NCBI GenBank assembly: GCA_964036195.1
Contig: OZ038451.1
Location: 15,752,529-15,816,528, forward strand
Source of the DNA: Sphaerolaimus hirsutus
Taxonomy: Eukaryota > Nematoda > Chromadorea > Monhysterida > Sphaerolaimidae
DNA length: 64,000 bases
Direction of reading: 5' to 3'
Shown here: positions 1-64,000 of the stretch, one piece after another
Layout: every line of letters starts with the position of its first letter
How positions within the stretch are numbered: the stretch's first letter is position 1
Notes under the pieces: model-generated
Databases searched by the model: none
Told to the model about the DNA's origin: nothing
What the model saw: the letters and a program-made list of their open reading frames with translations, nothing else
Made by a program: the position numbers and the translations under genes

Positions 1-15
1 TTTTACAGTATCCTC

Positions 16-219
16 CCGTGTCAACTGGTCTGTCTGTGTCAACTCAGATTTCGGCTACACGTGTCACAGAGCGATCTTTCCAATGCACTTTCCACAATAT
101 TTATTTTTCAAAATTGCATTTGATTTGGTGTTCGCTCTGCGACACGCAAAGCCGAAATCTGAGTTGGCACAGACCAGTTAACAGACACGTCACACGTGTC
201 AACTGTCAACTAGTGTGCA
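16..219. mobile_element. TIR element, GTCAACT family copy 1
   Basis: The left arm (GTGTCAACTGGTCTGTCTGT, then AACTCAGATTTCGGC) is mirrored on the right by GCCGAAATCTGAGTTGGCAC and TCAACTAGTGTGC. The interior has no coding sense. The same terminal theme (GTCAACT plus CTAGTGTG ends) recurs at 7190, 18412, 29178, 39142, 41281 and 58614. It reads as a non-autonomous DNA element; the outer ends are approximate. Confidence 0.6.
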
Positions 220-285
220 AGTGCAAGCCATCAAATCAATGTGTTCATATGCCAAACACATGAAGTGAACCGTTTTTGCTGTCTT

Positions 286-738
286 TTAATATTTTTGGCG
301 ATGAATTCTGACAACGACACGGTGGCTGTCAGCTAGCAGCACAAAGTCAGAACTTGCCTGCAGAAAGCATTTCAGATCAAAACTGCACCAACCGAATTCC
401 ATATAGACGTTGTTCACGGGCTTCGCGTTACGCTTGGAGTGGATAGCACCAGCTGTAGTAGGGGGCGAATTTGTTCTGCTTGTCATCGCATTAACAGTCG
501 CTGTCGACAGCTGGCCACGCTTCAACAACGCCATACGTTTCGTCAGGCGCGCAAAGCGGTTGAACCGTGCACTCTGCGCAAAGGGGACATTATTTTTAAT
601 TCACTCCAAAAAGGATTTAAAAAATCCAAACATGGAGAGGGAGAGGGGAGGGGTAATGGAAAGCATATTTATGACGGGGAAATACCAATTCACGCACAAG
701 CACAATCTCGAATAACTCAGCCCCACTTTGATTGGTAG
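286..738. other. Unresolved stretch open on both strands
   Basis: Reading frames of 80-100 codons are open on both strands over 286-738. A plus-strand frame contains a short Cys-rich stretch (CSRGRICSACH). I see no convincing start, splice boundary or family motif that would choose a strand, so no gene is called. It could be a decayed exon or chance. Confidence 0.2.
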
Positions 739-1065
739 AAAACATTTCACTTTACAAGTGGAGACAGAAAAACGATAACGATCACCACAGACCACACTCG
801 CAACAGAATTAGCAGTGTGGCATGTGGGCTGATCTGATTGATATCAGCAAGATTTAATCAAGTGTAGGTGATTTGTAAAGTAAGAAATAAACGCGATAGT
901 GACATATAAATATGACAATGGAAATAAATATGTTTATAATCGACGGATTTCATACTTTTATGCAATGAAGGAATAGATAATCCACAGTGTGACCTGTCAC
1001 GCTTCACGCGCGCGTGAATTTTTGAACATGCGTGCAGACGATTGCACATGATCATGAGGGTTGTT

Positions 1066-1185
1066 TATTGTATTCGAGCTCCAGTCCAGGGGAAATTAGT
1101 TTTTTCCCCACTCACAAGAGGTGGACTTATTCGAGAGGGGGGAGTTATTCGAGAGGGATACGTCTCACTCAGAATTAGGTAAACG
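1066..1185. mobile_element. CCGTATTT-family fragment
   Basis: Contains the family's internal motif (TTATTCGAGAGGGGGG repeated, GAGTTATTCGAG) but no complete pair of ends. It abuts the candidate minus-strand exon on its left side. Confidence 0.5.
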
Positions 1186-1207
1186 AATACAACAAAATTG
1201 AAATGAC

Positions 1208-1348
1208 CTTGGTTTGGGGTTTGGCATTGGCGGCACAGCAGCATCTCATGTTGTTGGTGAAGCTGTTGGCCGGCCACTTCCGCTCGGCTTCAGTGCTGCC
1301 CCCCGCAGTGAAGCAGTAGCTGCAGTTGTAGTTCGTGGTGGTGGCCAT
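1208..1348 (-). CDS. Candidate first coding exon, Cys-rich, unknown
   Basis: On the minus strand an ATG at 1348 opens a 47-codon frame beginning MATTTNYNCSYCFTAGG. It carries a CxxC pair and a later Cys triplet, and ends AAG|GTCATT at 1208, a usable donor. A longer in-frame ATG lies at 1372. No family is recognised and no second exon was found. The plus strand of the same bases has a Gly/Ala/Val-rich frame, but it has a stop just upstream and no acceptor, so minus is preferred. Confidence 0.3.
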
Positions 1349-2038
1349 GTCCAACTCGCGATGATCAAGCAAGCAGGACGGTGAACTGCAATGGATGTTG
1401 GATTGGATGGATGGAACGGAAGTATGTTAATATGACAAAGTGATGATGATCAATAAGGTCCAAAAAGTTCAAACACGCGCAACATCGCAAGAGGCGACAC
1501 ATGAAAGGAGTAAAACAGAAGCAGCAGCCAGCAGGAGCAGCATCAGAGAGCAAAACGTGAAATGCATTCGCTGAGCTGCGCTGTATGTTTTTGGGGCAAT
1601 GGCTATGGAACATGGGTATGATGATCATGATGGCATGTACAATCAATATAACCGCACCTGTCCGTCCTGTCGGCACTCTCATATCTCTAGTCCATTTGGC
1701 ACTGCTCCTTTCCCACCGGCACGGACAATCAGAAAGATCATCTAAGTCTACAACAGGCCCCTTTGTCAGTTGCGACAGCGTAGGCGCAGTGCATGCATGC
1801 ATGCAGCAGATGCGTCAACACGAAATGCTGGTTGTCAAATTATCTGCAAATTAGCATGTGTGTACACTCACTCAACTAGTGAGGATACTTCATTCACTGA
1901 TTTGTTTTGCAGATATGGAACTTTATTGTGGAATAATGAAACTTTTTGTCTTCTTTTTTTGTCAGCACAAAATGCAGTGTAAACGCCGCTTTAGCATAGC
2001 AGTACATCTGACTCTGACCTGACCATTCATCCAGACTA

Positions 2039-2298
2039 GTAATGGAAACGCCCCATGGCGCTGGCGCCTCGCGCTGGTGCCAAAGGAAAAAGCGTCATGG
2101 CGCTTTTGGCGCTTGGCGCCACTTTGCTGTGGCGCCTTTGAAGTTTGACGCTGCACCCATAAAAAGCGCCATGGTGCTTTATGGGTTATGGTATGGTATG
2201 GTGCTTGGCGCTATTTTTGCCTGGCGCCAAGAACAAAATTACTGGCGCTGGCGCTTGGCGCAAACGCCAAAGAAAAAAGCGTCATGGCGCTTATCAGC
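2039..2298. mobile_element. GGCGCC-family TIR element copy 1
   Basis: Begins AGTAATGGAAACGCC and is built almost entirely from permutations of GGCGC, TGGCGC and GCGCCA, including palindromic CCATGGCGC blocks. Related elements lie at 38127, 50724, 51752 and 53261. Open frames across it reflect the repeat rather than a gene. Confidence 0.65.
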
Positions 2299-2465
2299 AT
2301 TATTCCCAATCCAATCTCTGCGCCCGGTGAAGATAAACTCCACCCACTAAACTCAGTGCTGGAAACCCAGGGAATATGGTAAGGGTGGTAGTGGTAGTGC
2401 GCGCATGCGCATGTAATGTGGCTGTAAGTGCACTGTGTACAGCTGTACTGTAACTTGTATGTAAG

Positions 2466-2628
2466 TGCACTGTGCATGCTACATGGCACAGCCGCACAGG
2501 CGTGCATTGGTGCACACATTGAAAATCAGAAAAATTGAAACTAGGTACATTATATAAATATAAGAATGAGCTATCCAAAAATTGATTTTTTGTCTTTTAT
2601 TGTTTGATTTTCTTCTTTCTGATTTTCA
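2466..2628. repeat. Direct repeat X, left copy
   Basis: About 160 bp starting TGCACTGTGCATG and ending GATTTTC, almost identical to 3100-3262. The two copies flank repeat Y (2627-3099), giving an X-Y-X layout like a small terminal-repeat element. I find no clear target-site duplication, and no primer-binding site was checked. Confidence 0.7.
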
Positions 2629-3099
2629 TTTCATGGAAACTATTTCAGGTATAATTAATAGTCCGAAACACATTGACGTGCAATTGATGAGCATCTTGGT
2701 GAAGTGTCGTGAAGTGTCGGCGTGAAGACACTTCACGACGCTTCACCGCGCATCCAAACACCAATTTTTGCTGTGATTTACATGCAATTCAACAAACTCA
2801 CATTTTCGGACACTGGACAGTCTGAACCCGCGAACTAAATGTTTCGGTCACTTTCGACATCCCGCAAAAAAAGACCCCCAGTCAGATATTTGTATAGTAT
2901 TTATTATGCATTATTTGTATAGTATTTATTATAACCAATCGGAGGGTTTCCGGGCATTCACCCTCGGCTGTCTGGGGCCACCCCCAGACGGTCGAGGGAT
3001 ACGTTTTTGAGGGGGTTTTCAATTGAAAACCCCTGCTTATACCTCAGTCATGAAATGAAAGGATTTCAAAGACCTTACAGCGTCTAAATCGCTTCAATT
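2627..3099. repeat. Repeat Y, copy 1
   Basis: About 470 bp nearly identical to 5452-5932. It contains the hairpin at 2699-2746, a TTTGTATAGTATTTATTAT doublet, and a C/G-rich palindromic block (CTGGGGCCACCCCCAG, then GGGGGTTTTCAATTGAAAACC). No open frame of note. Family not recognised. Confidence 0.75.
2699..2746. repeat. 20-bp stem hairpin inside repeat Y
   Basis: The arms GTGAAGTGTCGTGAAGTGTC and GACACTTCACGACGCTTCAC enclose an 8-nt loop. There is one mismatch, which would be a G-U pair in RNA. The second copy (5524-5571) is a perfect 20-bp stem. Confidence 0.8.
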
Positions 3100-3262
3100 T
3101 GCACTGTGCATGCTACATGGCACAGTCGCACAGGCGTGCATTGCTGCACACATTGAAAATCAGAAAAATTGAAACTAGGTACATTATATAAATATAAGAA
3201 TGAGCTATCCAAAAATTAATTTTTTTGTCTTTTATTGTTTGATTTTCTTCTTTCTGATTTTC
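3100..3262. repeat. Direct repeat X, right copy
   Basis: Second copy of the sequence at 2466-2628, in the same orientation, differing at a few positions. It closes the X-Y-X structure. Confidence 0.7.
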
Positions 3263-3384
3263 GTACAATGAAATCAATGCCAGTGTGCATTAACTGCAAA
3301 ATAATGCACTTTTAATGAACATAGGTAATACATACATACGGTTTTCATACGTGGACTTCTTGTTCTTTTTCTTTCCCACACAAA

Positions 3385-3500
3385 AAAGAGGGGGGAGTTA
3401 TTCCAGGGGGCAGTTTTTTTTCTTCAGTCAGCTTACTTACAGGGGGGGAGTTTTTTGAGGTGGAGTTATTCAAATAGGACTTATTCGAGGATTTACGGTA
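3385..3500. mobile_element. CCGTATTT-family 3' part
   Basis: G-rich repeats (GGGGGAGTTATTCC, GGAGTTATTCAAATAGG) run into the family terminus TTATTCGAGGATTTACGG followed by TA. The left end is not intact. Confidence 0.5.
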
Positions 3501-4707
3501 ATCATATCGTACGGATTTACTCCAGCCCGCTACACACAGACACAGGTACACACACACTACACAGCGCACCTTCAAAATAACACGCGCGCTGCCATCGATA
3601 TCGTATCGTATTTCACACTGCCGCCACACTCCCTCATTTCACTTTGCACTTTGCCCTTTGCCCAGTTATAATTTGCGTGTGGGGCGGTGATGGTGAGATG
3701 TGTAAAAAGTTTGGTACTCAATAGATAATCCGTCATACGCGTGCGGATGATGGCGGTGCGTGAAACAGACGGGAAATGGGGAAATGCGAATTGACTACAT
3801 CAAAGTGACCGAATGCGATGTTGCACGCACTTGTGTACTTGCATGCAATGCATATGCAAGTTACATAATAATGCAAATACAGCGCACATGCGTATGCATG
3901 CGATGCATCTTAGTTTTCGCTGTTGCTTTCTGCTACGCAGTCCCTGCCCCCCCCCTCCACCCCGCCCCATCCCGATTCTATTCAATTGCAGGGGTTTTTT
4001 TGCCGAGGATAGCAATTTTTCGGTATGTAAGTGATATGACGCGATGAGCTGCACTGCTGCAGTCGCAGCTCACATCACAGGGCTTAACACAAAAAAAGCT
4101 GCGTTTTTTAAATATATAGGTATATTTGACAGACGACACCCACTGCACTACTTACTTAACTGATTGAGATTTCTTATTTTTGATTTCTGTTAGGTAAATC
4201 ATTGATAATACATTATATATTTACATTACATACCATGGCCATATTTCATGGTCATGCCCGTGGATAATGCATAGAGAAGCGTTTGACATTACGTGATTCA
4301 ATGGAAATGGAATGGAACTACCATTTGTTTGTGGCTTTTATGTTGATATTGAATCCCTACAATGTGAATTTTGGTATAGTCCAGTTACTTTACGCCCTGC
4401 ACGCGTGGTTCCAACTGGAAATGTGCCAATTTTTTTTTTTGCATGCTATTTTCTTTCAAAGTTGAAAAAAATCATCACTGTTATAACGCTATACGTTAAC
4501 TGATTCACAACAATGATTTTCTCAATCCTTAACACAAAAATCCATGCTTTATCATCATTGGCACGCTTCCAACGTGAGACATAAATGTGTGTGAGGCCGA
4601 ACCCCTAGCCATGCAACCACTCCATTCCCAACCCCCCCCCCCCCTAGTAATCACTTCCCCTCCCCTTCCCTACCCCTTCAATGCAAACAACAGGAAATGT
4701 TCGACTA

Positions 4708-4797
4708 GTTTGGTTAACTGTTTTGACAAAACAGTGTACATACAGAGTTGTACATGTACGGTGTTTTGTACTGTTTTGTCAAAACAGTTTACCAAAA
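4708..4797. repeat. Inverted repeat, AACTGTTTTGACAAAACAGT
   Basis: TTTGGTTAACTGTTTTGACA at the left is mirrored by TGTCAAAACAGTTTACCAAA at the right, around a short centre. Each arm itself contains the palindrome CTGTTTTGACAAAACAG. It lies just upstream of the TATA box at 4866 and could be a small MITE or a structured upstream site. Confidence 0.6.
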
Positions 4798-4865
4798 TGA
4801 TCAAGCATCTCATGTAGGTAAACTAGCCTGTGTGGGCCCATTAGTTATATGTTTGTAGTGTGGTG

Positions 4866-4873
4866 TATAAAAA
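4866..4873 (+). promoter_or_regulatory. Candidate TATA box for zinc-finger gene
   Basis: TATAAAAA lies about 120 bp upstream of the ATG at 4988. It is followed at the right distance by pyrimidine-rich, initiator-like sequence (CTTCCTTCATTCACTCACTC). The intervening DNA has no ATG before 4988. Confidence 0.45.
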
Positions 4874-4987
4874 GTTGTACTTCCTTCATTCACTCACTCA
4901 GTCACCACAGCACATCCTCATCTCACAAGTCACACTTCACTTCACTCACATTCACTCACAGGCCACAGCATTTTTGATTATCATAAA

Positions 4988-5239
4988 ATGGAAGAGCAAA
5001 CCGTTGCCATATTCGAACATGTATGCACCTGTGGAATCCGCTGGGACAACACTGCGCCGAGTCTGTACGATCTCCATAAGCGGTGCATTCACGCGCCCAT
5101 GCCGCAAGAACCAATTTATCACAGATGCTTGATCTGTGGCGTCACTATTTACGATGAGATTCGTTTCGACATCCATCTCCATACGATGCACAGCAACCCG
5201 GGGCCGGAGCGTCAAGCCAGGTGGCACGACCATATCAAA
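4988..5239 (+). CDS. Zinc-finger gene exon 1
   Basis: 84 codons from the ATG at 4988 to AAA, then the consensus donor GTGAGT. Contains CTCG with later H/C residues and the finger CLIC...IHLHTMH. The ATG is the first in the inferred leader downstream of the TATA box. Confidence 0.6.
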
Positions 5240-6654
5240 GTGAGTTTGGGCTTGTCTTGTCAGTGAAGGGACGTATAAATGAGTTTTTGGCGGGGGGGAG
5301 GGCACTGGATATGGCCCTGGCCGTGATGTAAAAGCGCCATGGAGCTACTAGTTCACATATACAGTAATTGGATTGGAGCGGGGATGATTTTTTAACATTC
5401 TCACATTTGAATTTTAACATAACCGCAAAAATACTTTTGCAATTTTGAATGCATTTCATGGAAACTATTTCAGGTATAATTAATAGTCCGAAACACATTG
5501 ACGTGCAATTGATGAGCATCTTGGTGAAGCGTCGTGAAGTGTCGGCGTGAAGACACTTCACGACGCTTCACCGCGCATCCAAACACCTATTTTTTGCTGT
5601 GATTTACATACATGCAATTCAACAAACTGACATTTTCGGACACTGGACAGTCTGAACCTGCGAACTAAATGTTTCGGTCACTTTCGACATCCCTCAAAAA
5701 AAGACCCCCAGTCAGATATTTGTATAGTATTTATTATGCATTATTTGTATAGTATTTATTATAACCAATCGGAGGGTTTCCGGGCATTCACCCTCGGCTG
5801 TCTGGGGCCACCCCCAGACGGTCGAGGGATACGTTTTTGAGGGGGTTTTCAATTGAAAACCCCTGCTTATACCTCAGTCATGAAATGAAAGGATTTCAAA
5901 GACCTTACATACAGCTGCGAAATCGCTTCAATTTTCCAGGAGCGGGGATGATTTTTTGACATTACCACAGTCACAGAACAAACAGTGACATGTGCGTAGC
6001 GAAATGTTACAGTGCACTGGACTGCACTGCACCGCACGTCAATTATGTGTTTTCGAATACTAATTCGACCTTAAAATTCAACTGTGAGAATGTAAAAAAA
6101 TCATCCCCGCTCCCTCCCACCCACTACATATACCTAAATATATATTTACCGTATTTGCTCGAATAGTTCCCCCTTGAATAATTCCCCACATCGAATAATC
6201 GCCCATGTGAGACGAGTGAGGAAATAATAATACCCCCTCGAATAATCCCCCCTTAAAAGATTTTATTTATTTGTTGTACGTTGTACCTAAATTTTACAAA
6301 AATAACACGCTATTGTGTTTATAAAGCATATTTCGTGAAATGGGTTGATTCGATAGAAACATGCTAGAAAATTTTTACAAAATAGAAATCCCCACCTTGA
6401 ATAATTCCCCCTCGAATAGTTCCCCTCAAAATAACTGACAAAAAAATAATCCCCCAGGGGGATTATTCAAGCAAATACGGTATCCTATTTTACTCAAAAA
6501 TTAAACTACATGCATGATACAGGAACAGCAGCTCAAGGTGGTCATCGAGCCCGAGGAATGCTGGCTGACAGTCGTCATAGAGAAATGTGTGTTGTGTGGC
6601 AAGGGGAAATGCTGTGGTGGTCATACCACCATATCACCCATGTATCGCAAATGA
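4988..6654 (+). CDS. Two-exon Cys/His zinc-finger protein, unknown
   Basis: Exons 4988-5239 and 6523-6654 join in phase 0 (AAA|GTGAGT ... ATACAG|GAA) to give a 127-residue protein ending in TGA. Visible zinc-binding candidates are C13-x-C15 with H30, C33 and H35; a C2H2-like finger C47-x2-C50-x12-H63 with H65 and H68; and a C-terminal cluster C97, C106-x2-C109, C114, C115, H118. Small size, a strong donor and an upstream TATA box support a real gene. No known family is recognised; nucleic-acid binding is inferred from the finger pattern only. Its 1.28-kb intron consists of nested repeats. Confidence 0.55.
5375..6113. mobile_element. GGAGCGGGGATGATTTTTT TIR element hosting repeat Y
   Basis: The left terminus GGAGCGGGGATGATTTTTTA plus CATTCTCACA is mirrored at 6072-6113 by TGTGAGAATG and AAAAAAATCATCCCCGCTCC. 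Repeat Y copy 2 (5452-5932) sits inside it, so Y inserted later. A third GGAGCGGGGATGATTTTTT occurs at about 5939, just after Y. Confidence 0.65.
5452..5932. repeat. Repeat Y, copy 2
   Basis: Nearly identical to 2627-3099 but without flanking X repeats. Includes the perfect 20-bp stem hairpin at 5524-5571. It lies in the intron of the zinc-finger gene. Confidence 0.75.
6149..6480. mobile_element. CCGTATTT-family element, intact
   Basis: Ends CCGTATTTGCTCGAATAG and TTATTCAAGCAAATACGG, flanked by TA on both sides. The interior repeats TCGAATAATCCCCC and TTGAATAATTCCCC and has an AT-rich core. It closely resembles 11892-12264 and 20636-20968. Confidence 0.8.
6523..6654 (+). CDS. Zinc-finger gene exon 2 (terminal)
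   Basis: Acceptor ATACAG, then 43 codons and TGA. Contains the Cys-rich stretch CVLCGKGKCCGGH. Phase 0 matches exon 1. A GT inside the exon could be an alternative donor, but a natural stop follows. Confidence 0.5.
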   Translation, partial: EQQLKVVIEPEECWLTVVIEKCVLCGKGKCCGGHTTISPMYRK

Positions 6655-6957
6655 GCAAGTTTTTCAAGTAAACAACTCCCGCCAAAAGTTTTTCAAAATG
6701 AGTTTTCGAATTTTGAATCCCCAAATTCGCTCAAACTTAGCATTCGCTTCAAATAGATTGAATATACCTATTTGAAAAAATTCTAGAAAAAATATCAATT
6801 TTGATAGTTTTTATATTGGGGGAGAAAAAATTCGAAAAGTTTTGAGAAATTCAAAAATTTCAAACAATATAAATTTTGTTTGCCATTGCTACAGTGGCCT
6901 GGCCGCTACTAAGTAGTACTATGAAGAAGTATGAAGTAGTACACTTACTTACACTTA
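6655..6957. other. AT-rich gene-free stretch
   Basis: Repeated TTTTTCAA, AATTTTGAAT and TTCGAAAA words suggest another motif-built element, but I could not pair its ends. No gene seen. Confidence 0.35.
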
Positions 6958-7494
6958 CCGTATTTCCTCGAAAACACCCCCCACGCCCCACCCCACCACC
7001 AGGACTGCCAGCGAGCCCCAGGGGGCTTATTTTTTAGAGTGGAAATTTTCAGAGGGGGGGGGGGGAGGGGATATTTCGACGGGTTGGGGAGGTGTTATTC
7101 GCCATTTATTTTCAGTAAGGATCACAGTAAATAGTGGGGCATTAATAACCTAGAAACTAACAAAGAACGTGACTGAACACGACATATTGGCGGCCCGCAC
7201 ACTAGTTGGCAGCTGACACACGTGTGTCAACTGGTTTGCGTCAACTCAGATTTCGGCTTCACGTGTCGCACAACAATCTCCAAATGCACGTGCGTGCGGC
7301 AGGCAAGGTTGAAAAATAAATATCACGGCAAGTGTATTGGAACTGTAAGTTTAGAACATCGAAATCTGAGTTGACACAGGCCAGTTGACACACACGTGTC
7401 AACTAGTGTGCGGCGTGCGGGTGCGGGCCGCCATTAAGACATTTCGAGGGGATAATTTCAATCAAGGTGAGGACTAAACATTGAGGAAATACAG
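6958..7494. mobile_element. CCGTATTT-family element split by another element
   Basis: Starts CCGTATTTCCTCGAAA after TA and ends at TGAGGAAATACAG. The GTCAACT-family element 7190-7432 lies inside, between CATATTGGC and the resumed ATTTCGAGGGGATAA motif. A nested insertion. Confidence 0.6.
7190..7432. mobile_element. GTCAACT-family element, nested
   Basis: Ends GGCGGCCCGCAC and GTGCGGGCCGCC are exact inverted copies. The inner arms ACGTGTGTCAACTGG and AACTCAGATTTCGGC are mirrored near 7360-7415. It is the same subfamily as 16-219. Confidence 0.75.
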
Positions 7495-7930
7495 TCCATC
7501 CCATCATTTCACAGTACTTTTGATTTTCAGATGGGTACTACTTACTCTGGTACTGGTAGGTTTTCATACTAAGTGTGAACTGTGAAGTCCGCTGCCTATA
7601 GCTATAGTTGATTTTGTTAATTTCAATTTTTGATGTATTTATGCTTTTGTTTCGCATTTTGATCGTCTTGATATTTAAACGTTGTAAATATAAATGCTAT
7701 CTTTCGCTATCATTAGCACACAACTTAACTTATCGATATCAATCAGCGATTCAATCTGAAGATTTCAGCATGTGCATTCCATTAGTGCACCAGTATTTAT
7801 TTAGCCACATATGGAGGATTGTTTAATCCTGGTCTTCTTTGAACTTTTCCGACCAAGACTTTGGAAGAGGGCACGTAATGTACGTGCTCATGCACTATTT
7901 ACTAGTGCACGTGCTTTGTTTGAGTGTATG

Positions 7931-8398
7931 TACAGGGTGGCCCACGTCAGCAAATTGAAACAGTGCGCCAGTAGTGGGAGTGGGGATTATTTTTTGTCAT
8001 GACCTGTGCATGACATAGAGAAGTTTATAGTCAGCCAAGAACCGTCTGGCGCAAACTTTAGATGTGTGAAATATTACGCCCCACCGCATTTTACTGAAGG
8101 TCGTTTCGCTTTCCGCTCAACGACCTTCTTCAGTGCGGTGGGGCGTAATATTTCATGGCGCTAGCAAGAAAAGATGCTGGACCCGTATTGTTCACGTTTC
8201 AACGTGATAAATTAAAAAAAACAAATATATTCTGATGAATGCTGTAGAGAGATATTCGTCAATGGACAATGTCATTTGAAAACTTTTTGACGTTAGGGTG
8301 TAAAGCTCTAACTAGATCTTTTCTCTATGTCATGGACAGGGCATGACAAAAAATAATCCCCACTCCCACTACTGTGCCTGACGTGGGCCACCCTGTAT
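7931..8398. mobile_element. CAGGGTGGCCC MITE with long arms
   Basis: TACAGGGTGGCCCACGTCAG at the left is mirrored by CTGACGTGGGCCACCCTGTA. The arms extend more than 60 bp (CAGTAGTGGGAGTGGGGATT and ATTTTTTGTCATGACC mirrored). A second perfect stem lies at the centre (8068-8154). The TA flank plus CAGGG ends suggest Tc1/mariner mobilisation. No transposase inside. Confidence 0.85.
8068..8154. repeat. Internal long hairpin of the MITE
   Basis: GAAATATTACGCCCCACCGC and GAAGGTCGTT on the left are mirrored by AACGACCTTC and GCGGTGGGGCGTAATATTTC on the right. There is a small internal bulge and a short loop. Confidence 0.8.
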
Positions 8399-10106
8399 TT
8401 ATGTGGATACGTTACGCACAGATACGGAACAGGGATCCGTTTGTAAATTATTGACTATGTATAAATATATACTTAAATACTTGGTGTGCATTTTATAGGT
8501 GGAATAAACTTTTTGTGGCCAACAAAATTAATTTGAAACTATTTCACGCAATTTTATACCACTTGACAAGATGCAGCAATGCAAAAAAAATATCTGCAGT
8601 TGAAAAGACAACATGCACGTGGTGTGATGCAAGGCGGTAAAATTGATAGATACATCATCAAATCATGTCATGATCGCTGTTTTTTTTCTGAACCCTGACT
8701 TAAACCTGACCTACCATGTATGAATATACACACGTTGTAATAACACGCCCCGCGCCAGTCTGCACCGGATGATGGCCGGGTGGCCCAGTGTTTATAGCCA
8801 ACTAAACATTTGAGATATATCACTTTTCTCAATATTCAATTGTAGTTGACTTGACAAATGTATGAATTCAATTGCAGTTCACTTGACAATATGCATCGAT
8901 TCAAAATACATCATTTGCACATCCAAGCAGCCTACAAACGAGATCACATGCATGCGATGAACTGCAAACGCAGACAAATCGATGCATTATGAAGTAGCCG
9001 ATATCACTTTCACTTAGTGACGGCATAAAAAGCTGACTGACTGAGCCACCATGTACACACATTAGTGAGGAATGGCTGGGTGTTGCGTGTGGTGCGGTGC
9101 GGGGCGGGGGCCGGTTGGGTGAGTGGGGCAGTCGGGAGGGAGAGAAAACAAGAAGGACAAGAAAAAAAGGAGAGGGAAATGTAGTAGGCTACATTATGTA
9201 GCTAATTCAGCTATTTGTGGCTAAACGTATAATTTGAGCACATTTGACTTGATTTAAGATCATAAAGTTTGAAGTGACAAAATTTTGGGGGTTGGGATAG
9301 TGGTGAATTATAATAGTTTTGGCAATAATTTTTATTCAAAATGGAATAAACCCATGCACAAAGCTAATACTATTTGTATTTTACATTGTGTAAAAAAAAT
9401 GCCTAATCAGCCTAAATCCCCAAAAAATTAGACCAATATCACACACCCCAAACATTCAACAAAGACTGACTACAATATTTACCAGACGTCACCTCGTGTG
9501 CACAATTTTGTTGAAGTTATTATCACATAATCTTCTCCTCTGGACATCATACATAACGCATAGCATAATTTAAACGATTTTTATTTGTCCCTATGTAGAA
9601 TAATATTCACGGTTCAATTCACTTCATTCACGGCACTCGCTCTCACATCACAGTTCACTCACACCACACAAGACAAGTAACATCACGGAAATGGATGGCT
9701 TAAAATTTGATTGACAGATACATAAGTACCTAGCCACACCAGCACACACTCACTGCATAGCGCATACATACATACACAATACACAGCACGCACAGCAGAG
9801 CAGACTAACATGTATTATATAGTATATACTTAACCGTATTAATTACAACTTCCGCTACCTGGCATGATGAGCTACACAAACGCAATGCCCTAGCTAGCTA
9901 GCAGGCCTACTATACTATGTACTCTGTCGGGGTAGGTCAATGGTTTACTCTCAGTATGCCGGTTAGCCGGTAATCGTTCGTGAAGTCACATGTTACATAT
10001 TATAAATATGCACGCACATTTAGTAGTTAGCGTACCACCAGGATGGTGGGTGAACGGAGAGGTGATTTATCATTCTATTTATTTAGAATTGTTTAATGAG
10101 TAAGAT
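8399..10106. other. Gene-free stretch
   Basis: No exon-like frame, known RNA or clear element ends. AT-rich with short CA-rich tracts (CACTCAC, CACACAAG near 9650-9800). Nothing further recognised. Confidence 0.4.
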
Positions 10107-10437
10107 TCATGATCACGGTTGGTTTTAGTAAAATTCTTTTTACTAAAATTGTATTTTATTTTTATTAAAATTGTATTTTATTTTTATTTTATTCTTCAAT
10201 TTTCCATTTTATTCTTATTTTATTCTTCAATTTTTCATTTTATTTTTTATTTTAGTTCGTGACCAGGATTGATTTCAGCAAAATTCTTTTGACTAAAATT
10301 GTATTTTATGTTTTTTAAATTGTATTTTATTTTAATTTTATTCTTCAATCTTACATTTTATCTTTATTTTATTCTTTGATTTTCTATTTTATTTTATTTT
10401 TATTTTTTCCTGAGATTTTACCAACCATGTTCATGAT
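10107..10437. mobile_element. TTTTATTTTATTC motif element
   Basis: TCATGATCACGGTTGGTTTTAG at the left is mirrored imperfectly by TTTTACCAACCATGTTCATGA at the right. The interior is tandem TTTTATTTTATTCTTCAA words in two blocks of about 140 bp. It fits the motif-built pattern of the other families. Confidence 0.5.
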
Positions 10438-10646
10438 GATTTCGACATGAAAAAACTTATTCAAATCATTCATGTTTATCAACGTCATAGTTCGGTGATT
10501 AAATGGTGGATGGTGATCTATAAAGATTTAAATATTCACACTTTGAATGCAGCACTTCCCTGTCCCCTAATTACATCAGCTGAATGTTGCCAGGAGCGGC
10601 GCGATAGGTACAGCAGCCCATCGCGACGCCTCAGCTGCCTGCAGTA

Positions 10647-10869
10647 ATGCAGTCTGCCGGCGCCAACACCAGTGATTCAGACTCAGAAACAGCAGCGACT
10701 GCATCCACGTCTGGATGTTCACATACGGCTGCTGAACCTGTTACATCTAACTATCAACAAATTTCTTATCACGGTCGGCAGAAGCGGGTAGCGCGTTATT
10801 CAAATGAGCAGATTATCGACCAAATACAGGACGAGCATGGCAAATTCGAAGAGTTTAGAGACTATAAAG
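10647..10869 (+). CDS. SET gene exon 1
   Basis: Starts ATG CAG TCT; residues 1-74 plus one base. A Ser/Asp/Thr-rich leader is followed by a basic/acidic pre-SET helix (QKRVARYSNEQI, HGKFEEFRDYKG). Donor AAAG|GTAACT, phase 1. An upstream acceptor-like TGCAG at 10641-10650 means it could also be an internal exon. Confidence 0.65.
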
Positions 10870-13379
10870 GTAACTGTAATGTCAGTATCTCCACTTGAGC
10901 AAATATCCAAGTGTAGTATTTGATTGAATTACTAAAATATATTGTAGTAATTCAATCAAATACTACACAAGGATTGGTGCCAAGGATGCCAAAAGGAGAC
11001 CTTTTTTCAAATTTTACAGATGCATTTCACATCAGATTTGAATTTCGATTTTTGTAGTAGTACATAGCTTGAACGTGTCGTTCAACTTTTATAAATGGTT
11101 TATTGTGCCTACACACACCAGTTTTCACCGTGAATTAGTGTGAAAACTGAATTTTTTTGCAAATGCAAATGAATCAACACATTTGAATGATTTTATAAAA
11201 TTTGAATTTGAATTTAAATAAATGAAAGTTAAAGTTTTCAAATTTGAAAACTAAAACACATATAGCATACAAAAAGAGTAGGCTGGATGTGGCCATGTGG
11301 CCATTTCAGTTTACACATCGGTCACGGTGAAAACTAGTGTGTGTAGGGCCATTGAACACATGCAAAATCGAATATAGGTAGTGATTTTTGTTAATATTTG
11401 ATTTTACACATTTACAATCATTTTCATGTAAAAAAGATATATTCATGCAAATCAAGATCAAATTTACAGAAAGTAGACCCCTCAAATGTGGTAGGAAATT
11501 ACACACATAATACACACACACACACAGGTCGCGGCGTACGCACTCTGCGCCCCCTCAGCAGAGGCGACATGGTGCTCGAATACAAGGGTGTACTGCTGAT
11601 TGGCAAAGCGAAAGTCAAGCAGCGAGAAGAAGAACTGAAGGACAACCCGAATAGTTACCTGTACTTCTTCGACCACGGCAACAACAAATGCTGGTACGCA
11701 CCACATCATTTGAAGTGTTTCATCTTTTCGTTATGGTAAATTTATGTAAATACTTTTGGAATGGCACACTTTATGTGACCACGAAATTGTAGTGGGTGGT
11801 GGAGTTTGTTTATTCTTGAAAATAGTTTTAATAGTAATTGAGAATAGTTTTATTCTTGAAATTTTTAGATAAATGATGTGTATGTAGTGCTCCGTATTTG
11901 CTTGAATAGTTCCCCCTTGAATAATTCCCCCCTCAAATAATCCCCCCTGTAAGACGAGTGAGGAAATAATAATTCCCCCCTCGAATAATCCCCCCTGTAA
12001 GACGAGTGAGGAAATAATAATTCCCCCCCTCGAATAATCTCCCCCTTTAAAGATTTGATTAATTTGTTCTACCTACTTTTAACAAAAATGGCACGTCATT
12101 GTGATTAATAGGCATGTTTCGGGAAATGAGTTGATGGAAACATGCTTGAAAATTTTGACGAAATAATAATTCCCCCTTGAATAATTCCCCCCTCAAATAG
12201 TTCCCCCCTCAAAAATGTCTGACGAAATAATAATCCCCCAGGGGGATAATTCAAGCAAATACGGTATACACATGGTTTTTATTGTTATTGGACAGTTAAA
12301 TACCTGAATTACATGGGTTGATGGACTGCATTCATACAATGCATTGAGTCAAAGTTTTCTGACGAACAAAAAGATTCCCCTCGAATAACTCCCACTTGAA
12401 TACCCCCTGACGAAAAAATAACTCCCCTGGGGACTTTTTCGAGGATTTAGCGTAAATTGATTTCGTCAGATTTTTACTGACATTGTACCTTATCTTAGAT
12501 AGAGATAGAAGAGTACATTCAATTGAGGCGTCTAATTCTAAGGTCGACAAGTCCACAAAATGCGATTTTGAGTAAATCGCATTTTAAGTTTTAAACCCAA
12601 TCCCAGGCCCGTGGTGCATGTCCAATTGGGCTCTCTCATGCTTTCCATTAAGTTCCATATGTTGACAATAAAGTGTAAATTTTTCAGCCCCTTATCTCAA
12701 TTCTCAACGTATATGTGAAAAAATGGGGTGTCCATAAAATTCCATTCGGTCAGAGCAGAACGGTTTTTGGGAGGGAAATGGACTTGTCGCCTTCAATTTT
12801 TTTGTATTTTACCCACAAAATGGCAAATTTGGCACTATGCCATATGGGCATGTGAGGTCAAAAATTTTATGGAAAATGATGAAAAATCTGCGGAAGTAGC
12901 CCCAGATGACGTTTCCGGGCCTAACTCGAAATTTTCATATTTTAGACTTGTCGACTTTTAGAATTGGACGCCTCAATTATTTTCGACAGATTTTGCATTT
13001 GGGGTGGGAGGGAGTGAATACTTATTTCAACTTGAGGTACTTATTTCAACTTGCAGGTACCTCTCAAACAAAAAACAAAAACATTCAATCAGTTATTGAT
13101 ATCTAATCTAACTTATATCTACCACTTCACAGCATTGACGCAACTGAAGAAACCCCGGATAGCTTTGCCCGCCTAATCAATCACTCCCACAAGAAAGACG
13201 CATTCTTCCCACCGAATTTGCACATGTCAAAGTGCACTATTAACGGTCAGCCGCGGCTGATATTGAAAGCGGTACGCGATATTGCGCAAGGCGAAGAGCT
13301 GGCGTACGACTACGGGGAGAGGGAAAAAAGTACAGTGGACGATCACCCTTGGATGTGTCCCAGGGATAAAAATTGTTAG
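10647..13379 (+). CDS. KMT5A-like SET-domain methyltransferase
   Basis: Exons 10647-10869, 11528-11693 and 13133-13379 join in frame to a 211-residue protein. An acidic Ser/Thr leader is followed by a SET domain with GRGVR (residues 75-79), SRGDMVLEY, CIDATEET, RLINHS (143-148), a central HMSKC region and ELAYDYG (185-191), ending HPW plus eight residues. Order, spacing and the HPW end match the KMT5A/PR-Set7 family, which monomethylates histone H4 Lys20 in the nucleus. The AdoMet-binding NHS and the YDYG tyrosine are present, so it looks catalytically intact. It is shorter than typical KMT5A because the N-terminal region is brief. A donor-like GTGTCC at 13355 could instead splice downstream to the acidic/hAT exons. 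Confidence 0.75.
10911..10968. repeat. Perfect 22-bp stem, 14-nt loop hairpin A
   Basis: Arms 10911-10932 and 10947-10968 are exact reverse complements (GTGTAGTATTTGATTGAATT...). The loop starts TA and ends TTGTA. It lies 41 bp into intron 1 of the SET gene and resembles hairpin B at 15472-15523. Confidence 0.85.
11106..11350. mobile_element. CTACACACAC element, GTGAAAAC subfamily
   Basis: GCCTACACACACCAGTTTTC at the left is mirrored by GTGAAAACTAGTGTGTGTAG at the right. The interior is AT-rich. Relative at 27279-27510. In intron 1 of the SET gene. Confidence 0.75.
11528..11693 (+). CDS. SET gene exon 2
   Basis: Acceptor CACACAG; begins the GRGV motif shared with exon 1 and encodes SRGDMVLEYKG and the Tyr-rich YLYFF strand. 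Donor TGCTG|GTACGC gives phase 2, which restores CIDATEE with exon 3, as in KMT5A. Confidence 0.75.
11892..12264. mobile_element. CCGTATTT-family element
   Basis: CCGTATTTGCTTGAATAG to TTCAAGCAAATACGG. Tandem CTCGAATAATCCCCC units and a GTAAGACGAGTGAGGAAATA doublet. In SET intron 2. Confidence 0.8.
12358..12453. mobile_element. CCGTATTT-family fragment
   Basis: TTCCCCTCGAATAACTCCCA units ending TTTTTCGAGGATTTAGCG. The left end is missing. Confidence 0.5.
12522..12977. mobile_element. ATTGAGGCGTC TIR element
   Basis: ATTGAGGCGTCTAATTCTAA plus GTCGACAAGTC at the left is mirrored by GACTTGTCGAC and TTAGAATTGGACGCCTCAAT at the right. Interior AT-rich, no transposase. In SET intron 2. Confidence 0.8.
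13133..13379 (+). CDS. SET gene exon 3 (terminal SET exon)
   Basis: Acceptor CTTCACAG. Encodes IDATEE, FARLINHSHK, LILKAVRDIAQGEELAYDYG and HPW, then stops TAG at 13377. If the GTGTCC at 13355 is used as donor (phase 2), the frame could join the exon beginning at 15039. Confidence 0.75.
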
Positions 13380-13619
13380 TTGATATTAAGAAGGGTTTTC
13401 GGGGATGCGCGGTGATTGTACATGTATTTTTGAGTGGGGCATTGTATACTAAGCCCAGGGAATGGGGCAGGTCTACCTCGACAAATAGGTCGACACATAA
13501 GTCTAGGTCAACAAAAAAGTTTACTATAGATTCCAAAAAGTCTATATTCCCTTTGAAACTACAAATTAGGATAAAATTGTATTATGGTAACAACACCCCC
13601 TGCTAGGCTACTGGATAAC

Positions 13620-14104
13620 AGACTTGTGAAAAGTACTGAACTTTCCCCAAAGTATACGTAAATCTTAAGTATTTATTTTGTTACTCATCCATTGAGTACA
13701 GAAAACGTAAAGTACAATTTTTCTACTTTGACTCATGAGTAAACGTACTTTTCCGTCCGCAAAACGTAAATGTGAGTATTTTTGAGAAATGTCACTCCAA
13801 TTTTAACTCAAAATCACAAATTTTCAATACTTTTTGCATTTTTTCAGCAAATTTCGGCTACATATGTGCTTATATATGTTCATTTTCGACTATTTTTCCA
13901 ATGTTTTTAGCAATTTCTCTCTTTTTTCCTTCTATGCCTTCAAAAATTGGCATAAAATACTATCTAAAATACGTTTTCTGTACTCGCTTACTTTCAAAAT
14001 ATATACGTAAAAGCGAGTACAGGAACTTATTTCAAAGTATTTACTATGTACTCAAGTCAAGTATACATATTTATCGAGTAAATGTAAATATGTTTTAACA
14101 ACTA
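13620..14104. mobile_element. AGTTGTTAAAA-family element (ACGTAAA motif)
   Basis: Begins ACTTGTGAAAAGTACTGAAC and ends AAATATGTTTTAACAACT. The interior repeats TACGTAAAA, GAGTAC and ACGTTTTCTGTACTC. Relatives at 51269, 55381 and 62286. Confidence 0.65.
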
Positions 14105-14212
14105 TGCTGGCTAGTGGGCTGTGGTGTGGCCCGTGCCGTGGCTAGCCGAGTAACAAAAAAACCAATTGAATAAAATTACCGAATCACATACCATCAACAA
14201 AAACCTACACAG

Positions 14213-14424
14213 TCAAGCCGCCAGGACAAGAACCGGAGCCAGTTGGCAGCGGGACTGGCAGCGCTGCCGCCCCCGAAAGCAGTGAAGAAAATGGTCAAAG
14301 TACCTCGGCGGCGAGCGCCGAGCAGCCACAGCAGCGTGGCGGCTCCGACGACAGTGACATCAGCGACGACAATGGCCAGGGAACGACAATGCAAGCCAGG
14401 CTAGTTGTGCTTTCTGTCTACTAA
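14213..14424 (+). pseudogene. Partial upstream copy of acidic exon
   Basis: 14230-14376 is about 90% identical to 15082-15234 and keeps the frame (EPEPVGSGTG, GGSDDSDISDD), with one 6-bp difference. It has an acceptor (CTACACAG at 14205-14212) but no good donor before a stop at 14422. It may be a duplicated exon fragment or an alternative terminal exon. Confidence 0.5.
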
Positions 14425-14630
14425 GGCAGTGTTTACAGGCTTACAGCCAATGACCATCTGGCAACCTAAGCTTTGATTTTTCAACCATCTTTTGGGACAA
14501 CAATGAAATGTTTGAGTGACGGCTTGATATATTTTTTTCTGTGACAGCCATTGACAACATGAAAAGGGAATGAAATGTTTGAAGAATGCGGTTTTGTCGT
14601 CACACGGTCATTGACTGTAAACACCGCCTA
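14423..14630. mobile_element. AGGCAGTGTTTACA TIR element
   Basis: AAGGCAGTGTTTACAGGCTT is mirrored by TGACTGTAAACACCGCCT at the right. Interior includes CTGTGACAGCCATTGAC. Relative at 18678-19107. Confidence 0.6.
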
Positions 14631-15038
14631 AATGTTTGTGATAGTAAGGCGCCGTCTACACGGTTATTTTGTGACAACATAAATTTCAATTTTGTCAACC
14701 ATATTTTGGGAAGAAAATCAATTAGTAGATAGATGGGATGCCTAAATTGATCATACCTTGATCAACCTCACTGCATGGAAGAATAAATGGCAATACAAAG
14801 CATCTCTAAGTGCTTATGTGTTTGATTTACATTATATCCCTCATTAACTTCCACCACCTGTCCGTCCACCGGGCATGGGAAAAATACACCCCCTCCAACA
14901 AACTCACCCCTCTCTGATGAGTGGTGTGGGAATGACATAAATATCACCTATGAAAAATGTTTATTTTATCTTCAAACACGTCGGTAAAAAGTTTTGTTCA
15001 TTTCCACACACAACACACACACACAATGCATCTTGCAG

Positions 15039-15480
15039 TGACACGAACAAAAGTGCAGTGACAGTGTCTGGCTGCAGCACTGAACCGGAGCCAGTTGGCA
15101 GCGAGACTGGCAGCGCTGCTGCCCCCGAAAGCAGTGCAGACAATGGTCAAAGTCAAAGTACCTCGGCGGCGGGCGCCGAGCAGCCACAGCAGCGTGGCGG
15201 CTCCGACGACAGTGACATCAGCGACGACAATGGCGTACAAATTTGTGAGAGTGCTGCCAACGATTACGGCAGTACAGGCGAAGACAATGACCAGTCTGAT
15301 CTGGATGTCAGAAACCAGGCGCATGGTCCAACTGACGTTTCTGACGGGGACGCGTCTACAGGCAGTGACCGCGACGCAATTGCGACAGGCGTTGACCGAG
15401 AAGTGTTTGAGGCCACACCGAAACACACACGGCGAGTTTCTTCTACTGCTTCTGGATTCAATTCCACTTGCAGTAGTTGA
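15039..15480 (+). CDS. Acidic Ser/Asp-rich exon
   Basis: After an acceptor (ATCTTGCAG) a 147-codon frame is open to TGA at 15478. It is rich in Ser, Asp, Glu and Gly (GGSDDSDISDDNG), with an Ala/Gln patch. The compositional bias, the partial duplicate at 14230 and the strand shared with SET and hAT suggest real coding sequence. It enters in phase 2, matching the alternative SET donor at 13355. Its downstream boundary is unresolved: a good donor GTGAGA at about 15245 would not be in phase with the next exon, so one connection is missing. Probable disordered nuclear linker. Confidence 0.45.
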
Positions 15481-15523
15481 TTGAACTTACTAGGTACAGT
15501 TGTAGTAAGTTCAATCAACTACT
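15472..15523. repeat. 19-bp stem, 14-nt loop hairpin B
   Basis: Arms 15472-15490 and 15505-15523 are exact complements (AGTAGTTGATTGAACTTAC). Same loop length and loop ends (TA...TTGTA) as hairpin A. It overlaps the last codons of the acidic exon. Confidence 0.85.
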
Positions 15524-15741
15524 ACACACTGTGAAAACAATCACCCCGGGGGGGGTATTTTGAAGAAATACGGTATATTTTGTTTTTATCATGATTTAAT
15601 TCATTACAAAATTTCTCGCAATATTTCATTCAATAAATTATGGTAGGATTCTGCGCATACTTTGCTGTCCACCGAGTATACACTATATTTACATGCATCT
15701 CAGTCACACAACACTTGACTAATTTACAATTCATCTTGCAG

Positions 15742-15892
15742 GTGCAGCAGCATTGGCGTCGGAGCGCAAATAGTATGGCCATGGGGCCCTGCCAGTGACG
15801 AATCTGAACTGAACAACAAGGAAAAGCTGCCGGGGGAAGCGAAACTGGCTACATTCCATGTTACGCACAGCCCATTGTGGAAGTATCTCAGG
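15742..15892 (+). CDS. hAT gene exon: BED start
   Basis: Acceptor CATCTTGCAG. Encodes ASDESELNNKEKLPG and ends HSPLWKYLR|GTTGGT, the conserved W-K-Y opening of a BED finger. Enters phase 2, ends phase 0. Entry could shift to either of two nearby CAGs. Confidence 0.6.
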
Positions 15893-18800
15893 GTTGGTTT
15901 GGAATTTTTGAATTGGGCACTGCTATGATTGAGCAAATTATGAGAAAATTTTTTTTACCATATTTCCTTGAAATAGCCCCCCCCCCTCAAAATGGGCACT
16001 ATGAATTTGTGGTCCGGGAATTGAATAACAGACGTTCAATCAAAACACTTACTGTGTTACGTTAGAATATCATTTATACCATCTACATCCTTATATAAGG
16101 CTGTAAAAACTTATAAATGGTGGTTATTGTTGCATTTTCCACGTTTTTCTCTCAAAAGTGTCACTCTGAAAAAATAAACCCCCCGGGGGTAATTCGAGGA
16201 AATACGGTAAATACAATCAGCTCCGCCAGAGCGAGGTTAAATTTGTGTGGACAAAATTTCAGAAATATAGAATACAGTTGCCCATGTCCCCTTCGATATT
16301 TCCGATTTTGACATCTTAAAAATGTTGAAATTGATATTTCAATGCGGCAACTGAATGTTTAACATTTCAGTTATTAAATTTTTACACGAAGTAACGTTTG
16401 GGCGATGGCAGTTTGCGCACCATGTCCCCGCTTTGGCACCATATCACAACCCAAAAAATTCTCAGGTGAAGTATGAGAAATTAAACAAACCAGACAGTGC
16501 TGGGAGACATTACAAGATGGTGGGCATTTGCAAACCATGTACAGTGGCAAGGGTACAACAAAAAAAACTAGGGTTAGTTAATTTCAATGCATCTAGCATA
16601 CATTCTCTATTATAGTGACCCCAGCCAATAAAGTGTTCCCTCCAATACCGCGACGCGCCCCATTTGAGCACGTTGTGTGAGTATCATGAGACCGCATCCA
16701 ATAGTGCGATCCCCGACCTCTAAAATCACTAGTTGATTTCTAGAAAGCTCCACCCCCCCCCCCCGTCCTAACCACCCCCACTGGAGACCACTGCACTAGT
16801 TTATGTGTCTGACTGCCTATTTCATAATACAATTTGGCAACTGATCCGCTAATATTAAAGTGTTCTAGAGGAGGAACGCGCGCTTGCGCGCGAAAATTTT
16901 CACACATGAAAAATGTATATGAAAACTTGCATTTCCTGGGATTTTTTAGGTCTCACCCCGGAATCGGGGTGGCTGCAGCCCCCCTCCGCCCCCCCCCCCC
17001 GGGATACGGCCTTGGTATTAATGACTATTGTCAAATCTAATCTCCAACCTCACTCACAGGCGCGCGAGAAGGTACAGTTTCGCAAACCCTAAAAATTACA
17101 AGTTGAGGGGGCTGAGGTATGACACCCTCAATCGCCATTACCTCTCACGTCATTCAGCGATGGCCAAAGATGAGATGGGCACCGATTGGGTCGACGAGGT
17201 GACGAAAAAAATGGACGACAAAGAACGAAAGAGAAAGCAGAAGAAGAAAAGCAAACGTGAGTATTTTTACCTAACGCACATTTTACTCAAAAAAGTTACA
17301 ATATAAAGCCCCGAGAACGTTCAATCAAAGCCTTCAAAAAATGTGAAATTTCAAATTGACACTCTGACATTTATTCAAATATTGCTCAAGCCTCATACAA
17401 ATAAGGCTACATTCAAATAAGAAATGTGTGAAGAATTTGGCAAAAAAGAATGGCATAGAATGGCGCAGACGCTTCTATTATGAGAAATACAGTAACTGAA
17501 ATGTCTGTTAAAAAAAGCATTTTTAGGCGGTTGTAAAAACTGCGGGGATTGACAATGTCCCTCAGTAACAATCATATGTTCAATATGTAACACTTTCAGG
17601 CACAGCAACCATATGGAGGAGTAAATTTTCTGTGCGGCAGTTTTGGTCGTTCATCCTTTACGATGCAGCCAGCATTGCTGTTACACCGGGTGTACCGATT
17701 CGCTATGGTTAGCTCGCTGTTATTTTTGTTTTGAATGCTTAGATGGCGTTTACACATCCAGGGGGCGGGTATTTCGAGTTGGGTTATTTTTCCTCAGGTC
17801 ATTCAGAGTTCAGACCTGGGGCTTTTCGATGGGGGCTAATTCAAGCAGTGTGTATTTAAAGGAAAATGGTATATTGATTGAGTTGGGGCTAGACCACACA
17901 AACTGTGAGGTATAGGGTGTAGTAAGTAACCCACAGCGGTATATAGGCATGGGAGAGTTATTTGATCATGTGTTTAGATGATCGGTGAGAGAGAGGTGAG
18001 AGTGAGACTAATATGATAAATTGCACATGCTCAACATTGAGGGACTATTCAAGCGAGGAAATTTTTCAAGGGGGGTATCTGACTGTTTAATATGAATATT
18101 TGATACCTATATTGTTACAGAATGAAAATCAAGGTCAATTCACATTCCTTTTCAGTGGAAGAACCGTTCAAACGGCGCAGTATGGATGCATTAGTGAGAG
18201 CCTTGAGTAGCTCCGAAGCTTTCAACATAGCCGGCCGCTCGTACTACACGTCTACGATGGCTATACTGGCAGAGACAACGCGTGAGCACATGGCGAAAAG
18301 ATTGCAAAAACAGACACGCATCACCTTGGGTAGTGACATTTGGTTAGTTAGTTGTTGTGTTGATTTGTTGTGTTTGCAATTTGCTGTGTTTATATGTAAA
18401 AAACACAAGAAATTACACCACACACACTGGAGCTGGATGTCAACTGAATCTGTGTCAATTAAATTTTAGTGAATTATGTGATTTCAACTTTCCGATCTTA
18501 TAGAGCATCGTTTATTTCACACCATGCTGCAATTTTCATTGCTTCAGTTAAGTGTGATGGCTTGATTTTTTTGGTGTTATTTAGTTGACATGAATTTGCG
18601 ATGTCAACTAGCGTATGTGGGTCCATTGTGACACCACTCTTGTGTAGACAACTTATTTAGACAAAATACATTAGGCTAGGCCGCGTTTACATGTTTTTTT
18701 GTGAAGACTCAACAAAACTAAACAGTTAAATAAGTTTATAAAAAAGGTTCCATACTTCCATATGCACGAGAAAAAGTGGTCATCCATACATTGTACGTAG

Positions 18801-21800
18801 TCGAAAATGTATGTCAAATTACAGAATCCTGCTTGTTTGTAGCTCAACAGTTATTTTTAACGTCTTTAAAATTTTTGCTGTTGTCGCCCGTTATCGGGTA
18901 ACTTCCGACAACTGATGACAAAAGCAACATTTTTTTACACGTCTATAACTCTTAGCTACAAAGCATATATTTCTGCAATTTGACATGCACATTCGACTAG
19001 GTAGAATGTATGGATGATCATGTTTTCTCATGAATATGTTACATTTTTCTCAAGATATTGAACCTTTTCAAAGTCATGCACGTGTAAAAACGTGTAAACG
19101 CGGTCTTAAAGAATTCAAAGTCATGCACACGCTGGGTTCCACCAGCTACAAAAACGAAAACAATGAAATCATAATCAAATAAGCTTCACTAAGTCTACCG
19201 CTAAGTCATTCATGTCATTAGAAATCCCATTCATTTACGCATTCAAATTACGCAACACATCACTTAACACAGGAGCGCAAAGCATGGCGAATCGATGATG
19301 TGCGTCATAGCATATTTCTTTGATGAAGAAACAGGAAAACCGATGAAACAGTTCTTAGGCTTGAAAGAATGCCATTCTACCAATGCGGAGACCGTTTGCA
19401 AACGCTTCAAAGAGTGTTTAGACGACTATGGGATCAGCGAGGATCAAATTTTTCGGGTGCGTTAGTTAACTAGTCGTTCGCCTGCATAAGCAAATGTGCA
19501 CAGTGCCAATTAGGGATGGCCGAAAAACAACAGGGTTTTTGAAAAACAACCGTTTGTTCAAAAACAGGGTTTTATTCTAAAGCTCCCAGAAAAAAAAACG
19601 GTTTCGAGTTTGGTTTCGGTTTCTGAGGGTTTTATGCATGTAATGTTTTTTCAATGTATAGACGTGGAAGCAAAAAAATCTCAAAATGGGTAAAAAATAG
19701 CTCAATCAAAGTAGCTAGCTACTATACTAGCTAAGCTAGCTAGCTATATAAGCACACATGAAGGGTGTGCTTCTAAAAGTCTATCGATTTTGAGATAATT
19801 GCAATTGAAAGTTTGGAGTATGCAATACCCATACATGGGTATCGGGTATGCGAATTTTGGGTATGGGTATTTTGGGCATATTGTTGGGTATCCACATGCA
19901 TGGGTAAAATCGTTTTTTTTCCTGCCTTCTTAACCTTGAAAAAGCCTATATATTGTGCCCCCGCCAGCCCCCCCCCCAGAAAATTACCAATCAAAGCAAT
20001 TTCCATTTTCAGATGGTCACCGATAATGGCGCGAACATGAAAAAAAGCCTTCGATCTTCACTCGCTCTCGCTTATGCCCTCAACCACCATGGAACTGACG
20101 AAATGTTTGGTTTGATCGATTTTGAGCCGGTTGGTTGGGTTCCAAGTTTTGTGTTCAGTCAGACATGACTTTATTTTCAGAATGGGGACTGAGCTGAGAT
20201 TTATAAAATTCAAGATCTTGATCATTTTAGTTTACCGTATATCCTTGAATAACTCCCCCAGTAAGCCGAGTGAGGAAAAAATAACCCCCCTCTAAAAACT
20301 TCCCCCACTCGGATGGGTATGTAATGTCACACATAAATATAAAACATGTTTCATGTATTTATGCACTTTATGAAAAATTGAGTGAATATTCTGCATCTGC
20401 AGTTTATTGATTGTAATGTTTCACTGCTCGAATTTGTTTTCCAATGCATGATATATTTATGAAGTTAATTAAACCACATTTAAACAGCAAATTGATTATA
20501 CACTTTAAGCAAAATTCAAGTTACCCCCCCCCCCCCTCAATCAAGTCCCCTTCAATAAATTCTGACAAAAAATACCTCCTGGGGAATTACTGGAGGATAT
20601 ATGGTAGTCACGCCTGATTTGGGATTAAAAATATACTGTATTTGCTTAAATAATTCCCCCCTTGAATAAATCCCCCCTCGAATCACCCCCCCCTGTAACA
20701 CGAGTGAGGAACTAATAATTCCCCCCCTCGAATAATCCCCCCTTTAAAGATTTGATTAATTCGTTATACCTAATTTTAACAGAAATTGCATGTTATTGTG
20801 TTTATAAGGCACGTTTCGGGAAATGAGTTGATGGAAACATGCTTGAAAATTTTGACGAAATAATAATTCCCCCCCCCCCCCTTGAATAATTCCCCCCTCG
20901 AATAGTTCCCCATCAAAAATGTCTGGCGAAAAAATAATCCCCCAGGGGGATTATTCAAGCAAATACGGCAAACATCGGACAAGCCAGGTTTGACAGCTAC
21001 GTTCTGATCTGAGTCGGTGCCAGACCTGGCTTGACCGCTGTTTACACATGGACAGCAGGATACTTACCTAGCTAGGAGACTACTTATCCACCTAACTTAT
21101 TTCTTATTGTTCAATTCAAAGGATGAGCTGCGCCCGGATGAAATATTGAAGTACACAAAACAGTTTGACAAAACATTGCAAAAGCTGAGCGACATAGCAG
21201 TTGCATTGCAGAACAGATTCAAACGAGCTTGGTCGGGCTGCTTCGCTCACACAATCCAGGTAACTCGTTTGAAAAAAACATTTTTGAGTAACTCAGACTT
21301 TAAGTTTCTGAGCCAGTGTCAGACCCAATTCACGGTTGTGGTGTGTGTCCAATTTGGCTATCTCACGAGTTCCATCTCACTCAACCTATACGTGAAAAAT
21401 GGGACACGTCATTTTTATTCCGATCTCACTGCTAAGCGTTGACACCAAAATGTACTCGAATTTTTTTTCTGCACACACTAGGTAGGTAACACAAACATAC
21501 ACACACACACAAAAGTTGGCCCACTGGGCTACTACTAGAGCCCGACTGTGTTTAGATGCTCAAGTGCCAAATTTACTAATGAAATTGCCCCCCCCCCTCA
21601 TACAGCTGACAGTGCACGGTGGCCTCAGAGATAGCCCACCCGATGACTACGAGAATCCATTCCGGGACATTTTGGAAGCAGCTAAGAAGCTGGTAGAGAA
21701 AGTACGAGCTGTCCCGAAAGTCTCATTGGCTTTGAAAGATTCCTCCAAATTGTTTCTCTTGACTGCTGTTGACACACGCTGGTCATCGACATTCTACCTT

Positions 21801-24800
21801 ACGGAACGTTTATGTCTGGTGAGTTGTGGTATTCGGTGGGTTGGGCAGGTCACCTAATAAAAATATGAGGAAAAAAACATGATGTCTGAAAAGAGTTTTA
21901 AAACGGCCGAAATTTTTAGTACTAAGCACTAGCCACTAGGCATTTTGCAAAATTTTTGCGCGCAAGCGCGCATTTTCACACACAAATTGACATTGGTGGT
22001 TGTTTTCATTGGTTTTGTGGCATTTTTAGTATCAAAGCATCCATTTCTATAGCTGAAGCGTAACCCCCATTCTGTACCCCTTATTTGCATTGAAAAATAC
22101 ACCCTTATTGTCCATAGTACATTTTCAACCTTATTTGCAGGTGAAAGAGGCTGTGTGCAAAATTGCTGCAAAGCACAAGCTGGAAGTTTTCAGCGCCAGT
22201 GATTGGGGGAAACTTGAAGCATTCAACGATTATATGGGGCGGTTTGCATACATTACTAAATGTATTCAAACTGAGAAGCACGTGACGGCATCTATGGTGA
22301 TTGCCTACACCAAGCAGATGCTAGCTTGGATGGATAAACAGGAATCAAATGCCGACCGTGACGTGCGGAAATTGGCAAGGCAGATGAAGGTTTGTTTTTT
22401 TTGACTCAGGTTTTGTTAACAAGTTTTTTTGTGACAACTCAACAACACCATAAATTTCAATACATCGAGTAAAAAAGTTCCACATTCATGAGAACAAGTC
22501 TGTCTGATGGTCACCGACAGACAACGGTTCTGCAATTGAGGAGTTTGTTTCCGAAACCATTAAATATATCCACGTTTTTCAATGTTGTCAAAATTGCATT
22601 TGAAACTTTGGAGGTAATGGGTTTTGAGTGCAAATTCACCTATGTTGGGCTGGAGATAATGGGTTTCGGATGCAAAATTCCATTTTTTTTTTAAACGGTA
22701 TCAATCGAGAGGTCCTGAGAGGGGATAAATGTTCCCCAGTCCGAATCCACAAAAAGTTGCTTGTACACAAACATTTTTCAATGTGTGTGAATAAATGGTT
22801 AAAAGTTGGTCCTTAACGGGTTACGGAAGCAAACACCTCAATTAGACATGCATATTCGACCAGGGAGACATGCATATTATACTCAACTGCTACTTCTACT
22901 TCTGTCTCATGCATACTCTACTGCAACTTATCGAACTTTTTAGTGTTGTCGAGTTGTCACAAAAATTGTAAATGCGTCCATACGGGCATGGGTAGTAATG
23001 TGAGTTTTATGTGTCATCGTAATGTTCTAAAATCTAGTTTTTCTAAATTTTGAGTCTCCACTACATGTTTTGTGATGGTCAACTATTTGGGAAAGCTGCG
23101 ATCGATCACGTTATAGTTTCACCAACATGTTGCTCATATCCAAATTTATGATTATACGCATCAGCGTATATTTCATTAGATGATTTCCTATTATTCTAGT
23201 TTTTCCAACAAAAATGTGATCATATGAAAATGATCAGGTAATCTATCCAAAATGAAGTTTATCGTCAGCAGCAAGAGCCAAGAGCAATTTTTTATGGTCG
23301 ATCGCAATCTCAAATAGGGTTCAATCAAACGGGATCCCCATCCCAAATCCCAATAAATTTTGGGATTTTGTTATACCGATCTCGATCCCGAAACCTCAAT
23401 CCCGATCCTGAAATCTCAAAAAATGGATCCCAATCCCGATCCCGAAACTTTTGAAATCCCAATCCAAATCCCGAAAGCCCAATCCCGGTCCCGAAATCTC
23501 AGAAGCCAATCCCGATCCTGAAAAGTCAGTCCCATTTTGAACCCTAACCATCATTTGCCCGAAAAGTCAGTCCCATATTCAATTTTACAGAAAATTACAT
23601 TGGACAAATTCGCATATGCACTGGAGCCCAGTGCTGACAACTTTGATCCATTCTGGGCGCTGTGCACACTCCTGGATCGAAAATTCGCGTTCCGGGTTTG
23701 CTCGCCGGATAATTTGGAAGCAGATCCAAACAACGCTCGCCTTATCGAAGCGGCAAAGGAGTATTTGATAAGAGCGTTTGGGAAAGACTTCGGCATCAAA
23801 TGCGCGGAGGAAGAGGACGATGACACACCACCAGCTGATGTGCCAACTCCAGCGAAAGCTAAAAAATCAAGAGCTGACGCTGCAGTAGACGACCAAGAGG
23901 TGAGTCAGGACTTGAGATGTGGGGGGCTAAGTTTGTCAGGGCTCCCAGTTCAGACCTCACCCCTCACGGATGCCCCTGCTTTTAATGGGATATGTTCAGT
24001 ACTGGGTGGGACAGATACTGGGCTGATGCGATTTTTGAGAAACTACTCCTGAAATCGTTGATCAAAATTGCTCATTCGCACCTTCAAAATCACTAGGTAG
24101 CTGGGGTGTCCTACGGTGGGGGGGGGGGCTGGGGGGGGGCTACCCCCCCCCCAAATCAGCCAGCTATCTATCTATCCCGGAGGCCGCTCAGCTATCTATC
24201 ATTCCCGAGACATAAATTTTTGGCTACTACCCCCCCCCCCAACCCAAGCCTAAAGACCCCCCCAAATCGCTCAGCTATCTCTCTATCTGGAGGGTTTTCA
24301 GAAATTTTGCCCCAATTTTCGCTCAAAATCACTAATTTTCACACCGTTTTATAGTTTTTCACCTACAAAATTGTGCTTTCCGGCTATATACATGGCTATA
24401 TACCTATTTTTAGCCATTTTATACCTACTTTTGGCAACTTTTAACTGATTATTAGCGATTTTTCCCCTTTCTGCCTTCTTAACCTTGAAAAATACTGTAA
24501 ATATATTGTGCCCCCGGCAGCCCCCCCGTCCGAGCCCCCCAGAAATTTTTTCAGCTATCTATCCCTCCTCCGCTAGGTAGTCCATCTCAATGAGATGATC
24601 TCCTTCTCCATGTAAATGTGACTTTCTGGCTACTGCCATAATCAGTATTTTTGCCTATAAATATACTAAATGCTCAATTGATCTATTTCATTACATGAGC
24701 ATCGTTGTCATTTCCTACTCTGTTAACACACTTGAACAAACTTTCAGCTCATGCTTATGGAGGCGAATGACATGGGCTTGTCGTCGGATGAAGAGCAGGA

Positions 24801-27800
24801 CGATCATCCGACAGAAATTGGCCAGGGAGATCAACAAGAACCCCTTCTACTCCGGCAATTCAAGGCTCATTTGGAAAAAATGGCAACAAAACCCAAAAAG
24901 AAATTATTTGCAGAGATAATGAAGGCGAACAGTCTCGAGTATTGGTACGAGCTTGTAAGTTCACTTAATATCTAAATATATGTATGTGGAAAAAATGTCT
25001 ACCTGTAAAAGTCAATCATTTAGGTATATCAAAAGTTGATATTGATAAAATGTTACTTTCAGTGGGTATGAAATCAATTCAGCAAGAAGTTTGAAAACAA
25101 TTTAGCTGGGGATTTTTGAGAGTCAAAAAATGTCGCATTTGGGCAAATCATGACATGCTATAAGTTCAGGAAAAGATCTTGAAAAATGTGCGGGATTCAT
25201 TCTATGTGCTGTTTCCACATACATTGAGTCATTTTTGGATTGTTTTGGAGTATCGACTTTGAGTAGTTGACACCTCATTTTTGACTGGTGGGAACAATTT
25301 TTTTCAGACTTTTAATGAGGGGGGGGGGGGTATTCAAGCGGAGGAATCATTTTTTCGTCAAAATTTTCAAATATGCTTCTCTCAACTCATTCCAAAAAAC
25401 ATGCTACCATTTTCGTTCAAATTAAACTTGACAAATTGATCGAAATCAGATGCTTTAAGGGTGAAAATATTTTATTCACTGATCTTAAAAGCTTACACGG
25501 GCAAATATTTGAGGGGGGAACTATTCAACCAAATACAGTATATTTATAATGTGCGAAATTAACCATTTCAGATGGACAGCAGCGAATTCCATCAACTGGC
25601 GAAAGTTGCAGTCGTGTGCTTAAGTGTACCAGCCACAACGGCAGCAGAAGAACGCGTTTTCTCGATTACTGGGAAAGTTGGCGCAGCTGACAGAGGTGGC
25701 GCGCTCAGCATGCGACAGGTGTGTGTGTGCGGTCGTTGTCGACATTGTTTTTTTCACGTGTTGTCGACATTTTCAATGTCGTAGTAAACCAGGGAGGTGG
25801 GTAGGGACGCAGCCAAGCCATGTTTTGAAGCAGGGGCATATGAAATATACTGAATCTGGATTGGGAATGGGAACCCCCCTAAAATATTTGCACTGTGGGA
25901 TTGCATTGCGCCATTGGCATTGGTTTTAAGAGCAATTGGAGCTGTGTTGTACAGTGCATACATAGTTAGGATAATTTTCAATAGTTCATACATAGATGCA
26001 TTTTCTATAAAGGACCCCCTTGCTTGTTTTGTGACAGAAAGAAGTGCGAGAAATTTTTATACAAGAACACAATTCCTTACATTTATATACGCCCTCCTTT
26101 AATGTAAACAATTTTCCCATGGGACGTCACATCACAGTGAGCCGCGAGACAAAACTTAATAAATGCACTATTTATCGCAGCTGGCGACGGAGACCATCAT
26201 CAAACTGAACCGCGATGTGGTCACAGAACTCATAGAAAATGACCAGGTTCCATACCCTGGCACCAATGGTATCAGGCATTTGAAGCGCATGAGCAAGAAG
26301 GGCAAAGCCCTTGACACCAAAATTGCCAACTGTGAGGATAAGCCAAACCAAGATTTCGACACACAAAAAGCTGCCACCCAGTGGGACACCATTTACAACA
26401 ACTATGATGACTCAGAGTCGGAATCGGAAAGCGACAATGAAGATGAGAACAAAGAGCATGTGTCTGCGGTGAGTATAATTGTCAATTGTGAGGTCATTTT
26501 TCTACATATGCTCTGCCTCTGCCACTTGTCTGATAAACATGTAAGTACTACCGTATTTCCACGAAAAAAACCCTCTCGAAATATTCACGTCCCCCTCAAA
26601 AGTCTCACCCTGAAACAATCACCCCACAACAAATTTGTACCGGGATTTCAAAAAACATTCTGGCGAAATAATAAGCCCCCTCGAAATACCCCCCTCAAAA
26701 TACTCACTCTGAAAAAATCACCCCATGAGGGCGGGGGGGGGGTATGTCGAGCAGATTTGGTATATCCTGTTTGGACACATTATCTGTTTTGGGTACGCGA
26801 ATGCCTAATTTTTATCATGACTCGTTCAAAGAATTCTGACGAAAATCCCCCGCCCCTCGAATAAACACCACCCCTTCAAATTTTGCTGGCAAAATAATCG
26901 CACATGAAAAAAATCAAAATTTCGAAATTGTTTTATTCAAGGGGGCTAATTCCACGAAATACAGTAGATGTTGACTGACTCCTATTTGGGAACTATACAG
27001 TTTTTTTATATGACACCAGGTCGTGAAAACGTTGTTTTTTGTTACATAAATACACCCTACGATATGACTACCTACCGGTATACACAGTTTGAGTTTGTCT
27101 AATCAATGACAATTTACAGCGCGGCGGGACCAAGTCCAAGATCAGCACTGACACTGGCAGCACTAGCAACGACTGTGCGCCATCATCCAGCAATGCTTCG
27201 AATTTGGTTGTGAAGGTAAATTGTGTGAAAAAATGTGGCATTATGCTGACATTGAAGCGACATTATTTTGACTTATTGTGCCTTCACACACTAGTCTTCA
27301 CTGTGACTTCGGTGAAAACTGAATTTCTTTCAAACGCGAATTTTTTCACATGGTTGAATGATTTGATTTTATTCAAATTTGAATCTAAAGTTATGACAGT
27401 TCGAATTTAAAAATTGTAAAACTAAAAAAAAACAAAAGAGTACGCTGAATGTCGCCATTTCAGTTTTCACATCAGTCACAGTGAAAACTAGTGTGTGTAG
27501 GCTGTAGGGTCATCACAGCACTACTCAATGGCTTCACTTTATGCCACAATTATTTGACAAAGTGGTAGGGTTGGAAACAAATAGATTTTTTAATGACCCC
27601 GATTAAAAAAAACATCGATTTTTAAATAAAAATCGCTGGGTCAAAATTCACATTTCTCTCTAAAATCATTCCTTACACATTTCCTCACATTTCTATGTCT
27701 CACGACTGGAACCCTCCCCCTGGCTACGCCACTATTTACACCTCAACCCCTATGCCTGACTATCGGTATACACAGTTTGAGTTTGTCTAATCAATGACAA

Positions 27801-30800
27801 TTTACAGCGCGGCGGGACCAAGTCCAAGATCAGCACTGACACTGGCAGCACTAGCAACGACTGTGCGCCATCATCCAGCAATGCCAGCATTTCGTCGGCA
27901 CCAAAAAATTCGCGGCGACAGCTGAACAGAGATGCGAAAACCAAGCGTGTTGCTGTGGCAGCAACAACGTCCAGTGCAGATGACAGTCACACTGCCACAG
28001 TGCAAGACAAGCTGCCCATACCGCGCAAACACATTTTCCACCAACTACAATTGATTGGAGCTGCCACTAAAGGAGTATCAGGTGCCACTCCCAGACCCTG
28101 TAAAATGCCCTGTAAAATTTAAAATGTAACACAAAGTGTCAAAAGTCATGTAAAATGCCCCCAAAAATAGCAAAAATTTGCCATTTTCCAGGACATTTTA
28201 CATGACTTAATAGACTGCATGACATTTGACATTTTACAGGGCATTTTACAGGGTCTGGGAGTGCCCCCAGCACAAGATATCAAAATAATCGCAAATCAGC
28301 AGAAGATCAAGACCCAAAAATTCACCAATTTATGCATGGCATTTGAGTCGAGAGATGTGACATCATACAACCCCGAGCACGATGACAACAGTAAACCAGC
28401 AGGGGCATTGGTTGACATGCGCAATTCATCGGTGAGTTAATTTTGTTAATCGGTGTATGTTATCGATGTGTCTAGGGAAGGGATGGCAAGCGCTTTTTTC
28501 AAGCGGTTTTTTTTTTAAACGCCGCTTTTTTTAAAAAAAAGCGCAATGGTCCCAGCACTTTTTTTTTAAAAAAGCGCTGGCAAAATTTTTGGTACTTATG
28601 CACTAGACTAGGTATTTTGCAATTTTTTGTGTGCAGTGATATACATAACATGTTGACATAAAAAGTGAATTTTTTGGCAGAATTCACCACTTATAGCCGT
28701 TGTATGGTCATATATAACATCACAGAGTATTCCCACTGTCTTATATACCTATATATGTTGACACAAGGTCATATCTCTGAGCTTTTTCCATCCCTAGATG
28801 TGTCGAATATACCTATTACAGACCTGTTTGGGGGGTGGGTGGGGCGGGTTCTCCTAAATTTTCACAGAAATGTCTCAAATTGTGCTGCATATCATTGAAT
28901 AAGTCCCCCTCAAAAAACACCCTCCTATTGGTGAGGTGCATGAAAAAAAACCCTCTCAAATAATCCCCCTTTTGATATTTTGATAAATTTTTCTGAAGTC
29001 AGACTCAGATAAATTTTTATTGGGATTCAAACATTTTTGGGATTGCGGTCAGTATTGTTTTTACGAATTGTCGTGATCGTGAGCAGGGAATTTTCATTCA
29101 GATTGAGATCTTATAAATAGGTATACACGGCGGACATCACACTTAGTATGAAAACCCACCATAACCCATTTGAATAATGGGCCCACACACGCTATTTGAC
29201 ATCAACACCAAATGTCAACTGGTTCCGATCCGATCTTGATTCAAAGTTTGCTGACAGGTGGACAAACGACGTTCAAACGCAATGTTTGAATTAGGAACGG
29301 CACCAGTTGACATTTGATGTCGATGTCAACTAGCGTGTGGGGGGGGGGGCAATGAATCAAAAATTATACAATTTTTTATCATTGTATTTCTTTGTTTACT
29401 ACGTATTGATTAATTATGTAATTTATCTCAAAAAAATTTTCATTCAATTATGGTAGGTTTTCATACTAAGTGGGCTGTCCGCCGCACCAAGTACAGAAAC
29501 GATTATCAATATTGAAATGACTTTTCATTATTTTTTTCCTACAGAATGCTCTATTGCCTGCCGCGATGCATAGCACTGGGTATGCAAAGCAGCGTCAAGA
29601 ACAGAAAAGGGCAAAACGGCAGCTGGTGGCAGGAGACTCGGTCTGTCTACCGGCAGGTGGAGAAGAAAATGAGATTCCAGCCACAGGAGAATTGGGACCG
29701 GTGAACAGGCCGCAAAAGCGCAAGCGGACTGGCAGAGACAGTGCGGCCGAGGCCAGTCACACAGACGCTGCTGCTAGTGTGGTGGACGAACTCCCGGACA
29801 GCGACACTGGTTCAAACGTTGCAAGCAGACCGTTCCCGTGCCCGAAGGGGACCAAACCCCGGGTGCCTTTTCAAAAAAAGGTTCGATTTTGCTCTTGTAG
29901 TGATTCAAAATGGTTTTTCAGCGGGGGGGGGGGCATTTTTTGGTAAATGTATTTTCATAATTCCGGATTGCGATCTACTGGATCGGGATGCCTATAGCAC
30001 AAAAATTGCGGAATTCGGGATCATCACCCAGAAATCACAGTAGTAGCACATCATATAATATTGGGACTATTGCTGGGCACCCCCAGAAAGGGGGGTTACC
30101 CCCCCCCCACAAAAAAAAATCGCCCCGCTATTTATCTATCCCCACCCAAGGGCTGAGTTATGTATCCCACCAGAACATCGATTTGTTATCTATCTACCGA
30201 ACTCCCAGATGGTCAAAATCTAGAATACCCATGAGACTGAGTCGACCTGTCTATCCTAATAACACAATTTCAATGACAATCGTTTTCAGCAACAACTGAC
30301 TTTCGAAGAAAAAGCGGCAAAAACACGGGACAACTTCAATACCAGAATGAGGACAGGGCTGAACGTTCTCTCTACGATGTCTATAGAGGAAGAGCGGGAG
30401 GAGGATGTTGCGCATGTGAGTAGGGTAAACGGGGTTGACTTTTCGGCATCGCGATTGCTTTTCTGAGACTTCAGGATTGAGGTGACTGAATCGGGATTGT
30501 CTTTTTGAGATTTCGGGATCGGACTCCACCCAGGCCCAGCCATAGGATTTTTTTTCAGAAACGGGATTGGGTACTTTAAATAATGTTCTGGTATTGTAGC
30601 TTATTCGCTAAATTCGCAAAAAAACGGCTGAAAAACACTTACTATGCCAAGGAAATGGTAAAAGCTTCTTGACAGGATGTTTCTGTACATATTTATATTG
30701 GCAAATTTTCCGGTGTTGGGGTGAGGGAAACGTTTTTTTAGGATTGGGATTGGGTTTCAAAAGGGTTCAGGATTGCCTTTGTTTGACATTTCGGGATTGG

Positions 30801-32986
30801 CATTGGGGTTTCGGGATCAGGACAGCAAAACCCCGAAATTTTCTGGATTTCGGGATCAGGATCCCCATTGAACCCTACTTTTTGTGGGTACTCCACTCAA
30901 TTTGTGACCTCCTCGGACCAAAATAAACTTTTTTTACTAAAATAAAATCAAAAATGCAGGAAACGCCCAATTCTGGCGGTCTAGAGCCAGAAAACGACCT
31001 GCACCAAGAAGTGTCCGACTGTGATCATGGCAGCGACATCAACAACGATGAGGAGAATGGCCAGCAGACAGCCGTCAGAGTCGGACAAGAACTTGACGAG
31101 AATCCAGCGGTCATCGGGACTGTCACGAGCTTGTCTAAAGTAAGTTCAAGTTCAGCTCCCCCTGACGCTTAGGGTGGGTGTAAATAAGTGGGACATCAGT
31201 GCTTACCCTGGGGTAAATAACTGATCGGAAACAAAATAAAAAAATAAATTGACTACTGTATTTCCTCAATATACCCCCCCTCGAAATTCCCCCGTCCTCA
31301 AATACCCCCCTCAAAATAGACACTATACATCTATTAGCACCCCCCTCGAAATACACCCCCCAAATTGAGTGTAAAGGGAACGTATACCACAAAAGTTATG
31401 GTTTGTGATCCGGGCAATGCAGAACACACATAAAACCATGGTTCTACTGTTAAAAATGTGTATGTCCTTGCAGTGAATATAACAATTACCTAGGTAATAG
31501 GTATACTCGACGGACCACAAAGTATGCACCCAAAATTATTTATGTCTTGCTTGGTCGATAACGAGCGAGCTTGATACTTATGTATGCATGCACTTTCACA
31601 AAAAGAAACATTCTTCAAAAAAGAAAAAGGCGGGGTCGCATACAAACAAGGAATGTTTTACCCATCATGTTGTTTTTTTAAATTTTTTTGCTGGAATTAT
31701 TTTAATTTTATCAATGATGATGTCATGATATAGTGTTTCCTTATGAAAAATGCATAGCATGCGGTCCGATGAGTATACTCAATTTGGAGTGTTTGCCCAT
31801 CTCAATTATTCGATCTACAATTCTATGTTTTGCAGGATGCCTATGCACCAATCCCTGAAAAGGATGGGATCATGGTGTCGACGACCCGCAAAAAGACCAT
31901 CCGGTTGGATGTGTGGGGCAAATCGCTCTCAGATTCGGACGGAGACCTGGATGAAGCCATCGCAAAGACTTATGGTCCGACCTTAAGTCCAGTTCCAAGC
32001 GATGATGAGTTTCAAGACTCAGATTCAGACTCAGAGGAGCGACGCAGACGTGAGGAGGTGATTTGAGTTGGCCGATATTTTTTTAAGTTAAAAAACACAA
32101 TGTCTGAACGAAACGTTTTAAAAAACGTTGGACGAAATGTTTAGTATTCGGCACTAGAAATTTTTGCGCATAATTTCACACACTCTAATTTCATATTCAC
32201 ATTGGTGGTTGTTTTCATTGGTTTTGTGGCATTTTTAGTATCAAAGCATACATTTTTATATGTGTTATCTAAAAATGAACCCCCTTGTATTACCCCCTGA
32301 AAAACTACCGTATATCCTCGAATAAGACCCCCCTCGAATAACTCCCCCCTCAACAACACTGACGAAAAAATAACTCCCTCCCTCGAATAACTCCCCCTCT
32401 GTCTTAAAAATATGCTATACATGTTACGAAAAATTATCGATGAAAATACAAAAGAATGCAACGTAAGGCTGCGACAGCATTTACATGACATGTACGCAGT
32501 GTATAAACACCTTTTTTACGTTGTTTAAGTGGTAAATACATGGATTACGTGAGTTGACAGACTGCATTCATACAATGAATTCAGTCCAAGTTTCTGGGGA
32601 AAAATTACTACCTCCCTTGAATAAGTACCTCATAAGTTCATAACTCCCCCAGGGTCTTTTTCGAGGATATACGGTATATGAAAAATAAAAAAACCCTAAG
32701 GGGAAATGTGGGTTATATCAAATTATTATTTTTACACATGCAGGGGATAGCAGATCTGTGCACCGGGTGTGGCTTCGATGGATTAAATCGACGAAGTCCC
32801 GTGAAAGCCAGTGGTCGGAAGAAAATGGGTCTCCAAACGAAGACTAGGGGAAACCGTGCTGCTTCAACTTCCAAAACAGTACCAGGCGGGGTGCCGGCAT
32901 CGCGACCATCTTCGAACGACTACAGTGGACGCACTACAAGATCCCGTTCCAAGAGCATTTCATCCGATCCGGAAGATAAAACCTAA
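15742..32986 (+). CDS. BED zinc finger plus hAT transposase, intron-rich gene
   Basis: Twenty-one exons join without a stop into about 1,390 codons. In order: acidic lead; BED finger (SPLWKYL, CKPC, HYLSRH) over three exons; hAT RNase-H-like core with GSDIW, VTDNGANM, CFAHT and DTRWSSTFYL; C-terminal dimerisation motif PATTAAEERVFS; then some 550 residues of acidic/basic low-complexity tail ending in TAA. In hAT enzymes the catalytic triad is D, D, E with a CxxH, and all are visible. Transposase genes usually have few introns; 20 introns full of other elements, and no recognised flanking TIRs, point to a host gene derived from a hAT element (domestication is inferred). The N-terminus upstream of 15742 is uncertain and may include the acidic and SET exons. 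Confidence 0.7.
15958..16207. mobile_element. CCGTATTT-family element
   Basis: CCATATTTCCTTGAAATAG to AATTCGAGGAAATACGG, with TA flanks. In the intron between the first two BED exons. Confidence 0.7.
16466..16572 (+). CDS. hAT gene exon: BED Cys pair
   Basis: Acceptor AATTCTCAG, then VKYEKLNKP, then GICKPCTVARVQQKK, supplying C-x2-C. Donor CTAGG|GTTAGT, phase 2. The frame is open upstream to about 16362, but this acceptor gives normal BED spacing and phase agreement. Confidence 0.6.
17060..17260 (+). CDS. hAT gene exon: BED His pair and basic stretch
   Basis: Acceptor CACTCACAG. Encodes LNRHYLSRHS (H-x4-H completing the BED finger) and a lysine-rich segment KERKRKQKKKSK that could act as a nuclear localisation signal. 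The stronger-looking donor GTGAGT at 17257 leaves the wrong phase; GTATTT at 17261 (phase 2) restores the frame with the next exon. Confidence 0.6.
18121..18342 (+). CDS. hAT gene exon: start of RNase-H core
   Basis: Acceptor TTGTTACAG. Begins MKIKVNSHSF and ends TLGSDI plus the first two bases of Trp; the Asp in GSDIW aligns with the first catalytic Asp of hAT transposases. Donor TG|GTTAGT, phase 2. Confidence 0.75.
18412..18628. mobile_element. GTCAACT-family element
   Basis: CACACACTGGAGCTGGATGT then CAACTGAATC at the left is mirrored by GATGTCAACTAGCGTATGTG at the right. In a hAT-gene intron. Confidence 0.55.
18678..19107. mobile_element. GGCCGCGTTTACA TIR element
   Basis: AGGCCGCGTTTACATGTTTT is mirrored by ACGTGTAAACGCGGTCTT. 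Interior has TGTGAAGACTCAAC and related words. Looser relatives at 14423 and 22402. Confidence 0.65.
19273..19456 (+). CDS. hAT gene exon
   Basis: Acceptor TAACACAG; completes GSDIW and encodes SAKHGESMMCVIAYF, then LKECHSTNAETVCKRF and GISEDQIFR. This is the strand and helix segment between the two catalytic Asp residues. Donor CGG|GTGCGT, phase 0. Confidence 0.75.
20013..20129 (+). CDS. hAT gene exon: second catalytic Asp
   Basis: Acceptor CATTTTCAG. Starts MVTDNGANMKKS, the near-universal hAT VTDNxxNM block with the second catalytic Asp. Donor CCG|GTTGGT; an in-phase alternative lies 9 bases on. Confidence 0.8.
20235..20604. mobile_element. CCGTATAT-variant family element
   Basis: CCGTATATCCTTGAATAACT to TACTGGAGGATATATGG, with TA flanks. 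Tandem CCCCC-rich motif inside. In a hAT-gene intron. Confidence 0.75.
20636..20968. mobile_element. CCGTATTT-family element
   Basis: CTGTATTTGCTTAAATAATT to TTATTCAAGCAAATACGG. Shares its interior with 11892-12264, including the ACGAGTGAGGAA word. It sits 31 bp after the previous element. Confidence 0.8.
21122..21259 (+). CDS. hAT gene exon: CxxH
   Basis: Acceptor TTCAAAG. DELRPDEILKY leads to WSGCFAHTIQ, containing the C-x2-H that follows the second Asp in hAT transposases. Donor CAG|GTAACT, phase 0. Confidence 0.75.
21606..21818 (+). CDS. hAT gene exon: DTRW motif
   Basis: Acceptor CCTCATACAG. Encodes LTVHGGLRDSP, helical DILEAAKKLVEK and VDTRWSSTFYLTERL, the conserved TRWxS block. Donor CTG|GTGAGT, phase 0. 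Confidence 0.8.
21864..22060. mobile_element. GGGTTGGC-family partial copy
   Basis: Shares ATTTTTAGTACTAAGCACTA, TTGCGCGCAAGCGCGC and TTGGTGGTTGTTTTCATTGG with the element at 44906-45486 and with 32066-32270. No intact ends. Confidence 0.5.
22141..22389 (+). CDS. hAT gene exon: helical insertion domain
   Basis: Acceptor TTATTTGCAG. All-helical stretch with SDWGKLEAFNDYMGRF and EKHVTASMVIAYTKQML, matching the hAT W-x-L...pf..T..ls pattern. Donor AAG|GTTTGT, phase 0. Confidence 0.75.
22402..22985. mobile_element. Degenerate GTTTACA-type element
   Basis: TTTTGTTAACAAGTTTTTTT and GTGACAACTCAAC at the left are loosely mirrored by GAGTTGTCACAAAAATTGTA at about 22955. Ends poorly defined. Confidence 0.35.
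23317..23544. mobile_element. GGGATC-family element, C-strand orientation
   Basis: TAGGGTTCAATCAAACGGGAT at the left and TTTTGAACCCTA at the right. The interior is tandem AATCCCGATCCCGAAA. In the intron before the exon at 23591. Confidence 0.7.
23591..23899 (+). CDS. hAT gene exon: LDRKF region
   Basis: Acceptor ATTTTACAG. Contains FDPFWALCTLLDRKF, the hAT region leading to the C-terminal domain, then an acidic run (EEEDDDTPPAD) and basic AKAKKSRAD. Donor GAG|GTGAGT, phase 0. Confidence 0.75.
24100..24580. repeat. AGCTATCTATC / poly-C element
   Basis: Runs of C and G (GGGGGGGG, CCCCCCCC) alternate with CAGCTATCTATC words. Similar stretches at 30066, 35935, 51130 and 52885. In a hAT-gene intron; ends unclear. 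Confidence 0.5.
24748..24954 (+). CDS. hAT gene exon: pre-dimerisation
   Basis: Acceptor CTTTCAG. LMLMEANDMGLSSDEEQDD, then helical FKAHLEKMATKP and SLEYWYEL, the Trp-containing start of the hAT C-terminal motif. Donor CTT|GTAAGT, phase 0. Confidence 0.75.
25317..25539. mobile_element. CCGTATTT-family fragment
   Basis: GGGTATTCAAGCGGAGGAAT at the left and CTATTCAACCAAATACAG at the right. AT core shared with other members. Confidence 0.5.
25572..25718 (+). CDS. hAT gene exon: dimerisation motif and catalytic Glu
   Basis: Acceptor CATTTCAG. FHQLAKVAVVCLSVPATTAAEERVFS fits the hAT C-terminal signature in full (LA..A...LSVPAT.A..ERVFS, read in pieces). The Glu before RVFS aligns with the third catalytic residue. 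Donor CAG|GTGTGT, phase 0. Confidence 0.85.
26181..26468 (+). CDS. hAT gene exon: end of hAT domain, acidic tail begins
   Basis: Acceptor TTATCGCAG. LATETIIKLNRD closes the hAT fold; a basic stretch (RMSKKGKALD) and an acidic Ser run (DDSESESESDNEDEN) follow. Donor GCG|GTGAGT, phase 0. Confidence 0.75.
26551..26964. mobile_element. CCGTATTT-family element
   Basis: CCGTATTTCCACGAAA to TTCCACGAAATACAG with TA flanks. The change CCACG in one arm is mirrored by CGTGG-equivalent sequence in the other. Tandem CTCGAAATACCCCC inside. Confidence 0.75.
27120..27215 (+). CDS. hAT gene exon, tandem duplicate copy 1
   Basis: Acceptor AATTTACAG. RGGTKSKISTDTGSTSND then ASNLVVK|GTAAAT. The acceptor region and the first 80 bp of exon match 27760-27886. 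Both copies are phase 0, so inclusion of both or of either keeps frame. Confidence 0.55.
27279..27510. mobile_element. CTACACACAC element, GTGAAAAC subfamily
   Basis: CCTTCACACACTAGTCTTCAC at the left (first 20 bases shown in part) is mirrored by GTGAAAACTAGTGTGTGTAG. It lies between the two duplicate exons. Relative at 11106-11350. Confidence 0.7.
27808..28081 (+). CDS. hAT gene exon, duplicate copy 2, before introner
   Basis: Same start as 27120-27215, then unique NSRRQLNRDAKTKRV and IPRKHIFHQLQLIG. Ends TATCAG|GTGCCACTCC in phase 1 at the edge of a TIR element. Confidence 0.6.
28082..28270 (+). mobile_element. Introner-like TIR element acting as an intron
   Basis: The 189-bp interval begins GTGCCACTCCCAGACCCTGT and ends ACAGGGTCTGGGAGTGCCCC plus CAG. 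The ends are inverted copies of one another over more than 30 bp (CACTCCCAGACCCTGTAAAA, then TGCCCTGTAAAAT). Removing it as a GT-AG intron joins TCA-G to CA-CAA in frame. A second copy at 59908-60312 interrupts another coding region in the same way. Confidence 0.7.
28271..28431 (+). CDS. hAT gene exon, after introner
   Basis: Begins two bases into a codon; AQDIKIIANQQKIKTQKF then FESRDVTSYNPEHDD. Donor TCG|GTGAGT, phase 0. Function of this tail unknown. Confidence 0.6.
28478..28796. mobile_element. GGGATGGCAAGC element (AAGCGC/TTTTTT motif)
   Basis: AGGGATGGCAAGCGCTTTTTT (terminal 20 bases) at the left is mirrored by GAGCTTTTTCCATCCCTA. Repeats of AAGCGCTTTTTTT. Part of the GGGTTGGC superfamily. 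Confidence 0.65.
29178..29354. mobile_element. GTCAACT-family element
   Basis: GCCCACACACGCTATTTGAC and CCAAATGTCAACTGGTTCC are mirrored by GGCACCAGTTGACATTTGAT and GTCAACTAGCGTGTGG. Closest relative 58614-58872. Confidence 0.75.
29545..29880 (+). CDS. hAT gene tail exon
   Basis: Acceptor TTCCTACAG; 112 codons. Basic patches (KQRQEQKRAKRQ, RPQKRKRTGRD) are likely nuclear localisation signals, followed by acidic Ala-rich sequence. Donor AAG|GTTCGA is weak; a GTGCCT 21 bases earlier is an alternative. Confidence 0.6.
30290..30415 (+). CDS. hAT gene tail exon
   Basis: Acceptor CGTTTTCAG. LTFEEKAAKTRDNFN then SIEEEREEDVAH; coiled-coil-like charge pattern. Donor CAT|GTGAGT, phase 0. Confidence 0.6.
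30423..30875. mobile_element. GGGATC-family element
   Basis: TAGGGTAAACGGGGTTGACT to GGATCCCCATTGAACCCTA; repeated TTTCGGGATTGGG inside. Occupies most of the intron after 30415. Confidence 0.6.
30960..31139 (+). CDS. hAT gene tail exon
   Basis: Acceptor AAAATGCAG. Acidic: EPENDLHQEVSDCDHGSD, INNDEENGQQ. Donor AAA|GTAAGT, phase 0. Confidence 0.6.
31256..31390. mobile_element. CCGTATTT-family 5' part
   Basis: CTGTATTTCCTCAATATACC then CCCCTCGAAATACACCCCC; the right end is missing. Confidence 0.5.
31836..32057 (+). CDS. hAT gene tail exon
   Basis: Acceptor TTTTGCAG. TTRKKTIRLDVWGKSL, then acidic SDDEFQDSDSDSEERRRREE. Donor GAG|GTGATT, phase 0. Confidence 0.6.
32308..32674. mobile_element. CCGTATAT-variant element
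   Basis: CCGTATATCCTCGAATAAGA to TTTTTCGAGGATATACGG with TA flanks. The ATAT variant is present in both arms. Confidence 0.75.
32744..32986 (+). CDS. hAT gene terminal exon
   Basis: Acceptor CACATGCAG. LCTGCGFDGLNRR, basic/Ser-rich KASGRKKMG and TRSRSKSISSDPEDKT, then TAA at 32984. An AATAAA lies at 33365 but within a repeat; the true poly(A) site is unknown. Confidence 0.65.
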   Translation, partial: GIADLCTGCGFDGLNRRSPVKASGRKKMGLQTKTRGNRAASTSKTVPGGVPASRPSSNDYSGRTTRSRSKSISSDPEDKT

Positions 32987-33304
32987 TTGTCGTCGCCTAA
33001 AAGGGACGTATCCAGTAATTACATGTATGCAAACATATACATACATATATGGCAGCAAGAAAAGAAAACATTCGTGTATTTTCGAGATTATTTAACAAAA
33101 ATAACCGCCTATGAAAGGACACAGGACAATGCGCCCTCGGGCGCAAATTTTTTCAAAATAGCTGGAAAATTTGTACCAAATGTGGCATTTTTACCGAGTT
33201 TTTTAGTTTCACCTGAAAATGGGATACGACCCCCCCTGCTGGATACGACCCTGTCAGTCACTTGATTATGGAATTGCATTTTGATGTGATCCACATTCAG
33301 TGAA

Positions 33305-33390
33305 GGTTGACAAGCGAAATTTTATTTCGATATTATTTTTTATAAAGCTTAAGTCTTATTTTGAAATAAAAAAATCTAGTTTGCCAACCC
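33305..33390. mobile_element. GGGTTGGC-family mini copy
   Basis: GGTTGACAAGCGAAATTTTA to AAATCTAGTTTGCCAACCCT, with TTTATTTCGATATT mirrored inside. Gene-free DNA on both sides (32987-33700). Confidence 0.5.
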
Positions 33391-33723
33391 TGATAATCTT
33401 CGTATTTTTGTAGTGATCTTTATTGTTTCATTCATTCAATATACACAATTTTACGCATGTCCAAAAGTGCACTAATAGGTTTATTTGGATTCAAAATGTT
33501 TACGTCGATAATTAGCTGTCTGAATTATGTGCTCGATAACTACTTTACACACTTCAAATATGTTTACTATCAAAAGACAATGAACATTCACTTCATGCTA
33601 TCCTTTTTTAGTGCTGAGCAATCGGCCTAGTCATGCCATGAAAAGCTGCTGGAGGGGTTGCCCTGGGCAACCCCCCTGCCTACTAGACCCTACTTAATCA
33701 GCACCTACAGCTACCTACAACTA

Positions 33724-33853
33724 GGGTTCAAACGGGATATACTTTTCGGGATCAGGATCGGGATTCACTTTTTGAGATTTCGGGATCGGGATTGGGGTTT
33801 CGGGATCGGGATTGGTATTTTGAGATTTCGGGATCGGGATCCCGTTTGAACCC
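33724..33853. mobile_element. GGGATC-family mini element
   Basis: TAGGGTTCAAACGGGATATA to GGATCCCGTTTGAACCCTA, only 130 bp. The interior is three rounds of TTTCGGGATCGGGATTGG. Confidence 0.8.
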
Positions 33854-33989
33854 TAGCTACAACAACTACATACCTTTTAAACAGGGAATTTTAAGTAACT
33901 TATCTAGCCAACATCGAGTCCACACATCGAGATCTCTATCATCATCACTCTCTTAAATATATCCTCCTACATACAAACTGCTACCTACC

Positions 33990-34350
33990 TACCTACACAC
34001 AGTGCCTCGCACTGATCCCCCAGGGCACACCCGAGAACCTAGGGAGAGCGTGGGCCATTACTTCCAGTCTCTCCTGGTGGGTGGCAATTACCTCCACCTC
34101 ACCGGGGTGTCCCTCCGAGTCCGAACATGCCGCAACAGCTGGATACACCCAAAAAGCATCGGAGAGGTGGGACATTAAATCCACCTCTCTCATGGCAGGT
34201 GGCAATTACACCCACCGTGCCATTGGGTGTCCCAGCATGCCGCAGCCCCAAAATCCAACCATCACACCAAACTACTGGGCTGCCACGCTCTGATCATGTC
34301 CATCCTGATGTCCTCCTTGTCGTGTATGCTGCATCCCAAATAAGCTGATA
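33990..34350. repeat. Imperfect duplicated segment, unrecognised
   Basis: GGCAATTACCTCCACCTCAC...GGGTGTCCC near 34085 recurs as GGCAATTACACCCACCGTGC...GGGTGTCCC near 34200, each followed by CATGCCGCA. Composition differs from the AT-rich flanks. It might be a retroelement remnant; no protein motif seen. Confidence 0.35.
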
Positions 34351-34637
34351 TATTTTAGAAATGCCGGACATTTTAGAAAATTATGCTAGATATTTTGCAA
34401 ACTGGATTAGTGTCAATATCACAATCAAATTGGCACCAGGTGCCTGTTCCAAGCCCTGTTAAGTGTTAAGTCAAGAGTCAAATATCATGTAAAATGTAGC
34501 AGAGCAGGCAAATGTCATTATGTGTCAAAAATGACCGCAATTGTACTATTTTTTTCATTTAGGGGAGACGGCAAATGGAAAAGTCAAAAAGTTGGCTAAT
34601 TGCCAACGCGAAGTCCTAATATGGGGAGTCTTCCATA

Positions 34638-35236
34638 GGGTTCAAACGGGATTGAATTTTCGGGATCGGGATCGGGATTCACTTTTTGAGATTTCGGGAT
34701 CGGGATCGGGATTGGGATTGGGGTTTCGGGATCGGGATCGGGATTGGTTTTTTGAGATTTCAGGATCGGGATCGGGATCGGGATTGGCCGGGATTGGGGT
34801 CACGGGATCGGGATCGGGATTGGGATAGGCATTTTTCCGGGATCGGGATTGGGTTCTAAGGATAGATATTTTGGCCATTTTTCTGGCATTCACAGTTGTT
34901 CATAAAGGTCTCAAAACACTGTCAGATGCCAGAAAAGTGACATAAAATTGACGCTGGGGGTTTGCATCCACTTTTTTGCATGCAAAAACGTCATTATTTC
35001 ACTTTTTATAATTTCCACTAATTTTTCCGGGATCGGGATCCCGGACTTGGGAGTTTCTCGGGATCGGGATCGGGATTTGAAAACTTTCGGGATCGGGATC
35101 GGGATTGATATTTTTGAGATTTCGGGATCGGGATCGGGATCGGGATTGGGGTTTCGGGATCGGGATCGGGATCGGGACTGGTAAATCCCGGAATTTCACG
35201 GGATCCGGGATCGGGATCGGGATCCCGTTTGAACCC
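34638..35236. mobile_element. GGGATC-family element, long
   Basis: TAGGGTTCAAACGGGATTG to GGATCCCGTTTGAACCCTA. Two G-strand arrays of CGGGATCGGGATT surround a unique AT-rich centre (TGCATCCACTTTTTTGCATG). The centre is shared with 36373-36893 and 37285-37811. Confidence 0.85.
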
Positions 35237-35850
35237 TAGTCTTCCATTCCAGACAAACTACGAGCGAAGGAACGGTATTGTGAAATTTTCTTTTTCGCTC
35301 CCGAATGACTCATTCACACAATGACGTCATTGTCACATTTCTTAGTAAAATGTCAGAAACGGTAATTTTTTTAGCAGTTTTGACGAATATGAACAACACA
35401 GTAGAACTATACGTTGCATGCAGTTTTCCAGGGAAATTTTTTTTAGTACCACAGAACTTTAATGAAGAATACATCAGATTTCAGTGAATGTAAACATAAG
35501 TAAACACTGACATTTGTGCATCTACAATCTAGTATTTACAGACGTAACAGGACATTCGTATATGATGTCATATAAATCAGTTAAATCAAAACAAACAAGG
35601 ATACATAAATTTTCTCAGAACAAATGTATATCTCTCGATGGGTAAATATATGTTGAATAAAGTTTTATGTGTATTATGTTCTGAAAGTACATGTAAGGTT
35701 TACACAAAGTGTTGTTGCATCCACCAGGTACATAAACCTGGTTTTCCAGCTACGTACAACTGTTTCTAAGCGTCACTTTGCGGCAAAACAAAAAAAATAA
35801 AAAACTTCGAAGTTCCGTCATCAGTCACAGCGTAATTTCCAGCCGCCTAG
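35237..35850. other. Gene-free stretch
   Basis: No exon-like frames, no recognised repeats. AT-rich. Confidence 0.4.
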
Positions 35851-36372
35851 AATTATGCCCGGTCCCGCGAGGCTCCGCCACCGCAAGTGCGCCGCGGACA
35901 CAAGCAGGTTGGTGGGAGGTCAGCAGTGGTTCAGTATGGGGGGTTACCCTCCCCCAAAACGCTCCAGCTATCTATCTACCCCAGAGGCCAGACAGAGGCC
36001 ACTCATCTATCTGTATATCCCGAGGTGAAAATTTTGGCTACTAACTCCCTCTCCCCAAATCGGTGGGTTGTGAGAAAAGTATTTGGAGTGTTTGCGGACA
36101 CCCACGGGATCGAGTTTTGTGCGTGTTTTTTGGGATCGGGATTTTAGAAACAAAATTTTCGTAAAATTTTCGCGTAATTTTTCTAGGCCGCCGCCGGACA
36201 TTGGTGCGCCGCCGGCGCCGGACAGTGCTGCGCCGCCGCCGCCGGACAGTGCTGCGCGCGGTCCCCCGAGGCTCCGCCACCGCAAGTGCGCCGCGGACAC
36301 AAGCAGGTTGGTGGGATGTCAGCAGTGGTTCGGGATTGTGCTTGGTTCTGTGGGATTCAGTGATTCAGGGTA

Positions 36373-36893
36373 GGGTTCAAACGGGATTGACTTTTCGGGA
36401 TCGGGATTCACTTTTTGAGATTTCGGGATCGGGATTGGGGTTTCGGGATCGGGATTGGTTTTCTGAGATTTCTGGATCGGGATTGGCCGGGATTGGGGTC
36501 ACGGGATCGGGATCAGGATTGGGATAGGCATTTTTCCCGGATCGGGATTGGGTTCTAGGGATTGAGATTTCGGCCATTTTTCTGGCATTCACAGTTGTTC
36601 ATAAAGGTCTCAAAACACTGTTGGATGCCAGAAAAGTGGCATAAAATTGACGCTGGGGGTTTGCATCCACTTTTTTGCATGCAAAAACGTCATTATTTCA
36701 CTTTTTATAATTTCCACTAATTTTTCCGGGATCGGGATCCCGGACTTGGGAGTTTCTCGGGATCGGGATTTGAAAATTTTCGGGATCGGGATTGGTATTT
36801 TTGAGATTTCAGGATCGGGATTGGGGTTTCGGGATCGGGACTGGTAAATCCCGGAATTTCACGGGATCCGGGATCGGGATCCCGTTTGAACCC
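36373..36893. mobile_element. GGGATC-family element in array, copy 1
   Basis: TAGGGTTCAAACGGGATTG to GGATCCCGTTTGAACCCTA; same AT-rich centre as 34638-35236, with shorter arrays. Confidence 0.85.
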
Positions 36894-36996
36894 TAATTCA
36901 GGGCACTAACGGGATTGAGTTTTGCGTCTTTTTTAGGGATCGGGATTTTAGAAACAAAATTTTCGTGTACTTTTCTAGGGCGCCGCCGGACATTGG

Positions 36997-37166
36997 TGCG
37001 CCGCCGCCGCCGGACAGTGCTGCGCCGCCGCCGCCGGACAGTGCTGCGCCGCCGCCGCCGGACAGTGCTGCGCCGCCGCCGCCGGACAGTGCTGCGCCGC
37101 CGCCGCCGGACAGTGCTGCGCCGCCGCCGCCGGACAGTGCTGCGCCGCCGCCGCCGGACAGTGCTG
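36997..37166. repeat. 24-bp GC-rich minisatellite, 7 units
   Basis: Seven units built on GCGCCGCCGCCGCCGGACAG plus TGCT. Neighbouring array units have only one or two copies. The 24-bp length keeps several frames open on both strands (for example PPPPDSAA), so the long frames here are not evidence of a gene. Confidence 0.85.
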
Positions 37167-37284
37167 CGCGCGGTCCCCCGAGGCTCCGCCACCGCAAGTG
37201 CGCCGCGGACACAAGCAGGTTGGTGGGATGTCAGCAGTGGTTCGGGATTGTGCTTGGTTTTGTGGGATTCAGTGATTCAGGGTA

Positions 37285-37811
37285 GGGTTCAAACGGGATT
37301 GACTTTTCGGGATCGGGATCGGGATTCACTTTTTGAGATTTCGGGATAGGGATTGGGGTTTCGGGATCGGGATTGGTTTTTTGAGATTTCGGGATCGGGA
37401 TTGGCCGGGATTGGGGTCACGGGATCGGGATTGGGATAGGCATTTTTCCGTGATCGGGATTGGGTTCTAGGGATAGAGATTTCGGCCATTTTTCTGGCAT
37501 TCACAGTTGTTCATAAAGGTCTCAAAACACTGTTGGATGCCAGAAAAGTGGCATAAAATTGACGCTGGGGGTTTGCATCCACTTTTTTGCATGCAAAAAC
37601 GTCATTATTTCACTTTTTATAATTTCCACTAATTTTTCCGGGATCGGGATCCCGGACTTGGGAGTTTCTCGGGATCAGGATCGGGATTTGAAAATTTTCG
37701 CGATCGGGATTGGTATTTTTGAGATTTCGGGATTGGGGGATCGGGATCGGGACTGGTAAATCCCGGAATTTCACGGGATCTGGGATCGGGATCGCGATCC
37801 CGTTTGAACCC
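37285..37811. mobile_element. GGGATC-family element in array, copy 2
   Basis: Near-identical to 36373-36893, with the same ends and centre. Confidence 0.85.
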
Positions 37812-38126
37812 TAATTCAGGGCACTAACGGGATTGAGTTTTGCGTCTTTTTTAGGGATCGGGATTTTAGAAACCAAATTTTCGTAAAATTTTTGTGTACT
37901 TTTTATAGGCTGCCGCCGGACATCGGTGCGCCGCCGGCGCCGGACAGTGCTGCGCCGCCGCCGCCGGACAGTGCTGCGCGCGGTCCCCCGAGGCTCCGCC
38001 ACCGCAAGTGCGCCGCGGACACAAGCAGGTTGGTGGGATGTCAGCAGTGGTTCGGGATTGTGCTTGGTTCTGTGGGATTCAGTGATTCGGGTGCGTGGGC
38101 CGTGGGGTCACTCACGGCCACGGGTT

Positions 38127-38447
38127 GTGTTGGAAAAAGCACCAGACTGTCAGCGCCAAGCGCCAAAACACCCTTACCTACCTATATTTATCCATATTTA
38201 TTCATTTGTTCTCAAAATTGATCAACTGGATTGTGAATTTTCACTGTATTATTACCATTGTTTATGAGCATGGTTGGCGCTTTTTGGCGCCATTAAAATT
38301 GCCAGCGCCAGGCGGCAATAGCGCCGCCGGAAAATGGCGCCAGCCAAGCACTATGGCGCTTTCTCAGATCCCGGCGCCTAGCGCCAATGGCGCCACTGCG
38401 TTTTTTGCTTTGGCGCTAGCGCCACGACGCTTTTCCATCACTACTCA
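38127..38447. mobile_element. GGCGCC-family element
   Basis: GTCAGCGCCAAGCGCC at the left; GGCGCTAGCGCCACGACGCT then TTTTCCATCACT at the right. Interior GCGCCA permutations. Confidence 0.6.
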
Positions 38448-38885
38448 CAGGATCGAGTTTTGCATGTGTTTTTGGGATCTGGGATTTAGCGTAATTTTTG
38501 CGTAATTTTTCTAGGCCGTCGCCGGAGATTGGTGCGCCGCAGCCGCCGGACATTGGTTTGCATTGTGGTCATATGAATAATCGCATTATTCATATGGCTC
38601 TTTCTAGGGGGCCGCTGGCCAGTGATTTCAGTTTTGTAAAATTTAAAATGTGATTCGTAAAAAGTAAATTTTGCACCTCGTTTTGTTATGTTCTGTTAAA
38701 TGTGTTTCATGAAATAAAATAAAATTAGAATATGTTTGATTGATTGGATTGATAGTTGATAATTGCCTGTGTTTTCCATACACAATGGCTTTATTGTGCC
38801 ATACTTTACATTATTTATCATGGTATATTCTTTGATTTGTACCTTACTTCCATTTTGATAATTACTTACGCTTTTTAAATAATGC
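38448..38885. other. Gene-free stretch
   Basis: Remnants of the tandem unit (CCGCCGGACATTGG) to about 38555, then AT-rich DNA without recognisable features. Confidence 0.35.
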
Positions 38886-38887
38886 TA

Positions 38888-38958
38888 ACAGATCCACCCA
38901 CGTCCGCTAGCAAATTTTACGCAGTCGCCCAAGATGCAGCATGTTCAGAACACACGTT
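38888..38958 (+). CDS. Candidate exon, unknown
   Basis: After ATGCTAACAG an open frame reads PPTSASKFYAVAQDAACSEH, with donor-like GTTGGT and GTCTGG nearby. Weak on its own; listed because two further exon-like segments follow on the same strand at 39359 and 39887. Confidence 0.2.
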
Positions 38959-39141
38959 GGTCTGGGGCTGGTGCTTTTTTTGAACATGTCTTTTTTGCGC
39001 CGGCGTTTAGGTTCGTTTTGCGCTAAAAAGTGGGGGGGGCACGCAAAAATGTCACTTTTCACTTGAAAATTTTCACTATTTTTCGGGATTGGGATTTGTA
39101 TTTTGGGATAGGGATCTCGTTTGAATGAACCCTGGTTATAT

Positions 39142-39213
39142 TGAGCCCCCACACACTGGATGTCAACTGAATTTACGTGAATTTGCGCTGTCAACTAGTG
39201 TGTGCGTGCCCAA
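39142..39213. mobile_element. GTCAACT-family mini element
   Basis: GAGCCCCCACACACTGGATG and TCAACTGAAT are mirrored by GTCAACTAGTGTGTGCGTGC. Confidence 0.6.
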
Positions 39214-39358
39214 TGCACACACATAATTGTTTATTGAACAAACATACCCGACAGACCAATAATGTTTTGGCACCCACAATTGTACATAAAGGTCGGGATC
39301 CGGTTTGAACCCTATCTACACTATAAATAATTTTATTTATCACATCCCGACGCAGCTT

Positions 39359-39442
39359 TCACGGGCGTTCCCGCGCAAGACACACCACTCCGCAGCATCC
39401 AATTTTCTGGCTCTGCATCCTGCAACAAAAGCATTGAATGCA
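39359..39442 (+). CDS. Candidate exon, unknown
   Basis: Follows CCGACGCAG; two frames are open to GCA|GTACAT. One reads LSRAFPRKTHHSAASNF; another is Cys-bearing (SGSASCNKSIEC). Frame cannot be chosen without transcripts. Confidence 0.2.
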
Positions 39443-39679
39443 GTACATCTGTTGGTTTTGGGGCTCTCTCAGGATTGTGGGAGTGTTTTTTTACATTTCG
39501 GGATTGGGTTGGGTGGGTCTTCTGAAAAGTTTTCATACTGAAGAAGACTTTTCTTTAATTTTTACTTCAAAAATGGATCTAAAAACGCACATGAATGCCA
39601 GAAAGTGTGTCATCAATTGAACATTGAATTGAAGGTTTATGTTCACTTTTCTCAGTGCGAAAATCATTGGCAAATTTTC

Positions 39680-39788
39680 TGGGATCAGGATTGCCTTTTT
39701 CAAATTTCGGGATTGGGATTGGATCTGGATGGGAGGGACCACAAACCGAAATTTCTCAGCATTCGTATCAGGATCCCATTTGAACCCT
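39680..39788. mobile_element. GGGATC-family 3' part
   Basis: TTTCGGGATTGGGATTGG to GGATCCCATTTGAACCCT. Another remnant of the same family ends at about 39313 (GATCCGGTTTGAACCCTA). Confidence 0.55.
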
Positions 39789-39886
39789 CTAGGTGTACCC
39801 AAGACTTTCAATTTGAACGTGGGAGTGATGGGGTCTGCCCTGCCAAATTTGTCTTGTTATAAACAATCGTTCCAAACATTTCAGAT

Positions 39887-39959
39887 ACAAGTGCTGATTG
39901 GGCTGATGACGATTCTCGGTATTGTGGTTGGAGTGGCGCTGATGCTGTATGTCCTGTAG
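39887..39959 (+). CDS. Candidate terminal exon with hydrophobic anchor
   Basis: After AACATTTCAG the phase-0 frame encodes QVLIGLMTILGIVVGVAL plus LMLYVL and a TAG, a good tail-anchor-like transmembrane helix. The +1 frame is also open and Cys/Asp-rich (SADWADDDSRYCGW). The two readings imply different proteins. Confidence 0.3.
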
Positions 39960-40517
39960 GATGTAAGGCCAAAAATGAGGGTTTTGTTTATATATACCGT
40001 AAATGCTTAATTAAGTAGAAAAATTGAGTTTTGCTTTTGAAGAATGTGAATTGTCAGTTCCTAAAGTCAATATATTTTTGAGCATTTGCGGTATACTGTG
40101 TACATAACAGTGTATATATTATACATATATAGTGAACATTGTATATATTCAAGGACGTATCCAGGAGGGGCAGGGGGTTGCACTGCTCCCCCCCCCCCCG
40201 TTACCGGTGTGAGACCTAAAAATACCCAGAAATGCAAGTTTTCCTATACTTTTCTCATAGAATGTTTTTTAAAAAGCTAGTTTCGCCAGCCGCAAACACA
40301 AATCTCTAAAATTTATCCCAATTGTGTGGCCCACGAATGGCGCCAGCCAGCGCCATGTCGCTATTCCGTCACTATGTAGGCATAATTTTAGGGTGGGCAC
40401 TTCCCCCCCCCCCCCCCATTTGCCGGGTTCTGTAAACAAGCAGCCCCCCCCGCGCAAAAAATCCTGGATACTTCCCTGTATATTATACTTATCCCTGCAT
40501 TAGTATAGTGGCCAGTA

Positions 40518-41156
40518 GGGTTGGCAAGCGATTTTTTTAATTGAAAATCCGATTTTTTTTAAAATCGCGGCACCCGTACAGACTTTAAAAAAAATTGCTG
40601 TCGAAATTTTTTGGTACTCATTCACTAGGTAAATCGCAAAAATTTTCATGCAAGCAAGCAATCCATCAATTGCTTTTTTCATGGCATTTACAATCAATTT
40701 GGTGTAGGGTGGTGTAGAGTACCCATTTCTGTGTAAACATTTAAGCATGTAACGTAGACCGAATCATTTTGGGAAGTTGTCATCGTTTTGATATGTGTTT
40801 TCACATCAAACATTTATGCAAATGCATCCACCCATATTCACTTTCAATGTGATTTATATTTTGTTCTGAGCAAGAACATGCAATTTCTACAAACAAAATT
40901 GCAAATTGTTGATGAAATGTTATTCACGTCATAAATATTACAATTAAATTGCTTTTAAACTGAAAAATAACAGAATTTCAAGCTTTTCCGAAGCTTTACA
41001 GCACTTTTTTACCACTCTAAGCATTAATGTGCACTGCCTATCAATTTATATGGCTTTTATTACCCTCAGAAGCGATTTTAGCCAGAAATGGGACTAAATT
41101 TGACCCCAGCGATTTTTATTTTAAAAAATCGAGACCGTTAAAAAAATGTCCAACCC
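40518..41156. mobile_element. GGGTTGGCAAGC element
   Basis: TAGGGTTGGCAAGCGATTTT to AAAATGTCCAACCCTA with TA ends. Repeats of AAAATCG and TTTTAAAAAATC near both ends; AT-rich centre. Confidence 0.75.
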
Positions 41157-41280
41157 TAGTGGCCTGTTGAGTAGAATAGTAGCTTATGTACGTATGTATA
41201 ACGGTGCTTATTTTTTCATGCTTTTTTCATATGCACGTTGTCTATTTCTCACTGTTTAATACATCTTTCAGGGTTGATTG

Positions 41281-41475
41281 CGTTCACACACGCTAGTTGA
41301 CGTCGCTGATTGTTGTCAATTAAATTTTTTTTAAGCATCACAATTAACAGAAATAATGAAAGGTGTGTCGTAATGTAAAACTCAATATGCTCTATGAGAC
41401 AGAAAAGTTGAAGTCCATCGACCACTAAAATTTAGTTGACACGAGTTCAGTTGACATCCTGCGTGTGTGGCGCCA
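41281..41475. mobile_element. GTCAACT-family element
   Basis: TTCACACACGCTAGTTGACG at the left is mirrored by GTTGACATCCTGCGTGTGTG. It interrupts one copy of the local duplication, giving its relative age. Confidence 0.65.
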
Positions 41476-42066
41476 ATACTCCTTCCAGCTTAAAAGTGAT
41501 AAGGAGAAGCTTTTGTTTAATTGTTGCCACCGAGTGATAGCCTGATTTTCTCCCTTATCATTTTTCCACTGGGTGGAGTTGTGTCTTTCATCTATGATGT
41601 GTGATCTCTAATTTAATGGTGGCATACTATCATTTCAAAACAACGTTTTAGAACAGATTTACCTTCGCTGTACGCTATAACCTATAAGTATGTATAATTT
41701 AATAGCAAATTTTGGAATTCATTCAGGCCAATCCATATCGCTAATTTTATGTTGGGTATGGGGCTAATCTCTTTATGCCAATGGTGGGAGTTGTGTAAAT
41801 ATGCCTGAGTTTCTAAACAATTATGTTTAAAATCAATTTCTTTTTTTCTATCCCCCAATAGTATGCCATTGTTACTGTGTTGAAATCTCATTCACGCTGT
41901 CTTTGTGTTATGTCTGTGTGTGTGTGTGTGTGTTTTATTTTCAGATTTCGGGTTTTACTTTGATACACACACAGTGTTGTTTTTTTCTTCACGCGGGTTT
42001 TTCCTTATCAGATAGAGTTTATACTACTATAATAGAGTTCGTTATAACAAAATAATATGTATTATG

Positions 42067-42156
42067 CTGTAAATCCTTGAATACTTCAAATCAAATCCAC
42101 TCTGGAGATATTATTCGTCATAATTTTTGGCATGGATATTATTCGAGGATATACGG
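42067..42156. mobile_element. CCGTATAT-variant mini element
   Basis: CTGTAAATCCTTGAATAC to ATTATTCGAGGATATACGG in 90 bp. Confidence 0.6.
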
Positions 42157-42775
42157 TAGGTAAGTACTAGCTACTAGCATGCATTGTGTACTCATGAATT
42201 TTTAAAAGAGTTTCTACCATGTATAAATACGGTGCTTATTGTTTTCAGGGTTGAATACAAACTCCAGCAATAAATGTGATAAGGGAAAGCATTTTTTCGT
42301 TTAAATGATCAACATTTTTTCGTTTTGCTCGGCATTAGTGTATGCCCGTCGTATGATCAACTGGTCTTCTCCCTTATCATTTTTCAATTGCTTGGAGTTA
42401 TGTGTCTTTCAATTGGTGATCTCGATTCACGCTGTTTTGGGTGCTGTTGCTGTGTCTTCTGAGTCCTGTGCGAGTGAGTGTGTGTGTGTGTGTGTGTATT
42501 TTTGCAGCTCTGTCTTTTTATTTTGATGTGCATTCATCTACATATAATGGTTACGTTTTATTTTTCACACGTTTTTCTTATTTACACTAGAATAATGTCC
42601 TCTAATCCCCCACTATACCAGCGTTTTTTCAAATGAATAAATGATAGTAATGTGTAAAATGACATGTTAACATATTGCCAAAAGCGATCTCTAATCTAGC
42701 TCGATTCAAATCACAGTATCTCGTCGAACATGGCAGCTATCTTGAACGGCTTTGTATTGCATGCACGGCAATGGC

Positions 42776-43530
42776 TGGTCGAACGCAATCTCCGCCCTGA
42801 GCGTCTTTGTCTTGTCGAACGCGGCCGCCGTCCTGAGCGTCTTTGTATTGTTCTTCTCACGCAGCCGCCGCCGTCCTGAGCGGCAACTGCTTGTCTCACG
42901 CAGCCGCCGCCGTCCTGAGCGGCAACTGCTTGTCTCACGCAGCCGCCGCCGTCCTGAGCGGCAACTGCTTGTCTCACGCAGCCGCCGCCGTCCTGAGCGG
43001 CAACTGCTTGTCGAACGCGGCCGCCGTCCTGAGCGTCTTTGTATTGTTCTTCTCTGCACGGCAACTGCCTGTCTCACGCAGCCGCCGCCGTCCTGAGCGG
43101 CAACTGCCTGTCTCACGCAGCCGCCGCCGTCCTGAGCGGCAACTGCTTGTCTCACGCAGCCGCCGCCGTCCTGAGCGGCAACTGCTTGTCTCACGCAGCC
43201 GCCGCCGTCTTGAGCGGCAACTGCTTGTCTCACGCAGCCGCCGCCGTCCTGAGCGGCAACTGCTTGTCGAACGCGGCCGCCGTCCTGAGCGTCTTTGTAT
43301 TGTTCTTCTCTGCACGGCAACTGCCTGTCTCACGCAGCCGCCGCCGTCCTGAGCGGCAACTGCTTGTCTCACGCAGCCGCCGCCGTCGTGAGCGGCAACT
43401 GCTTGTCTCACGCAGCCGCCGCCGTTTTGAGCGGCAACTGCCTGTCTCACGCAGCCGCCGCCGTCTTGAGCGGCAACTGCTTGTCTCACGCAGCCGCCGC
43501 CGTCCTGAGCGGCAACTGCCTGTCTCGTCT
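42776..43530. repeat. 39-bp minisatellite with higher-order structure
   Basis: About 14 units of 39 bp (GTCTCACGCAGCCGCCGCCG, then TCCTGAGCGGCAACTGCTT). They fall in three blocks of 4, 5 and 5 units, each introduced by a variant unit (GTCGAACGCGGCCGCCGTCC...GTCTTTGTATTG). Later blocks repeat every ~256 bp. 39 is divisible by 3, so long frames are open on both strands (13-residue periods); no start or splice context supports a gene. Confidence 0.85.
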
Positions 43531-43714
43531 TGAGCTTGACATATTGTTGCCGCTCTTGACAGTCTTGAACAAGTCTTATCTGCAACAATTTACCCCCCCC
43601 CCACCCGAACCACAAACGTTTGGAAACATTTTATTAAACTTTGCCCGAGTTAAGTTCAATTTCATTATTTCCAGTTTCGCGATTCATCAGCATATTTGGC
43701 GAGCACACGAGCAC

Positions 43715-44010
43715 GTAAACATTTTTATCTACGCGCGGAACCGTTATGGCGAGCGCGCAGAGTATTTGCTACCGTGAAAAAAAACACATTTTCCGCGCGC
43801 TGCATCATTTGACCTCTGTGTAAACGCGCGCGTTGACGCGTAGCTCCGCGCTCGTTTTTCCTGTGAGCTTAATGCGCGCGCGTAGGAATTTACTCTACGC
43901 GCGGAACCAAAATCGTTTCCGCGCGCTCAAACGAGCGCGGTGTTTTTCACGCGCGGAAAACTCGCGGCCAGCCTGTGACGCGCGCCTGCATTTTCGTGAA
44001 GTTAGCACTC
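43715..44010. repeat. GCGC-rich island built from CGCGCGG words
   Basis: CTACGCGCGGAACC occurs at about 43729 and 43902; GCGCGC, CCGCGCG and GAGCGCG words are packed throughout, on both strands. CpG density is far above the surroundings. It resembles the motif-built elements, but I could not pair the ends. A frame from 43833 is open but Arg-biased and unlikely to be a gene. Confidence 0.5.
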
Positions 44011-44196
44011 GTCTAACTTTTTCCCGTCTAACTAACCGATTCCTAGCAATTGCATGTTCTCTGCGACCCAACATCCGAGTTTGCTGATGAAAATATGGCT
44101 TAAGTAGTTTTTATTAATTACAGTTTATTTATTAAGTTTATTAATTAACATTTATTAATTAATCAAGTTTTTATAGGAATACATATAGCGTGTATG

Positions 44197-44372
44197 GACA
44201 CTAATTTACTGCCAGAGTTTGGTAAACTCATAAATCGACCTTGAACGCATTTTTAGTTATTCTGGGGTATTCTTAATTCCCACAAACTGCAGTTGATAGA
44301 CACATCATTCTGGTAAACTCAAATGCGTTCAAAACCTATTTATGAGTTTACCAAAATCTGACAGTATACTAG
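44197..44372. mobile_element. TTTGGTAAACTCATAAAT TIR element
   Basis: ACTAATTTACTGCCAGAG and TTTGGTAAACTCATAAAT are mirrored by ATTTATGAGTTTACCAAA and TCTGACAGTATACTAGT. A GGTAAACTC/AAATGCG repeat lies at the centre. Confidence 0.75.
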
Positions 44373-44905
44373 TTTACGCAGCGCCATTGCACACAATTAA
44401 GTGCCTCAGTTTACATTCCGTCACTAAGAAGTTCGCGGAAATTCCAAAAAGAATGCCAAATACATTTTCAACCGTCAAAAACACCAAAAAAGCAAGACAA
44501 GTGTATTTTATCAGATGGAATACAGTGATACACACTTTTGATCTTAACCACATCTCTTTCACCAGGAAGTTACAAACAACGCTGCTAGATCTATGCATAT
44601 AAATTTCCAGTGCCAATAGGAAGCAAAACTCCAGCTGACTGCATACATATAGTCGGTTCTATATCGCTTGTCTTATCATTTTCTACTTGAGAGACATTTT
44701 TCATTCAAATGCAAAGTAGCATGTGACCGCCATTGGTTCTTTGCTAAATGAGTGCCGACAATTTTAAGTCGTCAGTATTTTCTGGACAATGTGCCATGTG
44801 CCCCGGTGCACACGGCTGAACCTGACTGTGTTCCACTTTTCATCCCTAACGGTTTTCATGCTCACGGTTTTCATCTAAAATGCTCCGTTTTACTTGTTAA
44901 AACTA

Positions 44906-45486
44906 GGGTTGGCCGATGTTTTTTTAAACGTTTTTTTTATTTAAAAAACATGACGTCCGAAATGTTGTTTTTTTATAAAAAAACATCGACCGAAATTTTT
45001 AGTACTAAGCACTGGGTATTTTGCAAAATTTTTGCGCGCAAGCGCGCAATTTCACACACAAATTGACATTGGTGGTTGTTTTCATTGGTTTTGTTGCATT
45101 TTTAGTATCAAAGCATCCATTTTTATGTGCTACCATGTGTTAATAAGCCGTCATCTGTTGCGGTAGTACCTATATAATATTGAGGTAATGTGCTTCCGAT
45201 GTACCTCCACAGTGTGTAACTTCACTCCCAAAGTAACAACCTCATTTGATAACCTTGTATGATCACTATTCCGTGCCAAACTTCACCTGAAGTCACGAAC
45301 ATTTGACTATAAGGCGATATACGAACATGTCGACAAAAAATGGATATTTTTGACACAAATCTCCACTTATAATGCTATCCCATGGCTCCACAGCCATTAT
45401 ATGGTCATATATGACATAACAGAGTAAAAAACATCACAGAGTTTAAAAAAAACATCGAGTTAAAAAAAAACGTTTTTTTCCAACCC
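44906..45486. mobile_element. GGGTTGGC-family element
   Basis: TAGGGTTGGCCGATGTTTTT to ACGTTTTTTTCCAACCCTA with TA ends. AAACAT/ATGTTTT motif repeats near both ends; the centre has TTGCGCGCAAGCGCGC. Confidence 0.8.
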
Positions 45487-46312
45487 TAGTTAAAACATAC
45501 GGTTTTCAAGCCCCATGTTGACATGTTTTACATGCTAAATTGATGTGACACTTTTCATCACAGAGTGTAGTAGTTTATGTGCCAAAGTATTACGGATTAC
45601 AAGACACATACATGCCAAATAAATATGCCACATAGATTAGCATGTAAACCATCATATTTACCTAGGAAGTAAATTGGCCCAAAACAGACAACTTTGGCTT
45701 GAAAAGTGGCATACTTATAGCAAGTAAAGTGACATACTTTGGATGAAAACTAGAACATTAGAGTAGCAAGTAAGTAGCAGCTAGTAAAGTGACACAGAAT
45801 GACATGAAAACCGTGAGCATGTAAACTGTACGGGATGAAAAATGGAAATCGCTCCTGAACCCCGGTCCAAGTTTCACATGTGTATAAATAAATACACTGA
45901 AACGGTTATCAAGCGGTAAATGTGTGTACTTTGCCGCAATTTACTGGGAAACTGTTTGCCACCAGCTAAATATTGGTCATGGTAAATTGGTAGGCAAATT
46001 GAGCTGTGAGATTGGTTGGCTCCGACGGCGGTCTTGGTCATTCTCTAAAGATCTCATGTGAATGCAGAGTGTATTTTTGTGCTCCGGTTCTACAGGCTTG
46101 CTTTTTTTGCCGTGCAGGTTTCACCTCGGCATGAAGTGTCCATTTATTTTTTTAATTGTTGACAAGGTGGTGATGCAAATGTCCAAAAACTTTTTGTCAA
46201 CTTTATGATTCAGCCAGCTCTTCAACACCCCCGCATAGTCAAATATAGCATTATTTTCATATACCATTTTGTCAATCAATCCAAGAAGTAATTTATGAAT
46301 TTCCAGTATGTA
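45487..46312. other. Gene-free stretch
   Basis: No exon-like frames. Short word repeats (AAGTAAAGTGACA, CATACTT) near 45670-45800 hint at another decayed motif-built element. Confidence 0.35.
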
Positions 46313-46566
46313 CCGTATTTACTTGATTAGTTCTCTCACTTGAAAAGCTCCTTGAATTATAACCCTGTCGGGCAAAGTTCGATAAAAATAACGCGCCTTG
46401 GATGGTTCTCCCTCCCTTGAAAAATCCACCGGTCAGGCAAAGTTAGGTAAAAATTATCCCTCAAATAATATAAATAATTAGGTAAAGATAATCCCCTCGG
46501 ATGTGTCCCCCTCAAGAAATCTGGCGCAAAAATGATGCCCCATGGGAACTAATCGAGTGCATATGG
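46313..46566. mobile_element. CCGTATTT-family element, diverged
   Basis: CCGTATTTACTTGATTAG to ACTAATCGAGTGCATATGG with TA flanks. Confidence 0.65.
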
Positions 46567-46956
46567 TATTTATCTAGCCGCTCCATTCCCAAGCACGAGT
46601 AGTATACGAAATACGGCAGTCTCTCTCAGCCCCCCACTCAATGGCGGCCCATATCACTTTTGAATACTTCAGGAACACTCCACATTTCCAAAGTGTAGAA
46701 TTTCAAGTAAAACTGCTAGTTGGAATGCATTATTTCAGCGCCGGGTCCGAGGCCCAACAGTTTGTGTAAGCATTGTTGCTACAGGGTGGTCTCTTTTGTG
46801 GTTTGGAAGAACATTGTTTTTTTTTAATGGAGATGTTTTTTAAAATGATTTTTTAAGAAGAAATTGAACGTCATTTTTGGAATTAAGTGGCCAAATCGGC
46901 TACGAATTTTATTTGAATACATTCTCAATGACATGAACGCCTGGAATCAATTTACT

Positions 46957-47113
46957 GGCATCCCGAATCCCGAGAGTTTTCGGGATTTTACGGTCCCGAT
47001 CCAAAAGCTCCAATCCCGATCCCTAGACCCCAATCCCGATCCCAATCCCGATCCCTAGACCCCAATCCCGATCCCAATCCCGTAAATTCAAAAGGCAATC
47101 CCGATCCGATCCG
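46957..47113. mobile_element. GGGATC-family fragment
   Basis: Tandem CCCCAATCCCGATCCC and AATCCCGATCCCTAGA; ends lost. Confidence 0.55.
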
Positions 47114-47426
47114 TATTATCCATTAAACCATTAATCCATTAAAAAAGCTTTCTTCAAATAAACCAGTTTAAAAACACTCCAACCCCAAAGTGGCGCAGAT
47201 GTCAGTCAAATTGGAGCGCCCTGGCTTCCTCGGACATGCGCCGCGGCTATCATGAATTTTGCATGAATGTTGTGTGATGATAGACCGCCCAGTCACGACA
47301 TTCCCCCCGCTTTTTCTCCTCCACTGTCTTTTTTGCTTCCTCTGCGCTAACGGATATCTTCACGCAGTGCCGATTGCTACAATTACCTACGGATAATCAG
47401 CTGGGGGAGCGTGGATTTCTATAGAA

Positions 47427-47462
47427 ATGGATTTGGATCGGGGCGGTGATGTTCTTAGTGCG
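47427..47462 (+). CDS. Candidate first exon (12 codons)
   Basis: ATGGATTTGGATCGGGGCGG... ends GCG|GTGAGT, a consensus donor. Flanked upstream by moderately GC-rich DNA without ATG. Phase 0. Confidence 0.35.
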
Positions 47463-50400
47463 GTGAGTTTAATTTTTTGAAATGCTTTTTGAGTTGGCAA
47501 ATTTGTAATAATTTGCATCGGTTAATTTGTGGTAGATGAAAAAAGTATCACCCTCGTCAGCGTCGCGTATTCAGTTCGGAAATGTTGGCGTCGGGTATTC
47601 GGTTTCGAGTGAAGCGGCGATGTTGGTTTCGGGTAAATCTGGTTCGTGTCGATTCGGGTTCCAAGCCCTAGTAGCTAGTGTTTAAGTGATCTAAAAAGTT
47701 TCATCTGGTACACATTTATGTTTTTTTATTACCGTATATCTTCGACGTACTCTCCCTTTGAATGAGGTAACCGCCTTCGAAATATCCCCAGGTCTGAGTG
47801 GGCTGGGTGGGAACTAATCCCCCCATGTGATGTAAAAAGCGCCATTTTACTGTGTTAGTGTTGGGCTAATTTATTGAATATGGATACCTTTATGCGACTT
47901 GAATACGAATAGTGTTGGAAGTTCTTCACATCTGAGTACGTTTATGCGATAAATTCAGCATTGACTTTCATGAACATCCTAACAAAATAAAAATTCTCGA
48001 TTTAACCCTTCTCCCATAAATATTGTATGGGGCTAAATAGGGCCCCGGGGGTATACAGAGGAAGTTCGGTACATGCATTTGGCCCCCGTTTTGTGTTCCT
48101 ACTTTCTCACATTGTTCAGGGGCCAGTTCCGCAAGTGGAGAAGTGAAAAACACTTTGAGAAGTGAGAAATGAAATAGGAAGTGAGAAGTGAAATGGGATG
48201 TGATAAGTAAAATATGAAGATAAATGGGTAGAGTGAAGGGAAATGAGAAGTGAATTGATAAGTGATTGAAGACAAGAAATGTTTTACTTCTCATTTGACG
48301 TCTCAATTCTCTTCTCATTTCACTTCTCAATTCACTTCTCACTTCCTGGTTTTTCACTTCTCTACTTGCAGAACTGACACCAGGTATATCTAAATGGAAG
48401 TATGGAACAAAAAGTGTAATTGTTCAGAGTTAGGCCATAAACACATGGGAATTAACGCCTTTTTACTGAGCTTAACTTCCGGGTGGTTATGCGCATTGAA
48501 GTGCAGAGTATTCCATATTAGCACGCCCTGGTGCCTTATTTACAATTATTTTGTGTTGTAATCTGGATTTTGAGGTTTTTTGAAGTTCTGTTATGTTTAG
48601 GTAGCGCTGAAGAAAACACAAATACGTCTTCACAAAGCAAAGCTTTGATCCATAAATTTCTAAGCCATCAACTACTTCGGCAAATGTATAGTTGGATGCA
48701 TTTGTTATTTTTTGTATTTTCTTTTGTTATCTTAGTGAAAACATTTGTTTATTTTCCAGAAATATGGAAATTCCGCCCAGAATTTTTTTTGACTTTTTTC
48801 TTTTGAAGTAACTGCTAAGCGTGATCCCGTGGGATTCGTGATACCGTATTTCTTCTAATAGAAGAGCGCCGTTCTGATTTTTTCATCAACTTTTTTACCT
48901 GCCGTTCTATTAGAGGTGCCGTTCTATTGGAGGCTGCCGTTCTACTTTTTTCACCAATATTTTTCAGACATTTTACATTAGAACATAGTGTTTTTAATAA
49001 AAAATGAACAACATTTTGCGATCAGAGCATCAATTCAAACAAAACCAAATGTGAAAATAACCCTTAATCATAGTTCTGAACAGCTTGGATGTTCTCACCA
49101 CCAATTTTTCTTATTTTTGTATGTTCTGGCACTCTTCCAACGTAATTTCTACCTGCCGTTCAATTGGAGGCTGCCGTTCTATTAATTTCGTGACTGTAAA
49201 AAAGTGCTAAAAAGTGCCAAAGCCTGCCGTTCTATTAGAGGTGCCGTTCTATTGGAGCTATGCCGTTCTATTAGAAGAAATGCCGTAATCACGTATATTT
49301 CCGTGTGTAAATGTGACAAAATGCCATAGTAAATATTTTAGATTGTGGTAAATATGAATTCTTTAGACAATTTTCTGGTTTCCATTTTCGACAACTTTCC
49401 GTCTTATTGAAATTCATGAAACGTTTCAACGTCTTGTGAATATCAAAAACTGCTATCGCGGTGGTATTCATATTTGCGATCTGATCAACGCGTTGAGTGC
49501 GATTTGATCGCCCGATAGGTCATTACTTTTTTTTCACATTTACAATTTTCAATTTACAATTCACATTTCTGCCACATTCACAATAGTACTAAAAGCAGAG
49601 GCACGCTACTTCCCCCCCCCTATTGCAGCCGTGCAGTATCGCGCCGACGAGTAGGAAGTGCTCTGCCGTGAGACACTCATCCAGCAACTGCGTTGTGCCG
49701 CAGACGCACCTTGGCGCCGCGCCAGGGGATGAGCTGATTCAACGCTCTGCTTTAACGCATTCAAGGTGGCACTCTTTCAGCCGATGTTCTTGAAAGGCCG
49801 AGACCTGGATCAGGCTCAAAGATTAAATTGGGCTACATTTGGCCAATTGCCATGGAATTACGATTTTGAACTCTTTTTCTCAAATTTTTTATTTTAAATG
49901 TAATGACGATATGGATCTCGTTTTTTGATGAATCGTTTTTTATTTATTCTTTCGACCAATTCAATCAAATTTCTACAGAAATCGATCATTATATGGATTC
50001 ATTTGCATTTATCGGGCTACTCTGGCATGCCTGCTTTCCTAATTAAATCTTGGGCTTGGATTGGACTGGGCACTGGGTGGTCGGGACCGGGGCTGGGCGG
50101 GACCGGTGCTGGGCACTGGGACCACCTCAGTCCCGGAAGTTTGTCGAACCATGTACCGAGACCGTTTGAACCCGAGTAGCAACAAAAAATAGTGCGACCC
50201 ATTTTTTGAGTAGCTTGGAACTTGGAAACCCCCCTCATTCCTTCAGTTCCATTCACAGTAACCATTTGACCACGCAGGTCAAACTTTAGCATGTTGACAC
50301 CAGCCACGAACACACAACAAGATGCGATGACGCACAAAGTTGCGAGGGGAGGACCCATGCCAACCATGGTCAACTGCGTGGGCAGGGGCGGCAGTCATCA

Positions 50401-53400
50401 AGTCAGGATTTGGTTCGTTTGTGGTGTTGTGGATCTTTGAAAAGGCTTTTTTGGAGTGTTACTGACGTTTGAGTTATGAAAGTGCTGGGCACCGGAGATT
50501 TTCGATGCTTTTTACTTGTTTTCGCGCCATTTCGACAAATTACAAAATGGCACCGCGTCGTTCTCAGCCGCCAGAAAATTCCTTCGCGCGCCCTTAGATG
50601 ACGCCAACATAATCAATGTTATTCCTTCCATTTCCATTACGCATCTAGCCAACACGCAAAAAAACTTAGTCGAAATAATTTTGTAAACCCTGACATTTTG
50701 GATACTTTAATATTTATTAGAACTGGTGATGGAATGGCGCCATTGCGCTGGCGCTATTTGGGGCCGCCGCGCCATAGCGCCATTGGCGCTTGGCGCCCTT
50801 TTTCTAGCGCTTTTCCAACTCTAAGCACTTAAACGTCAAACCAACCTGGCAAAATTCCAAACACTTCCATCACATACCCTACTAAAAAAAACCCCGCCTC
50901 ACCCCCCAGCCCCCAACTGGTGCCCTCCAGCAGCGGGGGCAAAGTGCCGCACAACCACCACGGGCGGCACAGCCCCGGCGGCAGGCCCATCAGGCGCAAG
51001 CACGCGCTAGACGACATTCGCAGGGCCGATCCTTTCTATTGTTCGCCCAAGTCGTCTTTGAGTGAGTGGGGTGGTGGGGGTGGGGTTTTGGGTTGAAAAG
51101 TGGGGAAAATTGGCTCAAAATTTGCTACACGTGGATGGACAGCGAGCAATTTGGGGGATAGATAGGTAGCCATAAATTTTGCCTCGCTATAGACAGATAG
51201 CTGGCTGCAATGGCGAGAACTCGGCCGTAAAGTAAACCCGGCCGTAAAGTAAATCCGGCCGTAAGGCATAGTTGTACAAACGTTTTTACGTTTACTCGAT
51301 AAATACGTATACTCGAGTGCTGCGTAAATACGTTTACGTTTCCTCCCGAAAAAATACCGGTACTCGGTTACTCGCGTACTTTTTGGAAGTACGCGAGTAC
51401 AGAAAACGAGTATTTACAGATATTCACGTTTACTCACCTTTTACACAGCGTAAAAGTAGAAAATTTTTACTTTACGTATTCTGTATTCAGGTGTGACTAA
51501 AACTAAAATATTCAACGTTTACGTTTACTTTGAAAAAAATTCAGTAATTTTAACAACTCTGCCGTAATGATGGCCGGCCTAAAGAAGCACCCTCTACTTT
51601 ACGGCCGGGTTTACTTTACGGCCGGACCATCCCCGGCTGCAATGAGGTGGGGAGAGCCCCCCCCCCCCCTGGAAACTTCAGGAATGGCGTTTTATCAGGA
51701 ATGGAATTGCTAAAATTGCTGCCCCTCCATTTTTTCGCAATAAATTTATAAGTTCTGGCGCTTTTCACATTGGGGCGCCAAGCACCAATGGCGCCACACG
51801 ATTTTAGCGCCAAGCGCCAAGCGCCAATGGCGCCAGAGGACAATGGCGCCAAGCGCCAATAGCGCCAGCGCCAAAAAAGTTTCATCCGATTTACAATTAG
51901 CCATGTACATCAATGTTTAAAGTTACATGGTACCAACGATGGAAAAAACACAGAAATTGAACACAGAAACTCATTGAGTTTCTGTGTTTTTGTTTTACAC
52001 AGAAACACGGAAACTCACAAATTTTGAAAAACTCAAAACTCAAATGAGTTTTTTTTGGAGAACACAGAAACACAGAAACACAGAAAAGTTTTTTGAGTTT
52101 TTGAGTTTTTTCAGCGAAGTGGTTGAACACATTTTCAGAATGCACATGAATTCAGTTAAACTAAAGAAGATAAGATATGCATGTATAGCATGTAAATATG
52201 TACATAATGTATTCATATTTTATGATGGAACAAAAAATAAATTAAAGATGGCATGCACATTTCCTGGTGGACATGTTAGAATATAGTTGTAGTTCAAATC
52301 AATTCTGTAGTCTTCCATACAGTGCACATCCATTGAAGAATTTTGGAGTACTGCGTAAATTGTCGTTTGTGAGCATTTTGTTGATGCTGGTGTTGCGATG
52401 TGGGTGGATGTCCTCGTAGAGGACATTTTTATGGACTTTTTCAACACTTGAATGAATACACATATGTTATGTGGGGTTAAAACATGTGCAAAACCAATGT
52501 TTTATAAGAAAACCACTGTTTCCACATCAAAATGCTGTAAATCAGAAATTTTGGGGGCAAAACTTGAGTTTTTCCGACAAAAACTTGAGTTTTTTGAAAA
52601 AAAACTCAAAAAACTCGAGTTTTAACAAAAAACACAGAAATAAAAACAGAGTTACTCAAGTTTTTTTCGATAAAAAAACTCAAAACACACGTATTCATTT
52701 TTGAAAAACTCAAAACACAGAAAGTGTTTGTTTTTTGGAGAACTTACCCATCGTTGCATGGTACGTTGTATATGGATCGAACTGGATGCTCAATACACAA
52801 AGCTGTCCCTCTACTTGATGAATGAAACTGCGTGAAAATTAGTGCAAAAAAATTACTCGCAGTGAATGCAAGTGCCGTATATCCTCAAATTGGGACAAAA
52901 TACCTCAAAAATCGCTTCGAGTTAGATAGCTGCCGATTTGGGAGGGATAGATAGAAAGCTGGAGCGTTGGGGCGGGGGGGTTACCGTGGGGAAAAATAGT
53001 TGTGATAAATATGATGGTGATGATATGATGTTTTTAACGTGTACATTCAGCATGCTATTAGGTAGTTTTATTCCGGATGCAAAAAGTTTCAGTAGGTTAC
53101 TCTTTTAAAGCAAGTGAAGTTGTGCTCTTTATATTAAAATTATGAAATTTGGATGTGTGAACCATAATTGTTAGGTGATGGAAAAATTGGATGGGTCAAA
53201 AAAACCAAACATCTCTTATTTTGATGGCATTTTTGATGCCACCTATCGAAATCATACACAGATGGAATGGCGCTTTTTTGGCGCTTTTTAAAGTGTGAGC
53301 GCCAAGCGCCAATGACGCCACGGCATTATAGCGCCAAGCGCCAAAAGCGCCATGGCGCTTTTGGTGGTCTCGGCGCCAAGCGCCAATGGCGCCACTGCAA

Positions 53401-53771
53401 AAAGGCGCCAAGCGCCAAAAGCGCCATGACGCTTTTTGGTTTGACGCTAGCGCCAGGCGCCAGCGCCATGGCGCTTTTACATCACTACACACGATATCAT
53501 TAACACTACCAACCAACCCAACACAGTCCCATCACCCCCCCCCCGCACAGAGCACCCAGACTCGCTAGCCGGTCCCCTATGTCTCAGTCACACCCGACTG
53601 GGCACCCAAGACAACGAGTCCAAACACAGTTGCCTGGGCCCAGTCCCAAAGCGACTTTATTGCGACTTTCGCGATTCGAAGTGGATCGTGCCCAGCGCGA
53701 GCACGGCCGCCATTTTGAGTACTGAGCCGGCGCACGATCCGTATTGGGAGCAGGCCCTGCCCTTATTGCTG
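47427..53771 (+). CDS. Tentative multi-exon gene with Cys-bearing exons
   Basis: Five exon candidates on the plus strand (47427-47462, 49629-49765, 50278-50412, 50910-51061, 53551-53771) are mutually in phase (0, 2, 2, 1). The product would start MDLDRGGDVLSA and contain PCSIAPTSRKCSAV, a His/Gly/Arg segment ending RPIRRKHALDDIRR, DPFYCSPKSSL and a Cys-spaced last part with CLGPVPKRLYCDFRDSKW. RPIR could be a proprotein-convertase-type site and the Cys pattern suggests an extracellular protein. No signal peptide is encoded in the short first exon, and no family match is secure. No terminal exon found. Confidence 0.3.
47732..47850. mobile_element. CCGTATAT-variant fragment
   Basis: CCGTATATCTTCGACGTACT then TTCGAAATATCCCC; the right end is missing. 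Confidence 0.4.
48120..48380. mobile_element. GGCCAGTTCCGCAA element (AGAAGTGA motif)
   Basis: GGGCCAGTTCCGCAAGTGGAG (first 20) is mirrored by CTACTTGCAGAACTGACACC. The left half is tandem AGAAGTGAGAA/GAAATGGGA; the right half is its complement TTCACTTCTCA. Relative at 59242-59505. Confidence 0.85.
48844..49287. mobile_element. CCGTATTT-end element with GCCGTTCTATT motif
   Basis: CCGTATTTCTTCTAATAGAA to TTCTATTAGAAGAAATGCCG. About seven interior copies of GCCGTTCTATTRGAGG. The ends are related to the CCGTATTT family but the interior motif differs. Confidence 0.7.
49629..49765 (+). CDS. Candidate exon 2, Cys-bearing
   Basis: Acceptor CCCTATTGCAG; single open frame of 45 codons with PCSIAPTSRKCSAV and SSNCVVPQTHLG. 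Donor AAG|GTGGCA reads phase 2. Confidence 0.35.
50010..50176. mobile_element. GGGACCGGG variant of GGGATC family
   Basis: Tandem GGGACCGGGGCTGGGC and GGGCACTGGGACC end in ACCGTTTGAACCCGAG, which resembles the GGGATC-family terminus. Confidence 0.45.
50278..50412 (+). CDS. Candidate exon 3
   Basis: Acceptor CCACGCAG; NFSMLTPATNTQQDAMTH then MVNCVGRGGSHQ. Two donors are possible: GTCAGG at 50402 (phase 0) and GTTCGT at 50413 (phase 2, which fits exon 4). The minus strand is open too, with a hydrophobic start, so strand is not certain. Confidence 0.25.
50724..50824. mobile_element. GGCGCC-family element
   Basis: GGTGATGGAATGGCGCCATT to CTAGCGCTTTTCCAACTC. Confidence 0.6.
50910..51061 (+). CDS. 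Candidate exon 4
   Basis: Acceptor ACCCCCCAG; VPSSSGGKVPHNHHGRHS, RPIRRKHALDDIRR and DPFYCSPKSSL. Donor TTGA|GTGAGT is strong and phase 1. Confidence 0.4.
51222..51624. mobile_element. CGGCCGTAAAGTAAA element, host of a nested element
   Basis: CGGCCGTAAAGTAAACCCGG and repeat at the left are mirrored by CCGGGTTTACTTTACGGCCG at the right. An AGTTGTTAAAA-family element (51269-51560) lies inside. Confidence 0.75.
51269..51560. mobile_element. AGTTGTTAAAA-family element, nested
   Basis: AGTTGTACAAACGTTTTTAC to TCAGTAATTTTAACAACT. Repeats of TTTACGTTTACTCG and GTACTCG. Confidence 0.75.
51752..51872. mobile_element. GGCGCC-family fragment
   Basis: GGCGCCAAGCACCAATGGCG then GCGCCAAGCGCCAATAGCGC. 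Confidence 0.6.
51929..52763. mobile_element. AACGATGG element (ACACAGAAA / AACTCAAA motif)
   Basis: GGTACCAACGATGGAAAAAA at the left is mirrored by ACCCATCGTTGCATGGTAC. Dense ACACAGAAAC, AAACTCAAA and TTTGAGTTTTT words flank a unique AT-rich centre. Confidence 0.75.
52874..52985. repeat. CCGTATAT start joined to AGCTATCTATC block
   Basis: CCGTATATCCTCAAATTGGG leads into AGATAGCTGCCGATTTGGGA and a G run. Confidence 0.4.
53261..53487. mobile_element. GGCGCC-family element
   Basis: AGATGGAATGGCGCTTTTTT at the left is mirrored by CATGGCGCTTTTACATCACT. Interior AAGCGCCAATGGCGCCA. Confidence 0.7.
53551..53771 (+). CDS. Candidate exon 5
   Basis: Acceptor CCGCACAG; completes SSLKHPDSLAGPLC, then GTQDNESKHSCLG and KRLYCDFRDSKWIVPS. 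Phase 1 agrees with exon 4. A weak echo of the LYxDF...WI..P stretch of TGF-beta-type ligands is noted, but the cystine-knot spacing is not present. Donor CTG|GTTGGT is a guess. Confidence 0.35.
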
Positions 53772-54172
53772 GTTGGTTGGGGGGGGGGGGGTTCTAGTTT
53801 TTGGGGTTTTGGGGTTTTTGATTCTAATTTTTGGGGTTGTATTTCTGATAGCGTATTTGGAGGAGGCGTAAATCTTTTATAGACCGGTTTTTCAATTATC
53901 GCTGCATGAAGTATCATAGACGATTTATATTTATTTTGAAAGCAGTTCCTCTGGCTGCACACTTTTCAATGGAATCGACGATATCCCAGCTGAAAAAGAC
54001 CGACAAATGTTTTTTTGATCATCACATTACATTCCCTCCTTCATTACATTCTCTCTCATTAGATTCTCTCTTTGATTACATTCTCACATATTTTTATTTA
54101 GACTCTGTGCACCAAAATACGGCAACACTAGTAGTATGGCGTTCAGTTCGATCCTTTACATTTTTCTGCATG

Positions 54173-54640
54173 CCGTATTTCCTCGATATATCCCCTCCCC
54201 CTCGAAATACCCCCCCCCTCGAAATACCCCCTCCCTCGAAATACCCCCTCAAAATGGACACTATGAGTTTATAAACCCCCCTCGAAGTACCCCCCTCCCC
54301 AAATCTAGGGTAGAACGTAAATGACAAAAGCTACGGTTTGTGATCTGGGAAACGTAGAACACACGTTAAAAACAATGACTGTGTTATGTTAGAACAGGTT
54401 TTATACCGTCTACGGACATATATAAGTCTATAGTCTTATACATGGCGGTTTTTGTTGCATTTTTCGACGTCTGTGTACGTTACATACAACAATTGAGCAC
54501 TGGCATTTCAAAAAAATTCTGGCGAAATAATAACCCCCCCCCCCTCCCTCGAAATACCCCCCTCGCTTTACCCCCCCCCCCTCCTCATAAATCTCACTCT
54601 GAAAAAATAAACCCCCTGAGGGTATTTCGAGGAAATACGA
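54173..54640. mobile_element. CCGTATTT-family element
   Basis: CCGTATTTCCTCGATATATC to GGTATTTCGAGGAAATACG. Many CTCGAAATACCCCC units; the centre is shared with 31256-31500 and 15958-16207. Confidence 0.8.
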
Positions 54641-54902
54641 TATTATTTCATGGGTATGTTTTTTCAAATGTTTATGATGAATGGTTAGTTTGGGAATTGA
54701 CAAACTTGGGATTTCACTTGGAACAAAAAAAACTTTACAAATAGGGACTGTCAATCACTCAAAAAAATAATTTATTTCATCTGTTGCGTACATCTAACAG
54801 AATAATTCCAATATCTTTGTAAATTTACGGTCGGTCGGCCCACGGACCCGGAGAGTTTAACGCAATAAATATTTGCCACGGTTTTTTATTACATTATTGT
54901 TA

Positions 54903-55036
54903 CCGTATTACCTCGAAATACCCCCAAGGGGGTTTATTATTTCGCCAGCAAAATTTGAGGGGGGGTTAATTCGAGGGGGGGGTTATTCGAGGGGGGGGGG
55001 GGTTAATTCAAGGGGGGATAATTCGAGGTAATACGG
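54903..55036. mobile_element. CCGTATTA-variant element
   Basis: CCGTATTACCTCGAAATACC to AATTCGAGGTAATACGG. The TTACC variant is matched by GGTAA in the other arm. TA flanks. Confidence 0.8.
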
Positions 55037-55380
55037 TATTTGTAATATCATAACATCTTACTATACTGTGTGCACTCCCATCTGCGTTTTCGTAACCACC
55101 GAAATGCCAAAGCAACAACTTTGAGCTGCACATAACCGAATTGTGTACATAAATATAATCATCTGATTGTCACGAAATTGCCCATCTGATGTGTATTGTG
55201 TTTGTGTGGACCTTGTGCATCGTACGACAGCTGGCTCCCTTTACATGGTCCATTCTATTTATTCTCTGAGTGCGAAAACGCTTGTCTCCACGTTTTCCAC
55301 GGGGTATCTTTGCATGGAAGGAAGCAACGGTGTGATGCCGATTTCTGATTGCCCGCCGCACCAGCTTATGTGCAGTACAC

Positions 55381-56102
55381 AGGTGTTAAAATGTGTTTAC
55401 ATTTACCCGAAAAATACATTTACTCGAGTATTGGGTGGATACATTTACATATACTTTTGAAAAAGTACCTAGACTCACCTGTACGGGTACGCGTATTTTT
55501 GAAAAGTACACGTGTACAGAAAATGTATTAGGGTGTAAACTAAGTTTCTTATCTTTTTTTGCGATCTCATAGAAATGCCCATTTCAGCGTCCCATTCTGT
55601 TGTACATACGCCGATTTTGATGCCCTTTGAGTATGTTGGGGTTTGGGGTCTGGGCTATGACGAAAAAATTTTGTTCCCTCGAATAATCCCCCAGTCCCGA
55701 GATAAGGGGGTCTTTAAAAAGGTGGTCATTTTCCATGGCCGATGTGGACACTGACTTTTGAAGCTTGATGAATCGGCCATTTCTGGGCCGATTTTATTCA
55801 TTCAACACTAAGGATGATCGAGATGACCTGTAGATTCCAGTTTTGTGGTTGAATTAGTGATGTCTAAACTGTCTATGCCGATTTGTCCCGGTTTTTGAAC
55901 ACGGCAAAAACTTTTTTCTGAACATGCTATCCTATAGTTTAGACTTGAAGAATTCATCTGGGGGAAAAGTATTTTACACACATGTACTCATGACTACAAG
56001 TAAAAACGTATTTTTCATTTTCTGTAATCAGCGAAGAGTAAAAAGTATTTCACATAAATTTACATATACTTTGGAAAAAGTTCAGTAATTTTAACAACTC
56101 TA
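55381..56102. mobile_element. AGTTGTTAAAA-family element with unrelated centre
   Basis: AGGTGTTAAAATGTGTTTAC to TTCAGTAATTTTAACAACTC. The usual TACTCG/ACGTTT motif lies at both ends, with a CCGTATTT-like remnant (TTCCCTCGAATAATCCCCC) and unique sequence in the centre. Confidence 0.6.
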
Positions 56103-57300
56103 ATGCAGTATGTTATTGGAGGCATTTGTTGTGGCTGTGCGTGGCTGCATGCGTGTGTACGTACGTGCCGCGCTAAGTTGAGGTAATTTGCTGGTGCAAC
56201 TAAGTCCTAAAGCTAGCAGAGGCGCCCTGCCGCGCAAAAGCGAGCTGGAGCTGCGTTGCGTTAAAAGCGTTGCGCAGTTGCCAAATCAAACTGCACTTCA
56301 GTGACCTGGGCGGCAGATTCATGCAAGCGCACATGCGCAGCGCAGCGATTGTAGATGCAGTTGTGTTCTATTTTTGGGCATGCTTCTAGGTCACGCAATA
56401 GTTTATTTCGAAGTTCGGGTGATAGGTAAAAGCGTGCATCCGTTACACAACATCCTGTTTATGCCAATTTATACAAGTACTCGGCACTTTGCGAAATGAC
56501 GCACTTTGTGAATTGAAAATACCATTTCATTGACACTTTTGTGTGACTTAAGCCGTGAAACAAAGACATTTGAATCGTTCGCGGTGACAGCATCGTGCGG
56601 GTATCAAATGAATTCTTTCAAGGACCCCTAAGGATCTTTCAACCACTCTAAGCGGCATTTTTCCGCCACAATCGCCCACTAATATGGCGTCGGTGCCAGT
56701 AGTCTGGAAAACTCTCCAGGCGTGCATTTGCATTAAGGAAATCTGCCTTATACACACAGCGATGATTTTATGCGCATTGTGTAGAACGTAGACTCTCCTA
56801 ACTGATAGCACATTGTTGCTTTCATTCTATTATGCGCACATTTGCGTGCTTTTGCTTTTGGCATGGCTAACTTTTCCAGTGTCTTAGCTACCGTAAACGG
56901 TCGTGAAAATAAACACTGGTGGTTCGGACCGGACTTTGCGCGTGTTGAACTGGTATTTGTTAAATACTGTCACTTGTGAATAATTCATATTTTAATAACC
57001 GAGTTGATGCTTACTGCCTTTATATTTAATTAAGCCTCAAATATTGACACGACGATTCTTTTGTCCATCTCAAAAATATTTAGACTACTGATGGTGAGGG
57101 TAACTTTTCCTCGCCCACTAACACGGGGGGGGGGGTATTCAAGGTGGGGACTTATTCAAGGGTTTGCAGTAGATGCGTAGATATGTATTTCTTTGAGTAC
57201 ATAGATGGATAAATGAAATTTGCACTCGGTTGAAATATTTCAGCTGCAGTATTCTGCTGTCTGTATTAGGTGGCCATGACCATAATTACATTTAGTTGCT
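56103..57300. other. Gene-free stretch, part GC-rich
   Basis: 56150-56450 is richer in CG dinucleotides and could be a promoter-proximal region; a minus-strand frame (56548-56811) has no recognisable motif. A CCGTATTT-type fragment lies at 57121-57172. Confidence 0.3.
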
Positions 57301-57309
57301 TGTTCTCAG

Positions 57310-57381
57310 TCGTCAGGGTCCCCAATTGAAGGGGTGAAGGTTACCACCAAACGGACCAGCTTTTTTATGTGTCATGAATGG
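57310..57381 (+). CDS. Candidate internal exon, unknown
   Basis: Acceptor TGTTCTCAG, then 24 codons (SSGSPIEGVKVTTKRTS, FFMCHEW) to TGG|GTATAC, phase 0 at both ends. It immediately precedes a CCGTATTT-family element. Short and unsupported by neighbours. Confidence 0.2.
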
Positions 57382-57386
57382 GTATA

Positions 57387-57584
57387 CCGTATTTCAAGAA
57401 ATACCCCCCGCCCCTCGAAATACCCCCGTCTCGCGTACGTTACAAACAACATTTTAGAACCGGGCGTTCGAAAAAATTTCTGGCGAAATAATAAGCCCCC
57501 CTCGAAATACCCCCCTCGTTTAACCCCCCTCAAAATTCTCACTCTGAAACAATCACCCCAGGGCGGTATTTCGAGGAAATACGG
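57387..57584. mobile_element. CCGTATTT-family element
   Basis: CCGTATTTCAAGAAATACCC to GGTATTTCGAGGAAATACGG with TA flanks. Confidence 0.75.
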
Positions 57585-58611
57585 TAGATTAAATAGTGTA
57601 AATGTCTGCAGGTAATTACATGAAAAACAAAGGTTGAAGATTGTTTCGGAATCTACATAAATAGCTGGTAGGTCAGTCAGGAAAGTCTGGAAAAGTCATA
57701 TGGTGCACCCCCAAGACCCCCGGACACAGTACCATGTTCCTATTTTATGAACACGCAGGGATTTGTTACCAGGGTAGGGTGCCAGGGTCTCGTCAGTGCT
57801 CAGCACCCGAAGCAGCCTACACACTACCAAACTTATTTACATCCTACTCAAACTTACAGGGGCACACCGGGCGACCGGGTCGGGGTTGCGATATTTTTAT
57901 TGAGCGAAAATCGCTTTTTCTAGCCCTTAAAAGCAGCCATTTTTTCACCCACGTTGAGCTAATTTTAAGCTGCTTTTCACTCATTTTCACTTTAACCACT
58001 AATTTTTAATATTCGCATTTCTGCCTTTTTTCATCTACCGACTCAGCGGTTTTTCTAACCTTTCTGTCATCTCATTGGATGGACGTAATAGCCACCACGC
58101 ACGCACACACGCGAAGTTTCAAATCTTCGAGACCCCTTTTTTATGTAAAAAAACATAAAGACATGTTTTACCACATAAACGGATATAACGACACAAACAC
58201 AAGTCGTAACTGAGTTGCAACATGGCAAAGAAAAGTTCAAAAAATGTTCGGCTTTTTCCGGGTTTCATGCCACCTCTAGAAAAACATTTAAACAACTTTT
58301 TCCATAATTTTTGTTTGAAACTGTGGCTTGACTTATTTCACTCATCTTCTATTATCCTATTTTCATCCCATTTTCTGATGTTTCTTCCAAGTTAAGATTT
58401 TTATCAGGTTCAAACTAATGGCACTGCGAAGGTGGAACAAATCTGATTTATTTCATTTTGGGTTGGGGAATTGTGGCGCAATATAGAATGTTGCATTGCA
58501 AGTCTGCTGAAAGTGCTCCGTTATTACATTTCGTTGCAAAAAAAATAATTGCATAGAGGTAAGCGATTGGCGCTCGGCTGGCTTTTTTGCATGTGACTGA
58601 TTTGCCGCATA
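57585..58611. other. Gene-free stretch
   Basis: AT-rich, no exon-like frame, no recognised element ends. Confidence 0.35.
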
Positions 58612-58613
58612 TT

Positions 58614-58872
58614 GACCCTACACACACACAAGTTGACAGCGACACCAAATGTCAACTGGTTCCGATCCCAATTCAAAGCTTGCTGACGTATAACGCTACA
58701 CATTATTGTATTCACATGTACTTCATGCCATTTTTCAACACTTCAGCTCCACTTTGAACACGATTCAACACTTTTGTAGTTGAACGTCACTCGTTCGCTT
58801 GTCAGCAAACTGAACTGGGATCGTAACTAGTTGACATTTGGTGTCGTTGTCAACTAGTGTGTGTAGGGCCAT
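58614..58872. mobile_element. GTCAACT-family element
   Basis: CCTACACACACACAAGTTGA and CCAAATGTCAACTGGTTCC are mirrored by AGTTGACATTTGGTGTCG and AACTAGTGTGTGTAGGG. Confidence 0.8.
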
Positions 58873-59241
58873 TGTTGATTGTTCCTTCTCCCATTTTCGA
58901 ATGGCTCCAAAGTCCAAAGGTGCTTGTCTCCTTGCTACAGTGCAACCAATGGAGCATTCCTTCCTTCCTTATATCCAGCTGAGATTTTGCGTATATAACC
59001 GGAGATTGAAACCAATGAAAGGTGTCGATCTCTGTAAGTGGATAAACTTCTGTTTGTCTTCTTGCTGGAATTATTCATAATGCCCTTCACAATAAAATGG
59101 TTGCATTGCACCAATGCACTTATTGTGCATGAATGTGCAGTGAATACAAAATGTGCTTATTGACTTGTTGCTGTAATCAGACATATTACTAAGTGTTTAC
59201 GATTTCTTGTCCACATTTTTTGTGGATATATTTATACCCGG

Positions 59242-59505
59242 GGCCAGTTCCGCAAAATAAGAAGTGAGAAGTGAAATGGCAAAGGCAAAGTATAAGCGCA
59301 AAGACGAAGTGAAACGGCAATTGAATTGGCAAAAGCGAAGTAAAAAATAAATAAATAAAAGGTAATTTCTCTTCGCTTTTGCCATTTCACTTGCCAAATC
59401 ACTTGCCATTTCACTTGCCAAATCACTTGCCATTTCACTTCGCCTTTACGCTTTTACTTCGCCTTTGCCATTTCACTTCTCACTTCTCATTTTGCGGAAC
59501 TGGCA
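59242..59505. mobile_element. GGCCAGTTCCGCAA element, copy 2
   Basis: GGCCAGTTCCGCAAAATAAG is mirrored by CTCATTTTGCGGAACTGGC. The arms are tandem GTGAAATGGCAAAGGC / TTGCCATTTCACTTG. Same ends as 48120-48380 but a different expansion of the inner motif. Confidence 0.85.
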
Positions 59506-59741
59506 TCTGAATGCCGTTTCCCAAATGGCCTGAAAGCCTATTACATCTTTATTAGAATGCAATGGCCGAAGTTTTCGAAAAAATTGCATGATTTCAACTC
59601 AATTCAATTTTATTAACATATAATCTTTCATTTAATTATTTGCACTGTTCACACCATATTCTAAATTCACAACCAATACACTTTTTCCAGCAATTTCACT
59701 GACTATTATTAACTAAAAGTTTAACAAAACTCAACTCGATA

Positions 59742-59907
59742 ATGGTGATGGATGAAAAATGCCGGCCCATAATCACTGTGAGCCCGTACAAGCAGCGAAA
59801 AAAACTGTCTAGCACAAAGTCAAGTGCATTGTTATCAAATGTACGGCAAAACTGCGAGCCACGGGCGCGTCTGCCTAGAAGGTGTCATTCGACGGTAACA
59901 TCATCTG
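59742..59907 (+). CDS. Unidentified gene, exon before introner
   Basis: 55 codons plus one base, ending ACATCATCTG|GTGCCACTCC. The frame continues open into the element, as expected if the element landed inside an exon. Confidence 0.45.
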
Positions 59908-60437
59908 GTGCCACTCCCAGACCCTGTAAAATGCCCTGTAAAATGTAAAGTGTCATGCAAAGTGTCAAAAGTCATGTTAAATGACCCTAATACCCTACAA
60001 GAATCGCTAGCGTGTTGCCATTTTACAGGGCATTTTACAGGACTTTTGACACTTTGCGAGATATTTGCCATTTTACAGGGATATTTACATGACTTTTGAC
60101 ACTTTGCATGAAATTTAACATTTTACAGGGTGTTTTACATGACTTTTAACACTGCATTCTATTTGCCATTTTACGTATGGGGTTTTCCACATGACGTTTG
60201 ATAGTTTGCATGACATTTTGACATTTAACAGTGCATTTTACATGACATTTAACACTTTGCATGTCATCTGACATTTTACGGGGAATTTTACAGGCTCTGG
60301 GACTGCCGCCAGATTTGGTAAATCTTCAACTCGTTGGAAATGTGAATGAAACCAATTATCAGCTATTTGGAAAATATCGGCAAGACGAGGAAATGTTCTA
60401 CAGGTTTCTGTACAAGCCGCTGCCAGTTTCACAACAC
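59742..60437 (+). CDS. Two-exon fragment of an unidentified gene
   Basis: Exon 59742-59907 starts MVMDEKCRPIITVSPYK and is Arg/Lys/Cys-rich (SNVRQNCEPRARLPRR). Exon 60313-60437 gives DLVNLQLVGNVNETNYQLFG, then DEEMFYRFLYKPLPVSQH, and the donor CAC|GTGAGT. They join in phase 1 across an introner-like element. No family recognised; further 3' exons were not found in the window. The ATG is the first in frame after a stop. Confidence 0.45.
59908..60312 (+). mobile_element. Introner-like TIR element, copy 2
   Basis: Starts GTGCCACTCCCAGACCCTGT and ends CAGGCTCTGGGACTGCCGCC plus AG. Same ends as 28082-28270. The interior holds four or five units of ATTTTACAGGGNATTTTACA plus TGACTTTTGACACTTTGCA. 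GT-AG removal gives TCT-G|AT-TTG in frame, phase 1. Confidence 0.7.
60313..60437 (+). CDS. Unidentified gene, exon after introner
   Basis: Begins with the last two bases of an Asp codon and ends phase 0 at a consensus GTGAGT. Frame open throughout. Confidence 0.45.
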
Positions 60438-62285
60438 GTGAGTGTGGAAATACTTGAATACTGACTTGAAAATAGCTGTTTGTTTTGTGCGCACTGAAAT
60501 TTTACAGTTGGCTACTTATTGAAATTAGTGAATCTTAAAAAGCATAAAATTATTCAACACCGTATTTCATTCGGTTCTCCCATCCCCGAACAGGACACAA
60601 AAACCCCTCGCTTGAATACTTGCCCCCTGTGCCCGGTGGAAGTTGTTTGATAGAATTTAGTGCTGACATTTTAGAAGTAAAAGGTGGACACTCAAAGTGA
60701 TGTACTTGAATTGAATCATTATGAAACTGTTGAGAAGCTAAATAAGTACTCTTAAAATACTTGCAACCAAGTATACAGAGCATTTATTTACTATTTATGT
60801 TTTCCAGGAAGTTAGCATCTATATTTGACAATTATCATCAATAATAATAATTCACTTGAACCGACCGAAAAATATAGAAAAACGCCCTACGCATAATTTC
60901 CGGGCCGTATTTACGGTAGGCTAACTGTGCCTTGCCTTCTCTGAATTTAATCCGTGTTTATGCTAATGTGCTGGCAAGTTTGTCAGACGAAAGAAAGCTT
61001 TAAATACGCAGAGAGGTGATTTTGCGCAAGTACAGGGAGGCACATGGAAATGTTGAGATAATTCTTGAATGGCAATTGAATAACTGCTGAAGAAATAGTA
61101 TTTTTGTGAAAAATTGTTTGTACGGTGTTTGATAATTTTCTGTGCCTGCACACGATCACAGTTTGTGTTGCCGAACAATTCCTCCATTTACCCAAAAATT
61201 TCACTTCACTTTTTCAAGCATTTATTCAAAAGCCATGTCTATTCACATTTTTTCTGACTAAATTTTTACATGCACAATCTTTACTCCGTCTTAAAATTGT
61301 AGCTTGAAAATATTTTAGGGATGCACTTGTTAACTGAAACTGTTAACTGATATCTGTTAACTCAAAGATATAACAGCCACAGAGCAAAAAACTCTCACTC
61401 ATACTTGTTCAATAGGTAAAGTTGTCAAACCTTATTGTAAGATTTAAATTTACATCAAAAAATACTTGTCAGTTCCAACAATCGTGGTCACACTGGTGAC
61501 GTCAGAAGAGTCAAGATCTGTCAAGAAGTGCTGGCGACTGTTGTACCAGTCACTAAAGTTGACTTTTTCATCAGTTTTGAGAAAACTTTTAAAAATTTAC
61601 CTAGATAATTTGATGGCTTTCTAGGTTTTGAGGCATTGAGATGACAGTAACGATCAGCGATATGAATTACACATTCTTTCTGAATAGAAATCTGATCATT
61701 ATAAAGTCTTGATGAACTACTTTATTTAGGCAGTGTGTTCAAGCCAATTCTTAATAATCAACTATGTGAAAATTCTGACAAAATTACAACCCCCCTCTGA
61801 TGGTCCCCCTCGATCGAGGGCCCTTCAAATTGTGGTATTGAAATAAAAAAACAGCTGAGGTTCTTGTGAATAAATATTTGTAGTTTATGCTACCTTAAAT
61901 TTAAGTAAGGGAAGCCCTGTCAGAATCTCAATTATGCCCCTTAAAATACGTCCACAGCATAATCAAAAACATCAAAATTATTTCAATATTTATTATTCAA
62001 TCACATTATCTGTGGCTTTTTTCACATCAAAATGCCTCAAAATGCTATCACAATACCCAGTGAACCTAAAATGGAACAGCTTCGCAGTACGCACAGCTTC
62101 ACCTTCTGAAGCATCGAGTTATCATCACTCCATGGGCCGTTTTGTGCGGGTCGCGCATGCCAGGCTCGCACCATATCAAGTTTACTATCCCACGTGCACT
62201 TAGTGAGGCCTGACCGACGCGCCCACTGATATGTGCTCACCCGGCCGGACCTATACTTACCTATGTTTATGTAGTTATAATGCAT
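60438..62285. other. Gene-free stretch
   Basis: AT-rich; no exon-like frame. Minor direct words (CTGTTAACTGA near 61330). Nothing else recognised. Confidence 0.35.
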
Positions 62286-62841
62286 AGTTGTTAAAACGTA
62301 TTTACGTTTACTCGATACATACTTATACTCGCGTACTGCGTGAATAGTTAACGTGCCTCCCGAAAAAAAGACCGATACTTACATACTCGCGTACTTTTGA
62401 AAGTACGCGAGTACAGAAAACGTATTTTAAGGGGACAGAAAATGTCATTTTGCCAGACAGAGCGACAAACGTAGGACAATTTCCTAAGAAATACTCATCA
62501 GAAATTCCAGAACTTTCCTAAGAAGAACACACATCTTTGGTATATGTCAGAGTAAAAATTTTAAAAAAACAACAATTTTTATGTTATTTTGTGAGAAAAA
62601 TACCCACTTTTGCGTTTTCTGTAAGAAAAAATGACTATTTTTACGTTTTCGCTGAAAAAATACTCATTTTTACGTTTTTTTTGGGAAAAAGTATTGTACT
62701 CACCTATGTAAAAGTACTCACCATTTAACGCAGTGTAAAAGTAAAAATAAAATACTTAACGTTTTCTGTACTAATGTGTGAGTAAAAAAACACTTAACGT
62801 TTACGTTTACTTTTAAGAAGTTCAGTACTTTTAACAACTCT
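62286..62841. mobile_element. AGTTGTTAAAA-family element
   Basis: AGTTGTTAAAACGTATTTAC to TCAGTACTTTTAACAACTC. TTTTACGTTTTC and ACTCGCGTAC motif units fill the interior. Confidence 0.8.
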
Positions 62842-63844
62842 GGTATAATGCGCACGTGTTCAAGAATGTGCATTATTCTTCTGGTTTGGATGATGTATAG
62901 TTCTATGTATGGTGGAGGATTTTTTGGTGCATATTTCTATGCATATTCCTACATATAATATCCATATTTGTTTTGTTATTGTAGATATACATACATATAA
63001 ATAAATCCGAGCGTTTTTTATGATCGCTGAGTCATGGGCCCACAGTGATTGCATGACCAGTAATGGAAATGCAATGGGTGTAACTCAATATATCTAGGTA
63101 GGTAAAATTTTGCTGTACACCGTCTTGTAGCTTGGTGATTTTGATCAGCGATGTTTTCTTATCAAAATGTTGAAAATATCGCTTTTTGGGCATCCCATTA
63201 AAAATTTGCTACCAATCAGAACTCTACAAGTGATCTGAAAATGCAGTCCAAATCGTGCAAGATTTAAAACCTATTCAAAAGCATATGTACTTAGCATTTA
63301 GTCAACACACGTAAACAACAATGGCCGAAAACATATCACCATTCTGCTTCAAGTTCCCCATGTAGGTTAGAGACTAGGTTACCAATTGTACACATCCATT
63401 CTACACGATTCCCACCGGGACCGCAAATGCAATGTGTAAGCTTTCAGATGAGCAAGGCCAATGTGAGTTGAATGTTTTGGATCTTGTTTATCTGTCTGTG
63501 CCGCGCCACCGCCACTTTCTTGGAGTTGTGATAGTTTTTATCTACTTGACGTGTGCATGGACACTTTCGATTTGAAGTGTTCTTATGTGGACTGATAAGG
63601 GTCGACTCACATACATCGGTAAAATCGATTCACAGACGTCTTCTTGTGAAAATATCCTGTTTGGTGTCGATGACAATTTTGGTCATATCCTAAACAGGTA
63701 GCGACAAGTCTTTGATTTAGGTACAAGTATTAGGTTACTTTAATTCCTTGAATAAATCCGCTGCTGTTTTGTTTTTGTTACGTTTTTGCACCGCTGCGCG
63801 AAAAGCATCAGCACTGGTGCTATCGCGGTGTCCTTGCATTTTTA
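62842..63844. other. Gene-free stretch
   Basis: No convincing exon. A five-codon ATG...GTGAGT segment at 63449 was seen and rejected. Confidence 0.35.
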
Positions 63845-64000
63845 CCGTATTTCCTCGAAATACCCCCAGGGGGTTTATTTTTTCAGAGTGGAAAGTTTGA
63901 GGGGGTATTTCGAGGGGGGGTTATTATTTCATCAAAAATTTTCACGAAATTCATAGTAAAGAGTACGCTTTTATAGACTCAAACCCGGTAATCAACGTGT
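63845..64000. mobile_element. CCGTATTT-family element, cut by window end
   Basis: CCGTATTTCCTCGAAATACC after TA; GGGTATTTCGAGGGGGGG inside. Continues beyond the window. Confidence 0.65.

Follow-up and report, generated by a model that had tools for sequence, protein, structure and literature searches.

The origin of new introns is a long-open question, and there are few animal examples from which to approach it. Their creation by transposons is a known route that is seldom reported in animals. The parts of Gozashti et al. 2022 (PMC9860276) available to us report that 175 of 3,325 genomes carry introners and that, among animals and land plants, they occur in only two groups, both of them animals, and describe a class, exemplified in Chrysochromulina, in which the element brings its own 5' splice site and the target-site duplicate (TSD) provides the 3' one; the word Harbinger is absent from the searched text of that paper. 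A second point of comparison is the NuwaI group of PHIS transposons, which the consulted passages of PMC4482050 characterise by CWG duplicates, terminal inverted repeats (TIRs) of 12-61 bp usually starting GGG, and a distribution confined to animals; those passages do not describe NuwaI families as introns. The third is the set of introner elements in Amoebophrya, presented in the excerpted text of PMC7789003 as mostly non-canonical dinoflagellate introns with no family-specific repeat.

The repeated putative introns that we describe here, from the nematode Sphaerolaimus hirsutus, resemble the introners of PMC9860276, as its available parts portray them, in being alike up to both splice sites, and many of those families likewise have TIRs and/or TSDs. 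Whereas the Chrysochromulina example given there has 4-bp TSDs and no TIRs, in the present family the TIRs are long, the triplets are CWG and the host is an animal, and it may overlap with the animal introner groups of that survey. With NuwaI, as set out in those passages of PMC4482050, it shares an animal host and appears to share the CWG target triplets, the TIR length range (47 nt here) and the GGG start at one end, but its left end is GTGC (the right being GGGG) and its unit is a 186-nt palindrome without a gene. By its ends, target triplets and host, the family would fit a NuwaI-like placement rather than NuwaI proper. Like the Amoebophrya elements of PMC7789003, in the portion seen, it has inverted repeats near its ends and predicted hairpins that bring the exon ends together, the direct repeats at the Amoebophrya exon borders being 3-5 nt; unlike them, its predicted introns are GT-AG, form one family and occur in an animal. 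What the present case would add is an animal NuwaI-like family in which a target rule and an asymmetry of the ends could jointly explain both splice sites. No NuwaI-type introner was among the literature matches listed for introners, for introner with Harbinger, or for NuwaI. Because a 2025 PNAS paper, which reportedly derives introners from diverse transposons, fell outside the matches of that search, we make no claim to a first report.

We analysed a stretch of 64,000 nt, referred to as the window, for which an earlier note had proposed that an element at 28082-28270 is bounded by TIRs whose termini act as both splice sites. What it had observed in that interval was confirmed. The interval starts GTGCCACTCCCAGACC and ends GGTCTGGGAGTGCCCCCAG, and these ends are inverted copies (arms 28081-28127 and 28222-28268, 47 nt, 91% complementary). 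Excision as a GT-AG intron, joining 28081 to 28271, restores an open frame in phase 1, and the unspliced reading breaks the exon with two in-frame stops. The attribution of both splice sites to the element's termini stands for the donor, which is the element's own, and does not for the acceptor, whose AG seemingly comes from the target-site duplicate. The features of this copy (copy 1) and of the gene around it (gene 1) are:

28082..28267, plus strand: copy 1, putative mobile unit proper (short palindromic non-autonomous transposon), from repeat and terminus analysis and the copy alignment

28082-28270, plus strand: predicted intron of copy 1, GT...AG

28081..28127, plus strand: left terminal inverted repeat, including one base outside the intron, from the repeat finder alignment

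28222..28268, plus strand: right terminal inverted repeat, from the repeat finder alignment

28079..28081, plus strand: left CAG, probable target-site triplet that remains in the exon, from the triplet table

28268..28270, plus strand: right CAG, probable duplicated target triplet that supplies the acceptor AG, from the triplet table and end alignment

28082..28083, plus strand: GT donor within the left repeat, with G at the matching place of the opposite repeat, from 26 aligned copies

26181..26468, plus strand: exon of gene 1 upstream of the introner, hand-made model, 3' side in phase 0

27808..28081, plus strand: exon part of gene 1 preceding the introner, open frame, hand-made model

28271..28431, plus strand: exon part of gene 1 that follows the introner and precedes a GTGAGT donor, open frame, hand-made model

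29545..29880, plus strand: next exon of gene 1, hand-made model, phase 0

30290..30415, plus strand: next exon of gene 1, hand-made model, phase 0

The CAG at 28268-28270 is best read as a duplicate of the CAG at 28079-28081, which would leave a mobile unit of about 28082-28267. Aligned with its own reverse complement, copy 1 is 81% identical over 180 columns and is thus a near-palindrome. Its 16-nt left terminus recurs exactly at 59908 as well as at 28082, on the minus strand at 28252-28267 with 2 mismatches, and at 2975 and 5805 with 3 mismatches each; these five matches at 3 mismatches or fewer compare with an average of 0.23 over 100 shuffles, and no shuffle had as many as five. Viral contigs held no occurrence of the exact 20-nt terminus. 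A CACTA assignment, in which the repeat would start at CACT, was rejected, as the conserved sequence continues beyond CACT as far as the CAG, and CACT itself is not flanked by a matching short duplicate.

With copy 1 removed, 27808-28081 and 28271-28431 together provide 145 open codons. The copy is 189 nt long, a multiple of three, and frame agreement alone is therefore weak evidence at this site; the case is carried instead by the in-frame stops, the neighbouring phase-0 exons, the second copy in the window and the homology joins elsewhere in the genome. In the hand-made model of gene 1 (26181 to 30960) the other four introns are all phase 0 and GT-AG, and copy 1 makes the sole phase-1 break. 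The claim that gene 1 is hAT-derived was not confirmed: the exons that were tried singly all fell below the Pfam cut-offs, and a search of 7339 candidates with its 395-residue tail gave no homolog at E 0.001 or below. By eye, the upstream exons may resemble hAT transposase, and the introner finding is independent of that label. A 134-bp stretch is duplicated at 97% identity (window 27063-27196 and 27751-27884) and holds an exon start of gene 1 together with its acceptor, a local exon duplication; the exon at 27120-27215 is possibly alternative or dead.

The second copy in the window (copy 2) splits a different open exon, likewise in phase 1, and its host exon gave no Pfam family:

59908..60312, plus strand: copy 2, at 405 nt a longer relative that shares the ends, CTG flank at 59905-59907 and terminal CAG at 60310-60312

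59742..59907, plus strand: exon part preceding copy 2, open frame that may start at a codon at 59742, no Pfam match

60313..60437, plus strand: exon part that follows copy 2 and precedes a GTGAGTG donor, open frame

Just upstream of copy 2, a further palindromic repeat (AAGTGAAATGGCAAA...) occupies window 59245-59505.

The assembly that contains the window comprises 348,482,957 bases in 762 contigs. Searching it with copy 1 gave 3129 first-look candidates, a number of candidates and not of copies, from which 40 places were scored; the window copy itself aside, these were 84-88% identical on the better strand. We analysed 28 of the 40, which are the places most like the window copy rather than a random sample, and the same two ends were present at all 28 places. 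Two near-duplicate loci (L006 of L017, and L008 of L005) were dropped, giving 27 independent copies including copy 2 of the window. Similarity reaches both splice sites in 26/26 aligned copies, whose mean divergence from the family consensus is 5.9% (1.6-9.5%). The flanks of the analysed places hold extra full or partial copies; at one of them, L027, three lie within about 1.1 kb (2004-3077); each of them has GT at its left end, and the right end is AG in two and CTG in the third.

Alignment of the 26 copies shows how the two ends differ. Base by base, the left end is G in 26, T in 25 (C in one), G in 26, C in 26 and C in 26, and the right end, taken inward starting at the base that precedes the last triplet, is G in 23, G in 25, G in 25, G in 26 and C in 24. 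Read inward, the left repeat thus begins GTGCCAC and the right GGGGCAC, with consistent differences at bases 2 and 4. Base 2, which belongs to the donor, is T in 25/26 left ends and G in 25/26 right ends. The last two bases of the intron are AG in 22/26 aligned copies and TG in the other 4. The flanking triplets (left/right) are CAG/CAG in 18 copies, CTG/CAG in 3 and CAG/CTG in 2, with CAG/TAG, TAG/CAG, CTG/CTG and TTG/CTG once each. Both are CAG or CTG (CWG) in 24/27, although the right-hand count leans to CWG because the script that placed the right end sought that motif; on the left side, read at a fixed offset, the figure is 25/27. The two triplets are identical in 19/27 copies and differ in 8/27, and the unequal ones count against duplication, since a clean duplication does not predict them. 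In the three CTG/CAG copies, the AG of the right triplet looks like a gain that followed insertion, other histories being possible. A longer target duplicate, as in hAT, was set aside: only weak composition biases appear in the ten bases that border the triplets to the left and to the right.

These ends also bear on whether the copies could be older introns that spread by intron transposition (reverse splicing) or were overrun by a MITE, with no intron created by DNA insertion. Inverted repeats that run to the very ends and CWG on both sides are marks of a DNA transposon, and the likeness up to both splice sites in every aligned copy speaks against it as well; we consider this origin extremely unlikely. 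Insertion into once-continuous exons would instead account for the pattern as follows. A short non-autonomous, nearly full palindrome (MITE) would insert at CWG, mainly CAG, its transposase presumably supplied by transposons of the NuwaI group of PHIS (PIF/Harbinger-like). The CAG target would be duplicated at insertion and its right copy would become the acceptor AG, while the left repeat, having become asymmetric to the right one (T for G at base 2), would carry the GT donor. Because the AG would be that of the duplicated CAG and the GT that of the left repeat, removal from donor to acceptor should, at every site with CAG on both sides, give back precisely the mRNA that existed before insertion.

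Genes of recognisable function allow the position of the joins to be examined. When cut at the element's termini, the copies at L017, L022 and L010 give matches to Hsp70 (69 residues), Unc13 (100 residues) and SGLT1 (69 residues) respectively, none with a gap over the join, and L023 gives a CUB domain whose match to cubilin, a weak one, is free of gaps at the join. At L002 a COMM domain spans the join exactly at the Pfam cut-off (22.4 bits), a shorter piece falling just below it, and the COMM query had no match among PDB sequences; the translation upstream of this exon appears to belong to the same family as the repeat at window 59245-59505. In all, 4 of 20 spliced frames scanned reached a Pfam cut-off and 16 did not, and the Unc13 join was detected through PDB sequences only. 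Unc13 in itself marks the host as an animal. With CAG on both sides, every cut within the CAG yields an identical mRNA, and only the GT-AG rule fixes its position. Similar predicted introns, alike up to both splice sites, lie in unrelated genes, and the gap-free rejoining of Hsp70, Unc13 and SGLT1 by other copies lends support, at the level of sequence comparison, to the introner interpretation first put forward for 28082-28270.

Another way to view such copies is as ordinary MITEs, never spliced and with an incidental GT and AG at their ends, whose host exons belong to gene copies that are dead or seldom used. In keeping with this, 4/27 copies are unable to splice at the right end, and L006, an inverted near-duplicate of the Hsp70 copy L017 some 32 kb away on the same contig (C3), has a GT donor and CGG at the acceptor, the corresponding sites of L017 being GC and CAG; one of the pair may no longer splice. 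Dead exons, however, would be expected to lose their open frames in a family of 5.9% mean divergence. We compared the open arms of the 23/27 independent copies that are splice-competent (GT or GC plus AG) with 5400 random joins in the same flanks, controls which share loci and are non-independent, so that p-values are rough. The median shorter open arm was 48 codons in the 23 copies against 15 in the controls, and the antisense median over all 27 copies was 20. The sense arm exceeded the antisense arm in 18/23, and arms of at least 50 codons occurred in 10/23 copies, 3.5% of controls and 1/23 in antisense. The four copies without AG had arms of 46, 23, 47 and 4 codons, two of them (L003 and L011, at 46 and 47) being still open, which counts against the introner reading. 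A long antisense frame (shorter arm 142 codons) lies at L004, which ends in CTG; either the element was inserted antisense to a gene there or the frame is due to chance. Also against the introner reading, the longest left and right frames agree in only 14/27 copies, where 9 are expected by chance, and L010 and L023 fail this test although homology backs both joins; with both window copies being multiples of three as well, frame agreement was dropped as a stand-alone proof. Sense arms far above controls on both sides, together with Hsp70, Unc13 and SGLT1 continuous exactly at the termini, make incidental, unspliced MITEs very unlikely. The family would appear, on these comparisons, to behave as an introner, and we put a probability of roughly 0.88 on 28082-28270 being a copy of it: a near-palindromic MITE that targets CWG, most often CAG, for insertion and is removed from exons as a GT-AG intron.

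The palindrome has consequences for the predicted RNA. The fold of copy 1 has an energy of -95.8 kcal/mol, where shuffled sequences average -35.4 (z -16.6), and GUGC and CCCCCAG stay single-stranded in it; the single and the consensus fold agree in keeping the first 4 and last 7 positions free of pairing. Internal TTTTACAG sites, seemingly better acceptors, fall inside the predicted stem. The hairpin may help splicing. A stronger form of this idea would have the hairpin itself direct removal of the copies along a non-canonical route, in place of the usual recognition of donor and acceptor. Apart from the stability of the fold and its free ends, such a route could draw on the 9/69 pairs of the consensus fold with a kept double change and on the one GC donor; Amoebophrya introners with hairpins of this kind are described in the part of PMC7789003 seen. 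The RNAalifold covariation term is, however, slightly unfavourable (+0.97), and a 5' end of GT or GC in 26/26 copies with AG in 22/26 is what the standard spliceosome needs, so that we regard removal led by the hairpin as highly improbable. Palindromes are usual in MITEs, and both they and paired changes can arise without an RNA role.

Returning to removal as GT-AG introns, we tentatively suggest, at clearly less than even odds, that the build of the transposon is itself a splicing device. The palindrome would fold the pre-mRNA so that donor and terminal acceptor alone stay single-stranded and the internal TTTTACAG acceptor-like sites are paired away, a one-base change in the left repeat would supply GT, and the CWG rule would supply AG; every in-sense insertion at CAG would then be spliceable at once, with the mRNA restored to the letter. 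The mechanical prediction is that a CWG-targeting transposon with one changed terminal base yields insertions that remove themselves from mRNA, and this one animal genome offers a series of insertions in well-known genes in which splicing, cost and age could be measured.

Elsewhere in the window, the open exons of 18104-25546 are presumably hAT transposase-like, judged by eye, although single-exon searches brought no Pfam family over its cut-off. An open frame at 11395-11739 matches a SET domain just above cut-off, and self-matches mark a long tandem repeat array at 42720-43526.
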